This document shows positions 1 through 64,000 of a DNA stretch of 64,000 nucleotides, one piece after another (the stretch's first letter is position 1; every line of letters starts with the position of its first letter). Made by a program: the position numbers and the translations under genes. The notes beneath the pieces are model-generated. The model saw nothing but the letters and a program-made list of their open reading frames with translations, was not told where the DNA came from and did not search any database. The stretch is from assembly GCA_017433375.1 (NCBI GenBank), contig JAFRHG010000028.1, positions 24,186-88,185 of the forward strand, given 5' to 3'. The stretch is from Bacillota bacterium. GTDB taxonomy: Bacteria > Bacillota > Clostridia > Peptostreptococcales > Anaerovoracaceae.

Positions 1-2
1 TC

Positions 3-107
3 GAGGAGCTGGTCGCCGGCGGCAAGCTGATGCGTCCCGCCTACAACTCCGTGCAGAAGCATCTGGACTACACGCCCATTGCCGAGCGGAAGAGTCTCTT
101 CTTCTAG
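3..107 (+). CDS. C-terminal end of an unidentified protein (partial)
   Basis: An open frame enters from the window edge and ends at a TAG at 105-107, giving the last 34 residues, which finish in ERKSLFF. Codon use is like the neighbours (GCC, CTG, AAG). It is followed 28 bases later by a strong hairpin terminator, which supports a real gene end. The fragment is too short for me to recognise a family. It is the only plus-strand gene before spoVG. Confidence 0.55.
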   Translation, partial: EELVAGGKLMRPAYNSVQKHLDYTPIAERKSLFF

Positions 108-134
108 ACTCCGCCGCAGCGAAAGAATGGAATC

Positions 135-169
135 AAAACCGGAGCGGTTATCCGTACAGCTCCGGTTTT
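135..169. terminator. Bidirectional intrinsic terminator
   Basis: A perfect 11-bp stem AAAACCGGAGC / GCTCCGGTTTT closes a 13-base loop. A and T runs lie on the two flanks, so it can serve both the plus-strand gene ending at 107 and the minus-strand nitrilase, whose last codons lie inside the hairpin. Confidence 0.8.
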
Positions 170-957
170 CTGTGTTTAAGCAAAGGCAACTGTTCCCGAA
201 TCTCATCCACCCGGTCGAAGTCGATGTCCGCGGCGACGATCTGGGCCTTCTCGTCCCCGTGGGCGATAAAGTCGCCCCAGGGGCTGGCGATGCAGGAGTT
301 GCCGTAGGCCACGTAGACGCCCTGCTCATCTCTGGCCGGCGCGTTGGCCGCGAAATAGACCTGGTTGTCCAGGGCTCTGGCCCGCATGGTCAGATCCCAG
401 TGGGCCGGTCCCGTGGTCATGTTGAAGGCCGCCGGCAGGACGATCAGTTTCGCCCCGGCCAGGGCCATCTTCCGGTGCCATTCGGGGAAGCGGACGTCGT
501 AGCAGATGGCCACGCCGATCTTTCCGAATTCCGTATCCAGCAGGGTCATGTCTTTTCCCGCTGTCAGGGTGTCCGATTCCATGAACCGGATACCGCCCTT
601 CACATCGATGTCGAAGAGGTGCACTTTCCGGTGCCGGCCGATCACCTGTCCCTTGGGATCAAAGCAGAAGGATGTATTGTAGACCTTATCTCCGTCCAGC
701 TCCGAAATGGATCCGCCGATGAGCCAGATGCCCAGCTCATCCGCCAGGCGGGACATGAATTCCACCGTCGGCCCGTCCGCCGGCTCCGCGTACTCCCGGA
801 AATAATCGTTGGAATAGGGGCAGTCCCACATCTCCGGCAGGGAGATGACCTGTCCCCCCTCTTCCGCCGCCTTGCGGATGAATGTTTCCGCGATCTTTCT
901 GCTCTCCTCTTTGTCCATGGATCCTGCCATCTGGCAGAGCGCCAATCTGAAACTCAT
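148..957 (-). CDS. Carbon-nitrogen hydrolase, Nit2/omega-amidase type
   Basis: A 269-residue cytosolic amidase of the nitrilase superfamily. The Glu-Lys-Cys catalytic triad is visible as E42 (LPEMWDCPY), K111 (RKVHLFD) and C152 (ICYDVRFPE). Sequence around the active site resembles Nit2-like omega-amidases, which hydrolyse alpha-ketoglutaramate or related deaminated amides, but the exact substrate is inferred. Length is usual for the branch. Its ATG overlaps the TGA of the upstream Nudix gene (ATGA), so it is probably translationally coupled in the three-gene operon with the Nudix hydrolase and the EamA transporter. It could equally act on another small amide. Confidence 0.88.
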   Translation of the reverse strand: MSFRLALCQMAGSMDKEESRKIAETFIRKAAEEGGQVISLPEMWDCPYSNDYFREYAEPADGPTVEFMSRLADELGIWLIGGSISELDGDKVYNTSFCFDPKGQVIGRHRKVHLFDIDVKGGIRFMESDTLTAGKDMTLLDTEFGKIGVAICYDVRFPEWHRKMALAGAKLIVLPAAFNMTTGPAHWDLTMRARALDNQVYFAANAPARDEQGVYVAYGNSCIASPWGDFIAHGDEKAQIVAADIDFDRVDEIREQLPLLKHRKPELYG

Positions 958-1652
958 TTTTTCCTCTCTTCCTGCGCCGGGGTATTCCCCTCAGGAGCCT
1001 CCCCTTTCAGCGCTTCCATCAATACCTTCGTTACTCTGCCCGTCAGACCCCAGACAGCCCAGCCGTCCACATCGTAGACGGGGACCGGCGAGTTGAACCG
1101 GGCCCAGGGATAGGAACCTGCTCCTGTCACCCGGTCATAGGGGAAATCCTCCGGCCCCTCCTGAATGTTCTCCGTCCAGTACAGCTCCGGCTCCGCCGCC
1201 AGCAGATCCTCCAGGGAAAGGGTGAACACCCGGTCCACCTCCGCCCGGCTGATATCCAGCCGCTCTTCCGCTCCTTCCCGGACGAATCCGGGATAGCAGT
1301 GCATGGCGAAACGGCCGACGCCGTAGATCGTGGTCAGCTCATCCAGAAGCTCGATGTCCTCCGCCGGGATCCCGATTTCCTCTTCCGTCTCCCGCAGGGC
1401 ACAATCGGCCCAGCTCTCCCCTTCTTCCACCATGCCGCCGGGAAAGCATATCTCTCCCGGCTGGCGGTCCAGGTCGCTGGCCCGCACTTCGTAGAGCACC
1501 CGCAGCCCCTCCGGAGTCCTCAGCAGAGGGATCAGCACGGCATAATGCCGGAAATTGTTTTCCGTCACCGGGGAGACAGCATGCAGCCTTTCCCGGACCA
1601 GACCCTCGTCCATCAATTCTTCGTTGTATATTTCGTCACATGTTTCCTTCAT
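954..1652 (-). CDS. Nudix hydrolase (probable CoA or nucleoside diphosphate pyrophosphatase)
   Basis: The full Nudix box is present: GMVEEGE, seven residues, then RETEEEIGI, matching GX5EX7REUXEEXGU, so Mg-dependent pyrophosphohydrolase activity is expected. Upstream residues NNFRHYAVLIPLL and the RASDLDRQPGEICFPGG stretch resemble the CoA-pyrophosphatase (NudL/YeaB) branch; that substrate is inferred. The start is set at the ATG at 1652, which has GGAGAAAG at correct spacing and forms an ATGA overlap with the stop of the EamA gene. A longer in-frame reading upstream would run through the EamA coding region and is unlikely. About 232 residues. Confidence 0.85.
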   Translation of the reverse strand: MKETCDEIYNEELMDEGLVRERLHAVSPVTENNFRHYAVLIPLLRTPEGLRVLYEVRASDLDRQPGEICFPGGMVEEGESWADCALRETEEEIGIPAEDIELLDELTTIYGVGRFAMHCYPGFVREGAEERLDISRAEVDRVFTLSLEDLLAAEPELYWTENIQEGPEDFPYDRVTGAGSYPWARFNSPVPVYDVDGWAVWGLTGRVTKVLMEALKGEAPEGNTPAQEERKK

Positions 1653-2563
1653 GTAGTCTTTCTCCGTTCTTCCTGCACTTTCTTCTGATAGCCCGCCCTC
1701 TTCTGCCACATAATGTTCAGCAGGGACGCGGTCAGGATCAGGGCGATGCCCAGTATCGTATTCCACAGGATGGTCTCCTTCAGCACGATCCTGGCCAGCA
1801 CGGGAGCGATGGCCGGTTTCAGGAAAAAGGCGAAGGAACCCGTCGCCGCGTCGGACAGTTCAATGGCCTTGAAGTAACAGTAGTATCCCACGCCGGTCAC
1901 CAGGATGCCCACATAGAGCACGATAGGCAGGTGCTCGGCCACCCCGGCCACCACCGGCTTGCCGAGGATCAGAATGATCACCAGCAGGATCAGGGATCCG
2001 ATGAGAAAACTGAAGCTGGTCTGGGCGATGAGTCCCATCCGCTCGGCGCAGACCTTGCCGGCCACGGTGTAAGCGCCGAAGAAAAAGGCCGACAGCAGCA
2101 TGAGTCCCATGCCGTAGAGGGTGTTCCCCGCCTGGATGTCCCAGGGCCGCAGCATGAACACCACGCCGGTCAGCGCGATGGCCAGCACCACCAGTTTCTC
2201 CCGGTCCAGTTTTTCCGCCGTAAAGATGTGGGCGAAGACCATGGTGAAAAAGGGGCTGGTGCAGATCAGGACGGCCACGGTGGACGCGTTGGCGGCCATG
2301 ATGGACAGCTGGAACAGCACCATGCTGATGGGTATCCCCAGAGTCCCCACGCCGGCCAGATCCAGCAGATCCCGGGGGCTCAGCCGGTATTGCCTTTGCC
2401 TAAGCTCCCGCAGAGCGAAAGGCAGAAGCACCAGCCCGCCGATGGCAAACCGAAGGAAGGTCAGCTGGAATTCATCGAACTCCCCTCCCCCGATCTTGCA
2501 GGACACTTCCATGGACCCGAAGAGGAAGGCCGTTATCAACACATATCCGTATACTTTTTTCAT
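1649..2563 (-). CDS. EamA/DMT-family membrane transporter
   Basis: About 304 residues with roughly ten hydrophobic segments arranged as two EamA repeats, typical of the drug/metabolite transporter superfamily that exports amino acids or small metabolites. The N-terminus (MKKVYGYVLITAFLFGSMEV) is a first membrane helix. The ATG at 2563 is preferred because an intrinsic terminator of the upstream gene occupies 2599-2627, so the GTG at 2623 would lie inside it. First gene of a probable operon with the Nudix hydrolase and nitrilase. Substrate unknown. Confidence 0.85.
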   Translation of the reverse strand: MKKVYGYVLITAFLFGSMEVSCKIGGGEFDEFQLTFLRFAIGGLVLLPFALRELRQRQYRLSPRDLLDLAGVGTLGIPISMVLFQLSIMAANASTVAVLICTSPFFTMVFAHIFTAEKLDREKLVVLAIALTGVVFMLRPWDIQAGNTLYGMGLMLLSAFFFGAYTVAGKVCAERMGLIAQTSFSFLIGSLILLVIILILGKPVVAGVAEHLPIVLYVGILVTGVGYYCYFKAIELSDAATGSFAFFLKPAIAPVLARIVLKETILWNTILGIALILTASLLNIMWQKRAGYQKKVQEERRKTT

Positions 2564-2598
2564 TCCCCGGACCTGACGCGCTCTTTCCTTTCCGTCGT

Positions 2599-2627
2599 AA
2601 AAAACAGAGGCGGTGTCATCCACCGCC
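2599..2627 (-). terminator. Intrinsic terminator of the P-loop protein gene
   Basis: On the minus strand GGCGGTG-GATGA-CACCGCC forms a perfect 7-bp stem followed within four bases by six Ts. It sits 25 bases after the stop of the small P-loop gene. Confidence 0.8.
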
Positions 2628-2651
2628 CCGCAGTATCATTCTCGCTTCTCT

Positions 2652-3074
2652 CTAGTTCAGGATCTCGCAGCCCTCGAAGTTGACGCCGATCATCTCTTCC
2701 TTCTCCGCGCTGACGCTGACGATGAAGTCGATCTCATAGATCTGGGAGATGACCTTCAGCCGCTCGATGAATTCGGGCAGATCTCCCATGCTCACATCCG
2801 CGTGCTTCAGGATGCTGTCGATGAAGATCATTTCGATGTCGTGATCGGAGCTGATGATTCCGTAGATGAATCCGATGTATTCGTCGATGTTGGTGATGTT
2901 CTCAAAATCCTCCATGCAGATGACCCTGATACGATAGTTCAGTTCGTACATGAGCCGATGATTTTTGTTGATGAACACGATGCTTCCCGCTGCGGTCTCC
3001 ACGCTCTCGTTGGCGATCTGCAGCATTTTGTTTGTCTTGCCGCTTCCCTTGTGTCCAATGAGTAACTTCACCAT
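2652..3074 (-). CDS. Small P-loop ATPase of unknown function
   Basis: A 140-residue protein that starts directly with a Walker A motif (GHKGSGKT, residues 7-14) and has a Walker-B-like strand ending in an acid (IEMIFIDSI). No other domain is present, so it is an isolated nucleotide-binding fold. I recognise it only as a conserved hypothetical type seen in Clostridia. It has its own promoter (-35 TTGCCC, 17 bases, TATAAT), a GGAGG ribosome site and its own terminator, so it is a single-gene unit. Function not predicted. Confidence 0.8.
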   Translation of the reverse strand: MVKLLIGHKGSGKTNKMLQIANESVETAAGSIVFINKNHRLMYELNYRIRVICMEDFENITNIDEYIGFIYGIISSDHDIEMIFIDSILKHADVSMGDLPEFIERLKVISQIYEIDFIVSVSAEKEEMIGVNFEGCEILN

Positions 3075-3117
3075 AGTCTTATCCTCCCCGTTCGGTGCCG
3101 CCGTCTGATTTGAGATT

Positions 3118-3146
3118 ATTATACATTATCTGTTCTGCACGGGCAA
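3118..3146 (-). promoter_or_regulatory. Promoter of the P-loop protein gene
   Basis: Minus strand: TTGCCC (3141-3146), 17-base spacer, perfect TATAAT (3118-3123), about 45 bases before the ATG. Confidence 0.65.
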
Positions 3147-3183
3147 CCGGAAATCTGCTCTGCCGAGGAAGGAAATCTCTCTC

Positions 3184-4203
3184 CTACCTTCTCCGCCGCA
3201 GCTGTCCGCAGGCCCCGTCGATGGAACTGCCCAGCCGTCGCCGCACCGTGGCCGGGACGCCTGCCGACTCCAGCATGTCCGCGAACTCCTGGGCCCGGAC
3301 CCGGCTGCTTCCGCGTTTTCCAATTTCTTCCACTTCGTTGAGGGGGATCAGATTGACGTGGCAGAGCATGCCCCGCAGGATCCGGGTCAGGTCCTCCGCA
3401 TCCCGGTCCCCATCGTTTTCCCCGGCGATCAGGGCGTATTCAAAGGTGATCCGCCGCCGGGTCTTCTCCGTGTACTCCCGGGCCGCCTCCAGCAGGTCCT
3501 CCAGGGGATATTTTCTGTCCACGGGCATGATCTTCCGCCGGTCCTCATCCTTCGTTCTGTGCAGGGAGATGGCCAGGTTGACCTGGGGGAAGTCTTTTCC
3601 AAAGGCAACGATGCCCGGAATGATTCCGCTGGTGGACACGGTCATGGCCCGCCAGCCCATGTTCCGTCCCTGGGGATCGTGAAGGAGGTTCAGGAAACGG
3701 CTGACCTGTTCGTAGTTGTCAAAGGGCTCTCCCATGCCCATGATCACGATGTGGCTGATCCTCTCCCCCGCCTCACGCTCGGCAGCGAAAAGCTGGCCCA
3801 GCATTTCCCCGGCGCTCAGGTTCCGAACGAATCCGTCCAGGGCGGAGGCGCAGAAAGTACAGCCCATCCGGCAGCCGACCTGGGAGGACACGCAGAGGGA
3901 ATTGCCGTAGCGGTAGGCCATGAACACGCCTTCCACCCGCTCCCCGTCGGCCAGCTCAAAGAGGAACTTCCGGGTACCGTCCGTTGGATCCTCCTGCCGG
4001 CGGATCACCCGGGCCGGCGTGATGTCGGCTTCCTCCTTCAGTTTCTCCCGGAAGGCGGCGGGCAGATCCGTCATCTCGTCGAAGCTTCCCGCACCCCGGT
4101 GAATCCACTGAAATAACTGTTTGCCGCGGTAGGGCTTCTCGCCCAGTGCCGCGGCAAACGCTTTCATTTCATCCAGATTGAAGTCCAGCAGATTCTGCTT
4201 CAT
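3184..4203 (-). CDS. rlmN: Dual-specificity 23S rRNA A2503 / tRNA A37 methyltransferase
   Basis: A 339-residue radical SAM enzyme that methylates C2 of A2503 in 23S rRNA and A37 in some tRNAs. The radical SAM cluster motif is GCRMGCTFCA (CxxxCxxC). The GMGEPFDNY segment and the C-terminal GACGQL cysteine, which resolves the methylated enzyme intermediate, are both present. Full length for the family. It starts 18 bases after the ileS stop and probably shares its transcript, a translation-linked pairing. The end carries a run of arginines, a minor oddity. Confidence 0.95.
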   Translation of the reverse strand: MKQNLLDFNLDEMKAFAAALGEKPYRGKQLFQWIHRGAGSFDEMTDLPAAFREKLKEEADITPARVIRRQEDPTDGTRKFLFELADGERVEGVFMAYRYGNSLCVSSQVGCRMGCTFCASALDGFVRNLSAGEMLGQLFAAEREAGERISHIVIMGMGEPFDNYEQVSRFLNLLHDPQGRNMGWRAMTVSTSGIIPGIVAFGKDFPQVNLAISLHRTKDEDRRKIMPVDRKYPLEDLLEAAREYTEKTRRRITFEYALIAGENDGDRDAEDLTRILRGMLCHVNLIPLNEVEEIGKRGSSRVRAQEFADMLESAGVPATVRRRLGSSIDGACGQLRRRR

Positions 4204-4221
4204 GGGAATTGCTTTTCCTTC

Positions 4222-7200
4222 TTATACTCTCTCCACGTCCAGTCCGGTCCTGTGCCCGTTGAGCTTGACCTCGGGCAGGCCTTCCTTCGGCTCGATGGCC
4301 ACCGCCAGGGTCTCCTGCATGATGTAGTCCCGGTGATCCCCGATGGCCGCCGAAACCTCGTCGTCGGCGCAGACGTAGATGTTGATGTTGTCCATCATCT
4401 CGTAGTCCTTCTGCTTACGCATCTGCTGGACCTTTGAGATAAGTTCTCTGGCCAGACCCTCCGAAGCCAGCTCCGGTGTGATCTGCGTATCCAGAATGGT
4501 AAATACGTTGTTCTCCATGGCGACGGCGAAACCCTCCCGGGCGGTGATGCGCACGTCCACCATATCCTTCGTGATCTCCACCGGCTCGCCGTTCAGTTCC
4601 AGGGTGATGCTGCCGTCCCTTTCCAGGGCGGCTACGGTCTGCGCCGGGTCCGCCTGGGCCAGTGCGCCGCCGAAAGCCTTGATGTTCTTGCCCAGGGCCG
4701 GGCCGGCCACCTTGAAGTTGGGCTTCAGGGAGTACTCCATGTACTCCTCCAGATCCCTGGCGAAGACCACTTCTTTGATGTTGAGTTCTTCCTTGATCAG
4801 GGGCGTCAGGTCGCTGATGACCTCCTCGTAGCGGCCATCCACCAGGACCTCCTGCAGAGGCTGGCGCACCTTGATCTTCTCCTGCTCCCGGGTGCCCCGT
4901 CCCAGGGCGACCAGGGTCCGAACCAGATCCATCCTCTCTTCCACGTGATCGTCGATCAGTTCCCCGCGGCATTCCGGGAAGAAGGCCAGGTGCACGGATT
5001 CCTCTCCGGTCAGATTCACGTACATCTCGTCGGACAGGAAGGGCGCGAAGGGCGCGATCATCCGGGCCACGCCCGCCAGGATCTCATAGGTGGTGGCGTA
5101 GACCGCCTTCTTGTCGTCGGTCAGTTCCTCGCCCCAGAACCGGCGTCTCGCCCTCCGGATATACCAGTTGGACAGGTCCTCATTGACGAAGTCCTGAATG
5201 AGGTGGGTCGACTTCATGTGGTCGTAGCTGTCCATGGAGGCGGTCACGTTTCTGATCAGGCGGTTGTATTTGGACAGGATCCAGCGATCCAGTTCCGGTC
5301 TCTTCTCATAGGGGATATCCAGGCTCTCCGCATCCAGCTCGTCCTGGTTGCAGTACAGCACGAAGAAGTTGTAGACGTTCTTCAGGGTGCCGAAGAACTT
5401 GCCGGCCACCTCCTTCAGGCCGTCCTCGTCGAAACGGGTGGGCGACCATGCCGGGGAGGTGTGCAGCAGATACCACCGGGTGGCGTCCGCGCCGTACCTG
5501 TCCAGCATATCGAAGGGATCCACCGTGTTGCCCACGTGCTTGGACATCTTCTTGCCGTCCTTGTCCAGGATCAGGTCGTTGACCAGAACGTTCTTGTAGG
5601 GGGATTTGCCCTTGATGAACGTGGAGATGGCCATCAGGGAATAGAACCATCCCCTGGTCTGGTCGATGCCCTCGCAGATGAAGTCCGCCGGGAAGAGTTC
5701 CTCATCGAACTTCTCGCTGTTCTCGAACGGGTAGTGCCACTGGGCAAAGGGCATGGCGCCGGAGTCGAACCAGCAGTCCATGACCTCGGGGATCCGGTGC
5801 ATGGGCTTGCCGCAGACCGGACAGGTCAGGGTCACATCGTCCACGTAGGGACGGTGCAGTTCGATGGTTTCGTCGATATCTTCATTGGCCTTTTCCGCCA
5901 GCTCCGCCCGGCTGCCGACACACTCCAGGTGACCGCATTCGCAGCGCCAGATGGGGATCGGCGTTCCCCAGTAGCGGTTCCGGGAAATGGCCCAGTCCTT
6001 GACCTCTTCCAGCCAGTTGCCGAAGCGCTTTTCCCCGACGAAATCCGGATACCAGTTGACGCTGTTGTTGTTCTCCACCAGCTGATCCTTCAGCTTGCTC
6101 ATGGCGATGTACCAGCTGGGCTTGGCATAGTAGACCAGGGGCGTTCCGCAGCGCCAGCAGTGGGGATAGTTGTGCTCCATCTTTTCCCGGGACAGGATCT
6201 TGTCTTCGGAGGCCAGCCATTTGATGATCTCCACATCCAGGCCGTCATCCATGACGAAGCGTCCCTTCCAGGGCGTCGCCGTATAGCAGCCCTTCTCATC
6301 CACCGGCTGGAGAACCGGCAGATCGTACTTTCTTCCGCACTGGTAGTCGTCCTCACCGAAGGCCGGCGCCGTATGGACGATGCCCGTGCCATCCTCGATG
6401 GAGACGTAATCCATGCAGGTGACGAAAAATCCCTTGCGGTCGACTTCGCAGAAAGGCATCAGCTGTTCGTATTCCACATACTCCAGGTCCTTGCCCTTCA
6501 GCTCTTCCAGCACCTCATAGGTGCCTTCACCCAGGGTGCGGTCGGCCAGGTTCTTCGCCACGTAGAACACGTTGCCCGCCTCATCGCCTTCCGTCATCTT
6601 CACCTTGACGTAGTCGATGTCCGGCCCTACAGTCAGGGACACGTTGGACGCCAGGGTCCAGGGCGTGGTGGTCCAGGCCAGGAAGTACTCGTCGGCGTCT
6701 TTTCTCTTGAACTTGGCCGTGATGGTATTGACTTTGACATCCTTGTAGCCCTGGGCGACCTCATGGGACGCCAGTCCCGTCTCGCACCGGGGGCAGTAGG
6801 GCAGGATCTTGTATCCTTCGTAGATCAGGCCGGCCTTGAAGAACTCCTTGATGATCCACCAGCCCGTCTCGATATAGTCGTTGTTCAGGGTGATGTAGGG
6901 ATCGTCCATATCGCACATATAGCCCATGCGGCTGGACATCTTCTCCCACAGTTCCTTGTAGGTGAATACGGAGTCCCTGCACTTCTCGTTGAAAGCGGCG
7001 ATGCCGTAATCCTCGATCTGCTGTTTTCCGTCGATGCCGAGCTGTTTCTCCACCTCGATCTCCACCGGGAGTCCGTGGGTGTCCCAGCCCGCTTTCCGGT
7101 TGACCTTGAAGCCTTTCATGGTCTTGTAACGGTTGACGGAATCCTTCAGGGTCCTGGCCATAACGTGATGAATGCCGGGCTTGCCGTTGGCCGTCGGCGG

Positions 7201-7335
7201 GCCCTCGTAAAAGACGAAGGACGGGCAGTCCTGCCGTGTGCTCACGCACTTGCCGAGAAGATTCTTCTCTTCCCACTGCTCCGCCTGCTGCGTCTGGAGT
7301 TCAGCAATTGGTTTGTCCGATAGATTCTTGATCAT
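4222..7335 (-). CDS. ileS: Isoleucyl-tRNA synthetase, long (type 2) form with GXHH signature
   Basis: A 1037-residue class I synthetase charging tRNA-Ile, with editing domain (TTPWTLASN region) and anticodon-binding domain. The class I signature normally HxGH reads GIHH at residues 54-57 (GKPGIHHVMA), and the second motif is KMSKH at 596-600. The length, the KMSKH form and the C-terminal extension fit the eukaryote-like IleRS2 group, which tolerates mupirocin; the swapped GXHH version is reported to be strongly resistant. A good sigma-A promoter overlaps the end of the upstream kinase gene. Only about 60 bases separate the genes, so no T-box leader fits. The ribosome site is GAGGGAA. Confidence 0.96.
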   Translation of the reverse strand: MIKNLSDKPIAELQTQQAEQWEEKNLLGKCVSTRQDCPSFVFYEGPPTANGKPGIHHVMARTLKDSVNRYKTMKGFKVNRKAGWDTHGLPVEIEVEKQLGIDGKQQIEDYGIAAFNEKCRDSVFTYKELWEKMSSRMGYMCDMDDPYITLNNDYIETGWWIIKEFFKAGLIYEGYKILPYCPRCETGLASHEVAQGYKDVKVNTITAKFKRKDADEYFLAWTTTPWTLASNVSLTVGPDIDYVKVKMTEGDEAGNVFYVAKNLADRTLGEGTYEVLEELKGKDLEYVEYEQLMPFCEVDRKGFFVTCMDYVSIEDGTGIVHTAPAFGEDDYQCGRKYDLPVLQPVDEKGCYTATPWKGRFVMDDGLDVEIIKWLASEDKILSREKMEHNYPHCWRCGTPLVYYAKPSWYIAMSKLKDQLVENNNSVNWYPDFVGEKRFGNWLEEVKDWAISRNRYWGTPIPIWRCECGHLECVGSRAELAEKANEDIDETIELHRPYVDDVTLTCPVCGKPMHRIPEVMDCWFDSGAMPFAQWHYPFENSEKFDEELFPADFICEGIDQTRGWFYSLMAISTFIKGKSPYKNVLVNDLILDKDGKKMSKHVGNTVDPFDMLDRYGADATRWYLLHTSPAWSPTRFDEDGLKEVAGKFFGTLKNVYNFFVLYCNQDELDAESLDIPYEKRPELDRWILSKYNRLIRNVTASMDSYDHMKSTHLIQDFVNEDLSNWYIRRARRRFWGEELTDDKKAVYATTYEILAGVARMIAPFAPFLSDEMYVNLTGEESVHLAFFPECRGELIDDHVEERMDLVRTLVALGRGTREQEKIKVRQPLQEVLVDGRYEEVISDLTPLIKEELNIKEVVFARDLEEYMEYSLKPNFKVAGPALGKNIKAFGGALAQADPAQTVAALERDGSITLELNGEPVEITKDMVDVRITAREGFAVAMENNVFTILDTQITPELASEGLARELISKVQQMRKQKDYEMMDNINIYVCADDEVSAAIGDHRDYIMQETLAVAIEPKEGLPEVKLNGHRTGLDVERV

Positions 7336-7371
7336 TTCTGTTCCCTCGTTTCGACTGCACTTAACTTGAAC

Positions 7372-7400
7372 ATTCTATAATGCCGTGACGGGAAAGTCAA
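7372..7400 (-). promoter_or_regulatory. Promoter of ileS
   Basis: Minus strand TTGACT (7395-7400), exactly 17 bases, TAGAAT (7372-7377): five of six matches in each box. The -35 box overlaps the stop codon region of the sensor kinase gene. Confidence 0.75.
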
Positions 7401-8812
7401 GGCAGCCCGGCCGCCTGCAGCGCCGGGAAACGGATCCGGAAGGTGCTGCCCTCGCCCACGGCGCTGTCCAGTTCCATCCGGGCCCCGTGAAGCTCCGCGA
7501 TGGCGCGGACGATGAAGAGGCCGTAGCCGCTTCCTCCCTTCGGCGTCGTCGTCGGATTGGCCTGATAGAGCCATTCAAAAATTCTCTCCCGGTCCTCCGG
7601 CGCCACTCCGATGCCGTCATCGGAAACCGAGAGAACAGCTTCTCCGCTCTCCTCGGCTACGCTTACCCGGATGACGCCGTCCTCCACGCCGTACTTGTAG
7701 GCGTTGACGATCAGGTTCTCCAGAAGGACCCGCAGCAGGGACGCATTGCCCCTGATCCGGACATCCTCTTCCGTTTCGGCCTGAAGGCGGATATTCTTCT
7801 CCCTCACCGCGTGGAACTCCCTGCAGGTATCGGTCACCACCCGGCTGAGGTTCACTTCCTCCATTTCATAGACCTCCGCCAGGTTCTCCAGACGGATAAA
7901 CTGAAGCAGGCTGTCCAGCCCCTTGTTGACCCGGCGGCCCTGCTTCTGGATGATTTCGAAAGCCTCCCGGGCTTCCTCCGGGGGATCTTCCTCCAGAGCC
8001 AGCTCGCTCTGGGCCAGGATTACCGTGATAGGCGTGCGGAGTTCATGGGACACGAGAGAAGTGAACTGCTTCCCGCTCCGATAGGAACCTTCCAGCCTCT
8101 CCAGCATGCCGTTGATGGCCTGAACGAGGCTGCGGATCTCATTGTCTCCCGTATCGATGCTGACCCGCCGGCTCAGGTCGGTTTCCCGGCTGATATGGCC
8201 CACTTCCTCTGCAATGTCCTCTACCGGGGAAAGCAGCCGGCGGGCAATACGGAACACGGCGAGGGAAGCGAGCAGGACCAGCACCGGCAGGAACAGATAA
8301 AGCAGCCGGTAAACGCGCAGGAAGAGCTCCCGGTCGTATTCCCGGTCGATCACGCCACGAATCCATACTTCCCCCTGCCCATCGATCTTCACCGCCCGGT
8401 CCAGAAGGTAATAATGCTTCTTCCCTGCCTGAACCGTCCGCAGCTTTCCATCCTGGAAGTCCGGCGTTCCGCCGCTCACTGAAGGCATCTTTTGCCCGAA
8501 GAGCATCTGCCCCTGGGCGTCATACAGGCCGCAGTCCACACCGTTGAACTGATCTAAAAATCCCGTTTTCACCACCAGCGTACCGCTGCCCCAGGGAATC
8601 ACCGAAGCATGGGGGTCGATCCTCGACGGGTTCTCCGTGTAACGGACCTGTCCCCCGTTCTCCGTAACAACTTCCTTCAGGTCGGTGCGTGCCCCGTCAC
8701 GGGCCACCGTTTCGCCCACGGAAAAAAGCAATGCCACGGTTATGCCGATGACCAGGGCCAGGACCAGCGCGAACCACAGGGTTATTTTCGTCCGGATTTT
8801 CGCGTTTCTCAT
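7397..8812 (-). CDS. Membrane sensor histidine kinase
   Basis: 471 residues. Transmembrane helices lie at about 12-31 and 168-188, bracketing an extracytoplasmic sensor of about 135 residues, then HAMP (about 190-241), HisKA with the phospho-accepting H256 (SHELRTP), and a complete HATPase domain (N box ENLIVNAYKYG, G1 DDGIGV, G2 GGSGYGLF). This is the standard kinase partner of OmpR-type regulators. It begins 13 bases after the response regulator stop, so the two form one operon. Signal unknown. Its last codons carry the ileS promoter. Confidence 0.93.
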   Translation of the reverse strand: MRNAKIRTKITLWFALVLALVIGITVALLFSVGETVARDGARTDLKEVVTENGGQVRYTENPSRIDPHASVIPWGSGTLVVKTGFLDQFNGVDCGLYDAQGQMLFGQKMPSVSGGTPDFQDGKLRTVQAGKKHYYLLDRAVKIDGQGEVWIRGVIDREYDRELFLRVYRLLYLFLPVLVLLASLAVFRIARRLLSPVEDIAEEVGHISRETDLSRRVSIDTGDNEIRSLVQAINGMLERLEGSYRSGKQFTSLVSHELRTPITVILAQSELALEEDPPEEAREAFEIIQKQGRRVNKGLDSLLQFIRLENLAEVYEMEEVNLSRVVTDTCREFHAVREKNIRLQAETEEDVRIRGNASLLRVLLENLIVNAYKYGVEDGVIRVSVAEESGEAVLSVSDDGIGVAPEDRERIFEWLYQANPTTTPKGGSGYGLFIVRAIAELHGARMELDSAVGEGSTFRIRFPALQAAGLP

Positions 8813-8825
8813 AGGCTCTGCCGAC

Positions 8826-9500
8826 TCAGTCGTCCTCCCGCAGCACGTAGCCTCTTCCCCATACGGTATGGATCAGCTTTTTCTCTTCACCTTCATCGAT
8901 CTTCCTGCGCAGATAACGGATGTACACGTCCACCACGTTGGTTCCCCCCTCGTAGTCGTAGTTCCAGACGTGGTTTTCGATCTGATCCCTGGTCAGCACC
9001 ACGCCCTTGTTAAGCATCATATACTGCAGCAGGGCATATTCCCGCGTTGACAGATCGATGTTCCTCTCCCCCCGGTTCACTCGCTGGGAGGCGGTATCCA
9101 GTTTCAGATCCCCCACTTCAAGGACATTTGACTCGGTCTGCCAGGTCTTGCGCATCAGCACCCGCAGACGGGCCATCAGTTCCTTGAAGGAAAAGGGCTT
9201 GATAATGTAGTCCGCCGCCCCGGCGTCCAGTCCTCTGACCCGGTCCTCCACCGAGTCCCGTGCTGTCAGGGAGATCACCGGCGTTGGGATGTCCCTTTTC
9301 CGGATCTCCTCCAGCACGGCCAGTCCGCTCATGCCCGGCATCATGATGTCGAGGATCGCGGCGTCGTAATGTCCGGATGCCAGGTATTCCACGGCGTCCC
9401 GCCCGTCGATACAGGCGTCCACGCTGTAACCCTCCCGGGTCAGTTTCTTTTGCATCAGTTCATTCAGATCCTGTTCATCCTCAGCGATCAGTATCCGCAT
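8826..9500 (-). CDS. OmpR/PhoB-family response regulator
   Basis: 224 residues. The receiver domain has the acidic pocket (AEDE), phosphorylated D51 (ILDIMMPG), and the conserved Lys in IIKPF. The C-terminal winged helix (about 130-224) has the typical VWNYDYEGGTNVVDVYIRYLRRK-like stretch of DNA-binding OmpR proteins. It is the first gene of a two-gene operon with the kinase. GGGAG six bases before the ATG is its ribosome site. A dyad overlapping its -35 box suggests autoregulation. Target genes are not evident here. Confidence 0.94.
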   Translation of the reverse strand: MRILIAEDEQDLNELMQKKLTREGYSVDACIDGRDAVEYLASGHYDAAILDIMMPGMSGLAVLEEIRKRDIPTPVISLTARDSVEDRVRGLDAGAADYIIKPFSFKELMARLRVLMRKTWQTESNVLEVGDLKLDTASQRVNRGERNIDLSTREYALLQYMMLNKGVVLTRDQIENHVWNYDYEGGTNVVDVYIRYLRRKIDEGEEKKLIHTVWGRGYVLREDD

Positions 9501-9584
9501 GGCCGACTCCCTTCTCCCCTTCGTTTTTTCTCCAACTTTTTTCGTCCGTTCTAATCTCAGTTTAATGTTTACCGCCTATACTTC

Positions 9585-9610
9585 CAACTGTCAATAGCAA
9601 TCGACAGTTG
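9585..9610 (-). promoter_or_regulatory. Dyad operator candidate overlapping -35 of the two-component operon
   Basis: CAACTGTC (9585-9592) and GACAGTTG (9603-9610) form a perfect 8-bp inverted repeat with a 10-base spacer. On the minus strand a consensus -35 TTGACA (9589-9594) lies within one arm. The -10 about 17 bases on is weak (TAAACA), as in activator-dependent promoters. There is no T-run after the hairpin, so an operator is a better reading than a terminator. Confidence 0.45.
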
Positions 9611-9635
9611 ACGTATCCCCTTCACGTCACTGACG

Positions 9636-9670
9636 ATAAAGGAAACCCTGGGAGTTCGCTCCCGGGGTAT
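9636..9670 (-). terminator. Probable terminator after dapB
   Basis: Minus strand ACCCCGGGAG-CGAA-CTCCCAGGGT forms a ten-pair stem with one mismatch and a tetraloop, followed by a broken T-rich tract (TTTCCTTT). It begins directly after the dapB stop. Confidence 0.55.
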
Positions 9671-9671
9671 T

Positions 9672-10442
9672 TCATATTCCGATGACGTCGTCCATGGTAT
9701 ATACGCCGGCTCCGTCTCCGCCGGCCATCTTCTCACCCATATACAGAACGGCATCGCAGGCGCCCAGGGCGTAGCAGCGCCAGTCGTAGGCCTCGTGGGC
9801 GATCTCCATCTTCTCCCCCATGCACCCGAAGATGACCCGGTGCTCGCTGGGGGTGTTTCCTGCCCGGACAGAATGGCAGGGAATGTCGGCCAGGTCCTTG
9901 TCCGGTGCCTTCTCCGCCATCTCCTCCGCCAGCTCGATGGCCGTGCCGCTGGGGGCATCCAGCTTGGTCTCGCTGTGCATTTCGATCACTTCGATCTTGC
10001 ATTTATCGCCCAGCTTCTCCGCCGCGACACCCAGGATCTTCCGCATGACGTTGACCACATAGGAAGTGTTGGCCGCCTTCATGACCGGGATCTTCTCTCC
10101 GGCGGCGAGGATCTTCGCCGTCTGTTCCCCGGAGAACCCGGTGGTGCCCACGATCAGCCCCTTGCCGTGGGCCAGGCAGGCCTCCAGGATCCTCATGCTC
10201 AGTTCCACCCGGGAAAAGTCCACCACTATGTCGCAGCCTTCGATGACCTCTTCGATATCACCGCTGACGGGAACGCCGATCTCCCGCCCCAGGCCGCAGA
10301 CCAGACCGGCGTCCCGGCCGATATAGTCCCTTCCCGGCGCGCCTACGCAGCCCGTCACCTGGATCCTGGGATTTTTCGCAGCCTCCTGCAGAATCAGACT
10401 GTCCATCGCCCCCCGGGGAGCCGTCACTACGATCTTTACCAC
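9672..10442 (-). CDS. dapB: 4-hydroxy-tetrahydrodipicolinate reductase, divergent
   Basis: 256 residues, the usual DapB length; it reduces the DapA product with NAD(P)H in lysine and diaminopimelate synthesis. The signature reads EMHSETKLDAPSGTA where most DapB have E-HHRHK-DAPSGTA: the first His and the catalytic Lys remain but three residues between differ. The nucleotide-binding loop is TAPRGAM instead of GAxGRMG. These differences make it divergent but not obviously dead. Its GTG start lies one base after the mfd stop, so it is the last gene of the murC-to-dapB operon. A terminator follows. Confidence 0.85.
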   Translation of the reverse strand: MVKIVVTAPRGAMDSLILQEAAKNPRIQVTGCVGAPGRDYIGRDAGLVCGLGREIGVPVSGDIEEVIEGCDIVVDFSRVELSMRILEACLAHGKGLIVGTTGFSGEQTAKILAAGEKIPVMKAANTSYVVNVMRKILGVAAEKLGDKCKIEVIEMHSETKLDAPSGTAIELAEEMAEKAPDKDLADIPCHSVRAGNTPSEHRVIFGCMGEKMEIAHEAYDWRCYALGACDAVLYMGEKMAGGDGAGVYTMDDVIGI

Positions 10443-10443
10443 T

Positions 10444-13400
10444 TCAGTTCACCTGTTCCTCTCCCAGGGCCGTGCGGAAAAACAATTCCATTTCCTGCAG
10501 CACTGCCCTGTCACTCTTCGGGGAGCCGACCGTCAGCCGGATATACGGATCCCCTCCGCCGTAAAACTTTATCTTCTCGCCGTAGAATGCCGCCAGCCTG
10601 GGGATGACCCCGTCGGCAAACCGGGTGGTCTCCCACAGCTTCAACACAAGCCGGTATCCGTTCTGGGTGATCTCCCGCACGCCCAGCTGCCCGGCCATGG
10701 ACCGGATCCGGGAAATGCGGATCAGGCTCATGGTGTCCCGGGGGATGTCACCGAAGCGGTCCACCAGCTCGTCGATCACATCGGAGGCGTCCTCCGCCGT
10801 CCGGATCATGGCGATCTTTTTGTACATCTGCAGCCGGAGGATCTCGTCTTCGATGTAATACCGGGGAATGAGTGCCGGCACGGGAACGCTGAAGACCGTC
10901 TCCTCCGCCTGGGGCATGAGGGTATCGCCCGAGAGCCGGGCCACCGCCTCCTCCAGGAGCTTGCAGTAGAGTTCATAGCCCACGTTCAGCATGTGGCCGG
11001 ACTGCTCGGTGCCCAGAAGATTCCCGGCGCCCCGCAGTTCCAGATCCTTCATGGCGATGCGGAAGCCTGAGCCGAACTCGGTGAACTCTCGGATGGCGCG
11101 CAGCCGCTTCTCGGCGACCTCCGACAGGCTTTTGTCCCTCCGGTACATCAGGTAGGCGTAGGCCAGCCGCCCCGAACGGCCGACCCTTCCCCGCAGCTGA
11201 TACAGCTGGGCCAGGCCGAACCGGTCGGCATCCAGGATGATCATGGTGTTCACGTTGGGGATGTCCATGCCGGATTCGACGATGGTGGTGGACACGAGGA
11301 CGTCAAAGGCGCCCTCGGCAAAGTCCATGATCACATCCTCCAGTTCCTGCTCCTTCATCTTTCCGTGGCCGATGCCCACCGATGCCTCGGGGACCAGCCG
11401 GCTGATGTCGCTGGCCGCCCGGGAAATGGAATCCACCCGGTTGTAGAGGACGTAGACCTGCCCTCCCCTGGCCAGTTCCTTCTCGATGGCTTCCCGGATG
11501 ACGAAGTCGTCCTGTTCCATGACGTAGGTCTGCACCGGCTGCCGGTCCTCCGGCGGCTCCTCGATGGTGCTCATATCCCGGATACCCGACAGGGACATGT
11601 GCAGGGTCCGGGGAATGGGCGTCGCCGACAGGGTCAGTACGTCCACGTTTTCCTTCAGCTGTTTGATCTTCTCCTTGTGGCGGACGCCGAAGCGCTGCTC
11701 CTCATCCACCACCAGCAGGCCCAGGTCCCGGAAGGAAACGTCGGAGGAAAGCAGCCGGTGGGTGCCGATCACCAGGTCGATCTTTCCCTCCGCCAGGTTC
11801 TTCACGATCTCCTTCTGCTGGGCGGCCGTGCGGAAACGGGACAGCATCTCCACCCGGAAGGGGAACTTCTCGAACCGGTCCTTCAGGGTGTAGTAGTGCT
11901 GGTTGGCCAGCAGTGTGGTGGGCACCAGGACCGCCGCCTGCTTTCCCTCGCAGACGCACTTGAAGAGGGCCCGGGCCGCCACTTCCGTCTTGCCGTATCC
12001 CACGTCGCCGCAGAGCAGCCGGTCCATGGGGATATCCCGCTCCATGTCCCGCTTGATCTCCTCGGAGCACTTCAGCTGATCCTCGGTTTCCGTGTAGGGG
12101 AATCCCTCTTCGAACTCCCTCTGCCAGATGGTATCCTCCTGGAAGGCATGCCCCCTCCTCTGCATCCGCGCCGCCGAGACCCGGAGCAGATCCTGGGCCA
12201 TATCCTCCACGGCGGCCTGGGCGCGGGCACGGGTCTTCTTCCACTCGCCCCCGGTCAGCTTGTTCAGCCGGGGCGTGCTGCCCCCTCCGCCGATGTATTT
12301 CTGCAGGATCCCCAGCTGATCTACGGGGATGTACAGCATATCCGATCCGGCATATTTCACCTTCAGGTAATCCTGCTTGACCCCCAGCACGACCATCTGC
12401 TCCACACCGACGAACTTCCCGATGCCGTGGCTTTCGTGGACCACGTAGTCGCCGGTCTGCACGTCGGCAAAGCTTTTGATCCGCTCTCCCGCCGTCTTGC
12501 TTCGCCTGGGCCGCCTGGTCCTGCGGCTTCCGCCGAAGACGTCGCCCTCCCAGATCCAGCAGCGTTTCTCGTCGGGAAACTCCATGCCGGCGGTCAGGGT
12601 TCCCGTCACAAGCCGAATGCTTCCGGGTGCCGGCATCATGCCGCCCTTCCCGTCGGGGACCTTCCGCCTGTGAAGGCCTTCATGGTCCAGGTATTCCTGC
12701 ATATTCTGCAGCCGCTCCTGGGTGCTGCAGACGATGGTCACGGCAAATCCCCTGGCCAGATAACCGTCCAGGTCCGCCTTCAGCGTGTCCAGCCGGCCGT
12801 TGTAAGCCGGCATCTGCCGGCAGTTCACCTGCCGCAGTTCCGACAGGAAGGGCGCGTTGCGGATGGTGCTCACAAAGGGCGTGAAGATGTATCCCTGCTT
12901 GTCATAGAGCCGGAAATAGTCCGGGCTGCCGGATACGGCGGCGAAGTCCTCGCCGATGCCCCGGCCCTCGGAAAGGATCGTCTCCACATCCTCCGCCAGT
13001 TCTTTTTCCGCCGCTTCCAGGGTCTCCAGGATCCTGCCCGGATCGTCGATCATGATCAGGGGATCCTGCAGATAGTCCCAGAGGTATTCCGTCTCCTCGT
13101 AGAAATATCCCGGGAAGTTCTCCAGATACTGGAGGTTGATTCCCTGGTCCAGGTACTCCAGAAGCTGATCCCTCCGGCGGGCCAGCTGATATGTCTGCTC
13201 CGTACGGATGGAGGATGCGCTGATGGCCTGTCCGCTCCCGCCTTCCTTCTTTGCCTTTTCCGCCGCCGCTTTCTCCAGCTTCCGGATCCGGCGGTCATAG
13301 GCCCTGCGGATCTTATTGCCTGCCCTGGCGAAACCTTCCTCCTCGCGCAGGAGCAGGCGGCAGGCGAAGACCTCCGCCCGGTCGATGGCGTCGATGGACC

Positions 13401-13974
13401 GCTGGGTCTGGGGATCAAAGGTCCGGATGGAATCCACTTCCGTATCGAAGAGCTCGATCCGGACCGGGTATTCGCTGTCCGCAGGGAACACGTCGATGAT
13501 CCCGCCCCGGATGGTGAACTCGCCCCGGCTCTCGATCACGCTGACCCTCTCGTACCCCAGGCGGGACAGCTGCTCCGGAAGGCGCCCCGTATCCACGTCC
13601 TGTCCACAGGCAAAGGTCAGGGTATTCTCCCTGAAGATCTCCGCCGGGGGAAGCTTGCGGATGGCGCTGCGGACGGGGGCGATGATCACGCAGTCCTGCC
13701 CGCTGAGCCCCGCCTTGAGGACTTTCATCCTCTCCAGCACTTCTTCGCTGCTCCGCGCTTCAAAGGCAACCCTTACATCCTCTTCCTCCGGCATGACAAA
13801 GATGGGGGTTTCCCCATGAAAAAAAGCAAGGTCAGTTGCCAGCCGTCTCGCTCTGATGACCGTCGGTACCACGATCAGGCTCTGACCTTGTCCTTTGCTG
13901 ATGATATCCGCTGCCAGAGCGGCGACTCTTCCCTCGGACGCCCCGGCGATGTTGACCATGCCCTTATTCTTCAC
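10444..13974 (-). CDS. mfd: Transcription-repair coupling factor
   Basis: 1176 residues. Mfd releases stalled RNA polymerase and recruits UvrA. Visible in order: the UvrB-homology N-terminal part, the CarD-like RNA polymerase interaction domain (TGDYVVHESHGIGKFVG), and the RecG-like SF2 translocase with Walker A GDVGYGKTE near residue 655 and Walker B DEEQRFG near 755, then the TRCF C-terminal domain. Full length. It uses a GTG start and overlaps the end of pth by about 10 bases. The order pth-mfd is conserved in Firmicutes. Confidence 0.97.
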   Translation of the reverse strand: MKNKGMVNIAGASEGRVAALAADIISKGQGQSLIVVPTVIRARRLATDLAFFHGETPIFVMPEEEDVRVAFEARSSEEVLERMKVLKAGLSGQDCVIIAPVRSAIRKLPPAEIFRENTLTFACGQDVDTGRLPEQLSRLGYERVSVIESRGEFTIRGGIIDVFPADSEYPVRIELFDTEVDSIRTFDPQTQRSIDAIDRAEVFACRLLLREEEGFARAGNKIRRAYDRRIRKLEKAAAEKAKKEGGSGQAISASSIRTEQTYQLARRRDQLLEYLDQGINLQYLENFPGYFYEETEYLWDYLQDPLIMIDDPGRILETLEAAEKELAEDVETILSEGRGIGEDFAAVSGSPDYFRLYDKQGYIFTPFVSTIRNAPFLSELRQVNCRQMPAYNGRLDTLKADLDGYLARGFAVTIVCSTQERLQNMQEYLDHEGLHRRKVPDGKGGMMPAPGSIRLVTGTLTAGMEFPDEKRCWIWEGDVFGGSRRTRRPRRSKTAGERIKSFADVQTGDYVVHESHGIGKFVGVEQMVVLGVKQDYLKVKYAGSDMLYIPVDQLGILQKYIGGGGSTPRLNKLTGGEWKKTRARAQAAVEDMAQDLLRVSAARMQRRGHAFQEDTIWQREFEEGFPYTETEDQLKCSEEIKRDMERDIPMDRLLCGDVGYGKTEVAARALFKCVCEGKQAAVLVPTTLLANQHYYTLKDRFEKFPFRVEMLSRFRTAAQQKEIVKNLAEGKIDLVIGTHRLLSSDVSFRDLGLLVVDEEQRFGVRHKEKIKQLKENVDVLTLSATPIPRTLHMSLSGIRDMSTIEEPPEDRQPVQTYVMEQDDFVIREAIEKELARGGQVYVLYNRVDSISRAASDISRLVPEASVGIGHGKMKEQELEDVIMDFAEGAFDVLVSTTIVESGMDIPNVNTMIILDADRFGLAQLYQLRGRVGRSGRLAYAYLMYRRDKSLSEVAEKRLRAIREFTEFGSGFRIAMKDLELRGAGNLLGTEQSGHMLNVGYELYCKLLEEAVARLSGDTLMPQAEETVFSVPVPALIPRYYIEDEILRLQMYKKIAMIRTAEDASDVIDELVDRFGDIPRDTMSLIRISRIRSMAGQLGVREITQNGYRLVLKLWETTRFADGVIPRLAAFYGEKIKFYGGGDPYIRLTVGSPKSDRAVLQEMELFFRTALGEEQVN

Positions 13975-14557
13975 GACCGCCCTCTTCCTCCTGCGCCGGC
14001 TTGCGGTTGTAGCGGTTCATGGCGATGTCGATGCCGAAGCGGACGATGGCTTCCGCCGCCTCCGCCGCGGTCTTCGCCGCCTCCATGAGGCGGTCCTCAT
14101 CCTCGCTGCCGATCCGGTTCAGAACAAAATCCTTCCAGTCTTCCGGACGGCTTTTGCCGATGCCGACCCGGATCCGGGGAAAGCCCTCACTGCCCACGTG
14201 GAGGATGACCGACTTCATACCGTTGTGGGTGCCGGCCCCGCCCTTTTTCCGGATGCGGATGGCCCCCGCCGGCAGGTCCATATCATCGCAGATAACGATC
14301 AGGTTTTCCGGCGGCAGCTGATAGTAGCGCAGGATCTCTCCCAGGGCCTGCCCGCTGTCGTTCATGTAGGTCTGCGGTTTCACCAGCATGACCCTCTCCC
14401 CGCCGATCTTTCCGTCGCCGATCAGCGCGTGATGCTTCTGCCGGCTGACCGGGATCCTCTCCCTGTCGGCAAGGACATCCAGGGCGAGAAAGCCCATATT
14501 ATGCCTTGTCTTCTCGTATTGCTTTCCCGGGTTTCCCAACCCGGCGATAACGAACAT
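13964..14557 (-). CDS. pth: Peptidyl-tRNA hydrolase
   Basis: 197 residues. Pth releases peptides from prematurely dropped peptidyl-tRNA. N9 (GLGNPG), catalytic H19 (TRHNMGF), the KPQTYMN loop and D92-region (ICDDMDLP) are all present. The C-terminus is extended by a short charged tail (QEEEGGREE). It lies between prs and mfd, as in Bacillus (spoVC). Confidence 0.97.
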   Translation of the reverse strand: MFVIAGLGNPGKQYEKTRHNMGFLALDVLADRERIPVSRQKHHALIGDGKIGGERVMLVKPQTYMNDSGQALGEILRYYQLPPENLIVICDDMDLPAGAIRIRKKGGAGTHNGMKSVILHVGSEGFPRIRVGIGKSRPEDWKDFVLNRIGSEDEDRLMEAAKTAAEAAEAIVRFGIDIAMNRYNRKPAQEEEGGREE

Positions 14558-14576
14558 TCCTCTCTATTCCTCCGGC

Positions 14577-15527
14577 TTAGTCAAAGAGCTTGCTGATGGA
14601 CCCGTTGGTGTGGATCCGGTTGATCGCCTCGGCGAAAAGGGGACCCACGGAAAGGACCTTCATCATGGGCAGGCGCTTATCCTCGGGAATGGGCATGGTG
14701 TTCAGCAGCACCAGCTCCTCGATGGCCGACTGGTCCAGCCGCTCGATGGCCGGGCCGGAGAGCACCGCGTGGGTCGCGCAGGCCCGCACGCTGGACGCGC
14801 CCAGATCCTTCAGGGCGTTGGCCGCGTTGGTGATGGTTCCGGCGGTGTCGATCATGTCGTCCACCAGGATGCAGTCCTTGCCTTCGATGTCGCCGATGAT
14901 GTTCATGATCTCACTCTTGTTGGGCTCCGGCCGCCGCTTGTCCACGATAGCGATGGGACAGCCAAGAGGCTCCGCCATGTTTCTGGCCCGGGGCACGCTG
15001 CCGTGGTCCGGGGAAACAACTACCAGGTTGTCCGTCGGCTCCTTACTGAAGTAACGGATAAGCAGAGGCATTCCCACCAGGTGATCCACGGGAATGGTGA
15101 AGTAACCCTGGATCTGCGCCGCATGGAGGTCCATGGTCACCACACGGTCCGCGCCGGCCGCCACCAGCATATCCGCCACCAGCTTCGCCGTGATCGGGTC
15201 TCTGGCCTTTGCCTTTCTGTCCTGTCTGGCATAGCCGTAATAGGGCATGACCGCGCTGATCCGTCCGGCGGATGCCCGCTTCATGGCATCGATCATGATC
15301 AGCAGCTCCATGAGGTTGTCGTTGACCGGATCACAGGTGGACTGGATGATGAAGCAGTCGCAGCCCCGGACGGTCTCGCCCAGGCTGACCGAGATCTCGC
15401 CGTCGCTGAACTTGGACACCTTCGCTTCTCCCAGAGGCTTTCCGATGATGGAAGAAATCTCATCTGCCAGCTCAGGGTGAGAATTTGCCGTAAAGATCTT
15501 GTAGTTTGTGAACACACCGTTTTTCAT
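14577..15527 (-). CDS. prs: Ribose-phosphate pyrophosphokinase
   Basis: 316 residues, standard class I PRPP synthase length. It makes PRPP from ribose 5-phosphate and ATP for nucleotide, histidine and tryptophan synthesis. The catalytic flexible-loop region (YARQDRKAKARDPI), the SPDHG ribose-binding segment and the PRPP-binding motif CILVDDMIDTAGT are present. In operon with the glmU-like gene upstream and pth downstream. Confidence 0.97.
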   Translation of the reverse strand: MKNGVFTNYKIFTANSHPELADEISSIIGKPLGEAKVSKFSDGEISVSLGETVRGCDCFIIQSTCDPVNDNLMELLIMIDAMKRASAGRISAVMPYYGYARQDRKAKARDPITAKLVADMLVAAGADRVVTMDLHAAQIQGYFTIPVDHLVGMPLLIRYFSKEPTDNLVVVSPDHGSVPRARNMAEPLGCPIAIVDKRRPEPNKSEIMNIIGDIEGKDCILVDDMIDTAGTITNAANALKDLGASSVRACATHAVLSGPAIERLDQSAIEELVLLNTMPIPEDKRLPMMKVLSVGPLFAEAINRIHTNGSISKLFD

Positions 15528-15540
15528 TGGTCTCTCCTTC

Positions 15541-16239
15541 TCATTTTTTCTTCTTCAGAATGCCTCGTTTTTCCACCCAGTCACGAAGGGTTCTGCCCCG
15601 GGAACGGGCCACATAGAGGGCGCCGTCCGGTACATCTTCGGTAATGGTACTTCCAGCCGCCACATAGGCCTTCTCGCCGATGTGCACGGGGGAAATCAGA
15701 TTGGAATTGCAGCCGATGAACGCGCCGTCGTCGACGACGGACCGGTATTTGCTGGTGCCGTCGTAATTGACGAAGACCACGCCGCAGCCCAGATTGACAT
15801 CCTGACCCACATCGGAATCTCCGATATAGGTCAGATGGGAGGCCTTGCTTCCGTCTCCCAGGGCCGAATTCTTGACCTCGACGAAATCACCGACCTTGCA
15901 GCCGTCGCCGATGGTGCTGTTGGGCCGCAGATAGGCGAAGGGCCCGACGGTGGTATCGCTGCCCACCCGGCTCTGCAGGATGACCGAACTCTGGACCTGC
16001 GTGCCGTCTCCGATCACCGAATCCACGATGCGGGTGTTCTGCCCGATGACGCAGTCCTCCCCGATGACCACATCGCCCTCCAGGACGACGCAGGGATAGA
16101 TGACCGTTCCCCTGCCGATCTTCACGCTTTCATCGATGTATGCCGCCTTCAGATCGATGAACACCACGCCCTCCTCCATGAGGGAGATGTTCCGCTTGAT
16201 CCGTTTTTTCTCCAGAGCCTCGTACTCTTTCAGCTTCAT
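15541..16239 (-). CDS. GlmU C-terminal (acetyltransferase) domain as a stand-alone protein
   Basis: 232 residues of left-handed beta-helix hexapeptide repeats. It matches the acetyltransferase half of GlmU: PFAYLRPNS, DFVEVKNS, then SHLTYIGDSDVG with the catalytic-His position retained, VNYDG, FIGCNSNL, and AGSTIT-DVP near the end. The N-terminal uridyltransferase (LxxxGxGTRM) half is absent; a short helical segment (1-25) replaces it. Its place before prs matches glmU (gcaD) in Bacillus. It probably acetylates glucosamine 1-phosphate, with uridyl transfer done by another enzyme. A different sugar acetyltransferase role is possible. ATGA overlap with murC. Confidence 0.8.
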   Translation of the reverse strand: MKLKEYEALEKKRIKRNISLMEEGVVFIDLKAAYIDESVKIGRGTVIYPCVVLEGDVVIGEDCVIGQNTRIVDSVIGDGTQVQSSVILQSRVGSDTTVGPFAYLRPNSTIGDGCKVGDFVEVKNSALGDGSKASHLTYIGDSDVGQDVNLGCGVVFVNYDGTSKYRSVVDDGAFIGCNSNLISPVHIGEKAYVAAGSTITEDVPDGALYVARSRGRTLRDWVEKRGILKKKK

Positions 16240-17648
16240 CTCGTCTTTTCTCCTCTCTGGGACTTCCGGTCCATCTCCAGGATCATCTCACCGACGCGGT
16301 AAATGTCCCCCGCGCCCATGGTCAGCACCAGGTCGCCCTCCTCGGCATTGTCGTAGACGAAGTGGGCGATGTCCTCGAAATTCTTGAAGTAGTATACCTC
16401 CGCCTCCGGATCATGCTCCCGGATCCGGTTCATCAGGGTCTTGGAGCTGATCTTGTAGATGTTTTTCTCCCGGGCGGCGTAGATTTCCGCCAGCACTACC
16501 TTGTCCGCGGCGGTAAAGGCTTCGGAGAACTCCTCCAGGAGCGCCAGTGTCCGGGTATAGGTATGGGGCTGAAACAGGCACCACAGGTCGTTGTGCTTCA
16601 TGTTCTTCACAGCCGCCAGTGTCGCTTTGATCTCCGTGGGATGATGGGCGTAGTCGTCGATGACGCGGATATTGTCCGTCGTCCGGCCCAGGACGTCGAA
16701 ACGGCGGTGAATGCCCTTATAGGAATGAAGGGTGCTGACGATGCCGTCCATATCGATGCCCATGAGATGGCAGCAGGCAAAGGCCGCCAGGGCGTTCAGA
16801 ATGTTATGCTCACCGGGAACCGACAGTTCAATGCGGCAGAGTGTTTCTCCGCCGTGATTGACGTCAAAGCCCGGCATGCCTTCGTTGTCAAAGGAAATGT
16901 TGGACGCGTAGTAGTCGCTGCCCGTGCTCAGGCCGAAGGTCACCGCGTTGGGCAGACCCTCGATGACGCTGCGGACAAAGGGATTGGCGTCGTAGGCGAT
17001 CACCGTCCCGCTTTCAGGGACCAGATGGGCGAACTGGTTGAAGGAGCGGGCGATGTGCTCCACATCCTTGAAGTAGTCCAGGTGATCGGAGTCGATGTTC
17101 AGGATGATTTCGATGTTGGGCTTCAGTTCCAGGAAGCTGTCCCGGTACTCGCAGGCCTCCGTGACGAAATAGTCCTTCTTTCCCACATAGAAGTTGCCGC
17201 CGATCTCGTCCAGGTTGCCTCCCACAGAGATCGTGGGTTCCTTCCCGGCTTCCTTCAGGATGAGGGAAATCATCGCGGTGGTCGTCGTCTTCCCGTGGGT
17301 GCCGGAGATGGCGATGCTCCGGTCGTATTCGTCCATCAGCGCGCCCAGGGCCTGTGCCCGGGTCACGGTGGGGATCCCCAGTTCCCTGGCCCTGGCCAGT
17401 TCCGGATTGTCGTCCCCAACCGCCACGGTATAGACAACAAGATCGGCGCCCTCCACGTTCTTTGCCCGGTGTCCCAGGTAAACCTTCGCTCCGTCGCCGA
17501 TCAGCTTCTCCGTAATGTCGCTTTCCCGCATATCGGAACCGCTTACTTCATATCCTCTGGACAGCAGTATTTCCGCGATTCCCGACAGCCCGATTCCTCC
17601 GATTCCAATGCAGTGAATTCTTCTGTATTCGCTTAAATTGATCATCAA
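16236..17648 (-). CDS. murC: UDP-N-acetylmuramate--L-alanine ligase
   Basis: 470 residues. It adds the first L-Ala to UDP-MurNAc in peptidoglycan synthesis. The Rossmann loop GIGGIGLSGIA and the ATP-binding SGTHGKTTTTAM are present, as are the Mur-ligase motifs EACEYRDSFL, NIDSDHLDYF and DDYAHHPTEI. First gene of the operon that continues through the glmU-like gene, prs, pth, mfd and dapB. Its promoter has an extended -10 (TGGTATAAT) at 17677-17685, divergent from the spoVG promoter. Confidence 0.97.
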   Translation of the reverse strand: MMINLSEYRRIHCIGIGGIGLSGIAEILLSRGYEVSGSDMRESDITEKLIGDGAKVYLGHRAKNVEGADLVVYTVAVGDDNPELARARELGIPTVTRAQALGALMDEYDRSIAISGTHGKTTTTAMISLILKEAGKEPTISVGGNLDEIGGNFYVGKKDYFVTEACEYRDSFLELKPNIEIILNIDSDHLDYFKDVEHIARSFNQFAHLVPESGTVIAYDANPFVRSVIEGLPNAVTFGLSTGSDYYASNISFDNEGMPGFDVNHGGETLCRIELSVPGEHNILNALAAFACCHLMGIDMDGIVSTLHSYKGIHRRFDVLGRTTDNIRVIDDYAHHPTEIKATLAAVKNMKHNDLWCLFQPHTYTRTLALLEEFSEAFTAADKVVLAEIYAAREKNIYKISSKTLMNRIREHDPEAEVYYFKNFEDIAHFVYDNAEEGDLVLTMGAGDIYRVGEMILEMDRKSQRGEKTR

Positions 17649-17676
17649 TCAGTCTCCGATTCCATAGAATGAAATC

Positions 17677-17685
17677 ATTATACCA
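17677..17685 (-). promoter_or_regulatory. Extended -10 promoter of the murC operon
   Basis: Minus strand TGG-TATAAT with a perfect -10 (17677-17682) and an upstream TG. No good -35 box is seen at 17 bases. It lies about 30 bases before the murC start. Confidence 0.55.
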
Positions 17686-17732
17686 CATATCCCGGGTGCG
17701 GGGAAAAGTAAGAAGAGATTTTATTTTTCGAC

Positions 17733-17761
17733 TTGTCTGAATTTGTCCCGTAGTGTATAAT
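17733..17761 (+). promoter_or_regulatory. Promoter of spoVG
   Basis: TTGTCT (17733-17738), 17 bases, TATAAT (17756-17761), 42 bases before the spoVG ATG. It is sigma-A-like; I see no separate sigma-H pattern. Confidence 0.65.
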
Positions 17762-17803
17762 CAATGCATAATTATCTAACCGGCATGAAAGGCGGTACCG
17801 CGT

Positions 17804-18115
17804 ATGAACATCACAGATGTCAGAATTCGCAAGGTAAACGATGAAGGGAAGATGAAAGCGATCGTATCCATCACCTTCGACGACGAGTTCGTTGTCCACG
17901 ATATCAAGATTATCGAGGGACAGAACGGTCCGTTCATCGCTATGCCGAGCAGGAAGATGAGCGAGGGAGACTTCCGGGATATCGCTCATCCGCTGGTTTC
18001 CGAAACCAGAAACAAAATCCGGGATGCCATTTTAGAAGAGTACGAGAGAGTGTTGGCACAGAAAGCGGCGGAGGCTGAGGAAGTCCAGGCTGAACCGCCG
18101 GCGGATGATCTCTAA
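17804..18115 (+). CDS. spoVG: SpoVG family nucleic-acid-binding regulator
   Basis: 103 residues. SpoVG is a small DNA/RNA-binding regulator linked to septation and sporulation in Firmicutes. The core is clear: [45 protein letters not shown], and the helical end. The acidic tail after residue 90 is typical. It stands alone on the plus strand with its own promoter, an AAAGGCGG ribosome site and a strong terminator, divergent from murC. The neighbourhood with the glmU-like gene and prs is the usual one. Confidence 0.96.
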
Positions 18116-18129
18116 TTGGTGAATCGAAG

Positions 18130-18162
18130 AAAGAGCAGTCATGGATATAGCTGCTCTTTTTT
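18130..18162 (+). terminator. Intrinsic terminator of spoVG
   Basis: AAAGAGCAG (18130-18138) pairs with CTGCTCTTT, followed by TTT, giving a 9-bp stem and a six-T run that includes stem bases. Confidence 0.85.
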
Positions 18163-18196
18163 ATCGTCTGATTAACATTTCCGGGCCGCCGCCGGC

Positions 18197-19000
18197 TCAC
18201 TGCCAGCGTTCCGTCGTGCCTCCCCAGTAGTATAATCCTGTACTGGGATCCGTATACTCATTCACCCGGTTTACATAGGAATCCATGGCCGCTTCTTCAA
18301 AGGCAAGCCCATCCAGGGTCTGTCCCAGGAAGTCACGGATGAACCACCGGGTCAGTGGCGGATTCAGGATCAGCAGAGGACCGATGACATAGGTGGCCAG
18401 GAAATTGTTGATCCGGATTCCCTCCCCCTTGGCGTACCGGTTGAGTCCGGGGCCCCGGGCCGCACGGAACAGGGCCAGATGATCCAGTCCCTGGTCCCCT
18501 TCATCGGAAAACATGTGGCCGAACTGGCTCTTAAAGCCCACGACGGTGATGGGCTCAGACCCGCCGGCGTCTCCCTCCGTCGAAGTCCCGGCCTCCGCCG
18601 GGAACTCGCCCACGAAAAGGCTGTTGAACCGGTTGACGGAGGAGCGCCGCGCCACACCGGGGAATACCCCCAGACCGCGGAGAACCTCTTCCCCGTCCTC
18701 TTCGATCCGTTCACCGAACAGTTCCATGGCGTTGCCGGTGATCAGGAACCGCTGCCCCTTCTCGATGCTCTTCAGGATATCTCCCCGGTAGAACATCAGC
18801 TGCTCCAGTGCCAGCCGCTGTCCCTCCTCCGTGGTGGTTCCCATGTACACCAGATCGATGCCCCCGTCCAGGAACCGGGGCTTCTGCTGCAGATTCGTCT
18901 CCACCACCTCCGCCTCCGGAAGGCAGAGCTTCAGGTACCGGATATTGGCCAGATCTCCGTAGAGGTTGCAGATTTCCGGGAAAAGCACTTCGATTCTCAT
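18197..19000 (-). CDS. GatD-like glutamine amidotransferase homologue lacking catalytic Cys and His
   Basis: 267 residues of the CobB/CobQ-like class I amidotransferase fold, paired with MurT as in lipid II isoglutaminyl synthase. Family landmarks align: NLYGDLANI, LVYMGTTTEEGQ, a RGLGVF segment, VVGFKSQFGHMF and LATYVIGPLL. The nucleophile position (ICGGYQ in GatD) reads ITGNAM, so Cys is Thr88. The TYLHGP His is Ile206. The GGG oxyanion loop is GTTT. Glutamine hydrolysis therefore looks impossible, and it may be a structural subunit or use free ammonia. It overlaps the MurT homologue stop (ATGA), last of a seven-gene string. Loss of activity is inferred by alignment from memory. Confidence 0.82.
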   Translation of the reverse strand: MRIEVLFPEICNLYGDLANIRYLKLCLPEAEVVETNLQQKPRFLDGGIDLVYMGTTTEEGQRLALEQLMFYRGDILKSIEKGQRFLITGNAMELFGERIEEDGEEVLRGLGVFPGVARRSSVNRFNSLFVGEFPAEAGTSTEGDAGGSEPITVVGFKSQFGHMFSDEGDQGLDHLALFRAARGPGLNRYAKGEGIRINNFLATYVIGPLLILNPPLTRWFIRDFLGQTLDGLAFEEAAMDSYVNRVNEYTDPSTGLYYWGGTTERWQ

Positions 19001-20379
19001 TTCTTCCCGCTCCTTTCCCTGATCCGCTCACGGATCTTCTCCGTCACCTCGTCGGCCAGATCGATGGAGTCCGTCCCGTAGAGCACGTATATGGTCTCCC
19101 CTTCATAAAATCGAAGGGCCGAAGGCGCGTCGATCTCATCGCCCACGAAGGAGATCCGGTCGTCATCCACACCGGCGAACTTCAGCCGGAGGTAATAGTC
19201 TCTGGCCCGGGGCCCGGTCACCACGATATTGCGGATATTGTCCCGGTTCAGGAACTCGAAATCACAGTCGTAGAGCCAGCAGACGTTCTCCGACCAGACG
19301 GCGGCGTCGCTCAGGTTGTTCATCATCAGGATCAGTTCCTTCTCTCCCGGCTGGCCGGACACGTAGTCGAAGGCCCGGGATGATCCCAGGGCGTTCCGGT
19401 CCTTGGACATCTGCCGGATGATCCGGAATCCGTCCAGTTCCTCCACGCCGTAGCGGCTGCCCACGATTTCCGTCTGCTCCAGCAGCTCCTCGATGCGGTC
19501 CGGGCCGTAGCCCAGTTCCCCGAGAAAGGCAACCACGGCCACCACGTTATAGATATTGAATACGCTGTCGTTGAGGAGGCGGAAAACCTTCGTCCATTTT
19601 TCCGTCTTCACGGAGATGGTCATGTTCTCCAGATCCGCGTCCATGGCCAGGTAATCGCACTTGGGGGACTGGAATCCGCACTCGGGGCAGAAGGCCCGGC
19701 CGATGTGATGGTACCGCCTGCTGGTGTACTCCAGAATGCTGTGGCACCGGGGGCAGATCTGCAGGTCGTTGACCAGATTGATGCACTCCTTCACATCCCC
19801 TTCCAGGGATTCGATGCCGAAGTAGGCCCGGGGATTGTTCGGGGCCACGCTGCTGGCGATCAGATCGTCGCCGTTTAAGATCAGCAGGGTCTTGGGATCC
19901 ATGGCCCTGGTCAGCACACGGGAGATGTACTCCGGGTGGCCGTTGCGCATGATGGAATCCCGGGTCAGGTTATTGATCAGCAGGATATCCGGCGCCATCA
20001 TGGGGAACACCACGCGGGAAGAGCGCTCATCGATCTCCAGGACAGCCACTTCGGAACGGAACTTTCCGCCCGGGGTCATATCACGAATAAAGGCCGTGCA
20101 CAGCCCGGTGATGGTGTTGGACCCCTGGTTGTTTTCCAGGACCCTTTTGCCGTCCGCCCGCAGCATACTGATCAGCAGATTGACGACCGTGGTCTTGCCG
20201 TTGGTCCCCGTCACGCCCAGGACCTTTCCCGGCCCTCCCGCGCGGCGCAGAAAATCCGGACAGATCTTCAGCACGATTCTGCCCGGGAAATTGGTTCCCC
20301 TGTGGCCGGTGACCTTCAGCGCGATCACCGAAAGCTTGGCGCACCACAGAGCCAGATAAAACCTGACGGATCTCATCAA
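18997..20379 (-). CDS. MurT-like Mur ligase family protein
   Basis: 460 residues. ATP-binding loop GVTGTNGKTT, Mur ligase middle domain, the MurT-specific Cys4 zinc ribbon (CPRCHSILEY ... FCPECGF), and a C-terminal DUF1727-like domain ending in VTGPRARDYYLRLKFAG. In MurT/GatD the pair amidates the lipid II glutamate. Here the C-terminal segment that supplies the Asp for the amidotransferase triad is divergent (NNLSDAAVWSENVCWLYD), matching the loss of catalytic residues in the partner. Substrate may therefore differ. It is coupled by ATGA to the GatD homologue and sits 8 bases after an ATP-grasp gene. Confidence 0.85.
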   Translation of the reverse strand: MMRSVRFYLALWCAKLSVIALKVTGHRGTNFPGRIVLKICPDFLRRAGGPGKVLGVTGTNGKTTVVNLLISMLRADGKRVLENNQGSNTITGLCTAFIRDMTPGGKFRSEVAVLEIDERSSRVVFPMMAPDILLINNLTRDSIMRNGHPEYISRVLTRAMDPKTLLILNGDDLIASSVAPNNPRAYFGIESLEGDVKECINLVNDLQICPRCHSILEYTSRRYHHIGRAFCPECGFQSPKCDYLAMDADLENMTISVKTEKWTKVFRLLNDSVFNIYNVVAVVAFLGELGYGPDRIEELLEQTEIVGSRYGVEELDGFRIIRQMSKDRNALGSSRAFDYVSGQPGEKELILMMNNLSDAAVWSENVCWLYDCDFEFLNRDNIRNIVVTGPRARDYYLRLKFAGVDDDRISFVGDEIDAPSALRFYEGETIYVLYGTDSIDLADEVTEKIRERIRERSGKK

Positions 20380-20387
20380 GTCTCCTC

Positions 20388-21416
20388 CTATTTGTACTTG
20401 AATTCCGGAATGATCTTTTCGATGGTAGGCATGATCCCGATGCCTCCCGGGGTCTGTCCCGGAAGCTGCCAGAAGTCATGGGCGCAGTAGTTGTTGCCCT
20501 CGATGATCGCCGGCCCCGTGGGCGTAACGGCGATATCCCAGCCCACATAGCGCATCTGGGGGATCACCAGGGCGGCATCCTCCGCCATCTTCAGCACCTC
20601 CCGCCAGTAGGGCAGCACCATCCCGATCAGCGGCGTATGGCTGTAGGGATGCTCCGTATACTGGATGTCCGCCGTCGTATCGCCGGAATGGGCCGGGAAC
20701 ATGAATTCCCCGGTCTCCAGATCGATGGGGCCGTGGAGCCCGTAGTTGTCCACTACCCGGCCGTTGATGCCCATCTTGAACACGGCGTAGATGGCGTGGG
20801 GAACACCTTGGGCGTCGATCAGGGTGATCACCCGGAAACAGTTGGTGGAGAAGGGATAAATGGCCGCGATGTCCGGATGGTTCTCCACCACATCCTCGAT
20901 GGTGGCGAAGCCCTTCTCTTTGATGTAGTCACAGAAAGCTTCCGCGTCGGCGAAGTCCTTCTTCTCCAGTTTTTCGCAGCCGATGCCGCAGGACAGATCC
21001 TTCATCTTGGCGAAGATCTTCTCCCTGCTGTTGAAAAAGTTTACCACGTCCTCATGGCTGGCCGTCTCCAGGTCCAGGCATTCCCGGCCGATAAAGTCCT
21101 TGAATTTTTCGTTGAATTCGTTTTTGTTGTCGAAGTAGTGGGAATAACTGTGGTCGTTCATGAACATGATGAACTTCTTGCTGCGGAACCGGGTCATATA
21201 GGTGTCCCTCTGCTCGTGGGTCAGGTCCCACCATTCGAAGATCACGTAATCGTTGTACCCTGCCTGGTACCGCTTCATGCACCGCAGGATATCGAAAAAA
21301 CAGAAGGCCTTGCTTTTGCCCGAACGCTCAGCGGCCGTGTTCACCACCTTGAAAAACTTTCCCAGGCTGGCCTGCCGGAATACTCTCAGATAATATTGAA
21401 AGGGGGTATTCTCCAT
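20388..21416 (-). CDS. ATP-grasp family protein (sugar-transfer-associated type)
   Basis: 342 residues, no signal peptide. The C-terminal part holds ATP-grasp metal and substrate features: FRVITLIDAQG, AVFKMGINGRVVDNYGLHG and GWDIAVTPTGPAIIEGNNY (acidic metal ligands). It resembles ATP-grasp enzymes associated with sugar-transfer and alpha-L-glutamate-ligase-like proteins, which form amide or acyl-phosphate-dependent bonds in surface polymers. Its substrate is not evident. The MurT homologue follows after 8 bases, and the STAS-kinase-HATPase gene precedes it by 23 bases. Envelope polymer modification is an inference from context. Confidence 0.75.
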   Translation of the reverse strand: MENTPFQYYLRVFRQASLGKFFKVVNTAAERSGKSKAFCFFDILRCMKRYQAGYNDYVIFEWWDLTHEQRDTYMTRFRSKKFIMFMNDHSYSHYFDNKNEFNEKFKDFIGRECLDLETASHEDVVNFFNSREKIFAKMKDLSCGIGCEKLEKKDFADAEAFCDYIKEKGFATIEDVVENHPDIAAIYPFSTNCFRVITLIDAQGVPHAIYAVFKMGINGRVVDNYGLHGPIDLETGEFMFPAHSGDTTADIQYTEHPYSHTPLIGMVLPYWREVLKMAEDAALVIPQMRYVGWDIAVTPTGPAIIEGNNYCAHDFWQLPGQTPGGIGIMPTIEKIIPEFKYK

Positions 21417-21439
21417 TTTATTCCTTTCCTGCCAATTAA

Positions 21440-23068
21440 TTACAGTTCCTTCTTCAGGGTCAGGATGTTCTTTCCGTCCTGGTATTCGTAATGCACGTCA
21501 TCCATGGTCTGTTTGACCATGAAGATGCCCAGGCCGCCGATCTCCCTTTCCTCCGCAGACAGGGTGACGTCCGGATCCGCCTTTGCTACCGGATCGTAGG
21601 GCACGCCCTGATCGATGAAGGTGATGACCACCGCCACCGGGTCCTCCTGGACTTCCACCCGGACCGTGGCGTTGCCTTTGTCCGGTCCATAGGCGTAATT
21701 GGCGATGTTGATGAAGATCTCCTCCACCGCCACCGCAATCTGCATTTCCGCCTTCATGGGACAGTTGATCTGCTGCAGATGCTCTTCCACGAAGGCCATT
21801 ACCTTGGGAAGGTTGTCCCTGGTCGCCTCCAGTTCGATTTCAGAGCCATCCTTTTCATCGTCATCGTTTTCAGCGTCCAGGTTGACGGTGAAGACGAGGC
21901 TGTCCTCGGTTTCCAGCAGGCCGAGCAGCTCCTTCGTCCACATCTCGATCTCCGCCTTCTTGTCTGGATCATCCATGCCGCCCCGACGGATGGACCGGCG
22001 GATCATCCGGGCATAGCCGATGACCCTGGCTTTGTTCTCCACCTGGGTGATCGTCGCCTCGTCGCCGGTGTTCAGGTAGGCCTCCAGCGACCGGTGCCAG
22101 AACTCGGCAGCGACCTTATAGTCGAAGCCCATGAACCGGGTCACCCTGTCATGATCGAATTCACCGAAGCCGATAAAGGCGTTGTACATGGATGCCAGCT
22201 CGAAGACGGGATGGCCCACCGCCAGGGTGTCCATGTCGATCAGCAGCACCTCATCGCCGGTCAGCTGGATGTTCTTGGTGTGGTAATCCCCGTGGAGCAT
22301 ATGCTGGTCTTCAGGGATATCCCGAATCAGTTTCTCCAGTTTTTCCGCTGCCTCGGCGGGGAGATAATCCTTCAGATACTGTGCCCAGCCGATGGCCGTT
22401 TCCCGCATATCCGGCAGGTCCCCTCTGCGCACCTCCGTGCGGTGGATCTTCTTCAGCAGGTCCACATACTCTTTCACACACCAGTCCATCTTCTCCGGCT
22501 GCTCCTCGAGGATCAGGGAGAACGACCGGGCGTCCAGCAGCTCGAATACGGAACCGTAACTGTCGCCCACGCGGACCACATCGTAGGAAATAGCCGTGGG
22601 AATGCCCAGCACCAGGGCCAGACGGGCCACTTCCCGCTCATGCTGGATCTCATCCAGAGCTTCCGCGTTGTTGTACACCTTGACCACGTTATCGCCGTCG
22701 ATCCGGTAGATGGTTCCGTTGGCGCCCTGGCCGATCACTTCACATCCTTCAATGGAAATAACCCGGTAGGCCCTCTCTACCGTCATCATCTGAGTGAAAC
22801 CGGTCATGTCCAGGATTTCGTACACTTCGGTTCCGGCGTTGATGATGCGCATCCCGCTATGGCTTTTCCGCATCCGGAGCAGAACCCGCAGTCCGGCACT
22901 GGAAATATATTCCAAATCCTCAGCGTCGATCACCAGATCGCTGCCGTCGTGCTCCGCCAGAAAGGCCTGAATCGCCGCCTCAGCCTGAGGCGCGTTTCCG
23001 GAATCAATGCGTCCGGAAAGAGCAATGACAGGACTGCCGTCCCGTATTGTGCCTGTCACTTCCTTCAT
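21440..23068 (-). CDS. STAS - aminoglycoside-phosphotransferase-like kinase - HATPase fusion
   Basis: 542 residues in three parts. Residues 1-100 form an anti-sigma-antagonist STAS domain with the phosphorylatable serine (EYISSAGLRVLL, S57). Residues about 108-380 form an APH/choline-kinase-like fold (GQGANGTIYR, MLHGDYHTKNI, LIDMDT). Residues about 415-542 form an RsbW/SpoIIAB-type HATPase with intact N box (EEIFINIANYAYG), G1 (DQGVPYDP) and G2 (GGLGIFMVK). Antagonist and its kinase are thus on one chain, a self-contained partner switch, with a small-molecule-kinase-like module between. It lies after a free STAS gene. The regulated partner is unknown. Confidence 0.85.
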   Translation of the reverse strand: MKEVTGTIRDGSPVIALSGRIDSGNAPQAEAAIQAFLAEHDGSDLVIDAEDLEYISSAGLRVLLRMRKSHSGMRIINAGTEVYEILDMTGFTQMMTVERAYRVISIEGCEVIGQGANGTIYRIDGDNVVKVYNNAEALDEIQHEREVARLALVLGIPTAISYDVVRVGDSYGSVFELLDARSFSLILEEQPEKMDWCVKEYVDLLKKIHRTEVRRGDLPDMRETAIGWAQYLKDYLPAEAAEKLEKLIRDIPEDQHMLHGDYHTKNIQLTGDEVLLIDMDTLAVGHPVFELASMYNAFIGFGEFDHDRVTRFMGFDYKVAAEFWHRSLEAYLNTGDEATITQVENKARVIGYARMIRRSIRRGGMDDPDKKAEIEMWTKELLGLLETEDSLVFTVNLDAENDDDEKDGSEIELEATRDNLPKVMAFVEEHLQQINCPMKAEMQIAVAVEEIFINIANYAYGPDKGNATVRVEVQEDPVAVVITFIDQGVPYDPVAKADPDVTLSAEEREIGGLGIFMVKQTMDDVHYEYQDGKNILTLKKEL

Positions 23069-23098
23069 TTTGGTCCTCCTCCTCAGTTTCGCGCCTCA

Positions 23099-23395
23099 TC
23101 AGACAATGGTCAGAATGTCCGTGAATCCGGTCACCTCGAAAATCTCCATGATAGGCTCACCCACTCCAGTGATGGTCATGGTTCCCTGTTTGTTCATGGT
23201 CTTCTGCGCCGAGAGAAGAACACGCAGTCCGGCACTGGAAATATATTCCAGATCCGAGAAGTCCATGGTCAATTCCTCGACTCCGTCGATGGATTCCTTC
23301 AGACAGGCATCCAGTTCCGGAGCCGTCGTCGTGTCCAGACGACCGGAAACCAGCAGTTCAAGCTTTTTTTCCTCACTCTTTTTTTCGATGTTCAT
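23099..23395 (-). CDS. STAS-domain anti-sigma factor antagonist
   Basis: 98 residues, a complete STAS fold with the phospho-serine motif EYISSAGLRVLL, almost identical to that of the fused STAS domain downstream. It is expected to bind an RsbW/SpoIIAB-type HATPase when dephosphorylated, possibly the one in the next gene, 30 bases away. No SpoIIE-type phosphatase is seen in the window. It is preceded by AAGGAGATT as ribosome site. Confidence 0.9.
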   Translation of the reverse strand: MNIEKKSEEKKLELLVSGRLDTTTAPELDACLKESIDGVEELTMDFSDLEYISSAGLRVLLSAQKTMNKQGTMTITGVGEPIMEIFEVTGFTDILTIV

Positions 23396-23435
23396 ACTGT
23401 AATCTCCTTTTCCTTAGTTTATGCTGATCACCGAT

Positions 23436-25595
23436 TTATTCGGTGTCATCATCCTTGAATTCTTCCATGACATCCCTGACCCTGTCCAGGGAATCCAGGA
23501 ACGCCTCCGCGCACAGCGGATCAAAGTGGCTGCCCGCATCCTCCCGGATGATGGATACCGCCTTGTCAAAGGGCATGGCATCCTTGTACACCCGCTTGGA
23601 CGTCAGGGCGTCGAAGACATCGGCCACCGCCATGATCCGGGCGGACAACGGGATATCCTCTCCGGAAAGGCCCTCGGGATAGCCCCTGCCGTTCCACTTC
23701 TCGTGGTGGTAGTCCGCCAGATTGATGGCCTCTTCCAGGTAACTCTCTCCCTGGACCTTTTGGGCCGCCTTTTCCAGGATCTTTCCGCCTTCCACCGTAT
23801 GGGTCTTCATAATCTCGAATTCCTCGTCGGTCAGTTTCCCCGGCTTGTTGAGGATGACGTCGGAAATGTTGATCTTCCCCAGATCGTGGAGGGGAGCGGA
23901 CTGTTCCACGTTGCTGATGTACTGATCCGTTAACTGATCTGTATAATATCCCTTTTCACGCAGCTTGTCCATAATAATCCGGGCATAGGCCGCCGTTCTC
24001 TGGATATGGTGCCCCGTATCGGAGTCCCGTCCTTCGACGATATCCGCCATGACCATGACCAGCCCGTGCTCCATCTGGGCGATGGTGTCCGCCTGCCGCT
24101 GGATGCTCTTCAGGTAGTCGATGGAATCCGTTCCCATCTTGCAGACCGCGGAATACAGGTCCTCCACCTCGTCTCCCGTATTGATCTTCAGATCCCGTAC
24201 GCGGGCCATGTTGTTGTCGATCTCCTCCTCGTTGGTGTCGCTGAAGGCGAAATCGCTGACCCGGGACGTTATACTGAGGATCGGGTAGATGATGTGGTAT
24301 CGGGAAATATGCTGCCCGATGGCGCAGATCAGCAGGAAGAATCCCAGGAAGATAAGTACCTCCCGAAGGATGAACTTCTGCTCATAATCCCGCAGATGAT
24401 CCATGGAAATATCCGCCGCCGCGTAGCATACGCACTTGCCCGTCTTATCGTACACCGGCTGGTATGCGGACAGCAGCCAACCGTAGGTATCGTCGGTCTC
24501 TATGGGTTCGATCGGCCTTCCGGCGAGAAGATCGGGAATATCATCCTTGAACCCTTCATCAAAGGGAACCACCGCGCCGGGCGACTCCCCGACCAGTTCC
24601 TTCGTATCCAGGTCGAAGACCACATGGCAGCCGTCCTCCCGGATCTGATAGACGTAGACATACTGCAGCTTGGGAATCCGGTCCCGGATCTGGGTCAGGC
24701 GGGCCTTGGTTTCCTTGTACCCGGGCACATCCTCCCCCTCTTCGATGTACCGGTCCACCATTTCCGGGTCGATGGCGTCGGCGGCCAGTCCGGCCGCGCC
24801 CATAACGGTGTCCTTGCTCTCCTCCTGGGAGTAGTTGGAGAACACGGCCGAACTCACCCAGGTCATGGCCAGGGCGATGGATACGGACGTGATGATGAGG
24901 ATCAGCGCCAGCTTCGTTCCCACGGGGATGCCGGCAAGATCCCTGCTCTTCTTCCGCTTCAGTTCCTCCCGGGGGACGGGCGTCTGCCGCCATCCGTGGA
25001 ACCACATGACCCGCTTGTATCTTTCCGGGATCAGGTGGAGGAACAACAGGACAACGAGGACGGTGATGGTCTTGTCCACAAGGTCCACCGCCCAGTTCAC
25101 CAGAATGTGGGCGACAAAGGGGGAAGCGCCGAAGGCCTGGGCGCACCAGGCTCTGGCATTCACCGAGAAGGCGTCACTGGGCATCCCGTACAGTTCAAAG
25201 GTGATCAGGGATCCAAACACGCCGCCGATGACCGACAGGATGAGGATCAGGGAGACCACCCGAAGGGGCTTCCTTTTGCTGTTCGCGGAGCGGCGGGAAA
25301 TCAGGTAGGCCGCCGCCACGGCGATCATAATATTCAGCACCGAATAGAAGATATTTTCGTCATTGATGAAGGTGCCTAAGGCGCTGGAAATGAACGCGGT
25401 GAGTATGCCGGGGACGATGCCGCTGAGGGCGGCGACCGTCACCGTGCCGATGGTATCCAGATAGATGGGCAGCTCGAAATGGGTCTGCACCAGCGTCCCC
25501 AGCAGGTTCAGAATGATGCCGCCGATCACCAGCATCAGCATCATACCCAGCCTCCGGGTGGACCGTTGCCTTTTTTTCTTCAGCGTCTTATCCAT
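23436..25595 (-). CDS. Membrane-bound HD-GYP c-di-GMP phosphodiesterase
   Basis: 719 residues. The N-terminal part (about 15-195) has five or six hydrophobic helices, resembling substrate-binding transporter-type sensor domains. A second membrane segment near 230-255 and one near 405-425 bracket an extracytoplasmic Cache-like domain. A C-terminal HD-GYP domain (about 510-715) carries HDLGKI and the GYP loop HHEKWNGRGYPEGL with downstream GEDIPL, so hydrolysis of c-di-GMP is expected. It overlaps the upstream GGDEF/EAL gene by 8 bases, making an antagonistic or reinforcing pair in one transcript. Confidence 0.9.
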   Translation of the reverse strand: MDKTLKKKRQRSTRRLGMMLMLVIGGIILNLLGTLVQTHFELPIYLDTIGTVTVAALSGIVPGILTAFISSALGTFINDENIFYSVLNIMIAVAAAYLISRRSANSKRKPLRVVSLILILSVIGGVFGSLITFELYGMPSDAFSVNARAWCAQAFGASPFVAHILVNWAVDLVDKTITVLVVLLFLHLIPERYKRVMWFHGWRQTPVPREELKRKKSRDLAGIPVGTKLALILIITSVSIALAMTWVSSAVFSNYSQEESKDTVMGAAGLAADAIDPEMVDRYIEEGEDVPGYKETKARLTQIRDRIPKLQYVYVYQIREDGCHVVFDLDTKELVGESPGAVVPFDEGFKDDIPDLLAGRPIEPIETDDTYGWLLSAYQPVYDKTGKCVCYAAADISMDHLRDYEQKFILREVLIFLGFFLLICAIGQHISRYHIIYPILSITSRVSDFAFSDTNEEEIDNNMARVRDLKINTGDEVEDLYSAVCKMGTDSIDYLKSIQRQADTIAQMEHGLVMVMADIVEGRDSDTGHHIQRTAAYARIIMDKLREKGYYTDQLTDQYISNVEQSAPLHDLGKINISDVILNKPGKLTDEEFEIMKTHTVEGGKILEKAAQKVQGESYLEEAINLADYHHEKWNGRGYPEGLSGEDIPLSARIMAVADVFDALTSKRVYKDAMPFDKAVSIIREDAGSHFDPLCAEAFLDSLDRVRDVMEEFKDDDTE

Positions 25596-27801
25596 CGTTG
25601 TCCTCCACCCACCGGCAGAATTCCCCGAAGGGAAGCGGCCGGGAATAATGGTATCCCTGGAATGTCTGTATCGGATACTGCCGCAGGATCTGTGTCATGT
25701 TCTCCGTTTCCACGCCCTCGGCGCACACATCGGTGTGATAGATGGCGGCCACGGAGGCGAAATAGCCAATGAGTTCCCGCTCTTTTTCATCCTCCTCGAT
25801 GTCCATCACAAAGGAACGGTCGATCTTTATGGTGTCCAGAGGCAGATCCCTGATCAGGCTGGCCGAGGAGAACCCGGTGCCGAAGTCATCCAGCGCGATG
25901 CGCACGCCCCTGGCCCGAAGCTGGTACAGGACATCCTTCAGGTCCTCCGGATCCAGCAGCCGGCAGCGTTCGGTAATCTCCAGGCAGAGATTATCCGGCG
26001 GGAAATCCTGTTCCTTCAGGATGTCCGCCACCGTGTCCACGAACCCGGGCTTTTCCAGCTGGGTGTAGGACAGGTTCACGTGAACGATGAAATCCGGATG
26101 GGTCTCCATCACCTTCTTCGCGTCCGAAAGGGCCGTGCGCAGGATCCACTGCCCCAGTTCGGGGAACAGGGAATCCCGCTCCAGCACGGGAATGAACTCG
26201 TCCGGCGGGACCATGCCGTACTCCTCGTTTTCCCAGCGAAGCAGGGCCTCCGCGCCGATCATCCTGCCGCTTTCGGCATTTACCACAGGCTGATAGAATA
26301 CGCTGAATCCCTGGAACTGCTGAGTGATGGAAGCACGGATCGCCTGGATCTTCACGATCCAGTGCTGGTTTTCGGTATTGATGTAGTCCCGGAAGACCAC
26401 CAGATCTCCCTGCCTGCGGTTCTTGGATTCCCCATAGGAATAGTTGAGGCAGGAGTAGACCGTCCGGTCGTCAATGTCAAAATTTTCCACACGGACCATG
26501 CCCGCGTTGAGTTCGAGAATGATATATTTGTCATCCAGAGTAAAGCCGTCCCGGAACCGGGCCCGCAGAAGATCGTACTTCTTCTGGATCTCCTCTTCGC
26601 TTCCCGTCGGACCGACCACGGCAAACCGGGGACCGTCCAGCCGGTAGACCTTGCCGGATCCCGCGATGTTTTCCAGCAGAAACCTTCCCACGGTCTGCAG
26701 CAGCCGGTTGCCGAACTGGTATCCATAAACATCGTTGAGCTCGGAAAACCGGGAAATGCCCACCATGGTGATGGACTGCCGGACATGCCTCCTGATCTCC
26801 GCGCGCAGGTCCTCGAAGAACCCGTACTGGTTCCGCAGTCCCGTCACTTCATCGATCTGTCCCTGAATGCCGTGATTGCGAATGGAACCCACGAAGTAAT
26901 CGGGGTTGCCTTCCCTGTCCTGAAGCACGACGCCCCGGCAGGTGCAGACCACATACTTGCCCTCGGCGTTCATCGCCCGGTACTGCATGTCGTGATCCCT
27001 GCTGCCTCCGAAGAATATCCCGTCCATGCCCCTGTGGAAGGCCGGCCGGTCTTCCGGATGGATCCGCTGCTCCCAGAGATAGCCGGCGTCATACATGTAC
27101 TCCGAAGGCATATTGAAAGTTCCCACCGCGGTTCTCGACCAGCGGGAATAATCGTATTTCATATCGCACAGGAAAACGTACGTCCCCTCCGCCACTACGG
27201 CGAAGGCGGCAAACATTTCATCCAGCAGCCGCCGGCGCTCCAGGGGGATGATTTCCGAATCCCCTTCCTTTGCCTCGATCTCATCGGCCCGTATCCTCTT
27301 CAGGGTCAGTTTGTCCTCATCCATCAGATTCCCGGCCGCTTCCAGCACCTCATCGACGCTCCGGTGCTTTGCCGGATCATAGGCCTCCATGCCGACGGCG
27401 AGAACAGGTCCATCCTGCTTTGCCAGGTGATCCAGTGCCTGCTGGCGGAGCCGCAAAAGCAATCCTTCCCGATTCCCATAGTCGTCTTTCATCAGCGCGA
27501 CGGCGAATTCATCCCCGCCGACGCGGAATACCGGACTGTGGGCGAACACCTTGCAGAGCATCCGGCACGCCCGGAAAATATAGTCATCCCCGGTCTCCTC
27601 ACCCATTGTTTCGTTGACCGTCTTCATGTCATTCAGGTTGCAGAGCACCCACGCAAACTCCTGCTCCAACCCGTCAGGGTCGAGCATATGCTGGAGTTTC
27701 TCCTTGAACCTGAGGAAAGCCTCTCTGTTTTTGACGCCGGTCAGGTCGTCCCGCCATTTCGCTTCATTGGCGGTCATGGGAAACGCGCTGCTGCTCTTCA
27801 C
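25588..27801 (-). CDS. GGDEF-PAS-(degenerate GGDEF)-EAL protein
   Basis: 737 cytosolic residues. The first diguanylate cyclase domain starts near the N-terminus (DDLTGVKNREAF) and keeps GGDEF at 95-99. A PAS-like segment (about 200-320) follows. A second cyclase domain starts at DEVTGLRNQYGF but reads LDGPRF where GGDEF is expected, so it is probably non-catalytic. A complete EAL domain follows (GAEALLRW, DDFGTGFSS, IKIDRSFV). Both synthesis and breakdown of c-di-GMP are thus possible. It starts at GTG with AAGGTG upstream, first gene of the seven-gene minus-strand string. Confidence 0.9.
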   Translation of the reverse strand: MKSSSAFPMTANEAKWRDDLTGVKNREAFLRFKEKLQHMLDPDGLEQEFAWVLCNLNDMKTVNETMGEETGDDYIFRACRMLCKVFAHSPVFRVGGDEFAVALMKDDYGNREGLLLRLRQQALDHLAKQDGPVLAVGMEAYDPAKHRSVDEVLEAAGNLMDEDKLTLKRIRADEIEAKEGDSEIIPLERRRLLDEMFAAFAVVAEGTYVFLCDMKYDYSRWSRTAVGTFNMPSEYMYDAGYLWEQRIHPEDRPAFHRGMDGIFFGGSRDHDMQYRAMNAEGKYVVCTCRGVVLQDREGNPDYFVGSIRNHGIQGQIDEVTGLRNQYGFFEDLRAEIRRHVRQSITMVGISRFSELNDVYGYQFGNRLLQTVGRFLLENIAGSGKVYRLDGPRFAVVGPTGSEEEIQKKYDLLRARFRDGFTLDDKYIILELNAGMVRVENFDIDDRTVYSCLNYSYGESKNRRQGDLVVFRDYINTENQHWIVKIQAIRASITQQFQGFSVFYQPVVNAESGRMIGAEALLRWENEEYGMVPPDEFIPVLERDSLFPELGQWILRTALSDAKKVMETHPDFIVHVNLSYTQLEKPGFVDTVADILKEQDFPPDNLCLEITERCRLLDPEDLKDVLYQLRARGVRIALDDFGTGFSSASLIRDLPLDTIKIDRSFVMDIEEDEKERELIGYFASVAAIYHTDVCAEGVETENMTQILRQYPIQTFQGYHYSRPLPFGEFCRWVEDNDG

Positions 27802-27876
27802 TGTTCTGCACCTTTTTCTGCCGCCCCGTCAGGATTGCCTTTGTCCCTCCGGCGGCGCCAAAATATACCCGACTAT

Positions 27877-27885
27877 ATCATACCA
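27877..27885 (-). promoter_or_regulatory. Probable extended -10 promoter of the 27.8-18.2 kb gene string
   Basis: Minus strand TGG-TATGAT (-10 at 27877-27882) about 76 bases before the GTG of the GGDEF-EAL gene. No clear -35. Confidence 0.4.
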
Positions 27886-27997
27886 TATTATTGAAAAAAC
27901 GAGTAGTCTCTTCTCCCTTCCGGCGAGACTAATTCTTCGTAATGTATTCTTCGTAATTTATTATTGTTTATTTTTTATTCTTTCTTTATATTTGGTG

Positions 27998-28026
27998 TTC
28001 ACATTTCCCTCCGTCGGTGTTATGAT
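27998..28026 (+). promoter_or_regulatory. Promoter of the YfcC-type transporter gene
   Basis: TTCACA (27998-28003), 17 bases, TATGAT (28021-28026), five of six matches in each box. The interval 27802-28086 otherwise holds AT-rich leader sequence, an AAAGGCAA-type octamer at 27835 and no gene. Confidence 0.65.
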
Positions 28027-28086
28027 GATTGCCGTGTGTGTTAACTGTCACATAAATTTCGTAAGTGAGGAGGAGAAAAGCTAGAA

Positions 28087-29637
28087 ATGGTTAACAAATT
28101 CAAGAAAAAAGAGAAGAAGCAGAGATCGTTCCTCTCTTCCTTCTCGATCTGCTTTCTTGTCGTCATTCTCGCGGCGATCCTGACGTGGATCATTCCGGCC
28201 GGCAGCTATGAAAAGCTGGAATACGACGCCGGAAACGATGTCTTCATCGTCAGTTCCGCGGACTACGACGAGGAGGCCGGCACCGGCGAGCAGACGGAGT
28301 ATCCGGCCACCCAGGAGACCCTGGATGAGTTCGGCATCACCGCCAGTCTGGACAGCTTCAAGGCCGGCAACATCACCAAACCGATGTCCATTCCGGGCAC
28401 CTACCAGAAGGTAGAGGCCCACCATCAGGGACTGGCCGAGTTCCTGGCCTCCCCGGTACAGGGTACCGCGGACGGATTTGACATCATCTTCTTTATTTTC
28501 ATGCTCGGCGGCACCATCGGCGTCATCAACTACGTCGGGGCGTTCACCGCGGGCATCGGTGCCCTGGCGAAAGCCTGCAAGGGACGGGAACAGATCATCC
28601 TGATCGTCGTCACCCTGCTCATCGCCTTCATGGGCACCATCGAGGGCTTCTGCGAGGAGACCATCGCCCTCTACCCGGTCCTTGTGCCGGTGTTCATGGC
28701 GGCCGGCTATGACGCCATCACCGCCGTCGGTGCGATCTACATGGGCTCCACTATCGGCTGCATGTTCTCCACGATCAACCCCTTCTCCGTCGGTATCGCG
28801 TCCTATGCGGCGGGCACCACGATGAACGCGGGTCTGGGATTCCGTGCGGTCGGCCTGGTCATCGGCTCAGCCATCACCGTGCTGTACCTGATGAGATACG
28901 CCAACAAGATCAAGAAGAATCCGGAGCTCTCCCTGGTCGCGGACCAGAGGGAACTGGTCGAGAAGAAGTTCGCTACCGTCGATCTGTCCAACATTCCGGA
29001 GTTCACCACCCGCAAGAAGGTCTGCCTGGCCATCTTCATCATCACCTTCGGCGTGATGATCTGGGGAATCATGGTTCCCGGCTGGTGGTTTGAAGAGCTG
29101 TCCGAGCTGTTCATCGTCTCCGGCGTCGTCATCGGCATCGTCGGCGGCATCGGTGAAAAGGCTCTGGTTCGGGAATTCGTCAACGGCGCGGCCGACCTGG
29201 TCGGCGTGGCCCTGATCCTGGGCGTGGCCCGTGCGGTCACCATCCTGCTGGACAACGGCAACATCTCCGGCACCATTCTGCAGGTGCTGTCCAGTGCGGT
29301 ATCCAGCCTGCCCCCGGCCGTATTCCTGATTCTGCTGATGCTGGTCTACGTCATCCTGGGATTCTTCATCAATTCGTCCTCCGGCCTGGCGGTCCTGTCC
29401 ATTCCGATCATGGCCCCGCTGGCGGACGTCGTCGGCATTCCGAGGGAACTGATCGTTTCCGCCTACGTCTATGGACTGGGCATCATCACCTTCGTCACCC
29501 CGACGGGCATCATCATGCCGTCCCTGGAGGTCGTGGAGACCACCTACGACAGATGGCTGAAACTGGCTCTGCCGCTGGTCGGCATCCTGACCGTATTCGG
29601 CGCCATCATGCTGGTCGTGGAACTGGCATTCTGCTAA
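28087..29637 (+). CDS. YfcC-family membrane transporter
   Basis: 516 residues with about twelve membrane helices and a lysine-rich N-terminus. Features of the YfcC / C4-dicarboxylate anaerobic carrier-like family include the first-helix end LTWIIPAGSY, the GTIEGFCEETIALYP helix, NPFSVGIAS and the late segment FVTPTGIIMPSLEV. The substrate is not established for the family; peptides or amino acids are suggested by the dipeptidase gene that follows. Codon use is very biased to CTG, ATC and GGC, suggesting strong expression. The GGAGG site lies unusually far (about 12 bases) from the ATG. A strong terminator follows. Confidence 0.88.
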   Translation: MVNKFKKKEKKQRSFLSSFSICFLVVILAAILTWIIPAGSYEKLEYDAGNDVFIVSSADYDEEAGTGEQTEYPATQETLDEFGITASLDSFKAGNITKPMSIPGTYQKVEAHHQGLAEFLASPVQGTADGFDIIFFIFMLGGTIGVINYVGAFTAGIGALAKACKGREQIILIVVTLLIAFMGTIEGFCEETIALYPVLVPVFMAAGYDAITAVGAIYMGSTIGCMFSTINPFSVGIASYAAGTTMNAGLGFRAVGLVIGSAITVLYLMRYANKIKKNPELSLVADQRELVEKKFATVDLSNIPEFTTRKKVCLAIFIITFGVMIWGIMVPGWWFEELSELFIVSGVVIGIVGGIGEKALVREFVNGAADLVGVALILGVARAVTILLDNGNISGTILQVLSSAVSSLPPAVFLILLMLVYVILGFFINSSSGLAVLSIPIMAPLADVVGIPRELIVSAYVYGLGIITFVTPTGIIMPSLEVVETTYDRWLKLALPLVGILTVFGAIMLVVELAFC

Positions 29638-29653
29638 ACCGAAACCGATTCGA

Positions 29654-29684
29654 ACAAAAGGCCATGCCCCGCATGGCCTTTTGT
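29654..29684 (+). terminator. Intrinsic terminator after the YfcC-type gene
   Basis: ACAAAAGGCCATGC-CCC-GCATGGCCTTTTGT is a perfect 14-bp stem with three-base loop. The T-run is part of the stem. It may be partly read through into the dipeptidase gene 20 bases later. Confidence 0.75.
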
Positions 29685-29704
29685 AACCATTGAGGAGGAA
29701 TGAA

Positions 29705-31159
29705 ATGAACGTATTAAAGGGATTGCAGCCGGAAGGGATCTTCGGATTCTTTGAAGATATCTGCGGGATTCCCCACGGCTCCGGCAACACGACCCAGCTG
29801 AGCAACTGGTTGGTCAGCTTCGCGAAGGAGCGCGGCCTGGAGGTCATCCAGGACGATCTGGAAAACGTGATCATCATCAAGGAAGCCTCCCCCGGCTATG
29901 AGAATGCCGCCCCGGTCATCCTGCAGGGCCACATGGACATGGTCTGCAACCAGACGGATGACTGCACCAAGGATATGGCCAAAGAGGGCCTGGACCTGGT
30001 GGTGGACGGGGACACGATCTACGCCGAGGGAACGACCCTGGGCGGAGATGACGGGATCGCCGTTGCCTTTATGCTGGCCATTCTCGATGACGATTCCCTG
30101 CAGCACCCCCGGGTGGAAGCGGTGTTCACCACCGATGAGGAAACCGGTCTCTACGGCGCCGAGGGCATCGATGTCTCCCCCTTGAAGGGCAGACGCTTCA
30201 TCAATCTGGACTCCGAGGATGAGGGCATCCTGACCGTGGGCTGCGCCGGCGGCGTGGAAGCCATCGCCGACCTTCCCGTCACCCGGGAAGCCTTCAGCGG
30301 CCAGGCCTTCGAGATCCGGCTCTCCGGTTTTCTCGGCGGCCATTCCGGCACGGATATCATCAAGGGACAGGAGAACGCCCTGAAATCCCTGGGCCGCCTT
30401 CTCTTCGAACTGCAGGAAGGCGCGGACGCCCGCATCGTCACCATGGAGGGCGGCGTGGCGGACAACGTCATCCCCGTCAGTTCCCGGGCGGTCATCGTCT
30501 CCCCCCGGGGCGACGAGGTGCGGTCCCTGTGCGAAAAGTACCGGGCCGTGTTCGCTCATGAATACAAAGCCGACCCCGACTTCCGCATGGACCTTGAGGA
30601 AACGGAGACGGATCTGCTTCCCCTGGATGAAGCTTCCGGAAAGCGGGCGGTGGCCTACCTCATCGGCACGCCCAACGGCATCGAAAAGATGACCTTCGGC
30701 ATCGAGGGCCTGCCCCAGACGTCCCTGAGCATGGGCGTTCTCCGTTCGAATGGCGAACCCATGAAGGACGAAACTCTGGAATACACCTTCTGCATCCGCA
30801 GCGCTGTGGATTCGGAGTGCGAGATGCTGGCCCGCCGGCTGGAGTGCATGACCGCCGTTATGGGCGGAACCATGCGCCGGGAAGGCCCCTACCCCGGATG
30901 GGAATACGCGGCGGTCTCCCCTCTGCGGGATCTGATCTGCCAGACATACAAGGACCAGACGGGAAAGGATATGGTCATCGAGGCCATCCACGCCGGACTG
31001 GAGTGCGGGTACTTTGCCGGCAAGATCCCCGGCCTGGACTGCGTCTCCATCGGCCCCGACGTCCAGGACGTGCACACGCCCAATGAATATGTATCCATCA
31101 GCTCCGTGAAGCGGACCTGGGACCTGGTCAGGGAAGTGCTGGCGAGGATGAAGCAGTAG
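29705..31159 (+). CDS. M20-family aminoacyl-histidine dipeptidase (PepD type)
   Basis: 484 residues. The di-zinc peptidase motifs are present: QGHMDMVCNQ (metal His and Asp), GGDDGIAVA (bridging Asp), TDEETGLYGA (catalytic Glu plus metal Glu), and a late metal His in the SIGPDVQDVHTPNE segment. It should cleave Xaa-His or similar dipeptides in the cytosol. The ATG at 29705 with GAGGAGGAA directly upstream is preferred over an in-frame TTG at 29690 inside the ribosome site. It lies behind a YfcC-type transporter, which suggests dipeptide uptake and hydrolysis. A paralogue lies convergent downstream. Confidence 0.92.
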   Translation: MNVLKGLQPEGIFGFFEDICGIPHGSGNTTQLSNWLVSFAKERGLEVIQDDLENVIIIKEASPGYENAAPVILQGHMDMVCNQTDDCTKDMAKEGLDLVVDGDTIYAEGTTLGGDDGIAVAFMLAILDDDSLQHPRVEAVFTTDEETGLYGAEGIDVSPLKGRRFINLDSEDEGILTVGCAGGVEAIADLPVTREAFSGQAFEIRLSGFLGGHSGTDIIKGQENALKSLGRLLFELQEGADARIVTMEGGVADNVIPVSSRAVIVSPRGDEVRSLCEKYRAVFAHEYKADPDFRMDLEETETDLLPLDEASGKRAVAYLIGTPNGIEKMTFGIEGLPQTSLSMGVLRSNGEPMKDETLEYTFCIRSAVDSECEMLARRLECMTAVMGGTMRREGPYPGWEYAAVSPLRDLICQTYKDQTGKDMVIEAIHAGLECGYFAGKIPGLDCVSIGPDVQDVHTPNEYVSISSVKRTWDLVREVLARMKQ

Positions 31160-31177
31160 CGCTGATCGTAACGCTGA

Positions 31178-32623
31178 TCAGGCTGTCCCTGCTGGGAGTT
31201 TTCCCAGCAGGGTTTTTATGTAGTCGTAGAAATGACCGATGGATTCGATGCGGACCCGTTCCCGGGGCGAGTGGAAGTACTGGCAGTCCGGTCCGATGGA
31301 GATGATGTCCATGCCCGGCCGCTTTTCCGCGAAGAAGCCGCATTCCAGTCCGGCGTGCAGGGCCAGCTGCTTCATTTCCCCGCCGAACATCTCCCGGAAG
31401 GTCTCCACCGCCAGGGAACGCAGGGGCGAATCCGCAGTGAATTCCCAGGGGACGTATCCGTTGAAACAGGCGACTTCCGCCCCCATGAGATCCGCCAGTT
31501 CTTCGATGGTCCGGACGATGTCCGCCACGGTGCTCTGGTAGGCGCCCCGCACCTCGGAGACCAGCTTCAGGATATCTCCCTCGGTAGAAATGATGCCGAT
31601 GTTGTCCGAGCTTTCCACCTGCCCTTCCAGGCTGCCGTTCATGGCCACGATGCCGTTGGGATACAGGCGGACGGACCGGGCGATGCGCCGGAAGGATTCT
31701 TCCGTCAGCGGCGGGATTGCCTTTGCCGGTTCCACGGTGATGTCAAGATCCGGCGCCGCGCTGCCGTATTCCTTTCGCAGCACCGCCTTCATACGGTCCG
31801 CGGTTTCCGCCAGGGCTTCCCGGTCCGCAGCCAGCACCAGGGCCTCCGCTTCCCGGGGGATGGCCAGCCGGTTGGTGCCGCCGGTGATGGACGTCGTGCG
31901 GATTCCCGGTTCTTCCAGAAGGCGCAAAAGCAACGAAATGGCGTTACCCCGCCCCCGGTGGATGTCCTCCCCGGAATGGCCGCCCTTCAGGCCGCTCAAC
32001 CGGAGGCAGAAGGCTTCGTACCCTTCCGGTACCTCATTCTCCCGATTCAGGGGCATGGTGAATTCCACACCCGTTCCTCCGCAGCTGCCCACGATGATTT
32101 CCCTCTCATCGGCGTGATCCAGATTGATCAGACGTTCAGCGCGGCAGGCGCTGATATCGACCTGCTCCGCCCCGGCGAAGGTGGTCTCCTCCTGGACGGT
32201 CAGCACCACCTCCAGTGGTGGATGTCGGAGGGACTCATCCTCCAGCACGGCCAGAGCCGCCGCGACGCCGATGCCGTTGTCCGCGCCCAGGGTCGTTCCG
32301 GTGGCGGATACCAGCCAGCCCTCCTCTTCCTTCATTTCGATGGGATCCTTCGAGAAATCGTGATCGCTGTTCCGGTCCTTCTCACAGACCATGTCCAGGT
32401 GGGCCTGCAGCATCACGGGGGACCGGTCTTCGGCGCCCGGGGACGCGGGCTTTTTGATGATCAGGTTTCCCAGACCGTCCTGGCTTGCCTCCAGTCCGCG
32501 TTTTACCGCCCAGTCTCTGATCCAGTCGCTGACCGCCGCCTCATTTCCTGATTCCCGGGGGATGCGGTTGATCTGCGCAAAGAGGCGGATCACCTCATGA
32601 TTCATTGTCGTCGTCTTTTCCAT
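31178..32623 (-). CDS. Second M20-family PepD-type dipeptidase
   Basis: 481 residues, clearly paralogous to the neighbouring plus-strand enzyme: QAHLDMVCEKD, GADNGIGVA, VQEETTFAGAE, GGHSGEDI and SIGPDCQYFHSPRE keep all metal and catalytic positions. It probably has a different dipeptide preference. It has its own promoter with TATAAT at 32683-32688, and a GC-rich leader that can fold. Convergent with the first copy, so the pair is not co-transcribed. Confidence 0.92.
   Translation of the reverse strand: MEKTTTMNHEVIRLFAQINRIPRESGNEAAVSDWIRDWAVKRGLEASQDGLGNLIIKKPASPGAEDRSPVMLQAHLDMVCEKDRNSDHDFSKDPIEMKEEEGWLVSATGTTLGADNGIGVAAALAVLEDESLRHPPLEVVLTVQEETTFAGAEQVDISACRAERLINLDHADEREIIVGSCGGTGVEFTMPLNRENEVPEGYEAFCLRLSGLKGGHSGEDIHRGRGNAISLLLRLLEEPGIRTTSITGGTNRLAIPREAEALVLAADREALAETADRMKAVLRKEYGSAAPDLDITVEPAKAIPPLTEESFRRIARSVRLYPNGIVAMNGSLEGQVESSDNIGIISTEGDILKLVSEVRGAYQSTVADIVRTIEELADLMGAEVACFNGYVPWEFTADSPLRSLAVETFREMFGGEMKQLALHAGLECGFFAEKRPGMDIISIGPDCQYFHSPRERVRIESIGHFYDYIKTLLGKLPAGTA
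31187..31217 (+). terminator. Intrinsic terminator of the plus-strand dipeptidase gene
   Basis: CCCTGCTGGGA-GTTT-TCCCAGCAGGG, an 11-bp perfect stem, followed by five Ts. It overlaps the 3-prime end of the convergent paralogue, whose coding region includes the hairpin. Confidence 0.85.
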
Positions 32624-32729
32624 GTTTCTGCCTTCCCTCCCGCGGCAGGCGGAACTGCCGCCAAGTTAATGATGTCCCCTGCATTATACTACAGGGCCGG
32701 GGGGATTGTAAGCCGGAGGCCGGTTTGTG

Positions 32730-32757
32730 TTGCAACCGCGGGCCATCGTAGTACAAT
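32730..32757 (+). promoter_or_regulatory. Promoter of the MFS exporter gene
   Basis: TTGCAA (32730-32735), 16 bases, TACAAT (32752-32757), 34 bases before the MFS start. A divergent TATAAT for the dipeptidase lies at 32683-32688. Confidence 0.5.
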
Positions 32758-32791
32758 GGATGCAGGTAATGCAGCGGCAAAAGGGACGTTC

Positions 32792-34204
32792 ATGAACAGC
32801 GAAACCTCACTTAACGCAAAAACCATTACGGTCATCATCATCCTATCCTCTTTTTCCTCGGCTTTTCTGGGGAGCGCGATGAACATCGTCATCCCTTCCC
32901 TGAGCGCGGATCTGTCCATCAGCGCCGGCCGGGTGGGCTGGGTGATCACCGTGTATTCCCTGACGACCTGCGGGCTTTCGGTGCCCTTCGGCAAACTGGC
33001 CGACGCCACGGGAAAGAACCGGATCTTTCTCCTTGGCGTGGGCATCCTGACCCTGTCCTGCTTTGCTACAGGCTGGGTCCGCTCCTTCGCCCTGCTCATC
33101 GTCCTGCGGATACTGCAGGGCGTGGGCGCGTCCATGATCTTCGCCACCAACACCGCCATCATCGTCGCCTGCCATCCGCCTCAGCAGCGGGGCAAAGCCA
33201 TCGGCCACATGCTCTCCGGCACCTATGTGGGCCTGGCCTCCGGGCCGGTGCTCGCCGGGGTCCTGAACCAGTGGTTCGGCTGGCACAGCGTCTTCTTCGC
33301 GACGGCGGCCGTCGGGGCGGCGGCGCTGATTCCCGCCTGCCGGTATCTGCCCGTGAAGGAAAGGCAACCCCTGCCCGGCCAGAGCCCCGGACAGCCGGGA
33401 CCCTCAGCGGGCAAACAGCCGGACATCGCCGGCAACCTTCTGTTCATCGCCATGATCACCTGCGGCATGTACGGCTTCGCCAGCATCGGCCGGGGATGGT
33501 GGCCCTTCGCCCTCATCGCCGCAGGCATCCTGCTGGGTTTCTTCTTCGTGCGCCGGGAACTGGCGGCGGATGACCCGGTCATCGATGTGCGGATCTTCCG
33601 CAGCACGCCGGCCTACACCCTGTCCAACCTGGCCGCCCTGTTCAATTACTGCGCCATCTTCAGCATCCAGTATTTCATGTCCCTCTATCTGCAGGTGGAT
33701 AAGGGCTATTCCTCCCAGACGGCTGGCCTGATCCTGATCTGCCTGCCGGTGGTTATGGCCTCCCTGACCTCCCGGGCAGGCGCCCTCTCCGACCGGATCG
33801 CCCCCTATAAGCTGGCGACCGCCGGAATGGTGGTCTGCGGATGCACCATGATCGTCTTTTCCATGGTACAAAAAGAAACGCCGGTGTGGGCCATCGTCTG
33901 CACGCTGCTGATCGCCGGCCTCGGCGTCTCGCTCTTTTCTTCTCCCAATATGAACGCGATCATGTCCTGCGTGGGCCGGGAACACTACGGTGTCGCCAGC
34001 TCCATCCTCGCCACCATGCGGACCCTGGGACAGACCAGCGGCATCGCCATCACCACCATCGTCATCAGCGCCCGGCTGGGTGACGCCACCCTGGCCGAAG
34101 CGCCGCTGGCGGACTTCGAAGGGGCCATGCGGACCTGCTTTCTGATCTCCGCGGTCATCTGCTTCTGCGGCGCCGTCATGTCCCTGAAGCGCAAGGATAC
34201 CTGA
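32792..34204 (+). CDS. MFS transporter, DHA2 (14-helix drug:H+ antiporter) family
   Basis: 470 residues with about 14 hydrophobic helices. The loop motif GKLADATGKNRIFLLG between helices 2 and 3 and the motif-C-like LSGTYVGLASGPVLAG in helix 5 mark a proton antiporter of the EmrB/QacA type. The ATG at 32792 follows AAGGGA; the frame is open further upstream but crosses the promoter. Probably exports a toxic compound or metabolite. Monocistronic, convergent with the HD-domain gene. Confidence 0.88.
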   Translation: MNSETSLNAKTITVIIILSSFSSAFLGSAMNIVIPSLSADLSISAGRVGWVITVYSLTTCGLSVPFGKLADATGKNRIFLLGVGILTLSCFATGWVRSFALLIVLRILQGVGASMIFATNTAIIVACHPPQQRGKAIGHMLSGTYVGLASGPVLAGVLNQWFGWHSVFFATAAVGAAALIPACRYLPVKERQPLPGQSPGQPGPSAGKQPDIAGNLLFIAMITCGMYGFASIGRGWWPFALIAAGILLGFFFVRRELAADDPVIDVRIFRSTPAYTLSNLAALFNYCAIFSIQYFMSLYLQVDKGYSSQTAGLILICLPVVMASLTSRAGALSDRIAPYKLATAGMVVCGCTMIVFSMVQKETPVWAIVCTLLIAGLGVSLFSSPNMNAIMSCVGREHYGVASSILATMRTLGQTSGIAITTIVISARLGDATLAEAPLADFEGAMRTCFLISAVICFCGAVMSLKRKDT

Positions 34205-34264
34205 GCCCGCGCCGGGCGGCCGCGCCCTCTGAAGACGGATTCTTCAGCCTTCCGCCTTCCGTCT

Positions 34265-34831
34265 TCAGCCTTCCGTCCCCAGAAGACCGATCTCCGCCGC
34301 GTAGGGACGCATTCCTTCAATGCAGATCTCCGCCACTTCCCGCACTTCCATACCCAAGCGGTCGCATCCGTCCTGGATCAGCTCCCGGTCGCATTTGGCA
34401 GCGAAGCGCTTGTCTTTGTACTTCTTCATCAGGCTCTTGACGGTCAGATCCTGGATGCCGTGGGGCCGCATGCGGGCGCAGGCCTGGATGATGCCCGTCA
34501 GCTCATCGACGGTGTACAGGGATTTCTCCATGTTAGTCAGAGGCTCCACATCGTTGATGAGGCCGTAACCGTGGGAAAGGATCGCCCGGACCTCCTCCGG
34601 CTCCAGCCCCGCTTCAAGAAGCGGCTCCTCCGTATGCAGCAGGTGCTCCTCCGGATACTGCTCGTAGTCGTAATCGTGGAGATAGCCGATGGCCATCCAG
34701 TGGTCCTTATCCTCTCCGAAGTGCTCCGCCATGGCCCCCATGGATGCCATGACGTTCATGGCGTGGATGCGCAGGTGCTCTTCCTGCACCGCCGCATCGT
34801 TCAGTTCCTTTGCCCTTTCCAGTGTGATCAT
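34265..34831 (-). CDS. HD-domain hydrolase
   Basis: 188 residues with an HD superfamily core: the metal His in EEHLRIHAMNV, the HD pair in IGYLHDYDYE, and a later His in ILSHGYG. These proteins are metal-dependent phosphohydrolases, often acting on nucleotides. The exact substrate is unknown. It follows the AlkD-like gene by 16 bases, so the two may be co-transcribed, with a possible DNA or nucleotide damage theme. The 3-prime end overlaps a repeated TCTTCAGCCTTCCG sequence. Confidence 0.8.
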   Translation of the reverse strand: MITLERAKELNDAAVQEEHLRIHAMNVMASMGAMAEHFGEDKDHWMAIGYLHDYDYEQYPEEHLLHTEEPLLEAGLEPEEVRAILSHGYGLINDVEPLTNMEKSLYTVDELTGIIQACARMRPHGIQDLTVKSLMKKYKDKRFAAKCDRELIQDGCDRLGMEVREVAEICIEGMRPYAAEIGLLGTEG

Positions 34832-34847
34832 TGTCCCGTCCTCCTTT

Positions 34848-35537
34848 TCATTTCCGTATCTTCAGGCTCTTCAGGTATGCCTTCTGTTCTTCTGTGATCC
34901 TCCTGCTCTCCACCGCCTTCTGAATGGCCTTGTTGTGGGTCCAGACATCCAGCCTGCCTTCCTCGATGCAGGGCAGCACCGTCTCGTACTGCTTGGCCAG
35001 GGCCGTGGCGAAATACCAGGCGATCATCATGTTGATGTAGTACTCCTCCGACCTGACGGCGGCGACCATGTCCGGGTACTCCCGCCTGAAGTCCTCATCG
35101 AGGAAGTGCTGCATCAGCATGCCGATGGCGAATCGCACCGTATAGACCTCATCCGATCCGATCCACTCCCGGATGCAGGAAAGCAGACGCTCCCGGTTTC
35201 GCCGAAAGACCTTCGGGGAAAGCTGGTCGCAGGTGGCCCAGTTGTCGATATAGGGCAGGAAGCGCTGCACCTCCCCCAGACACCGGTCCACATCCTTCAT
35301 CTCGGAGAGCAGGAAAGCGTGAAGCTGGTTCTCGTCGAAATACCGATGGGGAAGTTCGCCCAGAAAGGCATCCGCCCCGCCCTCCTTCATCAGTTCTTTG
35401 GCGTAACCGCGCAGGGCCGGCGTACGGGTGCCAATGACCCGGTCCGGGTCCACGGTGGGAATCAGCTTGAGCTGAAATTCCCGGTAACTCTCATCCTGCA
35501 TCTGAAACAGTCTCTCCCGGATCTCCTCTGCTGCCAT
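34848..35537 (-). CDS. AlkD-like DNA alkylation repair protein
   Basis: About 229 residues made of helical HEAT-like repeats. The FAIGMLMQHFLDEDF region and the DNWATCDQLSPKVF motif match the AlkD family, whose Asp in DNWxxxD assists excision of alkylated bases. The ATG at 35537 has GGGGAAGG seven bases upstream; an alternative ATG at 35564 also has a weak site. Probable repair function by family; substrate range unknown. Confidence 0.85.
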   Translation of the reverse strand: MAAEEIRERLFQMQDESYREFQLKLIPTVDPDRVIGTRTPALRGYAKELMKEGGADAFLGELPHRYFDENQLHAFLLSEMKDVDRCLGEVQRFLPYIDNWATCDQLSPKVFRRNRERLLSCIREWIGSDEVYTVRFAIGMLMQHFLDEDFRREYPDMVAAVRSEEYYINMMIAWYFATALAKQYETVLPCIEEGRLDVWTHNKAIQKAVESRRITEEQKAYLKSLKIRK

Positions 35538-35676
35538 GTTCTTTCCTTCCCCTGCTGCCATCATCTATCCTTCCGTTCTTCTGCCCAGGCAGGCGGCCGC
35601 GCCGGCCTGCGGATACATCTTATCACAGGTTCCCCGCCGTGACACGGCAAATCGCAGAATTGACTCCCCGGGCGTC

Positions 35677-35705
35677 TTGAACCCGGCTCCCCTTTTGAGT
35701 ATAAT
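35677..35705 (+). promoter_or_regulatory. Promoter of the DHH phosphoesterase gene
   Basis: TTGAAC (35677-35682), 17 bases, TATAAT (35700-35705), 29 bases before the ATG. Confidence 0.65.
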
Positions 35706-35734
35706 ATGAAGCAGAAAGACAAGGAGGAACGAAC

Positions 35735-36667
35735 ATGGAAAATACCCGCCGACTAGTGACAAGAAGTGATTTTGACGGCCTGGCCTGCGCGATGATGCTG
35801 AAGGAGCTGGACATGATCGATGAGATCAAATTCGTCCATCCCAAGGACGTGCAGGACGGAAAGATCGAGCTGTCCAAGAACGATATTACGACAAACTTGC
35901 CCTATGACCCCCGCGTCGGTCTTGCCTTTGACCACCACGAATCCGAGGTCGACCGGCTGAAGGCGGTGGAGACAGGCGGCAAACTGATCATCGATGAGAA
36001 CGCGAAGAGCGCCGCCCGCGTGGTCTACGATTACTTCGGCGGCAAGGACAAGTTCCCCCACATTTCCGAGGACCTGATGACGGCTGTGGACAAGGGAGAC
36101 AGCGCGGATTTCACCATCGATGAGATCCTTCACCCGGAGGGCTGGGTGCTGCTCCACTACCTCATGGATGCCCGTACGGGACTTGGCCGGTTCCACGATT
36201 TCCGGATCTCCAACTATGGTCTGATGATGGAACTGATCGATTACTGCCTGGAGCACGATATCGATGAGATCCTGGAGCTGCCCGACGTCCGGGAGCGTGT
36301 GGACCTGTACTTTGAGCAGTCGGAGCTGTTCAAGGATCAGCTGCTGCGCCTGGCGAAGGTCTACGACAAAGTCGTCGTCCTGGATCTGCGTAATGAAGAG
36401 ACCATCTACGCGGGTAACCGGTTCATGATCTACGCCCTCTACCCGGAGACGGAGATCTCCATCCACGTGGCCTGGGGATTCCGCAAGCAGAACACGGCGG
36501 TCATGATCGGCAAGTCCATCGTCAACAAGGCGTCGAACGCGGACATCGGCGAGCTCTGCCTGAAGTACGGCGGAGGCGGGCACCGGAACGCGGGCACCTG
36601 CCAGCTGGACAACGACACCGTCGACAAGCAGCTTCCCGATATCATCCGGGCACTGAACGAGGCCTAG
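35735..36667 (+). CDS. DHH/DHHA1-family phosphoesterase
   Basis: 310 residues. N-terminal DHH domain with SDFDGLA and the name-giving FDHHES, and a C-terminal DHHA1 domain with GGGGHRNAGTCQ. Enzymes of this class hydrolyse nanoRNA, pAp, cyclic dinucleotides or polyphosphate. The domain order without a membrane or PAS part makes it NrnA-like or exopolyphosphatase-like, not GdpP. AAGGAGG ribosome site. Given the many c-di-GMP genes nearby, a role in pGpG or nanoRNA breakdown is possible but not shown. Confidence 0.85.
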   Translation: MENTRRLVTRSDFDGLACAMMLKELDMIDEIKFVHPKDVQDGKIELSKNDITTNLPYDPRVGLAFDHHESEVDRLKAVETGGKLIIDENAKSAARVVYDYFGGKDKFPHISEDLMTAVDKGDSADFTIDEILHPEGWVLLHYLMDARTGLGRFHDFRISNYGLMMELIDYCLEHDIDEILELPDVRERVDLYFEQSELFKDQLLRLAKVYDKVVVLDLRNEETIYAGNRFMIYALYPETEISIHVAWGFRKQNTAVMIGKSIVNKASNADIGELCLKYGGGGHRNAGTCQLDNDTVDKQLPDIIRALNEA

Positions 36668-36674
36668 GCAGCGG

Positions 36675-36800
36675 TTACCTTACCTTCCCACTCTGCTTGT
36701 TCTCGTACATGATCCGGTCCGCGCGGGTCGCCGTATCCATGACGGAACGATCCGTCCGGGGATCGTAGACGGCGATGCCCTGGGCGAAATAGAACGGTAT
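36675..36800 (-). pseudogene. C-terminal remnant of a GGDEF domain
   Basis: Between the DHH stop and the EAL gene stop, the minus strand encodes about 40 residues ending at a TAA (36675-36677). They match the end of diguanylate cyclase domains: FAQGIAVYDPRTDRS, then ATRADRIMYENKQSGKVR. The rest of the domain is missing, and the frame runs upstream without a start into the last codons of the EAL gene in another frame. It looks like the tail of a cyclase gene whose front was deleted when the EAL gene end was joined to it. Confidence 0.75.
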
Positions 36801-36828
36801 CAAACTATGCCGGGTTCGCTGCTTTTCC

Positions 36829-38763
36829 TCAGCCTGCCCGGTCTTTTTTCGGGCCTTTTTTCAGGAACTCCCTCAGCCGCATGATGGGCACCGGGCGCGA
36901 ATACCGGTATCCCTGCAGATAGGAGGCGGACATCTCCTGGCAGCGCTCCACGTCCACATCGTTTTCCACGCCCTCGTACAGGACGGAGTAATCCATCTCC
37001 CGGAACATGTGGGCCAGGTTCTCCACGATCTTCTCGGAGCGCTCGTCGCTCCCCGCAGCAATGACCATGGACCGGTCGAACTTGATGATGTCAAAGGGCA
37101 GTCCCATGATCCGTTCCATGTTGGAGTAGCCCGTGCCAAAGTCATCCAGGTAGAACCGAATCCCCTTCCGGCGCAGCTCCTCGATCTTTTCCTTCATGAT
37201 CATGAAGTCCGCCTCGCTGCGGGACTCCGTCATCTCGATGGCGATCTGCTCGCCGGTAAGGCCGTTGCTTTCGATGATCCGGTCGATATCGTTACAGAAG
37301 TCTTCATCCTTGATCTCCAGCACAGACACGTTCACGCTGATTCGATCGATCTGGAAGCCCTCCTCCGTCAGGCGCCGGATCTCCTGACAGGTCTTATGGA
37401 GGATGATCTCCGTCAGCACATGGATGTATCCATACTGTTCCGCCAGAGGAATGAACTGATCCGGGTACACGATCCCCGTCTTATCCAGCTTCAGGCGCAT
37501 GAGCGCCTCCGCCGTGTCGAACTGACCGGTCTGAAGGTTCATGACCGGCTGGCAGAAGGCCAGGACCCGCGGGTCCTCCAGATCCCTCTTGCTGTGGATA
37601 TCCGCCAGTGCCTGGAGAATGTACTCGTTCCTATTGAACCGGGCCACGTCCTCCTCCCGTATCCGATGCACCGTGTTGTCCGGCAGGCTGCGGTGGATGC
37701 TCTGGATGAAGCTGACGTATTCGTTCCTCCGGCTGATCTCCTCGATGGATTCGCCGATGACGATCTTATAGGGAAGATTGAACTTCTGATGCTCCTCCTG
37801 GAAGGCTTCCAGGATCCTCCTGATCCGCTTCTCATAGTCCGGATTGCGGCGCTTGGGGACGAGCATGATCACCTGGCCGTTGCTGATCTGGAAGAGAACA
37901 CAGCTGCGGAAAAACCGCCCGGAAAACTGCCGGACCGACGCCCGGATCTCCTCGGGGAGTTCCTTCCCTTCCCCGTCGAATTCCGGAAGGTACATACTCA
38001 GGAAGATGAATTCCTCTTTCCGGGCGTAGAACGTCCTGACCATGTCCTCCATGGACCGGACATCCACCGTGCCCAGGGTCACATTGTAGGGATTGGAGTG
38101 CATGATGTACAGCATGGCGATCACCGGCAGCACGAAGGTCATGGTGGTCAGGGAAGAATGGCCCAGGATCATCTGGATGACCCGGATCAGAATGGCGACG
38201 CCTATGGCGCCGTAGAAGCCGTACATGACCCGCCGGTACAGAAGGCCACGCACATGATACAGCAGCCCCAGCAGGAAAATGATGTACAGAGCGTAACCGA
38301 TCAGGAAGATGCTCTCGCTGTAGATCACCGCACCGTCTTCCGCGGTGCGGACGCCGGCACCGGTGACCGTCCGGACAATATCGGCAGTCACGATGGCCGC
38401 AAACAGCAGAACGGATGCGATGGCCACGACCCGCGCCTGCCTGTGCTCCATGTTGGACGCCTCGGTGATATAGAGGCCGAACAGGAAGAACACGTTAAAG
38501 ATCATAGCATGGTACAGAACATGCAGCACGTATATTGCCGTGTAGAATTCGGGATTCCTCTGCACCAGCAGGTGATGGAAGACCATGCTGACCACAGCGG
38601 CACAGACCAGAAGGGCAATAATGTTCAGGAAAATATACAGGGTGCGCGTACGGCTGACGTAAGACGTCATCAAAAGGACAACCACAACGGAACAGATGGC
38701 TATCACCGACACGTCGCCTGCAATGGAATAACTATCGATACTGTTCGCTGAGAAATGTTCCAT
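36829..38763 (-). CDS. Membrane-anchored EAL-domain c-di-GMP phosphodiesterase
   Basis: About 644 residues. The N-terminal 230 residues hold about seven membrane helices (7TM-like sensor). The middle (about 250-390) is cyclase-like in layout but has no GGDEF motif. The EAL domain (about 400-640) is intact: TAEALMRLKL, IAIEMTESRSE, YLDDFGTGYSNMER and IIKFDRSMV. The start is placed at the second ATG, which has GGGGG at better spacing; the first ATG at 38772 abuts the purine run. Perfect TATAAT at 38819-38824 upstream. A cyclase tail remnant lies directly after its stop. Confidence 0.9.
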   Translation of the reverse strand: MEHFSANSIDSYSIAGDVSVIAICSVVVVLLMTSYVSRTRTLYIFLNIIALLVCAAVVSMVFHHLLVQRNPEFYTAIYVLHVLYHAMIFNVFFLFGLYITEASNMEHRQARVVAIASVLLFAAIVTADIVRTVTGAGVRTAEDGAVIYSESIFLIGYALYIIFLLGLLYHVRGLLYRRVMYGFYGAIGVAILIRVIQMILGHSSLTTMTFVLPVIAMLYIMHSNPYNVTLGTVDVRSMEDMVRTFYARKEEFIFLSMYLPEFDGEGKELPEEIRASVRQFSGRFFRSCVLFQISNGQVIMLVPKRRNPDYEKRIRRILEAFQEEHQKFNLPYKIVIGESIEEISRRNEYVSFIQSIHRSLPDNTVHRIREEDVARFNRNEYILQALADIHSKRDLEDPRVLAFCQPVMNLQTGQFDTAEALMRLKLDKTGIVYPDQFIPLAEQYGYIHVLTEIILHKTCQEIRRLTEEGFQIDRISVNVSVLEIKDEDFCNDIDRIIESNGLTGEQIAIEMTESRSEADFMIMKEKIEELRRKGIRFYLDDFGTGYSNMERIMGLPFDIIKFDRSMVIAAGSDERSEKIVENLAHMFREMDYSVLYEGVENDVDVERCQEMSASYLQGYRYSRPVPIMRLREFLKKGPKKDRAG

Positions 38764-38788
38764 TCGTTTCATTCCCCCTCACAAGTAC

Positions 38789-39031
38789 TCAGATACTTGA
38801 GAAGAATAGTACAATAGCATTATAACAAAAAACAGCGCCCGCGGTACAGGATAATTTTTCCACTCTGGCGCCGTTTTCCCTTGCTGTTTTTCTCTCCCCT
38901 TCTTCTCCGTCACCCGGGGATAGGCCCAGCAGATCGGCCGCGTATAGGGCGGCCCTGAATCCGATGGCTAGTCCTCCGCAGGAGTGTCCATGAAACACCA
39001 CGCATTTATTCCACAGCTGTTCATGGTCCAT
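38789..39031 (-). pseudogene. N-terminal remnant of an FmdE-family protein
   Basis: The first 38 residues read as the start of an FmdE (formylmethanofuran dehydrogenase subunit E-like) protein: LWNKCVVFHGHSCGGLAIGFRAA, with the metal-binding Cys-His-Cys pattern, and Gly where Pro is usual. After about residue 38 the frame loses similarity and ends at 80 residues, although family members have 150-200. The gene therefore appears truncated by a deletion up to the EAL gene promoter. It begins right after the carbamoylase stop, so it was once the next gene of that operon. Confidence 0.7.
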
Positions 39032-39035
39032 CTCA

Positions 39036-40331
39036 TCACCGCCTTTGGGGAGGATGGGCCCGCAGCTGCTCCACCGTCTCCAGCAGAAGCTTGGCGCCGC
39101 GGATCAGATCCTCTTCTTTCGTATCTTCCTGGGGCACGTGGCTTCTTCCGTCGATGCTGGGCACGAAGATCATCCCCGTGGGGACGCCTGCCTCCGCCAG
39201 CATACAGGCATCGTGCACCGCGCCGCTGTCCATGACGCGGTACGGGATGCCGGCCCTCTCCGCCGTCTGCCGGATCACCTCGCCTATTCCCTCGTCCAAA
39301 GGCAACGGTTCTGAGGAGGAGTGATCCCGGATCTGACAGGAGATTCCCCGGTCCATGGCGATCTGCCGGAAGCCGTGGGCGATCCGCTCGGTGTATCCGT
39401 CGATCTTTCCCTTATCCCTGTTCCTGACCTCCATGGTGAAGCGGACGGTCTCCGGAATTACGTTGGAGCAGTTGGGCAGGGCCTCGATCTTGCCGATGGT
39501 CACCACCGTCCGTTTCTCCGGATCGGCGGCGACGGTCGCCTCCGCGGCCAGAATGCACTCCGCCGCTGCCGTCATCGCGTCAAACCGCTCATCCATAGGC
39601 GTTGCGCCGGCATGGTTTCCCACACCGGTCAGGGTCACCTCAAGGACGCGCATGCCGAAGATGGCATCCACGATGCCGATGGGGATCCCCGCCCGGTCGA
39701 GCACCGGACCCTGCTCGATATGCAATTCCAGCATGGCGGCAGCCTGGGAAAGATCCCAGGGAACGGGATCGAGGAACTGATGATCCGTCCCTCCTTCTGT
39801 TCCCAGTCCGGCCCTCTCCAGGTACTTTCTCATGGCCGACCCGTGATCGTCGGTCAGCCTGTCCAGATCCTCCTCGCCGTATTTCCCCGTGAGGAACTTG
39901 CTCCCCGTCATGGTGGAGCCGAAATTGGAGCCCTCCTCTTCGGCGAAGATCACCATGTCCACGTTCAGCAGACCGTCATCTCCCCCTGCCGTCTCATTCC
40001 CGTCCCGGGCGGCCAGCGTCTCCAGCACCTCCAGGGCGCTGCAGACGCCGTAGATCCCGTCCAGCCATCCGCCGTTCCTCACCGTATCGATGTGGGACCC
40101 GCAGAGGATGACCGGCCGGCCGGGGCGGTTGGAGGGAAGCCCGATCCGGAGATTTCCCACCCGGTCGGCCCTCACCGTACAGCCCATCTCCCGGGCGCGG
40201 TCGACGAGGAACTGCCTTGCCTTTGCATCCTGTTCCCCGTAGGAAAAACGGGTCACGCCGGCCCCCGGCGTGTCCGTAAGTTTCCGCAGCCGGACGAGAT
40301 TCGATATCAATCGTTTCCCATCAATGATCAC
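39036..40331 (-). CDS. M20-family N-carbamoyl-L-amino-acid hydrolase / allantoate amidohydrolase type
   Basis: About 431 residues. Motifs of the HyuC/AllC group of di-metal amidases are present: CGSHIDTVRNGG (metal His, Asp), EEEGSNFGSTMTGS (catalytic and metal Glu), LELHIEQGPVLD, and GVGNHAGATPMD. It would hydrolyse the N-carbamoyl compound made by the neighbouring hydantoinase. The GTG at 40331 has GGGAGG eight bases upstream and is preferred to the GTG at 40358, which precedes that site. It overlaps the hydantoinase neighbourhood closely, so the two form an operon. Confidence 0.88.
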   Translation of the reverse strand: MIIDGKRLISNLVRLRKLTDTPGAGVTRFSYGEQDAKARQFLVDRAREMGCTVRADRVGNLRIGLPSNRPGRPVILCGSHIDTVRNGGWLDGIYGVCSALEVLETLAARDGNETAGGDDGLLNVDMVIFAEEEGSNFGSTMTGSKFLTGKYGEEDLDRLTDDHGSAMRKYLERAGLGTEGGTDHQFLDPVPWDLSQAAAMLELHIEQGPVLDRAGIPIGIVDAIFGMRVLEVTLTGVGNHAGATPMDERFDAMTAAAECILAAEATVAADPEKRTVVTIGKIEALPNCSNVIPETVRFTMEVRNRDKGKIDGYTERIAHGFRQIAMDRGISCQIRDHSSSEPLPLDEGIGEVIRQTAERAGIPYRVMDSGAVHDACMLAEAGVPTGMIFVPSIDGRSHVPQEDTKEEDLIRGAKLLLETVEQLRAHPPQRR

Positions 40332-40351
40332 GTCCGTTTCCTCCCTGTTTG

Positions 40352-41749
40352 TTACCACTGGTACGCCGCGCCGAAGGGTTTGCCCGGAACGAACCGTCCC
40401 TGGCCCTTCCCGCCGATGTATCTGCCGTCCCGGACGATCTTCTGCCCGCGCAGGAACACCGTTTCCGGACGTCCCTTCTGGGGGAAGCCCTCAAAGGGTG
40501 AGTAGTCCACGCCTTCCAGGTTGGTCTCATAGGAGATCACCCCTTCATAATCCGGGTCGAAGATGACCACATCTCCGTCGAATCCCGGGGCCAGCTGGCC
40601 TTTCTTCTCCAGGCCGTTGACCTTTGCCGGCATGGTCGCGTACAGGTCCACCAGGCGGCTGGGGCTGATCTTCCCTTCGCATACGCCGTAGGTCCAGAGG
40701 ATGTTCAGCCGGTTCTGCAGGCTCGGCGCCCCGTTGGGGATATCGGCGAAGGATTTTCCCTCTCCGAAGCCCATGTGCTTCTGCTCCGCGTAATCGAAGC
40801 CGCAGTGGTCGGAACTGACGGCGTTCAGCCATTTGCGGTCTACCGCTTCCCAAAGGGCCGCTCTGTGCTCCTCCGTGCGGAGGGCCGGGGAACAGACGTA
40901 TTTGGCTCCTTCAAAGTCCGGTCTGGCCAGATCCGATTCATCCAGCACCAGATAGTGGGCGCAGGTTTCGCCGAAGACCTTCTGCCCGCGCTGATAGGCG
41001 GCCTTGACCTCCTCCAGGGCCTCCCTGCAGGTGACGTGCACCACATAGAGGGGCGCATCGGCAAGCTCCGCCAGATAAATGGCCCGCCTGGTCGCCTCCG
41101 CCTCCACAACGGGGGGACGGCTGACCGCGTGATAGTACGGGCCGGTTTTTCCTTCGGCGATGAGCTGCTTTGTCAGCACGTCGATCATGTCCGCGTTCTC
41201 CGCGTGGACCATCACCGTGACACCGGCCTCCTTCCCTTTCTGCAGGGCCTTGAGGATGGCATCGTCATCGGCATGGAAAAACTGCCCTTTGTAGGCCATG
41301 AACAGCTTCATGGTGGGATAGCCGGCCTCCGCCAGCCTGGGGATCTCTTCGATTACCTCCTCCCGGGGATCGGTCATTACGCTGTGGAAGGCGTAGTCCA
41401 CCATGGCGATGCCCTCGGCGTCGGTCTTCCGGTAATCGTCGATGGTCTCCACCAGTCCCCTGTCCTTTTCCTGATTGACGAATTCGATCAGCGTGGTCGT
41501 TCCGCCCACCGCCGCGGCGTTGGAGGTTTCAAAGCCCCGGGTCTTGCTGCCCTTGTAGGTGAACGAGAAATGAACGTGCTGGTCGACGCCTCCCGGCAGG
41601 ACGTATTTCCCCGCCGCGTCGATGACCTCGTCCGCGTTGACGGCAAGATTCTCGCCAATAGCTTTGATGCTTTCGCCTTCCATGTAGAGATCCGCTTTCC
41701 GCTCTCCCTCCGCGGTGACGACAATTCCGTTTTTGATCAGTGTTGACAT
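40352..41749 (-). CDS. D-hydantoinase / dihydropyrimidinase
   Basis: 465 residues of the amidohydrolase superfamily. Metal ligands HVH (GGVDQHVHFS), the carboxylated Lys (TMKLFMAYKG), later His positions (VMVHAEN, YVVHVTC) and the Asp in SSDHCGFDY are present. It opens hydantoins or dihydropyrimidines to N-carbamoyl amino acids, which the next gene can hydrolyse. The AGGAGGAG ribosome site is strong. This suggests catabolism of pyrimidines, hydantoins or allantoin-like compounds for nitrogen; which one is not decided by sequence. Confidence 0.93.
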   Translation of the reverse strand: MSTLIKNGIVVTAEGERKADLYMEGESIKAIGENLAVNADEVIDAAGKYVLPGGVDQHVHFSFTYKGSKTRGFETSNAAAVGGTTTLIEFVNQEKDRGLVETIDDYRKTDAEGIAMVDYAFHSVMTDPREEVIEEIPRLAEAGYPTMKLFMAYKGQFFHADDDAILKALQKGKEAGVTVMVHAENADMIDVLTKQLIAEGKTGPYYHAVSRPPVVEAEATRRAIYLAELADAPLYVVHVTCREALEEVKAAYQRGQKVFGETCAHYLVLDESDLARPDFEGAKYVCSPALRTEEHRAALWEAVDRKWLNAVSSDHCGFDYAEQKHMGFGEGKSFADIPNGAPSLQNRLNILWTYGVCEGKISPSRLVDLYATMPAKVNGLEKKGQLAPGFDGDVVIFDPDYEGVISYETNLEGVDYSPFEGFPQKGRPETVFLRGQKIVRDGRYIGGKGQGRFVPGKPFGAAYQW

Positions 41750-41802
41750 AATTCTCCTCCTGTACTCCTGCAGCTGTTCTGCGGCCTGCAGGCGGTGCCG
41801 CC

Positions 41803-42576
41803 TTACTGTATGGTGATTTCCTCTCCCGGCTCCAGAATCATTTTGTTCGGCGCGGCGAACTGCTCCGCCCGCTCCCTGTCAAAGTGATCCGGATCATCCG
41901 CCGGGACGATGTGATAGGGGATGTTGTGCTTCGCCTGCACCGTCTCCGCGCACTTCGCCGCTTCCTCGAGGTCCATGTTGTAAACGCCGTCGCAGCAGAA
42001 GAGAGCGTAATCGATGTGCTTATCCGCCAGCTCCGCCATCTGGTCCGTGGTCGACGTATCGCCGCTCACGTAGACGCTCCTGCCGTTGCTGAAGGTCAGG
42101 ATATACCCTACGCACTCATCGATGCTGTGGTTTGGATTGTTCCCCGCCTGGGTCGCCTCCACGGTGACATAGCCCAGGTCAAAGCTGCCGTCGGCCAGGG
42201 CCTCCTTCCAGGTGATCACCCGGCAGTCCCCGCTGCGGTCTTTGATCAGGTCCTGGGCCGTATGGTCATCGTGGCCGTGGGTCTCCAGGATCAGGTCCGC
42301 CGGCAGATCGTAGCCGTCCCCCGCGAAGGGATCGATATAGATCACCTTGCCCTCGCCGGTGACGATGCGCAGGCTGGCATGGCCCATGTAGAGCAGCGTC
42401 GGATCCGCCGCCTCCGTGTTCTCCGCGTTCGTCGCTTCCGTCTGCACGCTGGCGGTTTCCTCTGCGGCATCCTGTCCGGACTCGTCCCCGCCGCCTCCGC
42501 AGCCGGCCAGGAGGAATCCCATGGCCAGGATGCAGGCTCCCGCGGCGATCAGATACCTGATTGTTCGTCGTGACAT
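41803..42576 (-). CDS. Metallo-beta-lactamase-fold lipoprotein (UlaG-like)
   Basis: About 257 residues. A signal peptide ends in the lipobox LLAGC followed by a Gly/acidic linker, so it is anchored outside the membrane. The domain after residue 60 is an MBL fold with ETHGHDDH as metal motif and YVSGDTSTTDQ carrying the next ligand. Such UlaG-like hydrolases act on varied esters or lactones. The ATG at 42576 has GGAAAGG upstream; a GTG three codons earlier is too close to the site. Downstream of the 59-residue protein and GDSL genes, same strand. Confidence 0.85.
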   Translation of the reverse strand: MSRRTIRYLIAAGACILAMGFLLAGCGGGGDESGQDAAEETASVQTEATNAENTEAADPTLLYMGHASLRIVTGEGKVIYIDPFAGDGYDLPADLILETHGHDDHTAQDLIKDRSGDCRVITWKEALADGSFDLGYVTVEATQAGNNPNHSIDECVGYILTFSNGRSVYVSGDTSTTDQMAELADKHIDYALFCCDGVYNMDLEEAAKCAETVQAKHNIPYHIVPADDPDHFDRERAEQFAAPNKMILEPGEEITIQ

Positions 42577-42606
42577 GGCGTCCACCTTTCCTTCCCGAGG
42601 TATTGC

Positions 42607-42786
42607 TTACACCTCATATCTGCGCAGGTCGATTCCCTGCCTCTGGGCCATCTCGATCAGTTCCTCCGGCGTGGCGTTCTCCACATCCACGGATTCCGCC
42701 AGCGCTCCTCCGAAGTCACAGACGAAAAACGCCCCGTAACAGTTGTTCAGCATATCCTCCCGCAGTTTGTCGATATCGATTACCAT
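42607..42786 (-). CDS. Small acidic protein of unknown function (59 residues)
   Basis: The ORF starts ATG GTA ATC with GGAGGGAG ideally spaced, and overlaps the stop of the GDSL gene by seven bases. The product begins MVIDIDKLREDMLNNCYGA, contains GGALAESVDVENATPEEL and ends in DLRRYEV. It has two Cys, no membrane segment and no motif I know. Good codon use and coupling to the GDSL hydrolase support translation. Confidence 0.7.
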   Translation of the reverse strand: MVIDIDKLREDMLNNCYGAFFVCDFGGALAESVDVENATPEELIEMAQRQGIDLRRYEV

Positions 42787-43382
42787 GATTCTCCCTCCTC
42801 CGGTATATCTGCCGGCATGTCTTCCGGCACGTTTTCCGCCGCGTCTGCCAGCACACCTTCCAGTTTCCGGGCAAACTCCCCGTGACCCGCCGGGGAAAAG
42901 TGCACCCCGTCATAGGTCATCTCAATATCCCATTCTCCCGCGTCCGCGAACCGGCAGCCCAGTCTGTCCGCCAGCTCCCGGTACAGTTCGCCCAGCTTCT
43001 CCGACTCTTTTATCAGCCCTTCGCTCTGCACCCATTCTCCGGTCTTCGGGCGGGGCGGGGCAATAAGCAGGATTGCCTTTGCATGCTCCCCGACGGCCTC
43101 CAGGAAAGCCTCCATCCGCCGGCCGGTCTCCTCCGCGCCGCGGCCCTCCAGCAGGTCGTTGGTGCCGAGCATCACAATGACCAGATCCGAATCGTTTTCC
43201 CTGATCAGATCCGTGTACGGGGCCGCCTCCCGGGGCACCGCCATGCCGTTGAGCCCGCAGTTCAGCACGTCCCGACCGCCCAGCCGGCCCGTCCACCGCA
43301 CATCCTCCGGATACCTGGATCCGATGTAGGACCGGGGATCATGGCCGTAGGTATTAGATGCTCCGATACATAGTATCCTCAT
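42780..43382 (-). CDS. SGNH/GDSL-family hydrolase
   Basis: 200 residues. Block I reads GASNTYG (the usual Asp of GDSN is Ala), with the nucleophile Ser kept; block III is MLGTND and the catalytic Asp/His pair is in DGVHFSPAGH. It has no signal peptide, so it is probably cytosolic. Family members act as acyl- or carbohydrate-esterases; the substrate is unknown. The C-terminal 25 residues are acidic and Pro-rich (EDMPADIPEE). Next to a HesB-like gene and overlapping the small 59-residue gene. Confidence 0.88.
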   Translation of the reverse strand: MRILCIGASNTYGHDPRSYIGSRYPEDVRWTGRLGGRDVLNCGLNGMAVPREAAPYTDLIRENDSDLVIVMLGTNDLLEGRGAEETGRRMEAFLEAVGEHAKAILLIAPPRPKTGEWVQSEGLIKESEKLGELYRELADRLGCRFADAGEWDIEMTYDGVHFSPAGHGEFARKLEGVLADAAENVPEDMPADIPEEGESW

Positions 43383-43389
43383 CGAAAGA

Positions 43390-43662
43390 TCACTTCCAGA
43401 CGAAGCCCTTGCGCAGGCCCTTCGTCTTGTAATCGATGGTTCCCTTCCACTCGAGATCCGGATACTCCCCGTTGGTCACGATCCGGATGCCGTCCACCTC
43501 GATCACCTCGTCGGTATCCCTCTCCGCGTCAGGGAAGATGGATATGGCAATGCTGCAGCAGCCGCTGCGGCTCACGCTGAACCGAAGGTCCTTCCCTTCC
43601 TCGGCGCATTTCCTCGCCTCTTCCTTCGCCGCGTCCGTCAGTGTGATATCAAATCTGGCCAT
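43390..43662 (-). CDS. HesB/IscA-like iron-sulfur domain protein
   Basis: 90 residues. The start resembles HesB-like proteins (ITLTDAAKEEARKCAEEGKDLRFSVSRSGCCS), but the C-terminal CxC cluster ligands of IscA are absent (the end reads TKGLRKGFVWK). This matches the clostridial HesB-like subgroup with Cys-Cys in the middle. A role in iron-sulfur or redox handling is inferred only. Seven bases upstream of the GDSL gene. Confidence 0.75.
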   Translation of the reverse strand: MARFDITLTDAAKEEARKCAEEGKDLRFSVSRSGCCSIAISIFPDAERDTDEVIEVDGIRIVTNGEYPDLEWKGTIDYKTKGLRKGFVWK

Positions 43663-43686
43663 GGCATTCCTCCTGCCACCGGTGTC

Positions 43687-44202
43687 TCACCGATGGACCT
43701 TTTCCCACTTCAGTGCGCTCTCGTCGTAAGGCTCCTTCTCCTCCGCCGGAATCCCCAGAGCCAGGATGCCGACAGTCCGGAAGGGTTCCTTCACCCCCAT
43801 GATCCGGCGGACGTTTTCCTCCGCGTCTCCCCCGCTCTCATCCTTTCTCATGCGCATCTGCACCCAGCAGCTGCCGATACCCAGGGAAGACGCCATCAGA
43901 TCCATATAGGCCAGCGCGATGGAGCTGTCCTCGATCCACGCGTCCGACAGTTCGCTGTCTGCAAAGACAACGATCGCTGTGCTGCAGCCGGCAATCAGAG
44001 CCGATCCGTGCCGCTTGGCCGCCGACAGTTTCTCCAGGGTACCCTTATCCTGCACCACATAGTACTCCCAGGGCCGCTTCCCCCTGCTGGTCGGCGCCAG
44101 AAGGCCCGCCTGCAGGATCCTGTTCAGCTTCTCCTCGGGAATGGCTTCCTCCGCGTATTTCCTTATGCTGCGTCTGTGTCGCATGATTTCCATCAGTTCC
44201 AT
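43687..44202 (-). CDS. Nitroreductase-family flavoprotein
   Basis: 171 residues from the ATG at 44202 (MELMEIMRHRRSIRKY), the classic start of FMN nitroreductases with the RRSIRKY phosphate-binding segment. APTSRGKRPWEYYVV and the GIGSCWVQMR loop fit FMN-binding dimeric oxidoreductases. A longer frame upstream has no ribosome site. The upstream promoter has TGT-TATACT at 44258-44266. Physiological substrate unknown. Confidence 0.88.
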   Translation of the reverse strand: MELMEIMRHRRSIRKYAEEAIPEEKLNRILQAGLLAPTSRGKRPWEYYVVQDKGTLEKLSAAKRHGSALIAGCSTAIVVFADSELSDAWIEDSSIALAYMDLMASSLGIGSCWVQMRMRKDESGGDAEENVRRIMGVKEPFRTVGILALGIPAEEKEPYDESALKWEKVHR

Positions 44203-44266
44203 GGCTGTTCGTCCTTTCCGGTTACCCGGCTTCGCGCGCCGGACCCCTGTCAAGGACAGTATAACA

Positions 44267-44714
44267 CATGGACTGTGGCGGGTAGAATATGATTTCACAG
44301 GAAGGGGCTCTCATGGGGCAGCGGGCGGGCCCGGCTCCCGACGGCGATCGTCCTCTGATTCTGTATTATTCTCCCACTGCTCCAAAAGTGACGTAATTCC
44401 CGCGGGCAGAACCAGCAGACACCCCCTGATCCGACTCAAAATCTGTAATTCCTGATGTGATTCGGATTTCTGCAGACTGAATTGTCTTTTACTCTGTAGA
44501 ATCTTAATATAAAGGCAATTCTCGCAGAAAAAGCCCCTTCGAGCGAGTTTGATCGTCTCAAATTCTATGATTAGAACTCCCATTTATTTCCATTTTACTG
44601 AATATGGCAATATTTGGTTGCTGGGCGCGAGGATGGGTCGTTCACAATGTGTCCGAGATCGATGACAGCCGGTGGGGCAGCGGGCCGGGCCGCATTCAGA
44701 ACGGACCCATCAGA
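44267..44714. other. Intergenic stretch without a supported gene
   Basis: About 450 bases between the nitroreductase promoter and the terminator of the GGDEF gene. It is more AT-rich than its surroundings between 44430 and 44640. GAAGGGGCT (44301-44309) is repeated inverted as AGCCCCTTC (44532-44540), and one AAAGGCAA octamer lies at 44511. A minus-strand 90-codon frame has no ribosome site or recognisable similarity. I see no RNA gene. Confidence 0.5.
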
Positions 44715-44751
44715 TAACAAAAGGGACTGCCGTATTGACGCGGCAATCCCT
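44715..44751 (-). terminator. Intrinsic terminator of the Cache-GGDEF gene
   Basis: Minus strand AGGGATTGCCG / CGGCAGTCCCT, an 11-pair stem with one mismatch, followed by TTTTGTT. It lies 60 bases after the stop at 44812. Confidence 0.7.
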
Positions 44752-44811
44752 CGTTCTTCTGTATCCTGCCGGGGCGGAACTTCCCTGCCGGGCCATCCTG
44801 CCGCGGCCTCC

Positions 44812-46302
44812 CTACCGGGAGTCCACGCCGTACTTTTCTTTGAACTGGGCCTTGTCCTCGTACATGGCCGCGTCGGCGCGCCTGAATACGAGTTCCGCCG
44901 TATTGTCGTCCGAGGCGTATTCCGCCAGACCCACGGCGGCGGAGTATCTGAGCCAGGGGGATTCCTCGGTCTGCTCATAGGCCTGGATGAACTGCTCCTT
45001 CAGCTGATCGACGATCTCCCGGCGATGCTCATAATCCGTTCCCTGGAGGAGGGCGACGAACTCGTCACCGCCGATCCGGTATACGGGAGAATGCTTGAAT
45101 GCCTCGCAGACCATATGGCAGCAGCCCTTGAGGTACTGGTCGCCCGCCCTGTGTCCATGCTCGTCATTGATGTTCTTCAGGTTGTTCAGATCGACCATGG
45201 CGATGGCGAACTCCACCTCTTCCGAGCCTTCCAGCTTCTGGTTTATCTCGTTCATTTTCTTGGTGTAGGCCGCCTTGTTTCCTACCCCGGTGAGGGAATC
45301 CGTATAGGACTCGATGCTGAGCTGGTCGATCCGTTCGTCCTTGTCCTTCAGATCGCTTTCCGCTTTCTCCTTGTCCTTCTCCAGAGCGAGCATATCCCTC
45401 AGGTAATCGATGATGTTGATCTGCATGCTCCGGATGCCCTGATATATCTCACCGATCTCATCCTTGCTTCGGATATCGATGTCGATGACGCCGGATTCCT
45501 CATAGCTGAGGGTTTCGGAAGGCTTGAACTTCTTCATTTCCCTGGTCATGCTGTTCAGCGGATTGACAACGACCCTGTTGATGAACAGCACGGCTGCGAT
45601 AAGCACCAGGCAGGTCAGGGCCAGGGCGCCGACGATGAGGAAGATCATCAGTTTCTTCCGTTCCGCCATCACGTCATCCATCCCCACGTCGCAGCCTACG
45701 ATGCAAATGCACTCCCCGTCGGAGTCATAGACCGGCTTGAAGTCGGAACAGAGCCAGCCCCAGTCGCCGTTCGAGATGGTAGGCTCCGGCAGATTGGCGA
45801 TATCCATGCCCAGCAGTTCAGCTTCCCGCTCCTCATAGTATCCGGTTTCGTAGATCGGATTCTCCTTGTCATCGACCAGATACATATCGTGATCCGCGTT
45901 CTTGTCCCCGTGGGCGATGATGTACAGGTACTTGATGCCCTCCATGTTCTCCAGATAGTTGGTGATCATATCCCGGGTCTCACTGTATTTCTCCCACAGG
46001 CCCTTTTCCTTCAGGTAATCCTCGATCAGGGCTTCGTTGGCTTCCTTCTCGGCCTTCTCGCGCAGGGCCTGGAATTCATCTGTTCTGGCGACATCGCGAA
46101 GCTCCCTCAGGAAATCACCGTCGACCATGGTCGCGAAATTGCGGGCGTTGTCCGCCGTGTTCTGCTTATAGTACCGGTCGATCTGATTCGCCTCGGCGTT
46201 AAAGGCAATGGCAGACGTGCCGAATGCCACGGCGAGGACCGTGATGATGACGAAGATGTACATCTTCATCCTGATGGAAGATCGTTTCCTTGTTTTCTCC
46301 AT
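44812..46302 (-). CDS. Membrane Cache-HAMP-GGDEF diguanylate cyclase
   Basis: About 496 residues. Membrane helices near 12-35 and 218-243 flank an extracytoplasmic Cache-like sensor (KYLYIIAHGDKN ... YDSDGECICIVGCDVGMDDV). HAMP and a short coiled-coil follow, then a full GGDEF domain (DSLTGVGNKAAY, NDEHGHRAGDQYL, IGGDEFVALL), so cyclase activity is expected. The start at 46302 has GAGGTG seven bases upstream; an earlier in-frame ATG at 46323 overlaps the preceding pseudogene stop. Last member of a run of sensory genes read from 48.7 kb. Confidence 0.92.
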   Translation of the reverse strand: MEKTRKRSSIRMKMYIFVIITVLAVAFGTSAIAFNAEANQIDRYYKQNTADNARNFATMVDGDFLRELRDVARTDEFQALREKAEKEANEALIEDYLKEKGLWEKYSETRDMITNYLENMEGIKYLYIIAHGDKNADHDMYLVDDKENPIYETGYYEEREAELLGMDIANLPEPTISNGDWGWLCSDFKPVYDSDGECICIVGCDVGMDDVMAERKKLMIFLIVGALALTCLVLIAAVLFINRVVVNPLNSMTREMKKFKPSETLSYEESGVIDIDIRSKDEIGEIYQGIRSMQINIIDYLRDMLALEKDKEKAESDLKDKDERIDQLSIESYTDSLTGVGNKAAYTKKMNEINQKLEGSEEVEFAIAMVDLNNLKNINDEHGHRAGDQYLKGCCHMVCEAFKHSPVYRIGGDEFVALLQGTDYEHRREIVDQLKEQFIQAYEQTEESPWLRYSAAVGLAEYASDDNTAELVFRRADAAMYEDKAQFKEKYGVDSR

Positions 46303-46322
46303 GTCATACACCTCAATACGCA

Positions 46323-47518
46323 TTATTTCGCCAGCAGCCTGCCCAGCAGCCGCATCAGCTGGTCGATATCCACGGGTTTGGACATATGGGCGTCCATGCC
46401 GGCCTCAAGGCAGGACTTCACGTCCTCCTCGAAGGCGTTTGCCGTCAGGGCGATGATGGGGATTGCCTTTGCATCCTCCCTGTCCAGTTCACGAATCTTT
46501 CGGGTTGCCGTCAGGCCGTCCATGACCGGCATCCGCATATCCATCAGCACGGCGCCGAAATGCCCCTCTTCGCTGCGGTCAAACATCTCCACGGCAAGCT
46601 GGCCGTTCTCCGCCCATTCGGAGGTGATGTCCTCCATCTCCGCATGCTGTGCCAGAGTTCCTCCAGCTCATCGGACGTGTTGATCCCCAGCGATTCGAAG
46701 ATAAAGGGGGCGTCCTCCGGCTGTTCCACCTTGTCCCGGGCCGTATACTCCCGGGCCGCTCCGGCCATCACCGTCAGGTGGGATATGATATGCTTCCGCA
46801 GCAGCTGGGAAGACAGGAAGGCGAGGAGCAACACCAGAATCACGGCCACCGGCAGAAGGATCTTCAGGAACCGGAAGATCCGGCCGAGAAAATCGTTCAG
46901 GTCCAGATCCATGACCGCGTAGCCGATCTGCTTTCCCTTCGCGTCAACCATGGACGCGAAATCCGTACCGACCCAGCCGTACTCTTCTTCATGAGTAATG
47001 TGAAGGCGCCACGAGGATTTCTCGATGCCCTTTATTCTGCTGAGGTCCGCCCTGACCCATTGTCCGGGCAGGAAGGCCCACTCTTCCTCATCGCCGTCCA
47101 CCACGTAGACGATGGCACTCTGGTCGGGTTCGGTGAACATGTAGGACACGTTCTTCTGCTCGGTCCCCTCCCGGCATTTCACCAGGATATCCCTGGCCTT
47201 GAAGAAGTCCTCATCCACCAGGGGAACGCACGCCTCCATGAAGGCTTCCGATTGGGGATCGCGGCGGACATCCTCCGGCATACTCCCGTAGACCTTCTTC
47301 GTCTCACGGAAGATCCTCTCCACATAGGACTGGTCCTCCAGAAGAAGGGTGTAGTCGATCAGATGCCGGGATTCGTCCTTGTAGCTGCGCAGGGAGGAAT
47401 AGCCGTAAAGGGCCAGCCCGATGGCGCTGCCCAGAAGAATCAGTATCAGTGAACCCGTCAGGATCACCCGGAAGGTCTTTGTTTTCAGCGATATCCTTTT
47501 GTCCGTCCGGCTATGCAT
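46323..47518 (-). pseudogene. Hybrid sensor kinase reduced by internal deletion and frameshift
   Basis: The first part (47518 to about 46640) encodes a sensor: membrane helix near 18-40, Cache-like domain with WVGTDFASMVDAKGKQIGYAV, a second helix near 230-255 and a HAMP-like linker up to DELEELWHSM. The frame then changes, and the rest reads as the later two thirds of a receiver domain: WAENGQLAVEMF, VLMDMRMPVMDG, IIALTAN and AHMSKPVD. The kinase core (HisKA, HATPase) and the first receiver strand are missing. This is what remains of a hybrid kinase after a deletion of well over 1 kb. The receiver part could still be translated from an internal ATG at 46637. Confidence 0.8.
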
Positions 47519-48740
47519 CGTATGGATCCTTCCCCTCCATCTCCGGGTCAATATCCTTTTCCTTCATCTCGTATTCCGTATCGAGATCGATGAGATGCTC
47601 CATGATTTCCGCGAACCGGGGATCAAACTGGGTTCCCGCCCCGCCTGCGATCTCATCGCGCACTTTCTCCTGGGTGAAGGGCTCACGGTAACTCCGCTTG
47701 GACGTCATGGCATCGTAGGCGTCGGCAACGGAGATGATCCTGGCGATCTCAGGGATCTCCTCCCCCTTCAGCCGGTCCGGGTATCCCCCGCCATCGTAGC
47801 GTTCGTGGTGATGCCTCGCGCCGATGATGAGATCCGGGTACTCATTGACGCTCTCCAGGATTTGGGCGCCCAGCACGGGATGCTGTTTGATGGCATCGTA
47901 TTCCTCTTCAGTAAGCCTTCCCTTCTTGTTGATGATGTCCTCGGCGATGCCGATCTTTCCCACATCATGAAGGAGGGCGATCTGGTATATTTCCTCGCAC
48001 TCGGCCGGGCTCTTTCCATAATACTCCGCGATCTTCTTCGAGTACTCGGCGACCCTGATGGAATGGCCCCGGGTGTACTCATCCATGGCATCGATTGCGT
48101 TTGCGAGAACGGTCGCCGTCTGCTCAAACAGCTGCTTGAGGTTCTTCTCCTCTTCATCCTTCCGGTAAAGGGTGACGCCGAACATGATCAGGGTGTAGAC
48201 GATGCCGCCGACGATGAACAGCCCGGCGATGGAATCGAAATAGTTCTGCCCCCTGGTGTACTCCGTCACCAGCTCCGGATACTCATATCCGAGGATCCAG
48301 CACAGGGCGAGCATGATCCCGTTGATGATGAGCATAACCACCCGCATCCGCCCTTCCAGGATGAGGCCGATATATATCGTTCCGAGAAGCAGCCACAGGG
48401 GCGCGCCGCCCTGGGCGCCACCGTTGGTAAAGAACATGATGGGCAGGAAAAAGACCACTACTACGACGGAAAGAACGACCTTCGCCTGGGCGATCCGGTT
48501 TCTCCTGAATACGTAATAGATATAGGCGGAAAAGGCAACCGCGCCGATGAATGTAGATACCGTTGCGGACAGGGGCTCACGCATGACCATGCCCAGGGGC
48601 ACAGCAGCAAAAAGAGCGACCAAAATCAGGCACGAATACAACACAAAAGATCTGTCACTCAGACTGACCGTTGAATCGAAAAAGTATTCTTTTATCCCTC
48701 TATGATTCGCTTTCAAACCGATCACCTCTCCATGGGCCAT
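47511..48740 (-). CDS. Membrane HD-GYP c-di-GMP phosphodiesterase
   Basis: 409 residues. About six membrane helices occupy residues 30-190. A linker leads to a complete HD-GYP domain: GHSIRVAEYSKKIA, LLHDVGKIGIAED, HHHERYDGGGYPDRLKGEEIP and ADAYDAMTSKRSYR, so c-di-GMP hydrolysis is expected. The start is uncertain: the ATG at 48740 has no good ribosome site, whereas a TTG at 48716 follows GGAGAGG at normal spacing. The stop overlaps the start of the disrupted hybrid kinase. Confidence 0.9.
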   Translation of the reverse strand: MAHGEVIGLKANHRGIKEYFFDSTVSLSDRSFVLYSCLILVALFAAVPLGMVMREPLSATVSTFIGAVAFSAYIYYVFRRNRIAQAKVVLSVVVVVFFLPIMFFTNGGAQGGAPLWLLLGTIYIGLILEGRMRVVMLIINGIMLALCWILGYEYPELVTEYTRGQNYFDSIAGLFIVGGIVYTLIMFGVTLYRKDEEEKNLKQLFEQTATVLANAIDAMDEYTRGHSIRVAEYSKKIAEYYGKSPAECEEIYQIALLHDVGKIGIAEDIINKKGRLTEEEYDAIKQHPVLGAQILESVNEYPDLIIGARHHHERYDGGGYPDRLKGEEIPEIARIISVADAYDAMTSKRSYREPFTQEKVRDEIAGGAGTQFDPRFAEIMEHLIDLDTEYEMKEKDIDPEMEGKDPYDA

Positions 48741-48769
48741 GGATCGTTTACATTACCGCAGGTGATATT

Positions 48770-49219
48770 TCAGTCTCTCGTCACGGCACCCATACTCTTC
48801 AGTTGCATCTTGCGCACGTACATCAGATCGTCGGCACGCTTGAATACCTCGTGAAAGGACTCGTCCCGGTCGCGGTCGAACTCCGCCTGGCCCAGTGAAG
48901 CAACCACTTTGCCATTGGCCAGATTGTGTTCGATCTGTACATTGATGTCGCGCAGGATGTCGTTTCGCGCCTCATAGTCACGGCCCTGCAGAAGCACGAC
49001 GAACTCGTCGCCGCCGATCCGGAAGCCCGGGCTGTGCTTGTAGTACTCGCAGAGCAGCATGCAGGCGGAGCGGATATACTCGTCCCCGGCCTTGTGGCCA
49101 AGGGTGTCGTTGATCTTCTTGAGTCCGTTCACATCGCATACGACGACACCGAAATCCTCCGCCTCGCCGCCTGTTTGTGACTCCTCCATTTGTCCTGCTC
49201 CTATGCTTAACCTATACAT
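48770..49219 (-). pseudogene. GGDEF domain truncated at its N-terminus
   Basis: The frame encodes VVVCDVNGLKKINDTLGH, then IGGDEFVVLLQ and a standard cyclase end (FKRADDLMYVRKMQ). It lacks the first strand and helix that carry the D-x-LTG-x-xN segment, as well as any sensor domain. Its upstream end meets sequence next to a decayed IS element, so the front was probably lost in an insertion or deletion event there. The active-site loop remains, but a fold without the first 30 residues is unlikely to work. Confidence 0.7.
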
Positions 49220-49326
49220 GGTATTGTACCACTTTCGCACCGCCTCCGTCCACTTTATCCAAAAGAGTGATCGTGTCAACTTAGGTTGGGAAATTGGCAC
49301 AGACCTTTTTGATCATAGGTTCCTGA

Positions 49327-50756
49327 ATCCTCGGATGTTTGACACCTGAAAACGCTCAAAGCCAGTTCAGTACCGATCATCTGGTCGAAAAAGGCAAACA
49401 GCTTTCCTTCAACATCGGCTATCTGTTTCTTCAGCGAATCTACTGCCGACTTTTGAGCAGTCAAAGGCACTGATGGAGCAGCCGGCGTTCGATCTGCATC
49501 AGATCTACCGTGCCCTTTCTGTGCTTTCCGATCATTCGGATATAATCCAGGCGGAACTGTACAAGCGATCGAAAAAGGTCATCAAACGCAGCACAGGCGT
49601 CCTGTTCTATGACTGCACCAACTACTTCTTCGAATTGGAACAGGAGTCGGGTCTGAAACAGTATGGGCCAAGCAAAGAGCACCGGTCCAACCCGATCGTC
49701 CAGATGGGGTTGTTCATGGACAAGTCCGGAATCCCTCTTGCGTTCTGCATCAATCCGGGCAACCAGAATGAGCAGTCTTCCCTGAAGCCTCTGGAACTGC
49801 AGATCATGCGGGACTTTGAGTTATCTAAATTTGTCGTATGTACCGATGCCGGGCTTTCATCGGATGCGAACCGGCGGTTCAACAACTTCGGCGAACGCAG
49901 TTTCATCACAACACAGTCCATTAAGAAACTCAAAAAAGAGTTGAAGGAGTGGTGCCTCGATCCGACGGGATGGGAGCTGGAAGGATCACGAAAGAAACAT
50001 GACATCTCGAAATTGGAGGACACACCGGAAAACCGAAATAGAATCTTCTACAAACAGAGACTCATCGAAGGATATGACGAGGAACGGGATATCGCTTTTG
50101 ATCAGACTCTCATCGTCACCTACTCTCTGAAATACGGGATCTATCAGCGGACGATACGCGAACGCCAGATCGAGCGGGCGTTGAAGTATCTCAAAACACC
50201 CGGGGCGGCAGACAAGCGGTCGCAGACAGACGCGAAACGTTTCATCAAAAGAACCGCCGTCACAGATGATGGTGAGATCGCGGAGAAGGCCGCTTACGAA
50301 CTTGACACGGAAGCCATCGCAGAAGAGGCCAAGTACGATGGGTTCTATGCGGTATGCACGAACCTCGACGATGACCCGGCGGACATTGCCAGGATCAATC
50401 ACGATCGATGGGAAATCGAGGAGTCATTCAGAATCATGAAATCCGAGTTTGAAGCAAGACCGGTCTATCTTCAGAGGGACGATCGGATCAGAGCTCATTT
50501 CCTCACCTGCTTCATCTCCCTGATGATCTATCGGATCCTGGAAAGGCAGCTGGGCGAAAAGTACACCTGTGAGGAGATCGTCTCCACCCTGCGGAGCATG
50601 GACATGAGACAGTTGGAGGACCATGGTTTCATTCCGAACTACAAGCGGACCGATCTGACCGATGCCCTGCATGAAAACGCCGGCTTTCGGACGGACTACG
50701 AACTAACAACTCCCAAATCCATGGCCGGGATCATTCGCAGATCTAAAGGACTGTAG
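49327..50756 (+). pseudogene. IS1634-like (IS4-type DDE) transposase, N-terminal part damaged
   Basis: From 49473 a 427-codon frame encodes the catalytic core: FYDCTNYFFE (first Asp), VVCTDAGLSS (second Asp), and DRWEIEESFRIMKSEF (Glu with the Y/R-E-K type signature). IS1634-type transposases are about 550 residues. Upstream, in another frame, is part of the missing N-terminus (LSFNIGYLFLQRIYCRL), followed by a stop. Some 60-70 codons between the two are absent. An internal deletion with frameshift has thus disabled it. Lower GC and different codon use mark it as foreign. Confidence 0.8.
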
Positions 50757-50794
50757 TCAGGAAAGCATTTACGCATTTCACGAAAAAATCGAAA

Positions 50795-50838
50795 AAGTCG
50801 CAACCCCAACAATTGCAACAGGTTGCGACTTTATTTCA
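50795..50838 (+). terminator. Hairpin after the IS transposase
   Basis: AAGTCGCAACC (50795-50805) pairs perfectly with GGTTGCGACTT (50821-50831), followed by TATTTCACTTTTT. It may be the terminator of the IS or of the NRPS operon read from the other side, where A-rich sequence gives Ts. Confidence 0.6.
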
Positions 50839-50964
50839 CTTTTTCGCTGTCAAAGACGGGATTGAACTGTGCATACTACCGGTGACATAATACCACTTTT
50901 TAGCAGAAAATGCAACTTTTATCTATCTTTTTCATCGGTTTTCAGCCCGCCCCGCTTTTGACGA

Positions 50965-53900
50965 TCAGTCATCGCCCATGAGGAACCGCTTGTTGATCCT
51001 GCCGGCATTCTCCGCGCCTGTCGGTTCCGGCATGGCAGCCAGTTTCTCATCCACTTCCGCAAAAAGATCGGGGATGCTGACCCCTGCGGGATCCTCCGCG
51101 GCAACAAGGACCGACGCGAAGGCATTGAAACTGTTCAGCATCTTCTGTACCGTTTCCTGTCTGTAGAGATTGCTCTGGTAGATCATCACCAGCGTGAATC
51201 CCGCTGTCTTGTCCAGGACCACTCCGCACAGATGGTTGGGGGAGAACAGCGTCTCGCTGTACTCCACGGGAAGCTCTTTCATCCCGATCTTCCTGAATGA
51301 ACCGGCGCTCCCCATGATGCGTTCCGTTTCATAGAACAGGGAATGCACTTCCCGCAGCCTTCCGGGAACCAGCAGGTCGCTCCAGTTATGGTTCCCCCGC
51401 TGCACGTTGCCGATGGACTGGGCCCGGATATCGTCATAGTGTTCCGCCAGGTTCCTGCAGACGCCCAGCTTCGCCCCGAGGGGCAGCATCATATACAGGC
51501 CGCCGATGGCTTCGTTGCTGGCCTGATCGGTTCTGTTGTGGAAGGCGTAGGCCATCAGGACATCTTTTCGTCCGGTGCACCGGGCGAGGGCCAGCAGCAT
51601 GCAGATATTGAAGAGCTGGTTTCTGGTCACTCCCGTATTCTTCTCGAAGGCGGCCACTTCCTCCTGCGTCACGTCGGCGGGAAGGGCGCATGTGCCGGTC
51701 CCCTTTTCCTCCAGCTCGTAATCGTGCGCCAGTTCGTAGGCCCAGTCGGTATTCCCGTAGCGTTCCATGACGTACTGCTCATCTTTTTCGAAGCCGTCCG
51801 CTTCCCCGCTTTCTTCCCACCTCTGGATCGTCGTGTAATAGGTGTCCAAAGGCAGGGGTTTGCCTTCGTAGGCATCGGCGATGCGCCGGTACAGGATGCT
51901 CTTCGCCATGCCGTCGGTGGCTATGTGATGCCGGTTGATGAAAAGATATCCGCAGCTCTCCGTCTCGAACATCCTGAACTGATACAGGTGGGTGTTGATG
52001 ATATCCGTATGGGTCCCCAATCCCTTTCGGATCTCCTCGAACTCCTCGTCGGTCACGTGCTCGATCTCCACCACCGGGCACTTCTCCGGCACGTAGCGCT
52101 GCCTCAGTTCACAGTCATCGTCGAAATAGATCATGGTGGAACAGATCGGCGCGTTCCGGATCACCTCGTTGACGGCATCTGTCAGCCGCTGTATGTTCCC
52201 CTTATCCTCGATGCGGAAAAGGGTCTGGAGGTTCCAGGTGGAATACTTCGGCTTGAACAGGGAGCTGTCCAGCATGTACACCTGGGTCGGCGTCAGACGG
52301 TGGGGGACCTTCCTGGCTTCCATCTCGTACTCTTCCGGACTCATCATGGAAGCGGCCGTGATCCTCTTGGTGTATATGGCCGCGATCCGTTCCGATGTGA
52401 TTCCCGTATAGATATCGGTGGAACTCAGCTGCTCCCAGTCCAGATAAACGAGCAGTTCCATGGCGGACAGGGAGTCTCCTCCCAGTTCGAAGAAGTCATC
52501 CCTGACGCCGACCCGCTCGATGTGCAGGACCTCTTCGATGCCTTTGCAGATCTTGGCCTCCAGGTCATTCCTCGGCGCCACGTATTCCGCCCGGTAGCTT
52601 GAGGTGTCGGGCTTGGGGAGCACCTTCTTGTTGATCTTGCCCGTGGGAAGCAGGGGGACCTCATCCAGTTTCACGTAGTAGGTCGGGACCATGTAGTAGG
52701 GAAGCACGGCGCCGAACTTTTCCTTCACTTCGACGACGTCGAACTCCAGATCATCGGTGTAGTAAAGGCAAAGGAAGGCCTTGTCCTGATCCACGAAGCC
52801 CTTGGCCACGCACCAGTCGATCCCCAGGATCTCCTTGGCGTGCCGCTCGATCTCCGCCGGCTCCACCCGGTTGCCGTTGATCTTGATCATGTCGTTGATC
52901 CTGCCGGCAATAGCGTAGTTTCCATCCTCCAGCTTTCTTCCCAGGTCTCCCGTATGGAAGAGCCCTCCCCGGAGGGCTTCCTCCGTCGCCTCGGGCAGGT
53001 TGTTGTATTTTCTGAAATAGGGATTCTCGAAGCAGATCTCGCCTACTTCTCCGTCCCCGACCTCCTTGCCCTCCTCGTCCAGAAGCCGGATCCGGATCTC
53101 CTCGAAATTGGGCACGCCGATGGGGATATGCTCCCCTTTCTCTTCGATCCTGTACTGGGCCACGACGAAGGCCGACTCGCTCATGGTGTAGTTGTTGATC
53201 AGGTCGGCGCTCTTAAGGGAGATCCCGTTGGGGGGTTCGCTTCCCGTAATGACCCGCTTCAGGTAAGGGCCGAAATCGTCTCCGGCGGCCCGGATGACCG
53301 ACGGGGCCATATGGGCATCCGTGATCTTATGGGCCAGATAGTACTGTTTCAGTTTCCTCGGGTTCTTGATGGTCTCCGTGGGTATGATGAAGATCCTCAT
53401 CCCGGTGTAGATGCCGTGAACGATGAACTTCAGCGCCGCCACGAAGTTGAGGGGCGGGATTAGCCCGAAGCGGCAGCCGCCGGCATTCCAGGCGTCCACA
53501 TAGGGTTTGATGGCCGTGAGCTGGATCATTTTCAGTTTCCCGTACTCGTGGACCACGCCCTTGGGATTTCCGGTGCTGCCCGAAGTGTATACGGCGAAGC
53601 AGGCGTCGTGGGGATCGGTTGGCTCATACCCGGCCAGGGGCTCCTGCTCCATGGCCTTCGCCCAGGTGTCGAGGTCGATCCTGGCCCTGCATTCGCAGTC
53701 CCGGTAAATGTAGTCGATCCGCTCGTCCGCATAGTGGCTGTCCACTACGGTGAACGCCGCTCCGGCTTTGAGGACGCCAAGGATGGCCGAGACCACCTGG
53801 ACGCATCTGGGCATGCAGATCATGACGAAGTCCTCTTTGCCGATGCCCTTGCCTTTCAGGTACGCATAGACCCTCGAGGCCTCATCGTCCACTTCCGATC

Positions 53901-54018
53901 TTCTGCGGCCGTTGGTCGCGACTCCGTCGTAGGTGAACTTCCATTCCGGCATCTCTTTCACGTGCCTGTTCCATTCATCGAGGATGTACGGGAAACGGTT
54001 GACTTTATCCAGATCCAT
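50965..54018 (-). CDS. NRPS-like protein, adenylation-carrier-condensation (copy 1)
   Basis: 1017 residues. Adenylation domain (1-470) with YTSGSTGNPKG (A3), NNYTMSES (A5), FHTGDLGR (A7), GRINDMIKINGNRVEPAEIE (A8) and LPTGKINKK (A10, catalytic Lys). Carrier domain with ELGGDSLSAMELL, phosphopantetheine Ser516. Condensation domain (about 590-1000) with active NRHHIATDG (H697, H698, D702). The A4 position that binds the amino group in amino-acid-activating enzymes reads PPLNFVAAL with Asn191, as in aryl-acid activators, so the substrate may be a non-amino acid (inference). No thioesterase or reductase domain. Third gene of the operon, 12 bases after the MATE-fusion gene. Confidence 0.9.
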   Translation of the reverse strand: MDLDKVNRFPYILDEWNRHVKEMPEWKFTYDGVATNGRRRSEVDDEASRVYAYLKGKGIGKEDFVMICMPRCVQVVSAILGVLKAGAAFTVVDSHYADERIDYIYRDCECRARIDLDTWAKAMEQEPLAGYEPTDPHDACFAVYTSGSTGNPKGVVHEYGKLKMIQLTAIKPYVDAWNAGGCRFGLIPPLNFVAALKFIVHGIYTGMRIFIIPTETIKNPRKLKQYYLAHKITDAHMAPSVIRAAGDDFGPYLKRVITGSEPPNGISLKSADLINNYTMSESAFVVAQYRIEEKGEHIPIGVPNFEEIRIRLLDEEGKEVGDGEVGEICFENPYFRKYNNLPEATEEALRGGLFHTGDLGRKLEDGNYAIAGRINDMIKINGNRVEPAEIERHAKEILGIDWCVAKGFVDQDKAFLCLYYTDDLEFDVVEVKEKFGAVLPYYMVPTYYVKLDEVPLLPTGKINKKVLPKPDTSSYRAEYVAPRNDLEAKICKGIEEVLHIERVGVRDDFFELGGDSLSAMELLVYLDWEQLSSTDIYTGITSERIAAIYTKRITAASMMSPEEYEMEARKVPHRLTPTQVYMLDSSLFKPKYSTWNLQTLFRIEDKGNIQRLTDAVNEVIRNAPICSTMIYFDDDCELRQRYVPEKCPVVEIEHVTDEEFEEIRKGLGTHTDIINTHLYQFRMFETESCGYLFINRHHIATDGMAKSILYRRIADAYEGKPLPLDTYYTTIQRWEESGEADGFEKDEQYVMERYGNTDWAYELAHDYELEEKGTGTCALPADVTQEEVAAFEKNTGVTRNQLFNICMLLALARCTGRKDVLMAYAFHNRTDQASNEAIGGLYMMLPLGAKLGVCRNLAEHYDDIRAQSIGNVQRGNHNWSDLLVPGRLREVHSLFYETERIMGSAGSFRKIGMKELPVEYSETLFSPNHLCGVVLDKTAGFTLVMIYQSNLYRQETVQKMLNSFNAFASVLVAAEDPAGVSIPDLFAEVDEKLAAMPEPTGAENAGRINKRFLMGDD

Positions 54019-54030
54019 GGTTTCTCCCTT

Positions 54031-55785
54031 CTATTGCTTTTGCTCTTCCTGCCTGAAGCTGATGATCAGGTTGTTCAGTTTCAGCGTGTTGAGATATCTG
54101 ACGTCGTCGGCGAGCCCGTAGATCATTCTGATCCCGTAGTGGCTCTCCTTCTCCTCCGGGGTGATGCTTTCCACGTAGGCGACGGGATCGAAATTCCTGC
54201 AGTCGTCCCTGAACCGGAGGATCCAGCGCTCTCCGTCCTTCTTCAGCTTGACATCCACATGGTGGGACCTGCCGTCATCGAATCCGTGGCGGATGATATT
54301 GCCCGCCATTTCCTCCACGGCCAGGGCCGCGTAGATGCTGATCCTGTCCGACGCCCCCTTCTCCTTCATGTACAGGCGCGTCTTCTCCGAAGCCTGGACG
54401 GCATCCTCCATGGAGGCGACCTTCATCTCCAGGGGTCCGATCTCATCGTCATACTCTTCCGGTATCATCATGACCCGCTCGATGAGGCCGCGGCCCTTAG
54501 CCCGCCTGTTCTTCACCAGGGCGATCGTCCCAAAGATGATCAGCGACACCAGTTCTCCCAGAGGGAGGGATATCCATACGCCGATGATCCCCACGGTCTT
54601 TCCCAGTGCAAAGGCAATCAGTGCCGTGGCTACGAGGCCGTTGACTATGGCATAGGGTATGGTGATGGGCATCTTCATTGCCTGGTAATATGACCGCAGA
54701 CAGAAATTGATGGAGTAGAGGATCGTAATGAACACTGCGATCTTAAGACCGAGTTCGGCATCGGGAAGCAGTGACTTGTCCTTGAGGAACAGAGAAACGA
54801 CACCTCCCGAAAAGATTATGAAAACGATGATGCATATCGCATTGAAAATGACCGAGTATACTACCGACAGCTTGATCAGCGTGATGAGATCCTGTTTGTC
54901 CTTCTCCGCGGCGAAGATCCCGGTGAGGACAGATACTGCCGCCGCCATCCCGGATCCTATGGCCATGGCCATGTTCATGGCCGAGGAAATGGCAGCATAG
55001 ACGGCGACCATATGCATCCCCGCGATAGCCAGGATCAGGATGTTCAGCACCATGGTCAGGATATTCCTGCAGCCCATGGACACCGCGTTAGGCGCACCGT
55101 AGACCGCCATTTCCCGGATCATGGACGCGTCCAGCCTCTCCGGTCCGATGGACAGCATGCTGCTCTTCGACTGGATGGTCGCCAGGATCAGAACGAGGGC
55201 TACGTAGAAACTGATGGTGGTAGCCAGCGCCATCCCGAACATTCCCCCGTGCACCAGGAGAACGTTGACAAAATCCAGGAGGATATTGACCCCGGACAGC
55301 GTCACGATAGACGCGATCAGGAAGGGGCGCTTGCCGATGATCTGAAGCACGGGCATAGCGAGGACGACCAGGAATATGGGCGGGATACCGATGGCGTATG
55401 CCCTCATGTATTCCACGGCCATTCCGTGGACCTCGCCTTCCGCCTTCAGGGCTGTGGCGATGGGATTCGCCAGCAGGATGATCCCCGCTGCGATTGCGGT
55501 GGAAACGATGAGGATCGTCCAGAAGCAGACCCTGAACGCCCTCTTCATCTCATCCATCTCCCCCTTGCCCAGTTTGGACGAGAGCAGCGTGGATGTCCCC
55601 ACCGACATGGCCGAGGCAATGGCGGTGATCACCGTCAAAAAGGGTGTGGCAAGACCGTATGCCGCCAGCGCACTGGTGCCGAGGAAACTTCCCGTGACGA
55701 TGCCGTCGATGATGTTTCCGATGATCGTTGTCACATAGGTGATCAGCTGTACGGAAAAGAATGTGAGGAATATCTTTCTGATCAT
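54031..55785 (-). CDS. MATE-family transporter fused to an anti-sigma-type HATPase domain
   Basis: 584 residues. Residues 1-445 form a complete 12-helix MATE (MOP superfamily) exporter. After a linker, residues about 455-580 form an RsbW/SpoIIAB-like HATPase fold with the N box AVEEMAGNIIRHG (E492, N496). G1 is altered (RDDCRNFDP instead of DxGxPFDP) and G2 reads ESHYGIRMIYG instead of a Gly-rich GGLG loop, so kinase activity is doubtful. It sits between two paralogous NRPS genes, overlapping the first by ATGA, so it probably exports or flips their product. The soluble domain may regulate the exporter or bind a STAS protein (inference). Confidence 0.9.
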   Translation of the reverse strand: MIRKIFLTFFSVQLITYVTTIIGNIIDGIVTGSFLGTSALAAYGLATPFLTVITAIASAMSVGTSTLLSSKLGKGEMDEMKRAFRVCFWTILIVSTAIAAGIILLANPIATALKAEGEVHGMAVEYMRAYAIGIPPIFLVVLAMPVLQIIGKRPFLIASIVTLSGVNILLDFVNVLLVHGGMFGMALATTISFYVALVLILATIQSKSSMLSIGPERLDASMIREMAVYGAPNAVSMGCRNILTMVLNILILAIAGMHMVAVYAAISSAMNMAMAIGSGMAAAVSVLTGIFAAEKDKQDLITLIKLSVVYSVIFNAICIIVFIIFSGGVVSLFLKDKSLLPDAELGLKIAVFITILYSINFCLRSYYQAMKMPITIPYAIVNGLVATALIAFALGKTVGIIGVWISLPLGELVSLIIFGTIALVKNRRAKGRGLIERVMMIPEEYDDEIGPLEMKVASMEDAVQASEKTRLYMKEKGASDRISIYAALAVEEMAGNIIRHGFDDGRSHHVDVKLKKDGERWILRFRDDCRNFDPVAYVESITPEEKESHYGIRMIYGLADDVRYLNTLKLNNLIISFRQEEQKQ

Positions 55786-58757
55786 GCTTCTACTTGGTCC
55801 AAGATGTCTTTTATTGAAACTGCCGCAGGATCCTCGATACTGGTCAGCACCTTCATGAAGCCGTCAAAAGTCCTGCCGAATTTCGCGATGGTTTCCGGTT
55901 CATAAAGATGATTCTGATAGACGAATACGACGGTGAATCCTTCCTCTGTATCCAGCACCATCCCCATGATATTTCCGGGGAACAGCTGAGGTTCGGAGGA
56001 GTAGATCTCATCCTTCTCCATGCCGATCTCCTCAAACATCTTCTCGCTGCTCATGATCTCGCTGGTCTCATAGGTGATGGACGAACTCGCATAGATCCGG
56101 TCCGGTATGACGATCTCGTACCACCGGTAATTGCAGTGCTGTATGTTTCCTGTGGACTGGGCCCTGACATCGTTGACCAGCTCCGTCAGATTCCGGTAAT
56201 GGCCAAGCCTGAGGCCCAGCGGGAACGCTTTATAGATTCCGCCCACCGCTTCGTTGCTGATCGGGTCTGTTCTGTTGTGATAGGAATAGGTCATCAGCAC
56301 ATCCATGTTGCCGGTGCTTTTAGCCAGGCTCAGCAGCAGCACGATATTGAACGCCTGATTTCTCGTCAGTCCGCTGTGCGCCTCGAATTCCTTCATTTCC
56401 TCCTGGGTCACGCTGATCGGATAAGGATAGAATTCATTTGATTTTTCCTTCAGATTGCGATCGTGGGCGATGTCGTATGCCCAGTCGATCCCGCCGTAAC
56501 GATCCTCATAATACTTGCGTCCCGCCTCCGTGTACTCTTCCGTCAGAGACGCCTCCCATCTCGCCAGATAGGAATAATAGGTGTCGAGAGGCAGGGGCCT
56601 GCCCTCATACGCATCGACAATGCGCCGGTAGAACAGGGTCTTCGACATGCCGTCGGTACCTACATGATGCCGGTTGATCATCACATATCCGCCCTTTTCG
56701 GTCTCGAACAGCCGGAAGGTATACAGATTGCTGTTGATCACATCCGTATGCACCACCAGACCCTTTTTGATCTCCTCAAACTCAGCCTCCGTGACATGCT
56801 CGATCTCGACCACGGGACAGGTATCCGGCTCATAGCGCTGCCGGATCTGGCTCTCATCATCAAAGTACATTACCGTGGAGCAGATCGGGGTATTCCTGAT
56901 CACCTCATTCAGGGCATCCCTCACCTTTGCCACATTGTCCCTGTCCTTTATCCTGTACAGCTCGAACATGTTCAGGGTATTCTTCTTCGGTCCGAACAGG
57001 GTGATGTCAAGCATGTATATCTGGATCTCGGTCAGATCGTGAGGATGCTTCCGTGCCTCCATCTCGTATTCCTCCGGCGACATGATGGAAAACGCGCTGA
57101 TGCGCTTCATGTACAGGGCGACGATCCTCTCGACGGTTATGCCGGCGTATATGTCGTTGGAACTCATCTGATCCCAATCCAGATAGACGAGCAGCTCCAT
57201 GGCCGACAGAGAGTCTCCGCCCAGCTCGAAGAAGTCGTCCCTGATGCCCACATTCTGCACATTCAGCACCTTTTCGAACCCCTCGCAGAGCTTCTTCTCC
57301 AGTTCGTTTCTGGGCGCCACATATTCGACCCGGTAATTTCCGGTGTCGGGTTTCGGCAGCGCCTTTTTGTCGATCTTGCCGTTGGGGAGCATGGGAACAT
57401 CGTCCAGCCTGATGAAATAGGTCGGAACCATATAGTAGGGAAGCACGGCGCCGAACTTTTCCTTCGCTTCGATAACGTCGAATTCGATATCATCAGTGTA
57501 GTAAAGGCAAAGGAAGGCCTTGTCCTGGTCCACGAAGCCCTTGGCCACGCACCAGTCGATCCCCAGGATATCCTTGGCGTGCCGCTCGATCTCCGCCGGC
57601 TCCACCCGGTTGCCGTTGATCTTGATCATATCGTTGATCCTGCCGGTCAGGACGTAATTTCCGTCCTCCCGCTTTCTGCCCAGGTCTCCCGAATGGAAGA
57701 TCCCTCCCCGGAGGGCTTCCTCCGTCGCCTCGGGCAGGTTGAAGTATCCTCTGAAATAGGGGTTCTCAAAGCAGATCTCTCCCTCTTCTCCGTCCGGGAC
57801 ATCGTTGCCTTCCTCGTCGAGAAGATGGATCTCGATCCCCTCGTAGTTCGGCATGCCGATAGGGATGTGTTCACCCGCCTCTTCGATCTTGTACTGGGCA
57901 ACGACGAAGGCCGACTCGGTCATGGTGTAGTTGTTGATCAGATCGGCGCTTTCAAAAGCAATGCCGTTGGGGGGGTCACTTCCCGTGATGACCCGCTTCA
58001 GGTCGGGCCCGAAATCATCTCCGGCAGCCCGGATGACCGACGGCGCCATATGGGAATCCCCGATCTGGTGATCCCGGTAGTACTGTTTCAGTTTCTTCGG
58101 GTTCTTGATGACATCCGTCGGAACGATGAATATCCTCATTCCGGTGTATATACTGTTGATGATGAACTTGATCGCTGCCACGAAGTTGAGGGGCGGGATC
58201 AGCCCGAAACGGCATCCGCCGGCATTCCACGCGTCCACATAGGGTTTGATGGATGTGAGCTGGATCAGCTTCAGCTTCCCGTACTCATGGACCACGCCCT
58301 TGGGATTTCCCGTGCTGCCCGAAGTGTATACGGCGAAGCAGGCATCGTGGGGATCGGTGGGCTCGTACCCTTCCAGGGGCTCCTCATCCATAGCCTCACT
58401 CCAGGTCTCACGATCGATCCTGAACTTGCATCCGCAGTCCTGGTATATGTAGTCGATCCGTTCGTCCGCATAGTGGCTGTCCACGATGGTGAATGCCGCC
58501 CCAGCCTTCAGAACGCCCAACATGGCCGAGACTACCTGAACGCATCTGGGCAGACAGATCATGACGAAGTCCTCTTTGCCGATGCCTTTGGCTTTCAGAT
58601 GGGCATAAATTCTGGAGGCTTCATCGTCCACTTCCGATCTCCTGCGTCCGCGGATCGCGACCGCATCGTAGACGAACTTCCATTCCGGCATCTCTTTTAC
58701 GTGCCTGTCCCATTCATCGAGGATGTACGGGAAACTGTTTACTCTGTCCAGATCCAT
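55782..58757 (-). CDS. NRPS-like protein, adenylation-carrier-condensation (copy 2)
   Basis: 991 residues with the same order as copy 1 and nearly identical adenylation and carrier domains: YTSGSTGNPKG, NNYTMTES, FHSGDLGR, LPNGKIDKK, ELGGDSLSAMELL. The condensation domain has active NRHHVGTDG (H697, H698, D702) but is more different from copy 1. Asn191 in PPLNFVAAI again replaces the usual amino-binding Asp. The start is the ATG at 58757 with AAAGGGAG; an in-frame ATG 18 bases earlier lacks a site. First gene of the operon; its stop overlaps the MATE-fusion start. Product unknown. Confidence 0.9.
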   Translation of the reverse strand: MDLDRVNSFPYILDEWDRHVKEMPEWKFVYDAVAIRGRRRSEVDDEASRIYAHLKAKGIGKEDFVMICLPRCVQVVSAMLGVLKAGAAFTIVDSHYADERIDYIYQDCGCKFRIDRETWSEAMDEEPLEGYEPTDPHDACFAVYTSGSTGNPKGVVHEYGKLKLIQLTSIKPYVDAWNAGGCRFGLIPPLNFVAAIKFIINSIYTGMRIFIVPTDVIKNPKKLKQYYRDHQIGDSHMAPSVIRAAGDDFGPDLKRVITGSDPPNGIAFESADLINNYTMTESAFVVAQYKIEEAGEHIPIGMPNYEGIEIHLLDEEGNDVPDGEEGEICFENPYFRGYFNLPEATEEALRGGIFHSGDLGRKREDGNYVLTGRINDMIKINGNRVEPAEIERHAKDILGIDWCVAKGFVDQDKAFLCLYYTDDIEFDVIEAKEKFGAVLPYYMVPTYFIRLDDVPMLPNGKIDKKALPKPDTGNYRVEYVAPRNELEKKLCEGFEKVLNVQNVGIRDDFFELGGDSLSAMELLVYLDWDQMSSNDIYAGITVERIVALYMKRISAFSIMSPEEYEMEARKHPHDLTEIQIYMLDITLFGPKKNTLNMFELYRIKDRDNVAKVRDALNEVIRNTPICSTVMYFDDESQIRQRYEPDTCPVVEIEHVTEAEFEEIKKGLVVHTDVINSNLYTFRLFETEKGGYVMINRHHVGTDGMSKTLFYRRIVDAYEGRPLPLDTYYSYLARWEASLTEEYTEAGRKYYEDRYGGIDWAYDIAHDRNLKEKSNEFYPYPISVTQEEMKEFEAHSGLTRNQAFNIVLLLSLAKSTGNMDVLMTYSYHNRTDPISNEAVGGIYKAFPLGLRLGHYRNLTELVNDVRAQSTGNIQHCNYRWYEIVIPDRIYASSSITYETSEIMSSEKMFEEIGMEKDEIYSSEPQLFPGNIMGMVLDTEEGFTVVFVYQNHLYEPETIAKFGRTFDGFMKVLTSIEDPAAVSIKDILDQVEA

Positions 58758-58811
58758 TATTCTCCCTTTCTGCAATTGCGGTTATCATGGTAATGCGAAA
58801 TAGCCAAATCC

Positions 58812-58840
58812 ATTATACTAGATTGTCGGTACGATGACTA
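58812..58840 (-). promoter_or_regulatory. Promoter of the NRPS / MATE / NRPS operon
   Basis: Minus strand TAGTCA (58835-58840), 17 bases, perfect TATAAT (58812-58817), about 55 bases before the NRPS start. The stretch from 58841 to 58999 holds nothing else I can recognise. Confidence 0.55.
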
Positions 58841-58999
58841 CAACAAGCACGCCGGAAACACAATGCGGCGTTAAGTGTCACATCTGTCTCCGGCGAACTG
58901 TCTTCCCGTCATTGGTTTATGGGGATTTTAACACAGTAAAACGTAAAAATCAAGTGAAGTGGTAGTAAAAAGAGCGGGCCCCGCCGATTTCGAGATTCG

Positions 59000-59339
59000 T
59001 CAACGTATGTCTTTCTCCATGACCACATCCGTTTCCGCAAAGGCGATCCTGGCGTATGCCTTCCTGCCCATTTGGGACGCGTGCAGTACTAGCTTCGTGA
59101 TCCCCCTGTCCTTTGCCTCCTGCTCCAGTTTTTCTATGAGCCGTGGCGATGATCCCGCCCTGTTCATCCTCGGCCACCCACTCGATGAGTTCACCGGCCC
59201 CCATCTTCTCTTCGAAATAGTCTGTGAGTTCCCTGTCCATATCCGTGTCCGGACTCTGCCCCTCATCCTGGAGCTGGATCTTGCGGATCCTTGCCAGCTC
59301 CGGAATATCAGCCATGGTTGCTTTTCTGTACCTGATCAT
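59000..59339 (-). pseudogene. GNAT acetyltransferase with internal deletion and frameshift
   Basis: The start (MIRYRKATMADIPELARIRK) and first half to EWVAEDEQGGIIATA read as a normal GNAT family N-terminus with GGAGG upstream. The end, in another frame, is the family C-terminus: RLIEKLEQEAKDRGITKLVL, then MGRKAYARIAFAETDVVMEKD. The acetyl-CoA-binding middle (about 50 residues including the RxxGxG loop) is missing. The gene therefore cannot make a working enzyme. Promoter TGG-TATAAT at 59381-59389. Confidence 0.8.
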
Positions 59340-59404
59340 GTGTATAACCTCCGGCAACGCTCCTCTGGTCGTCTGCAGTTATTATACCATGGTTTCAGGT
59401 ATCC

Positions 59405-60304
59405 TTATTCGTCTTTGTCCTCGTCTTCATCCGTGCCGGAAGCACTAATGTTGAAGCTCTGGGAGTATTTGTAGTATCTCACCGTGATGCTGTTGCCTTT
59501 TTCATCCTCTCCCGAATAGTAGTCATCATCGTCGAAGTCTGATTTGGAGAAGCCTGCCTCCTTTACCTCATTGACATAGCTTTCGAAATCCTCCTGGCTC
59601 ACTCCGTATACATCCACATCGAATGAATTGATGTTGTCGTAGGATTGGGAGGTGAACACCTTCCCGTCCGGCCTGGGCACGATGCCGGCCACACTGGCCT
59701 CGGGCCATTTGTTGAGGTCCACCGTCTCCGTATCTATCTTCCACTTTGCGTCGGGTATGTCGTAATAGGCGAGATACAGTTTGTCGCCCCTGATGACGCC
59801 GATGGAAAGTTCCTCCGGTTCCATCAGCCCGAACTGATTCTCGTCGGGGACATCGTACCAGGTGTAGTCACCGATGCCGATGGCCAGTGCCACATTGGAT
59901 GCTGTTTCACCGGGAGCAATGTATACTTTGCTGTCGCCCCGAAGCATCACGTCTGCCGTTGTCTGTCCGTCTCTGACATAATCTTCGTGCTCTTTCAGGA
60001 AACCATCGAATGTGGAAAGCTGTTCCTCGGTCACATCATCTCTGGGCCCATACTGGATCTGCACGCCGAGCAGATCGTATTTGGAATTGTTCGTCAGGGT
60101 CAGCGCGTAGCAGTCGTAACCGTCGATCTTGGCTTCGTCAACCTCCCAGTCGAAATCCTCGATATTGAGATCGCTCGCCTTCAGCCCGGTCAGGCTGCCT
60201 CCCGTGCCGCCTTCCGATTCTCCTCCAGACCCGCCGGATCCGCCGCATGCCGCGAATACGAGTATCATGCCCATGCACAGCAGCATTATGATTATCTTCT
60301 TCAT
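59405..60304 (-). CDS. Secreted lipoprotein of unknown function
   Basis: About 299 residues. A signal peptide (MKKIIIMLLCMGMILVFAAC) ends in the lipobox FAAC, followed by a Gly/Ser-rich linker. The body contains a segment typical of extracellular beta-sandwich lipoproteins (ALTLTNNSKYDLLGVQIQYG, then APGETASNVALAIG), and the C-terminus is very acidic (DEDEDKDE). I do not recognise a catalytic motif. The GGAGG site favours this ATG. The promoter region holds a 17-bp palindrome next to the gene of an XRE regulator, suggesting control by it. Confidence 0.8.
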   Translation of the reverse strand: MKKIIIMLLCMGMILVFAACGGSGGSGGESEGGTGGSLTGLKASDLNIEDFDWEVDEAKIDGYDCYALTLTNNSKYDLLGVQIQYGPRDDVTEEQLSTFDGFLKEHEDYVRDGQTTADVMLRGDSKVYIAPGETASNVALAIGIGDYTWYDVPDENQFGLMEPEELSIGVIRGDKLYLAYYDIPDAKWKIDTETVDLNKWPEASVAGIVPRPDGKVFTSQSYDNINSFDVDVYGVSQEDFESYVNEVKEAGFSKSDFDDDDYYSGEDEKGNSITVRYYKYSQSFNISASGTDEDEDKDE

Positions 60305-60336
60305 GTCGTTCACCTCCGTTCACTCCTACTGTACAT

Positions 60337-60353
60337 TTCGTCGTAACGACGAA
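60337..60353. promoter_or_regulatory. 17-bp palindrome between -35 and -10 of the lipoprotein gene
   Basis: TTCGTCG-TAA-CGACGAA is a perfect dyad. On the minus strand it directly follows TTGACT (60353-60358, overlapping by one base) and precedes TACAGT (60328-60333), so it lies in the spacer of a likely promoter. It is placed as an operator would be, 100 bases downstream of the XRE regulator gene. Confidence 0.5.
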
Positions 60354-60383
60354 GTCAATACCCGAAATGGAACCCTTCCCATG

Positions 60384-60432
60384 AAAAAAAGGAGCATCTC
60401 ATCAGATTCTGTTCTGATGCGACACTCCCTGG
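60384..60432 (-). terminator. Terminator of the XRE regulator gene
   Basis: Minus strand GGAG...GCATCAG / CTGATG...CTCC stem with an internal loop, followed by seven Ts. Confidence 0.65.
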
Positions 60433-60449
60433 TGGTCCGGCCTGAAGGG

Positions 60450-61058
60450 TCATTCGTTCTGATGACGGGAGCGATACAGTTCCCTGACGAACAGCCCGTG
60501 ATGGTTGCAGTAATAGTAGATCGCCCTTGTACCCCGGATCTTGCATCGCGCTTCCCCGTTCCCTTCCGGATAGAGTTTCCGGATGTCGTATCCGTCATTC
60601 TGGACGGCGGCGATGAATGAAATGTGGTGATTCCTGCTCATTTCATGGGGAACGGTAAGGTAATACTCGTCTTCAACCCGCTCTATGCTGAGGGGATGAT
60701 CATCGTCCGGTTCCTCGGCGGCCAAAGGCGGCAGGATGATGCCGCAGCAGCTGACTACCGCTTCACCGGTACTCTGGATCACGTTCCCGCAGACTGGGCA
60801 GACGTACAGCTTCATGCGGAGCATATTCGCCGTCCTGTTCCTGTTGACCACATCCGAGCCGGAAAACAGTTCCATCACCGAAACCTGCAGGGCTTCCGCA
60901 ATGGGTTCGATCAGCGTGATGTCCGGATACCCGCGGCCGGTCTCCCATTTGGAAACGGCCTTATCGCTCACCCCTACTGCGGCGGCCAGCTGATGCTGTG
61001 TCATGTGTTTTTCTTCGCGCAGTCTTTTGATCATTGCGCCGGTAATATACTGATCCAT
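60450..61058 (-). CDS. XRE regulator fused to a desulfoferrodoxin-like domain
   Basis: 202 residues. Residues 8-65 are an XRE/Cro helix-turn-helix (MIKRLREEKHMTQHQLAAAV, then SDKAVSKWETGRGYPD). From residue 85 a rubredoxin-like site (CPVCGNVIQS ... SCCG) and a superoxide-reductase-like segment (PHEMSRNHHISFIAAV ... YYYCNHHGLF) resemble desulfoferrodoxin. The chain thus joins DNA binding to an iron or redox sensor. Metal ligands are largely kept, so sensing superoxide, oxygen or iron is a reasonable inference. Two palindromes (60337-60353 and 61111-61125) flank the gene. Its leader can form a hairpin that touches the ribosome site. Confidence 0.85.
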   Translation of the reverse strand: MDQYITGAMIKRLREEKHMTQHQLAAAVGVSDKAVSKWETGRGYPDITLIEPIAEALQVSVMELFSGSDVVNRNRTANMLRMKLYVCPVCGNVIQSTGEAVVSCCGIILPPLAAEEPDDDHPLSIERVEDEYYLTVPHEMSRNHHISFIAAVQNDGYDIRKLYPEGNGEARCKIRGTRAIYYYCNHHGLFVRELYRSRHQNE

Positions 61059-61070
61059 GTTCGTTTCCTC

Positions 61071-61103
61071 CTTCCGGTTCTACGATAGCCCCGGAACCGG
61101 AAG
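61071..61103 (-). promoter_or_regulatory. Leader hairpin next to the ribosome site of the XRE gene
   Basis: CTTCCGGTTC (61071-61080) and GAACCGGAAG (61094-61103) form a perfect 10-bp stem. The minus-strand SD (AAGGAGG, 61066-61072) overlaps the stem by two bases. There is no T-run, so a terminator is unlikely; an effect on translation is possible. Confidence 0.4.
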
Positions 61104-61110
61104 AACACAA

Positions 61111-61125
61111 CCTACGCATCGTAGG
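61111..61125. promoter_or_regulatory. 15-bp palindrome upstream of the XRE gene
   Basis: CCTACG-CAT-CGTAGG is a perfect dyad with the same three-base spacing as the palindrome before the lipoprotein gene. It is a candidate autoregulatory site. Confidence 0.4.
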
Positions 61126-61152
61126 GTCCGGACGGTGAAGCACCGGTACCGA

Positions 61153-61866
61153 TCATTCCAATTCGATCTCCGGTGATGAGGCGTCAGCAAGATGCCTGGT
61201 AACCGTACCGCCAAGCTCGCTCCTGATCATCGCCGCGAGCTCCTCCAGCGCCGCGTCCATGTTCGCCGCGCTCTCCGTGTTGTGGGCCTCGATGATCATG
61301 AAGGCGTTCACCGTGTCTTCCGTCAGCATCGTCCGCTCTGCTTCCCGCCAGTTCCAGCAGCGGCACACCGCGCCATAGTCATCCCTGTAGATGACCTCTC
61401 CCGCTGCCGGCGGTTCGCTTTTGCCTTCGCTTCCGTAGGTCACGAAATCCTCTCCGCCTTCCGCGATGGTCAGCCGCATATCCCCTTCGAATTTGTCGAT
61501 ATCCTCGCCGCCGATGGGGACCCCGTACTTCAGCGAGATCCCGTTGTAGATGTCCACCAGCGGTATGATCGTTCCGATCTGGTTGCCTCTGGCCACCCGC
61601 TTCAGAAGAGCTTCAATAGAGCAGCGCGCGCCCTTCTTGGTTTTGAATTTGTAGAAGGCGTCCCTCCAGCCGCGTATGACCGGGTTCGCGGTGAACTCCG
61701 GATTCTCCGTGTACTGCCGGGAGGCTTCTTCGCACTCCCGCAGCCATGAGGCGTACCGGTTCTCCTCTTTCACGTGATTATCGATGCCCAGGCACACCAG
61801 CACGCCGATCTGTGCCTCGGGAAACAGTTCCAGAAAGTCCTCTTTCAGAATAAATTTTTTCATCAT
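61153..61866 (-). CDS. B3/B4-domain protein
   Basis: 237 residues. Resembles stand-alone B3/B4 domains of the phenylalanyl-tRNA synthetase beta chain: GWRDAFYKFKTKKGARCSIEALLKRV, VDIYNGISLKYGVPIGGEDID, GEVIYRDDYGAVCRCWNWRE. Such proteins are thought to act in editing or binding of mischarged aminoacyl-tRNA or free amino acids; the exact role is unproven. Length is usual. It has its own leader and no close partner gene. Confidence 0.82.
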   Translation of the reverse strand: MMKKFILKEDFLELFPEAQIGVLVCLGIDNHVKEENRYASWLRECEEASRQYTENPEFTANPVIRGWRDAFYKFKTKKGARCSIEALLKRVARGNQIGTIIPLVDIYNGISLKYGVPIGGEDIDKFEGDMRLTIAEGGEDFVTYGSEGKSEPPAAGEVIYRDDYGAVCRCWNWREAERTMLTEDTVNAFMIIEAHNTESAANMDAALEELAAMIRSELGGTVTRHLADASSPEIELE

Positions 61867-61966
61867 CTTTTTCCTTTCTTTGTATTTTCAGTGCATCCCG
61901 TGTCTATTATACCGGCGGCATCCCCACCAGTCCATGGCGGGTTTTAGAAATACTCCGAATTACACT

Positions 61967-62182
61967 CTACAGTGACACTCTCGTTCCGGCGTTATCCAGA
62001 TCCTTCATCTTCTCCTTGACAAAGGCAACGATCTCCTCCGGGTCATACTCGATACCCATTCCGTCGAAGTGGGCCTTCATGCTGGAGATGTAGATCGCCG
62101 TCTTCTCTTCCGTTGTGCCGACCATCAGCTGCGGGATCGCGGACACATGCGCAAATGCTTTTTCCAGTTCTTTCTTCGTCAT
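61967..62182 (-). CDS. Small protein of unknown function (71 residues)
   Basis: A 71-residue, mostly helical, charged protein (starts MTKKELEKAFAHVSAIPQLM) with no membrane segment. It has a strong AGGAGG ribosome site and a promoter with perfect TATAAT (62247-62252), so it is likely real. It is divergent from the LysR gene and may be its target. Confidence 0.65.
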   Translation of the reverse strand: MTKKELEKAFAHVSAIPQLMVGTTEEKTAIYISSMKAHFDGMGIEYDPEEIVAFVKEKMKDLDNAGTRVSL

Positions 62183-62286
62183 TTCAGGTTCCTCCTTTGT
62201 TGATTTGATCCTGTTGGATTTGTGGTTGATTCATCTTTCAATTACGATTATACTGACGGTGAACCATTTGAAAAGCGCATGATATT

Positions 62287-62299
62287 AATGATACTCATT
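62287..62299. promoter_or_regulatory. Candidate LysR-type operator
   Basis: AATGA-TAC-TCATT is a perfect 13-bp dyad within ATTAATGATACTCATTA, 33 bases before the LysR start and upstream of the divergent promoter at 62247. Position and AT-rich dyad fit an autoregulated LysR site. Confidence 0.4.
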
Positions 62300-62331
62300 A
62301 CAGATTGTAATGGAAAGGCAGCGGAACCGCG

Positions 62332-63219
62332 ATGAACAATTCACAGATCAGATACGAGATATTCCTGAAGGTCGCCGAACTGGGCAACATCACCATGGCA
62401 GCGGAATCCCTCTCCTACACCCAGTCCGGCGTCAGCCATGCCATCGCCGCTATGGAGCGGGAAGCCGGCTGCACCCTGTTCCACCGAAGCAAGTTCGGTG
62501 TGACCCTGACGGAACAGGGAAAACAGCTTGTCCCGCTGGTGCAGGAACTGATCAACAGGCAGCACGCCCTTGATCAGGCAATGGACGCCCTCTCCAACCG
62601 GGTTGCCGGAACCCTGCGTGTCGGCAGTTTCACGTCCTTCACCGCCGTCTGGATGCCGAAGCTGATCCGGGACTTCACGGCGCAGTTTCCGGAGGTGAAC
62701 ATCGAACTGACCAACGGAACTTACCGGGATATCGAGGATCGGATCCAGGAGGGCCGGCTGGACTGCGGCTTCCTGTCCGCCATCGAGAACGATCCTCTGG
62801 ATTTCACACCGCTCTTTGAAGACCCGATGCTGGTCATAGCCGCAACTGATCATCCCCTGGCAAAAGAGGCCGCGTTGCCTTTGAAGGTACTGAAAAAATT
62901 CCCGCTCATCTCCCAGTTCCAGGGGTCCGATCACGATGTGCAGCAGATCTTCAAAAAAGCAAAGATCCATCCGCAGACGAAGTATATCCTTGATGATGAT
63001 ATCTCCGTCATGGGGATGGTATCTCAGGGAGAAGGCATCGCGCTGATGCCGGAGCTGATGCTGCGCACGGCGTCCTTTGAGCTTTCCGCCGTCCCTCTCG
63101 ACCCTCCCCAGACCCGTACGATCGGTCTGGCCGCGCTTCCGGTCAGGGAGACGACTTTGCTCGTCCGGACATTTACCGCCTTCTGCAAAAGCTATCCTTT
63201 TCCTTCAACCTTGCTGTGA
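62332..63219 (+). CDS. LysR-family transcriptional regulator
   Basis: 295 residues. N-terminal winged HTH (IFLKVAELGNITMAAESLSY, then QSGVSHAIAAMEREAGCTLF) and a LysR substrate-binding domain (LRVGSFTSFTAVWMPKLIRDF ... GEGIALMPELM). Effector unknown. Divergent from a small unknown gene, with a dyad in between. A terminator follows. Confidence 0.93.
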   Translation: MNNSQIRYEIFLKVAELGNITMAAESLSYTQSGVSHAIAAMEREAGCTLFHRSKFGVTLTEQGKQLVPLVQELINRQHALDQAMDALSNRVAGTLRVGSFTSFTAVWMPKLIRDFTAQFPEVNIELTNGTYRDIEDRIQEGRLDCGFLSAIENDPLDFTPLFEDPMLVIAATDHPLAKEAALPLKVLKKFPLISQFQGSDHDVQQIFKKAKIHPQTKYILDDDISVMGMVSQGEGIALMPELMLRTASFELSAVPLDPPQTRTIGLAALPVRETTLLVRTFTAFCKSYPFPSTLL

Positions 63220-63257
63220 TCAGCGGACTTTGATGGTGAATATGATCAGTATTATGG

Positions 63258-63291
63258 CAAACGACGCATTGTATCAGTGCGTCGTTTGTTC
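63258..63291 (+). terminator. Terminator after the LysR gene
   Basis: CAAACGACGCA / TGCGTCGTTTG is a perfect 11-bp stem with a nine-base loop, followed by TT. The A- and T-rich stem ends would let it act in both directions. Confidence 0.7.
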
Positions 63292-63346
63292 GTGTCTATC
63301 GTATGCAGGAATATCGTTCTTTAGCAGTGGGCATCTGCGTTTCCAG

Positions 63347-63724
63347 CTAGTTATCAATGGGTGATACGTGGATCGTGCCGCCGTTTCCATTATTCTTTAT
63401 GATTTTAATCTTATAGCCGTTTGAATAGATCGTATCATTCGAATCAAAATCAACTGTACCGTTGGACGAAACCAGGCCGGCGTCCTTCAAACCGTTCAGA
63501 ATGGCTGCCCCGTTCGCATTGCCTTTGTCTACGTTCACGCTTACCGCACCGTCCGGACTGACTGTTACCGTCACCTGCGTGTTATTGCTTGCTCCGCTGA
63601 TCAGATCAACAACTTTTTTTCCGATGGTCTGCGCTGTCGAACTGTTTGACTGGCTTTCGCCGCCGGAGCCGTCTCCTCCGCCGGATCCCGCGGAAAAGTG
63701 TAGCATACTGTTTTCATTTATCAT
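63347..63724 (-). CDS. Glycine/asparagine-rich hypothetical protein
   Basis: 125 residues. A Gly/Ser-rich start (FSAGSGGGDGSGGESQSNSS) resembles the linker that follows a lipoprotein Cys, but Gly stands where Cys would be and no signal peptide precedes it. The remainder (VTVTVSPDGAVSVNVDKGNA ... TVDFDSNDTIYSNGYKIKII) looks like a small beta domain. No ribosome site is obvious. It may be a degraded or 5-prime-truncated secreted protein. Confidence 0.45.
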   Translation of the reverse strand: MINENSMLHFSAGSGGGDGSGGESQSNSSTAQTIGKKVVDLISGASNNTQVTVTVSPDGAVSVNVDKGNANGAAILNGLKDAGLVSSNGTVDFDSNDTIYSNGYKIKIIKNNGNGGTIHVSPIDN

Positions 63725-63823
63725 AGAACAGCAAAGAAAACCCCTGCATCTTCAGGCAGCGGGATGAATTTGCCCGGCATGAAAAAAAACATAAGAAAAA
63801 CAACCGACGGCGGGAAAGTGTGG

Positions 63824-63829
63824 TAGAAT
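63824..63829 (+). promoter_or_regulatory. Extended -10 element before tnpB
   Basis: TGG-TAGAAT (-10 at 63824-63829) lies 40 bases before the TnpB start. There is no clear -35. Confidence 0.35.
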
Positions 63830-63840
63830 GAGTCTGGGGT

Positions 63841-63858
63841 AAAGAACACACGTTCTTT
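63841..63858. repeat. Hairpin upstream of tnpB
   Basis: AAAGAAC-ACAC-GTTCTTT is a perfect 7-bp inverted repeat 10 bases before the TnpB ATG. IS200/IS605 elements have subterminal hairpins, but this one is very close to the gene, so it may be only a leader structure. Confidence 0.4.
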
Positions 63859-63868
63859 GATTAGGGAT

Positions 63869-64000
63869 ATGACAAACCGCGCTTACGAATTCCGGATCTA
63901 TCCGAACCGCGAACAGCGCCAGCTGATCGCCAGGACCTTCGGATGCGTCCGCCTCGTCTACAACCACTACCTGGACAAGAAGAAACAGCTCTGGCAGGAC
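63869..64000 (+). CDS. tnpB: TnpB (IS200/IS605 OrfB) nuclease, N-terminal part only
   Basis: The last 132 bases encode 44 residues starting MTNRAYEFRIYPNREQRQLI, then TFGCVRLVYNHYLDKKK, the characteristic N-terminus of TnpB/OrfB proteins of IS605-type elements, RNA-guided nucleases related to Cas12. The gene continues beyond the window, so completeness, the RuvC residues and the right-end guide RNA cannot be judged. No TnpA gene is seen upstream. Confidence 0.85.
   Translation, partial: MTNRAYEFRIYPNREQRQLIARTFGCVRLVYNHYLDKKKQLWQD

Follow-up and report, generated by a model that had tools for sequence, protein, structure and literature searches.

The window, a 64,000-nucleotide stretch of a Bacillota bacterium genome, carries on its minus strand (58757-50965) an operon in which two single-module peptide synthetase genes flank a gene for a MATE exporter with an RsbW-like HATPase tail. 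Our best reading, which we favour tentatively, is that it directs the synthesis and export of acyl conjugates, with the exporter under partner switching of the RsbW/STAS type. Under this proposal the operon would make and export one or two small acyl conjugates: ATC1 and ATC2 would each adenylate the same carboxylic acid, one that lacks an alpha-amino group (a keto, hydroxy, aryl, short-chain or fatty acid), load it onto their own T domain and release it through the C domain by transfer to a freely diffusing nucleophile. With their C domains diverged, the two enzymes would probably serve two acceptors, and the MATE protein encoded between them would export the product. The cytosolic RsbW-like HATPase tail would bring export, or else flux sensing, under the control of a partner switch: it would bind a STAS protein whose gene, as far as found, lies only in a locus 27 kb off, and the state of the exporter would be set by STAS binding or phosphorylation. 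The operon and the elements next to it are as follows.

58757-55782, minus strand: ATC1 (P0003), 991 aa; A at about 1-475, T at about 480-560, C at about 565-991
55785-54031, minus strand: MATE-HATPase, 584 aa; MATE at residues 1 to about 430, HATPase_c_2 (RsbW-like) at about 450-584
54018-50965, minus strand: ATC2 (P0001), 1017 aa; A-T-C paralogue of ATC1
58812..58840, minus strand: promoter-like site TAGTCA-17-TATAAT, about 55 bases before ATC1; a consensus match only
49473-50756, plus strand: IS1634-family transposase (327 bits), convergent, some 210 bases beyond ATC2; the next gene downstream

The stop codon of ATC1 and the start codon of MATE-HATPase share an ATGA overlap, and 12 bases separate the MATE-HATPase stop from the start of ATC2. 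An earlier note, made from the letters of this DNA, had described just such a coupled trio of A-T-C, MATE-HATPase and A-T-C genes, and coordinates, Pfam matches and motifs all agree with it. AMP-binding, PP-binding and Condensation score above cut-off in ATC1 and ATC2, and the motifs YTSGSTG, GGDSL and HHVGTDG / HHIATDG are intact, so that each protein has the A, T and C domains of an NRPS module. The middle protein matches MatE at 115 bits and HATPase_c_2 at 42.6 bits (cut-off 27.4), which upholds the C-terminal anti-sigma-type domain ascribed to it earlier, and Pfam finds no thioesterase, reductase or tailoring domain in the three operon proteins, again in line with that description. ATC1 and ATC2 are 70% identical, identifying them as paralogues, and are the sole Condensation matches of the genome (assembly of 1.95 Mb, 89% complete). 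Carrier loading is possible in principle, as the genome has one ACPS-family PPTase match. Given gene length and conservation, a chance finding is of no concern, and the earlier interpretation seems right in outline, if only partly supported by what follows. The promoter-like site is weak, because 8 such sites were found against a mean of 5.0 in shuffles.

The GC content of the operon (53-58%) equals that of its surroundings; composition thus shows no sign of recent transfer, and a composition-based island was rejected. A virus origin was also considered and set aside, the viral contigs scanned holding no relative of the operon. At E 1e-60 there was no ATC match in 48 sampled congeners (genomes 68-100% complete), and this absence, together with the adjoining IS1634-type transposase, leaves room for transfer; no convincing terminal inverted repeats were seen around the transposase. 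Elsewhere in the window, several HD-GYP-, GGDEF- and EAL-like genes, judged by their translations, occupy 23436-27801 and 44812-49300, and at 46323-47551 the reading frames of a sensor-like protein and of a receiver domain overlap without being in phase, which may represent a broken hybrid kinase gene.

Adenylation and condensation domains of the twin enzymes

The ten-residue code of the A domains, read by hand from an alignment to LgrA and then extended across the family alignment, is VAKHIGNFVK in ATC1 and ATC2 alike. Most amino-acid A domains have at position 235 an Asp that binds the alpha-amino group; ATC1 and ATC2 both have Val there, and so lack the residue expected of a domain for alpha-amino acids. 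Across 27 aligned rows (both window proteins and the outliers L027, L028, L029, L037 and L041 included; the membership differs from that of the 27 loci of the neighbourhood count below), 23 have Val or Ile at position 235, two have Ala and one has Asp, while in one the position is missing. Only 2 rows retain the motif A5 Pro, and of the 25 with a replacement 15 have Met; Met at this position is also frequent in acyl- and aryl-activating enzymes. Within the pocket, His278 and Asn322 are common only to the window clade (ATC1, ATC2 and the relatives L007 and L020), position 278 being Phe or Tyr in the remaining rows (one missing), and Lys239 occurs in this clade plus L026 and L034. In the accessible text of one review, aliphatic residues at 235 are seen in A domains for alpha-keto and alpha-hydroxy acids, and the keto-acid domain StsA has Met in place of the A5 Pro (PMC11253843); the keto-acid rule for an aliphatic 235 is stated again, with a named exception, in the available part of a second (PMC10949194). 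McyG has Val at 235 and is nevertheless given as Phe-activating in the same accessible text (PMC11253843), so Val235 is compatible with an amino acid as the substrate of ATC1 and ATC2. The shared code, with Val for Asp235, suggests that both enzymes probably activate one and the same acid without an alpha-amino group, a substrate class that we infer from pocket residues.

Identity between ATC1 and ATC2 is 83% in the A core and 86% in the A sub-domain but 54% in the C domain. The C domain of ATC1 is nearest to those of L007 and L020 (76-78% identity), and in the C tree ATC2 falls outside the group of ATC1, L007 and L020 (support 100/99), whereas in the A tree it pairs with ATC1 at moderate support (85/75). 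The conflict would be accounted for if the A domain had undergone conversion between the tandem copies. Divergence of the C domains, at 54% identity and with discordant trees, makes two acceptors likely, and one donor with two acceptors is the simplest reading of the pair. This combination of a shared donor code with diverged C domains is new beyond the earlier note, as is the linkage to partner-switch genes described below.

A single A-T-C module with a terminal, motif-intact C domain fits transfer of the acid to a free amine or alcohol, which was the reaction originally envisaged for these proteins. By sequence, the C domain has its best solved relatives among peptide synthetase domains (C, E and others), and the identity of the acceptor was not readable from the C domain by comparison with solved structures. 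ATC1 and ATC2 might instead form an ordinary split NRPS and work one after the other on a single product, an arrangement that would suit the tandem ATC pair also present in L016 and the multimodular relatives in L042 and L043. We consider this very unlikely, given that the A codes of the two proteins are identical, that no C domain precedes either A domain and both chains end in one, and that 26 of the 27 other loci have a single ATC gene in the available stretch (with its frame broken in L009, L017 and L019).

Recurrent linkage of ATC genes to MATE and partner-switch genes

The ATC enzyme family is recurrently linked to MATE and partner-switch genes (STAS, HATPase, SpoIIE). A scan of genome contigs gave 14 ATC loci, assigned to Lachnospiraceae, Lachnospira, Ruminococcus, Clostridiales, Clostridia and Firmicutes and mostly from MAGs; the title of one names the yak rumen, and relatives with RUG names we take to be rumen genomes. 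Of 393 genomes searched in the order, 13 had ATC matches at 1e-130; the corresponding figures were 18 of 391 for the class (1e-150) and 3 of 398 for the phylum (1e-180), counts that include the genome studied here and multimodular NRPS. Neighbourhoods were fetched for the single-module ATC matches and some others, and were annotated with a simple ORF finder and small custom profiles, with Pfam for a selection only. The resulting 27 loci omit the window, duplicate fetches (L022, L023), multimodular or distant loci (L039-L043) and an A-APH fusion (L029). Since L032 and L038 share 99% identity across 3.3 kb, the set amounts to 26 distinct loci; L014, L015 and L017 are related, as are L024 and L025. 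The genomes of the near-identical pair (G779 and G589) are placed in different families, pointing to recent transfer or contamination. The A-APH fusion (L029:443-2812) joins an adenylation domain to an APH kinase domain in 789 aa, with no carrier or C domain found.

Within 5 kb of ATC, a MATE gene was found in 11 of the 27 loci (1.18 copies expected, Poisson P 5e-8), directly adjoining ATC on the same strand in 7, a STAS gene in 7 (0.32 expected, Poisson P 5e-8) and a SpoIIE gene in 3. Background density was taken from 28 carrier genomes with 114 STAS and 425 MatE matches in about 65 Mb (rounded sizes), MatE being counted there at E 1e-15 and in the loci with a laxer custom profile; at least L015, whose MATE is broken, and L024 miss this bar, and with nine loci P becomes 4e-6, and with a doubled background 8e-4. 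Because the loci are related to each other, these Poisson values overstate independence. In the available flank (181 kb in total) no MATE was seen in 16 loci and no STAS in 20, and since many loci lie on short contigs, the missing neighbours are partly cut-offs.

Two loci hold ATC, MATE, STAS, HATPase and SpoIIE together, L010 in the order ATC-MATE-HATPase-STAS-5TM-SpoIIE and L015 as ATC-MATE(broken)-STAS-HATPase-SpoIIE. L018 reads ATC-MATE/HATPase-STAS/APH, L017 reads ATC-MATE-STAS at a contig end, and the trimodular NRPS locus L042 also has a MATE/HATPase, a STAS, a HATPase and a SpoIIE gene. Fusions of the window type lie near ATC in L018, L019 and L020, and weaker tails in L024 and L037; in L016 and L034, ABC transporter genes stand beside ATC in place of MATE (by Pfam for L016 only). 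Type-B carboxylesterases of about 550-580 aa occur near ATC in 4 of the 27 loci (L011, L024, L025, L031), a hint of an ester product or of its cleavage. At L019:4520-5902, a partial C domain and half a MATE share one frame on a MAG contig, which may be decay or misassembly.

Near the window operon there is no STAS or SpoIIE gene, so that its MATE-HATPase lacks the nearby cognate STAS expected of an RsbW-type system. The assembly has just two STAS matches; they lie at window 21440-23395, 27 kb from the operon and outside it, and are possible switch partners in trans.

21440-23068, minus strand: P0004, STAS-APH-HATPase_c_2 protein, 542 aa
23099-23395, minus strand: stand-alone STAS protein, 98 aa

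The APH part of P0004 matches TIGR02172 at 103.6 bits, below the cut-off of 228.2; to our knowledge, partner-switch halves are seldom found with a kinase-like domain set between them. We dropped P0004 as the operon's own switch, because such adjacent STAS pairs recur in six genomes of the family (G000, G339, G233, G350, G390, G372), with one STAS in or beside a short frame and the other in a frame of about 530-550 aa (excepting G372, where the first STAS is in a 641 aa frame with a stop). The pair seems to be a general trait of the family, and thus not one dedicated to the window operon; any STAS partner that the exporter tail may have would be this pair, acting in trans.

The MATE-HATPase fusion

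An AlphaFold model of full-length MATE-HATPase has a pLDDT of 76.4, lower in the tail, and its MATE fold matches 3wbn with a TM of 0.82 by target length, so that MatE repeats and fold agree in making it a MATE protein. Asp27 and Asp171 are invariant in five MATE-HATPase fusions and may correspond to the coupling acids of PfMATE. A profile from five fusions, with matches required to reach the HATPase end at E 1e-75 or better, gave 26 matches; they come from 16 of the 325 genomes searched in the order, and all but one of these 16 genomes belong to the same family (the genome studied here included). The genome-context search that the earlier note had proposed thus finds a real and recurring architecture. 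Judged by these matches, the MATE-HATPase is an architecture of its own and forms a coherent subfamily, most of which retains the principal nucleotide-site residues, while some members are plainly degraded in the HATPase part (for example L020, L042, L094 and L095). A 549 aa MATE, L027_4, was tried as a further fusion and rejected, having no HATPase-like tail by the custom profile.

We compared 28 fused HATPase domains scoring above 25 bits, a cut that favours intact domains and omits the degraded tails L024_8 and L037_6, which are weak and missed by Pfam. The N-box Glu is present in all 28, the N-box Asn in 21 and the G1 Asp in 24; the G1 Gly is kept in 6 and lost in 22, with Cys in 20, compared with Gly in 10 of 10 free HATPase domains (one of these, L074_6, being a doubtful match inside an ABC-type gene). 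The window tail keeps N-box Glu, Asn and G1 Asp and has Cys for the G1 Gly. This replacement, with the further loss of motifs in several fusions, makes kinase activity doubtful. Used alone against solved structures, the window tail matched nothing relevant and no solved RsbW; a profile that mixes fused and free domains (A6) matched RsbW 6m36 (E 7.6e-9) and SpoIIAB 1th8 (E 3.1e-5).

We also fetched 23 fusions irrespective of ATC genes; their identity to the window protein is 20-29%. Within 5 kb, seven of them have a STAS, SpoIIE or other HATPase gene by profile (one, in L074, being the doubtful match inside an ABC-type gene) and three an adenylation or C domain (L077, L088, L090); nine have a neighbour of either kind and in 14 none was detected. 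In L088, an alpha/beta hydrolase fused to an AMP-binding enzyme (L088:9958-12810, 950 aa) adjoins a MATE-HATPase and three more AMP-binding-like genes, the third by custom profile only.

These counts bear on a simpler account, in which the operon is a plain conjugate cluster with a MATE exporter whose HATPase tail is an inherited feature of the lineage, structural or vestigial, and no switch exists. The occurrence of the fusion irrespective of ATC genes, the 14 fusions without detected partner genes, the loss of the G1 Gly and further decay of several domains all speak for it, as do L017 and L010, where ATC is followed by a tail-less MATE of about 470 aa (and in L010 by a separate HATPase gene next). 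However, the 23 fusions compared have little identity to the window protein, and at such a distance a vestige would hardly keep the N-box Glu in every domain and a G1 Cys in 20 of the 28; moreover, STAS or SpoIIE genes adjoin several fusions (L018, L042, L077, L085, L089, L091, L096). We regard this account as having a real but minor chance.

Alternatively, the MATE-HATPase may be a transport sensor, in which flux sets the kinase and STAS phosphorylation reports the product level to a distant regulator such as a sigma factor or diguanylate cyclase. Consistent with this are the mostly kept motifs of the fused kinases, the fact that L010 and L015 have complete switch sets that include SpoIIE, the resemblance of the L015 SpoIIE to SiaA (75.9 bits, far under the cut-off of 700) and a GGDEF gene adjoining ATC in L032 and L038 (one near-identical locus); but no sigma factor was found among the Pfam-scanned selection of neighbours, and the window holds no direct link to such a regulator, which leads us to consider a sensor unlikely.

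We return to synthesis and export of acyl conjugates with a partner-switched exporter as the tentatively preferred reading. A bolder proposition, which we hold to be doubtful, is that a MATE protein with the kinase half of a partner switch represents a new class of transporter, in which release of conjugates is gated post-translationally by STAS binding or phosphorylation and which serves twin enzymes passing one acid to two acceptors. If true, partner switching would act here on a transporter and not on a sigma factor or enzyme, and the operon would point to unexplored small acyl conjugates from Clostridia. None of the findings speaks specifically for the earlier suggestion of an envelope system.

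Comparison with known systems

The earlier note knew of no described pathway with this layout. That holds for the open-access literature searched (titles and abstract starts, with subscription literature mostly outside its range), in which no description of a MATE-HATPase protein or of an ATC and partner-switch cassette was found, and the available text of a rumen survey of 5,346 NRPS clusters (PMC8241843) is likewise without this layout; the chemistry, on the other hand, does have a described relative. The fatty-acid-amide (FAA) systems of gut Clostridia, for example OaaA/OaaACP/OaaC of Coprococcus eutactus, use a fatty acid on a carrier, a C domain from a clade near starter C domains and a free small amine, and Clostridia are already reported to make host-receptor ligands by this related chemistry (PMC13142362, in its accessible part). 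As far as that text describes them, they are the closest described chemistry to the window operon: both are from Clostridia, both have A, carrier and C activities with no thioesterase in the described set, and in both an acid is joined to a free small amine through a C domain without an acceptor carrier, putatively so on the operon's side. They differ in that the FAA proteins are free-standing A, ACP and C, whereas A, T and C form one chain in both window enzymes; in the C motif, (D/H)HxxxDS/A with Gly in only 17% for FAA, a rule that is therefore not absolute, against HHxxxDG in the window; and in the MATE and partner-switch components, which the accessible FAA description does not include (PMC13142362). 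Since both the separate proteins and the DS/DA motif are lacking, the window operon is best described by analogy, as working like the FAA systems and not as a member of them.

The likeness to colibactin ClbM and the MATE proteins of other NRPS clusters lies in the linkage of a MATE to such a cluster, and the fold matches of the MATE-HATPase model include the ClbM structure 4z3n; the listed ClbM chain, however, is 431 residues long and lacks a HATPase tail, and colibactin is made on a multimodular assembly line. With RsbW and SpoIIAB the window tail shares the HATPase_c_2 domain, but it is fused to a transporter, has Cys for the G1 Gly and has no sigma factor seen nearby. A formal parallel is provided by the SLC26/SulP transporters, which, according to the available text of PMC8256260, carry a C-terminal STAS domain: in both cases a membrane transporter bears one half of a partner-switch pair, the STAS half in SulP and the kinase half in the window MATE, so that, if our reading is true, the exporter described here would be the mirror image of SulP.
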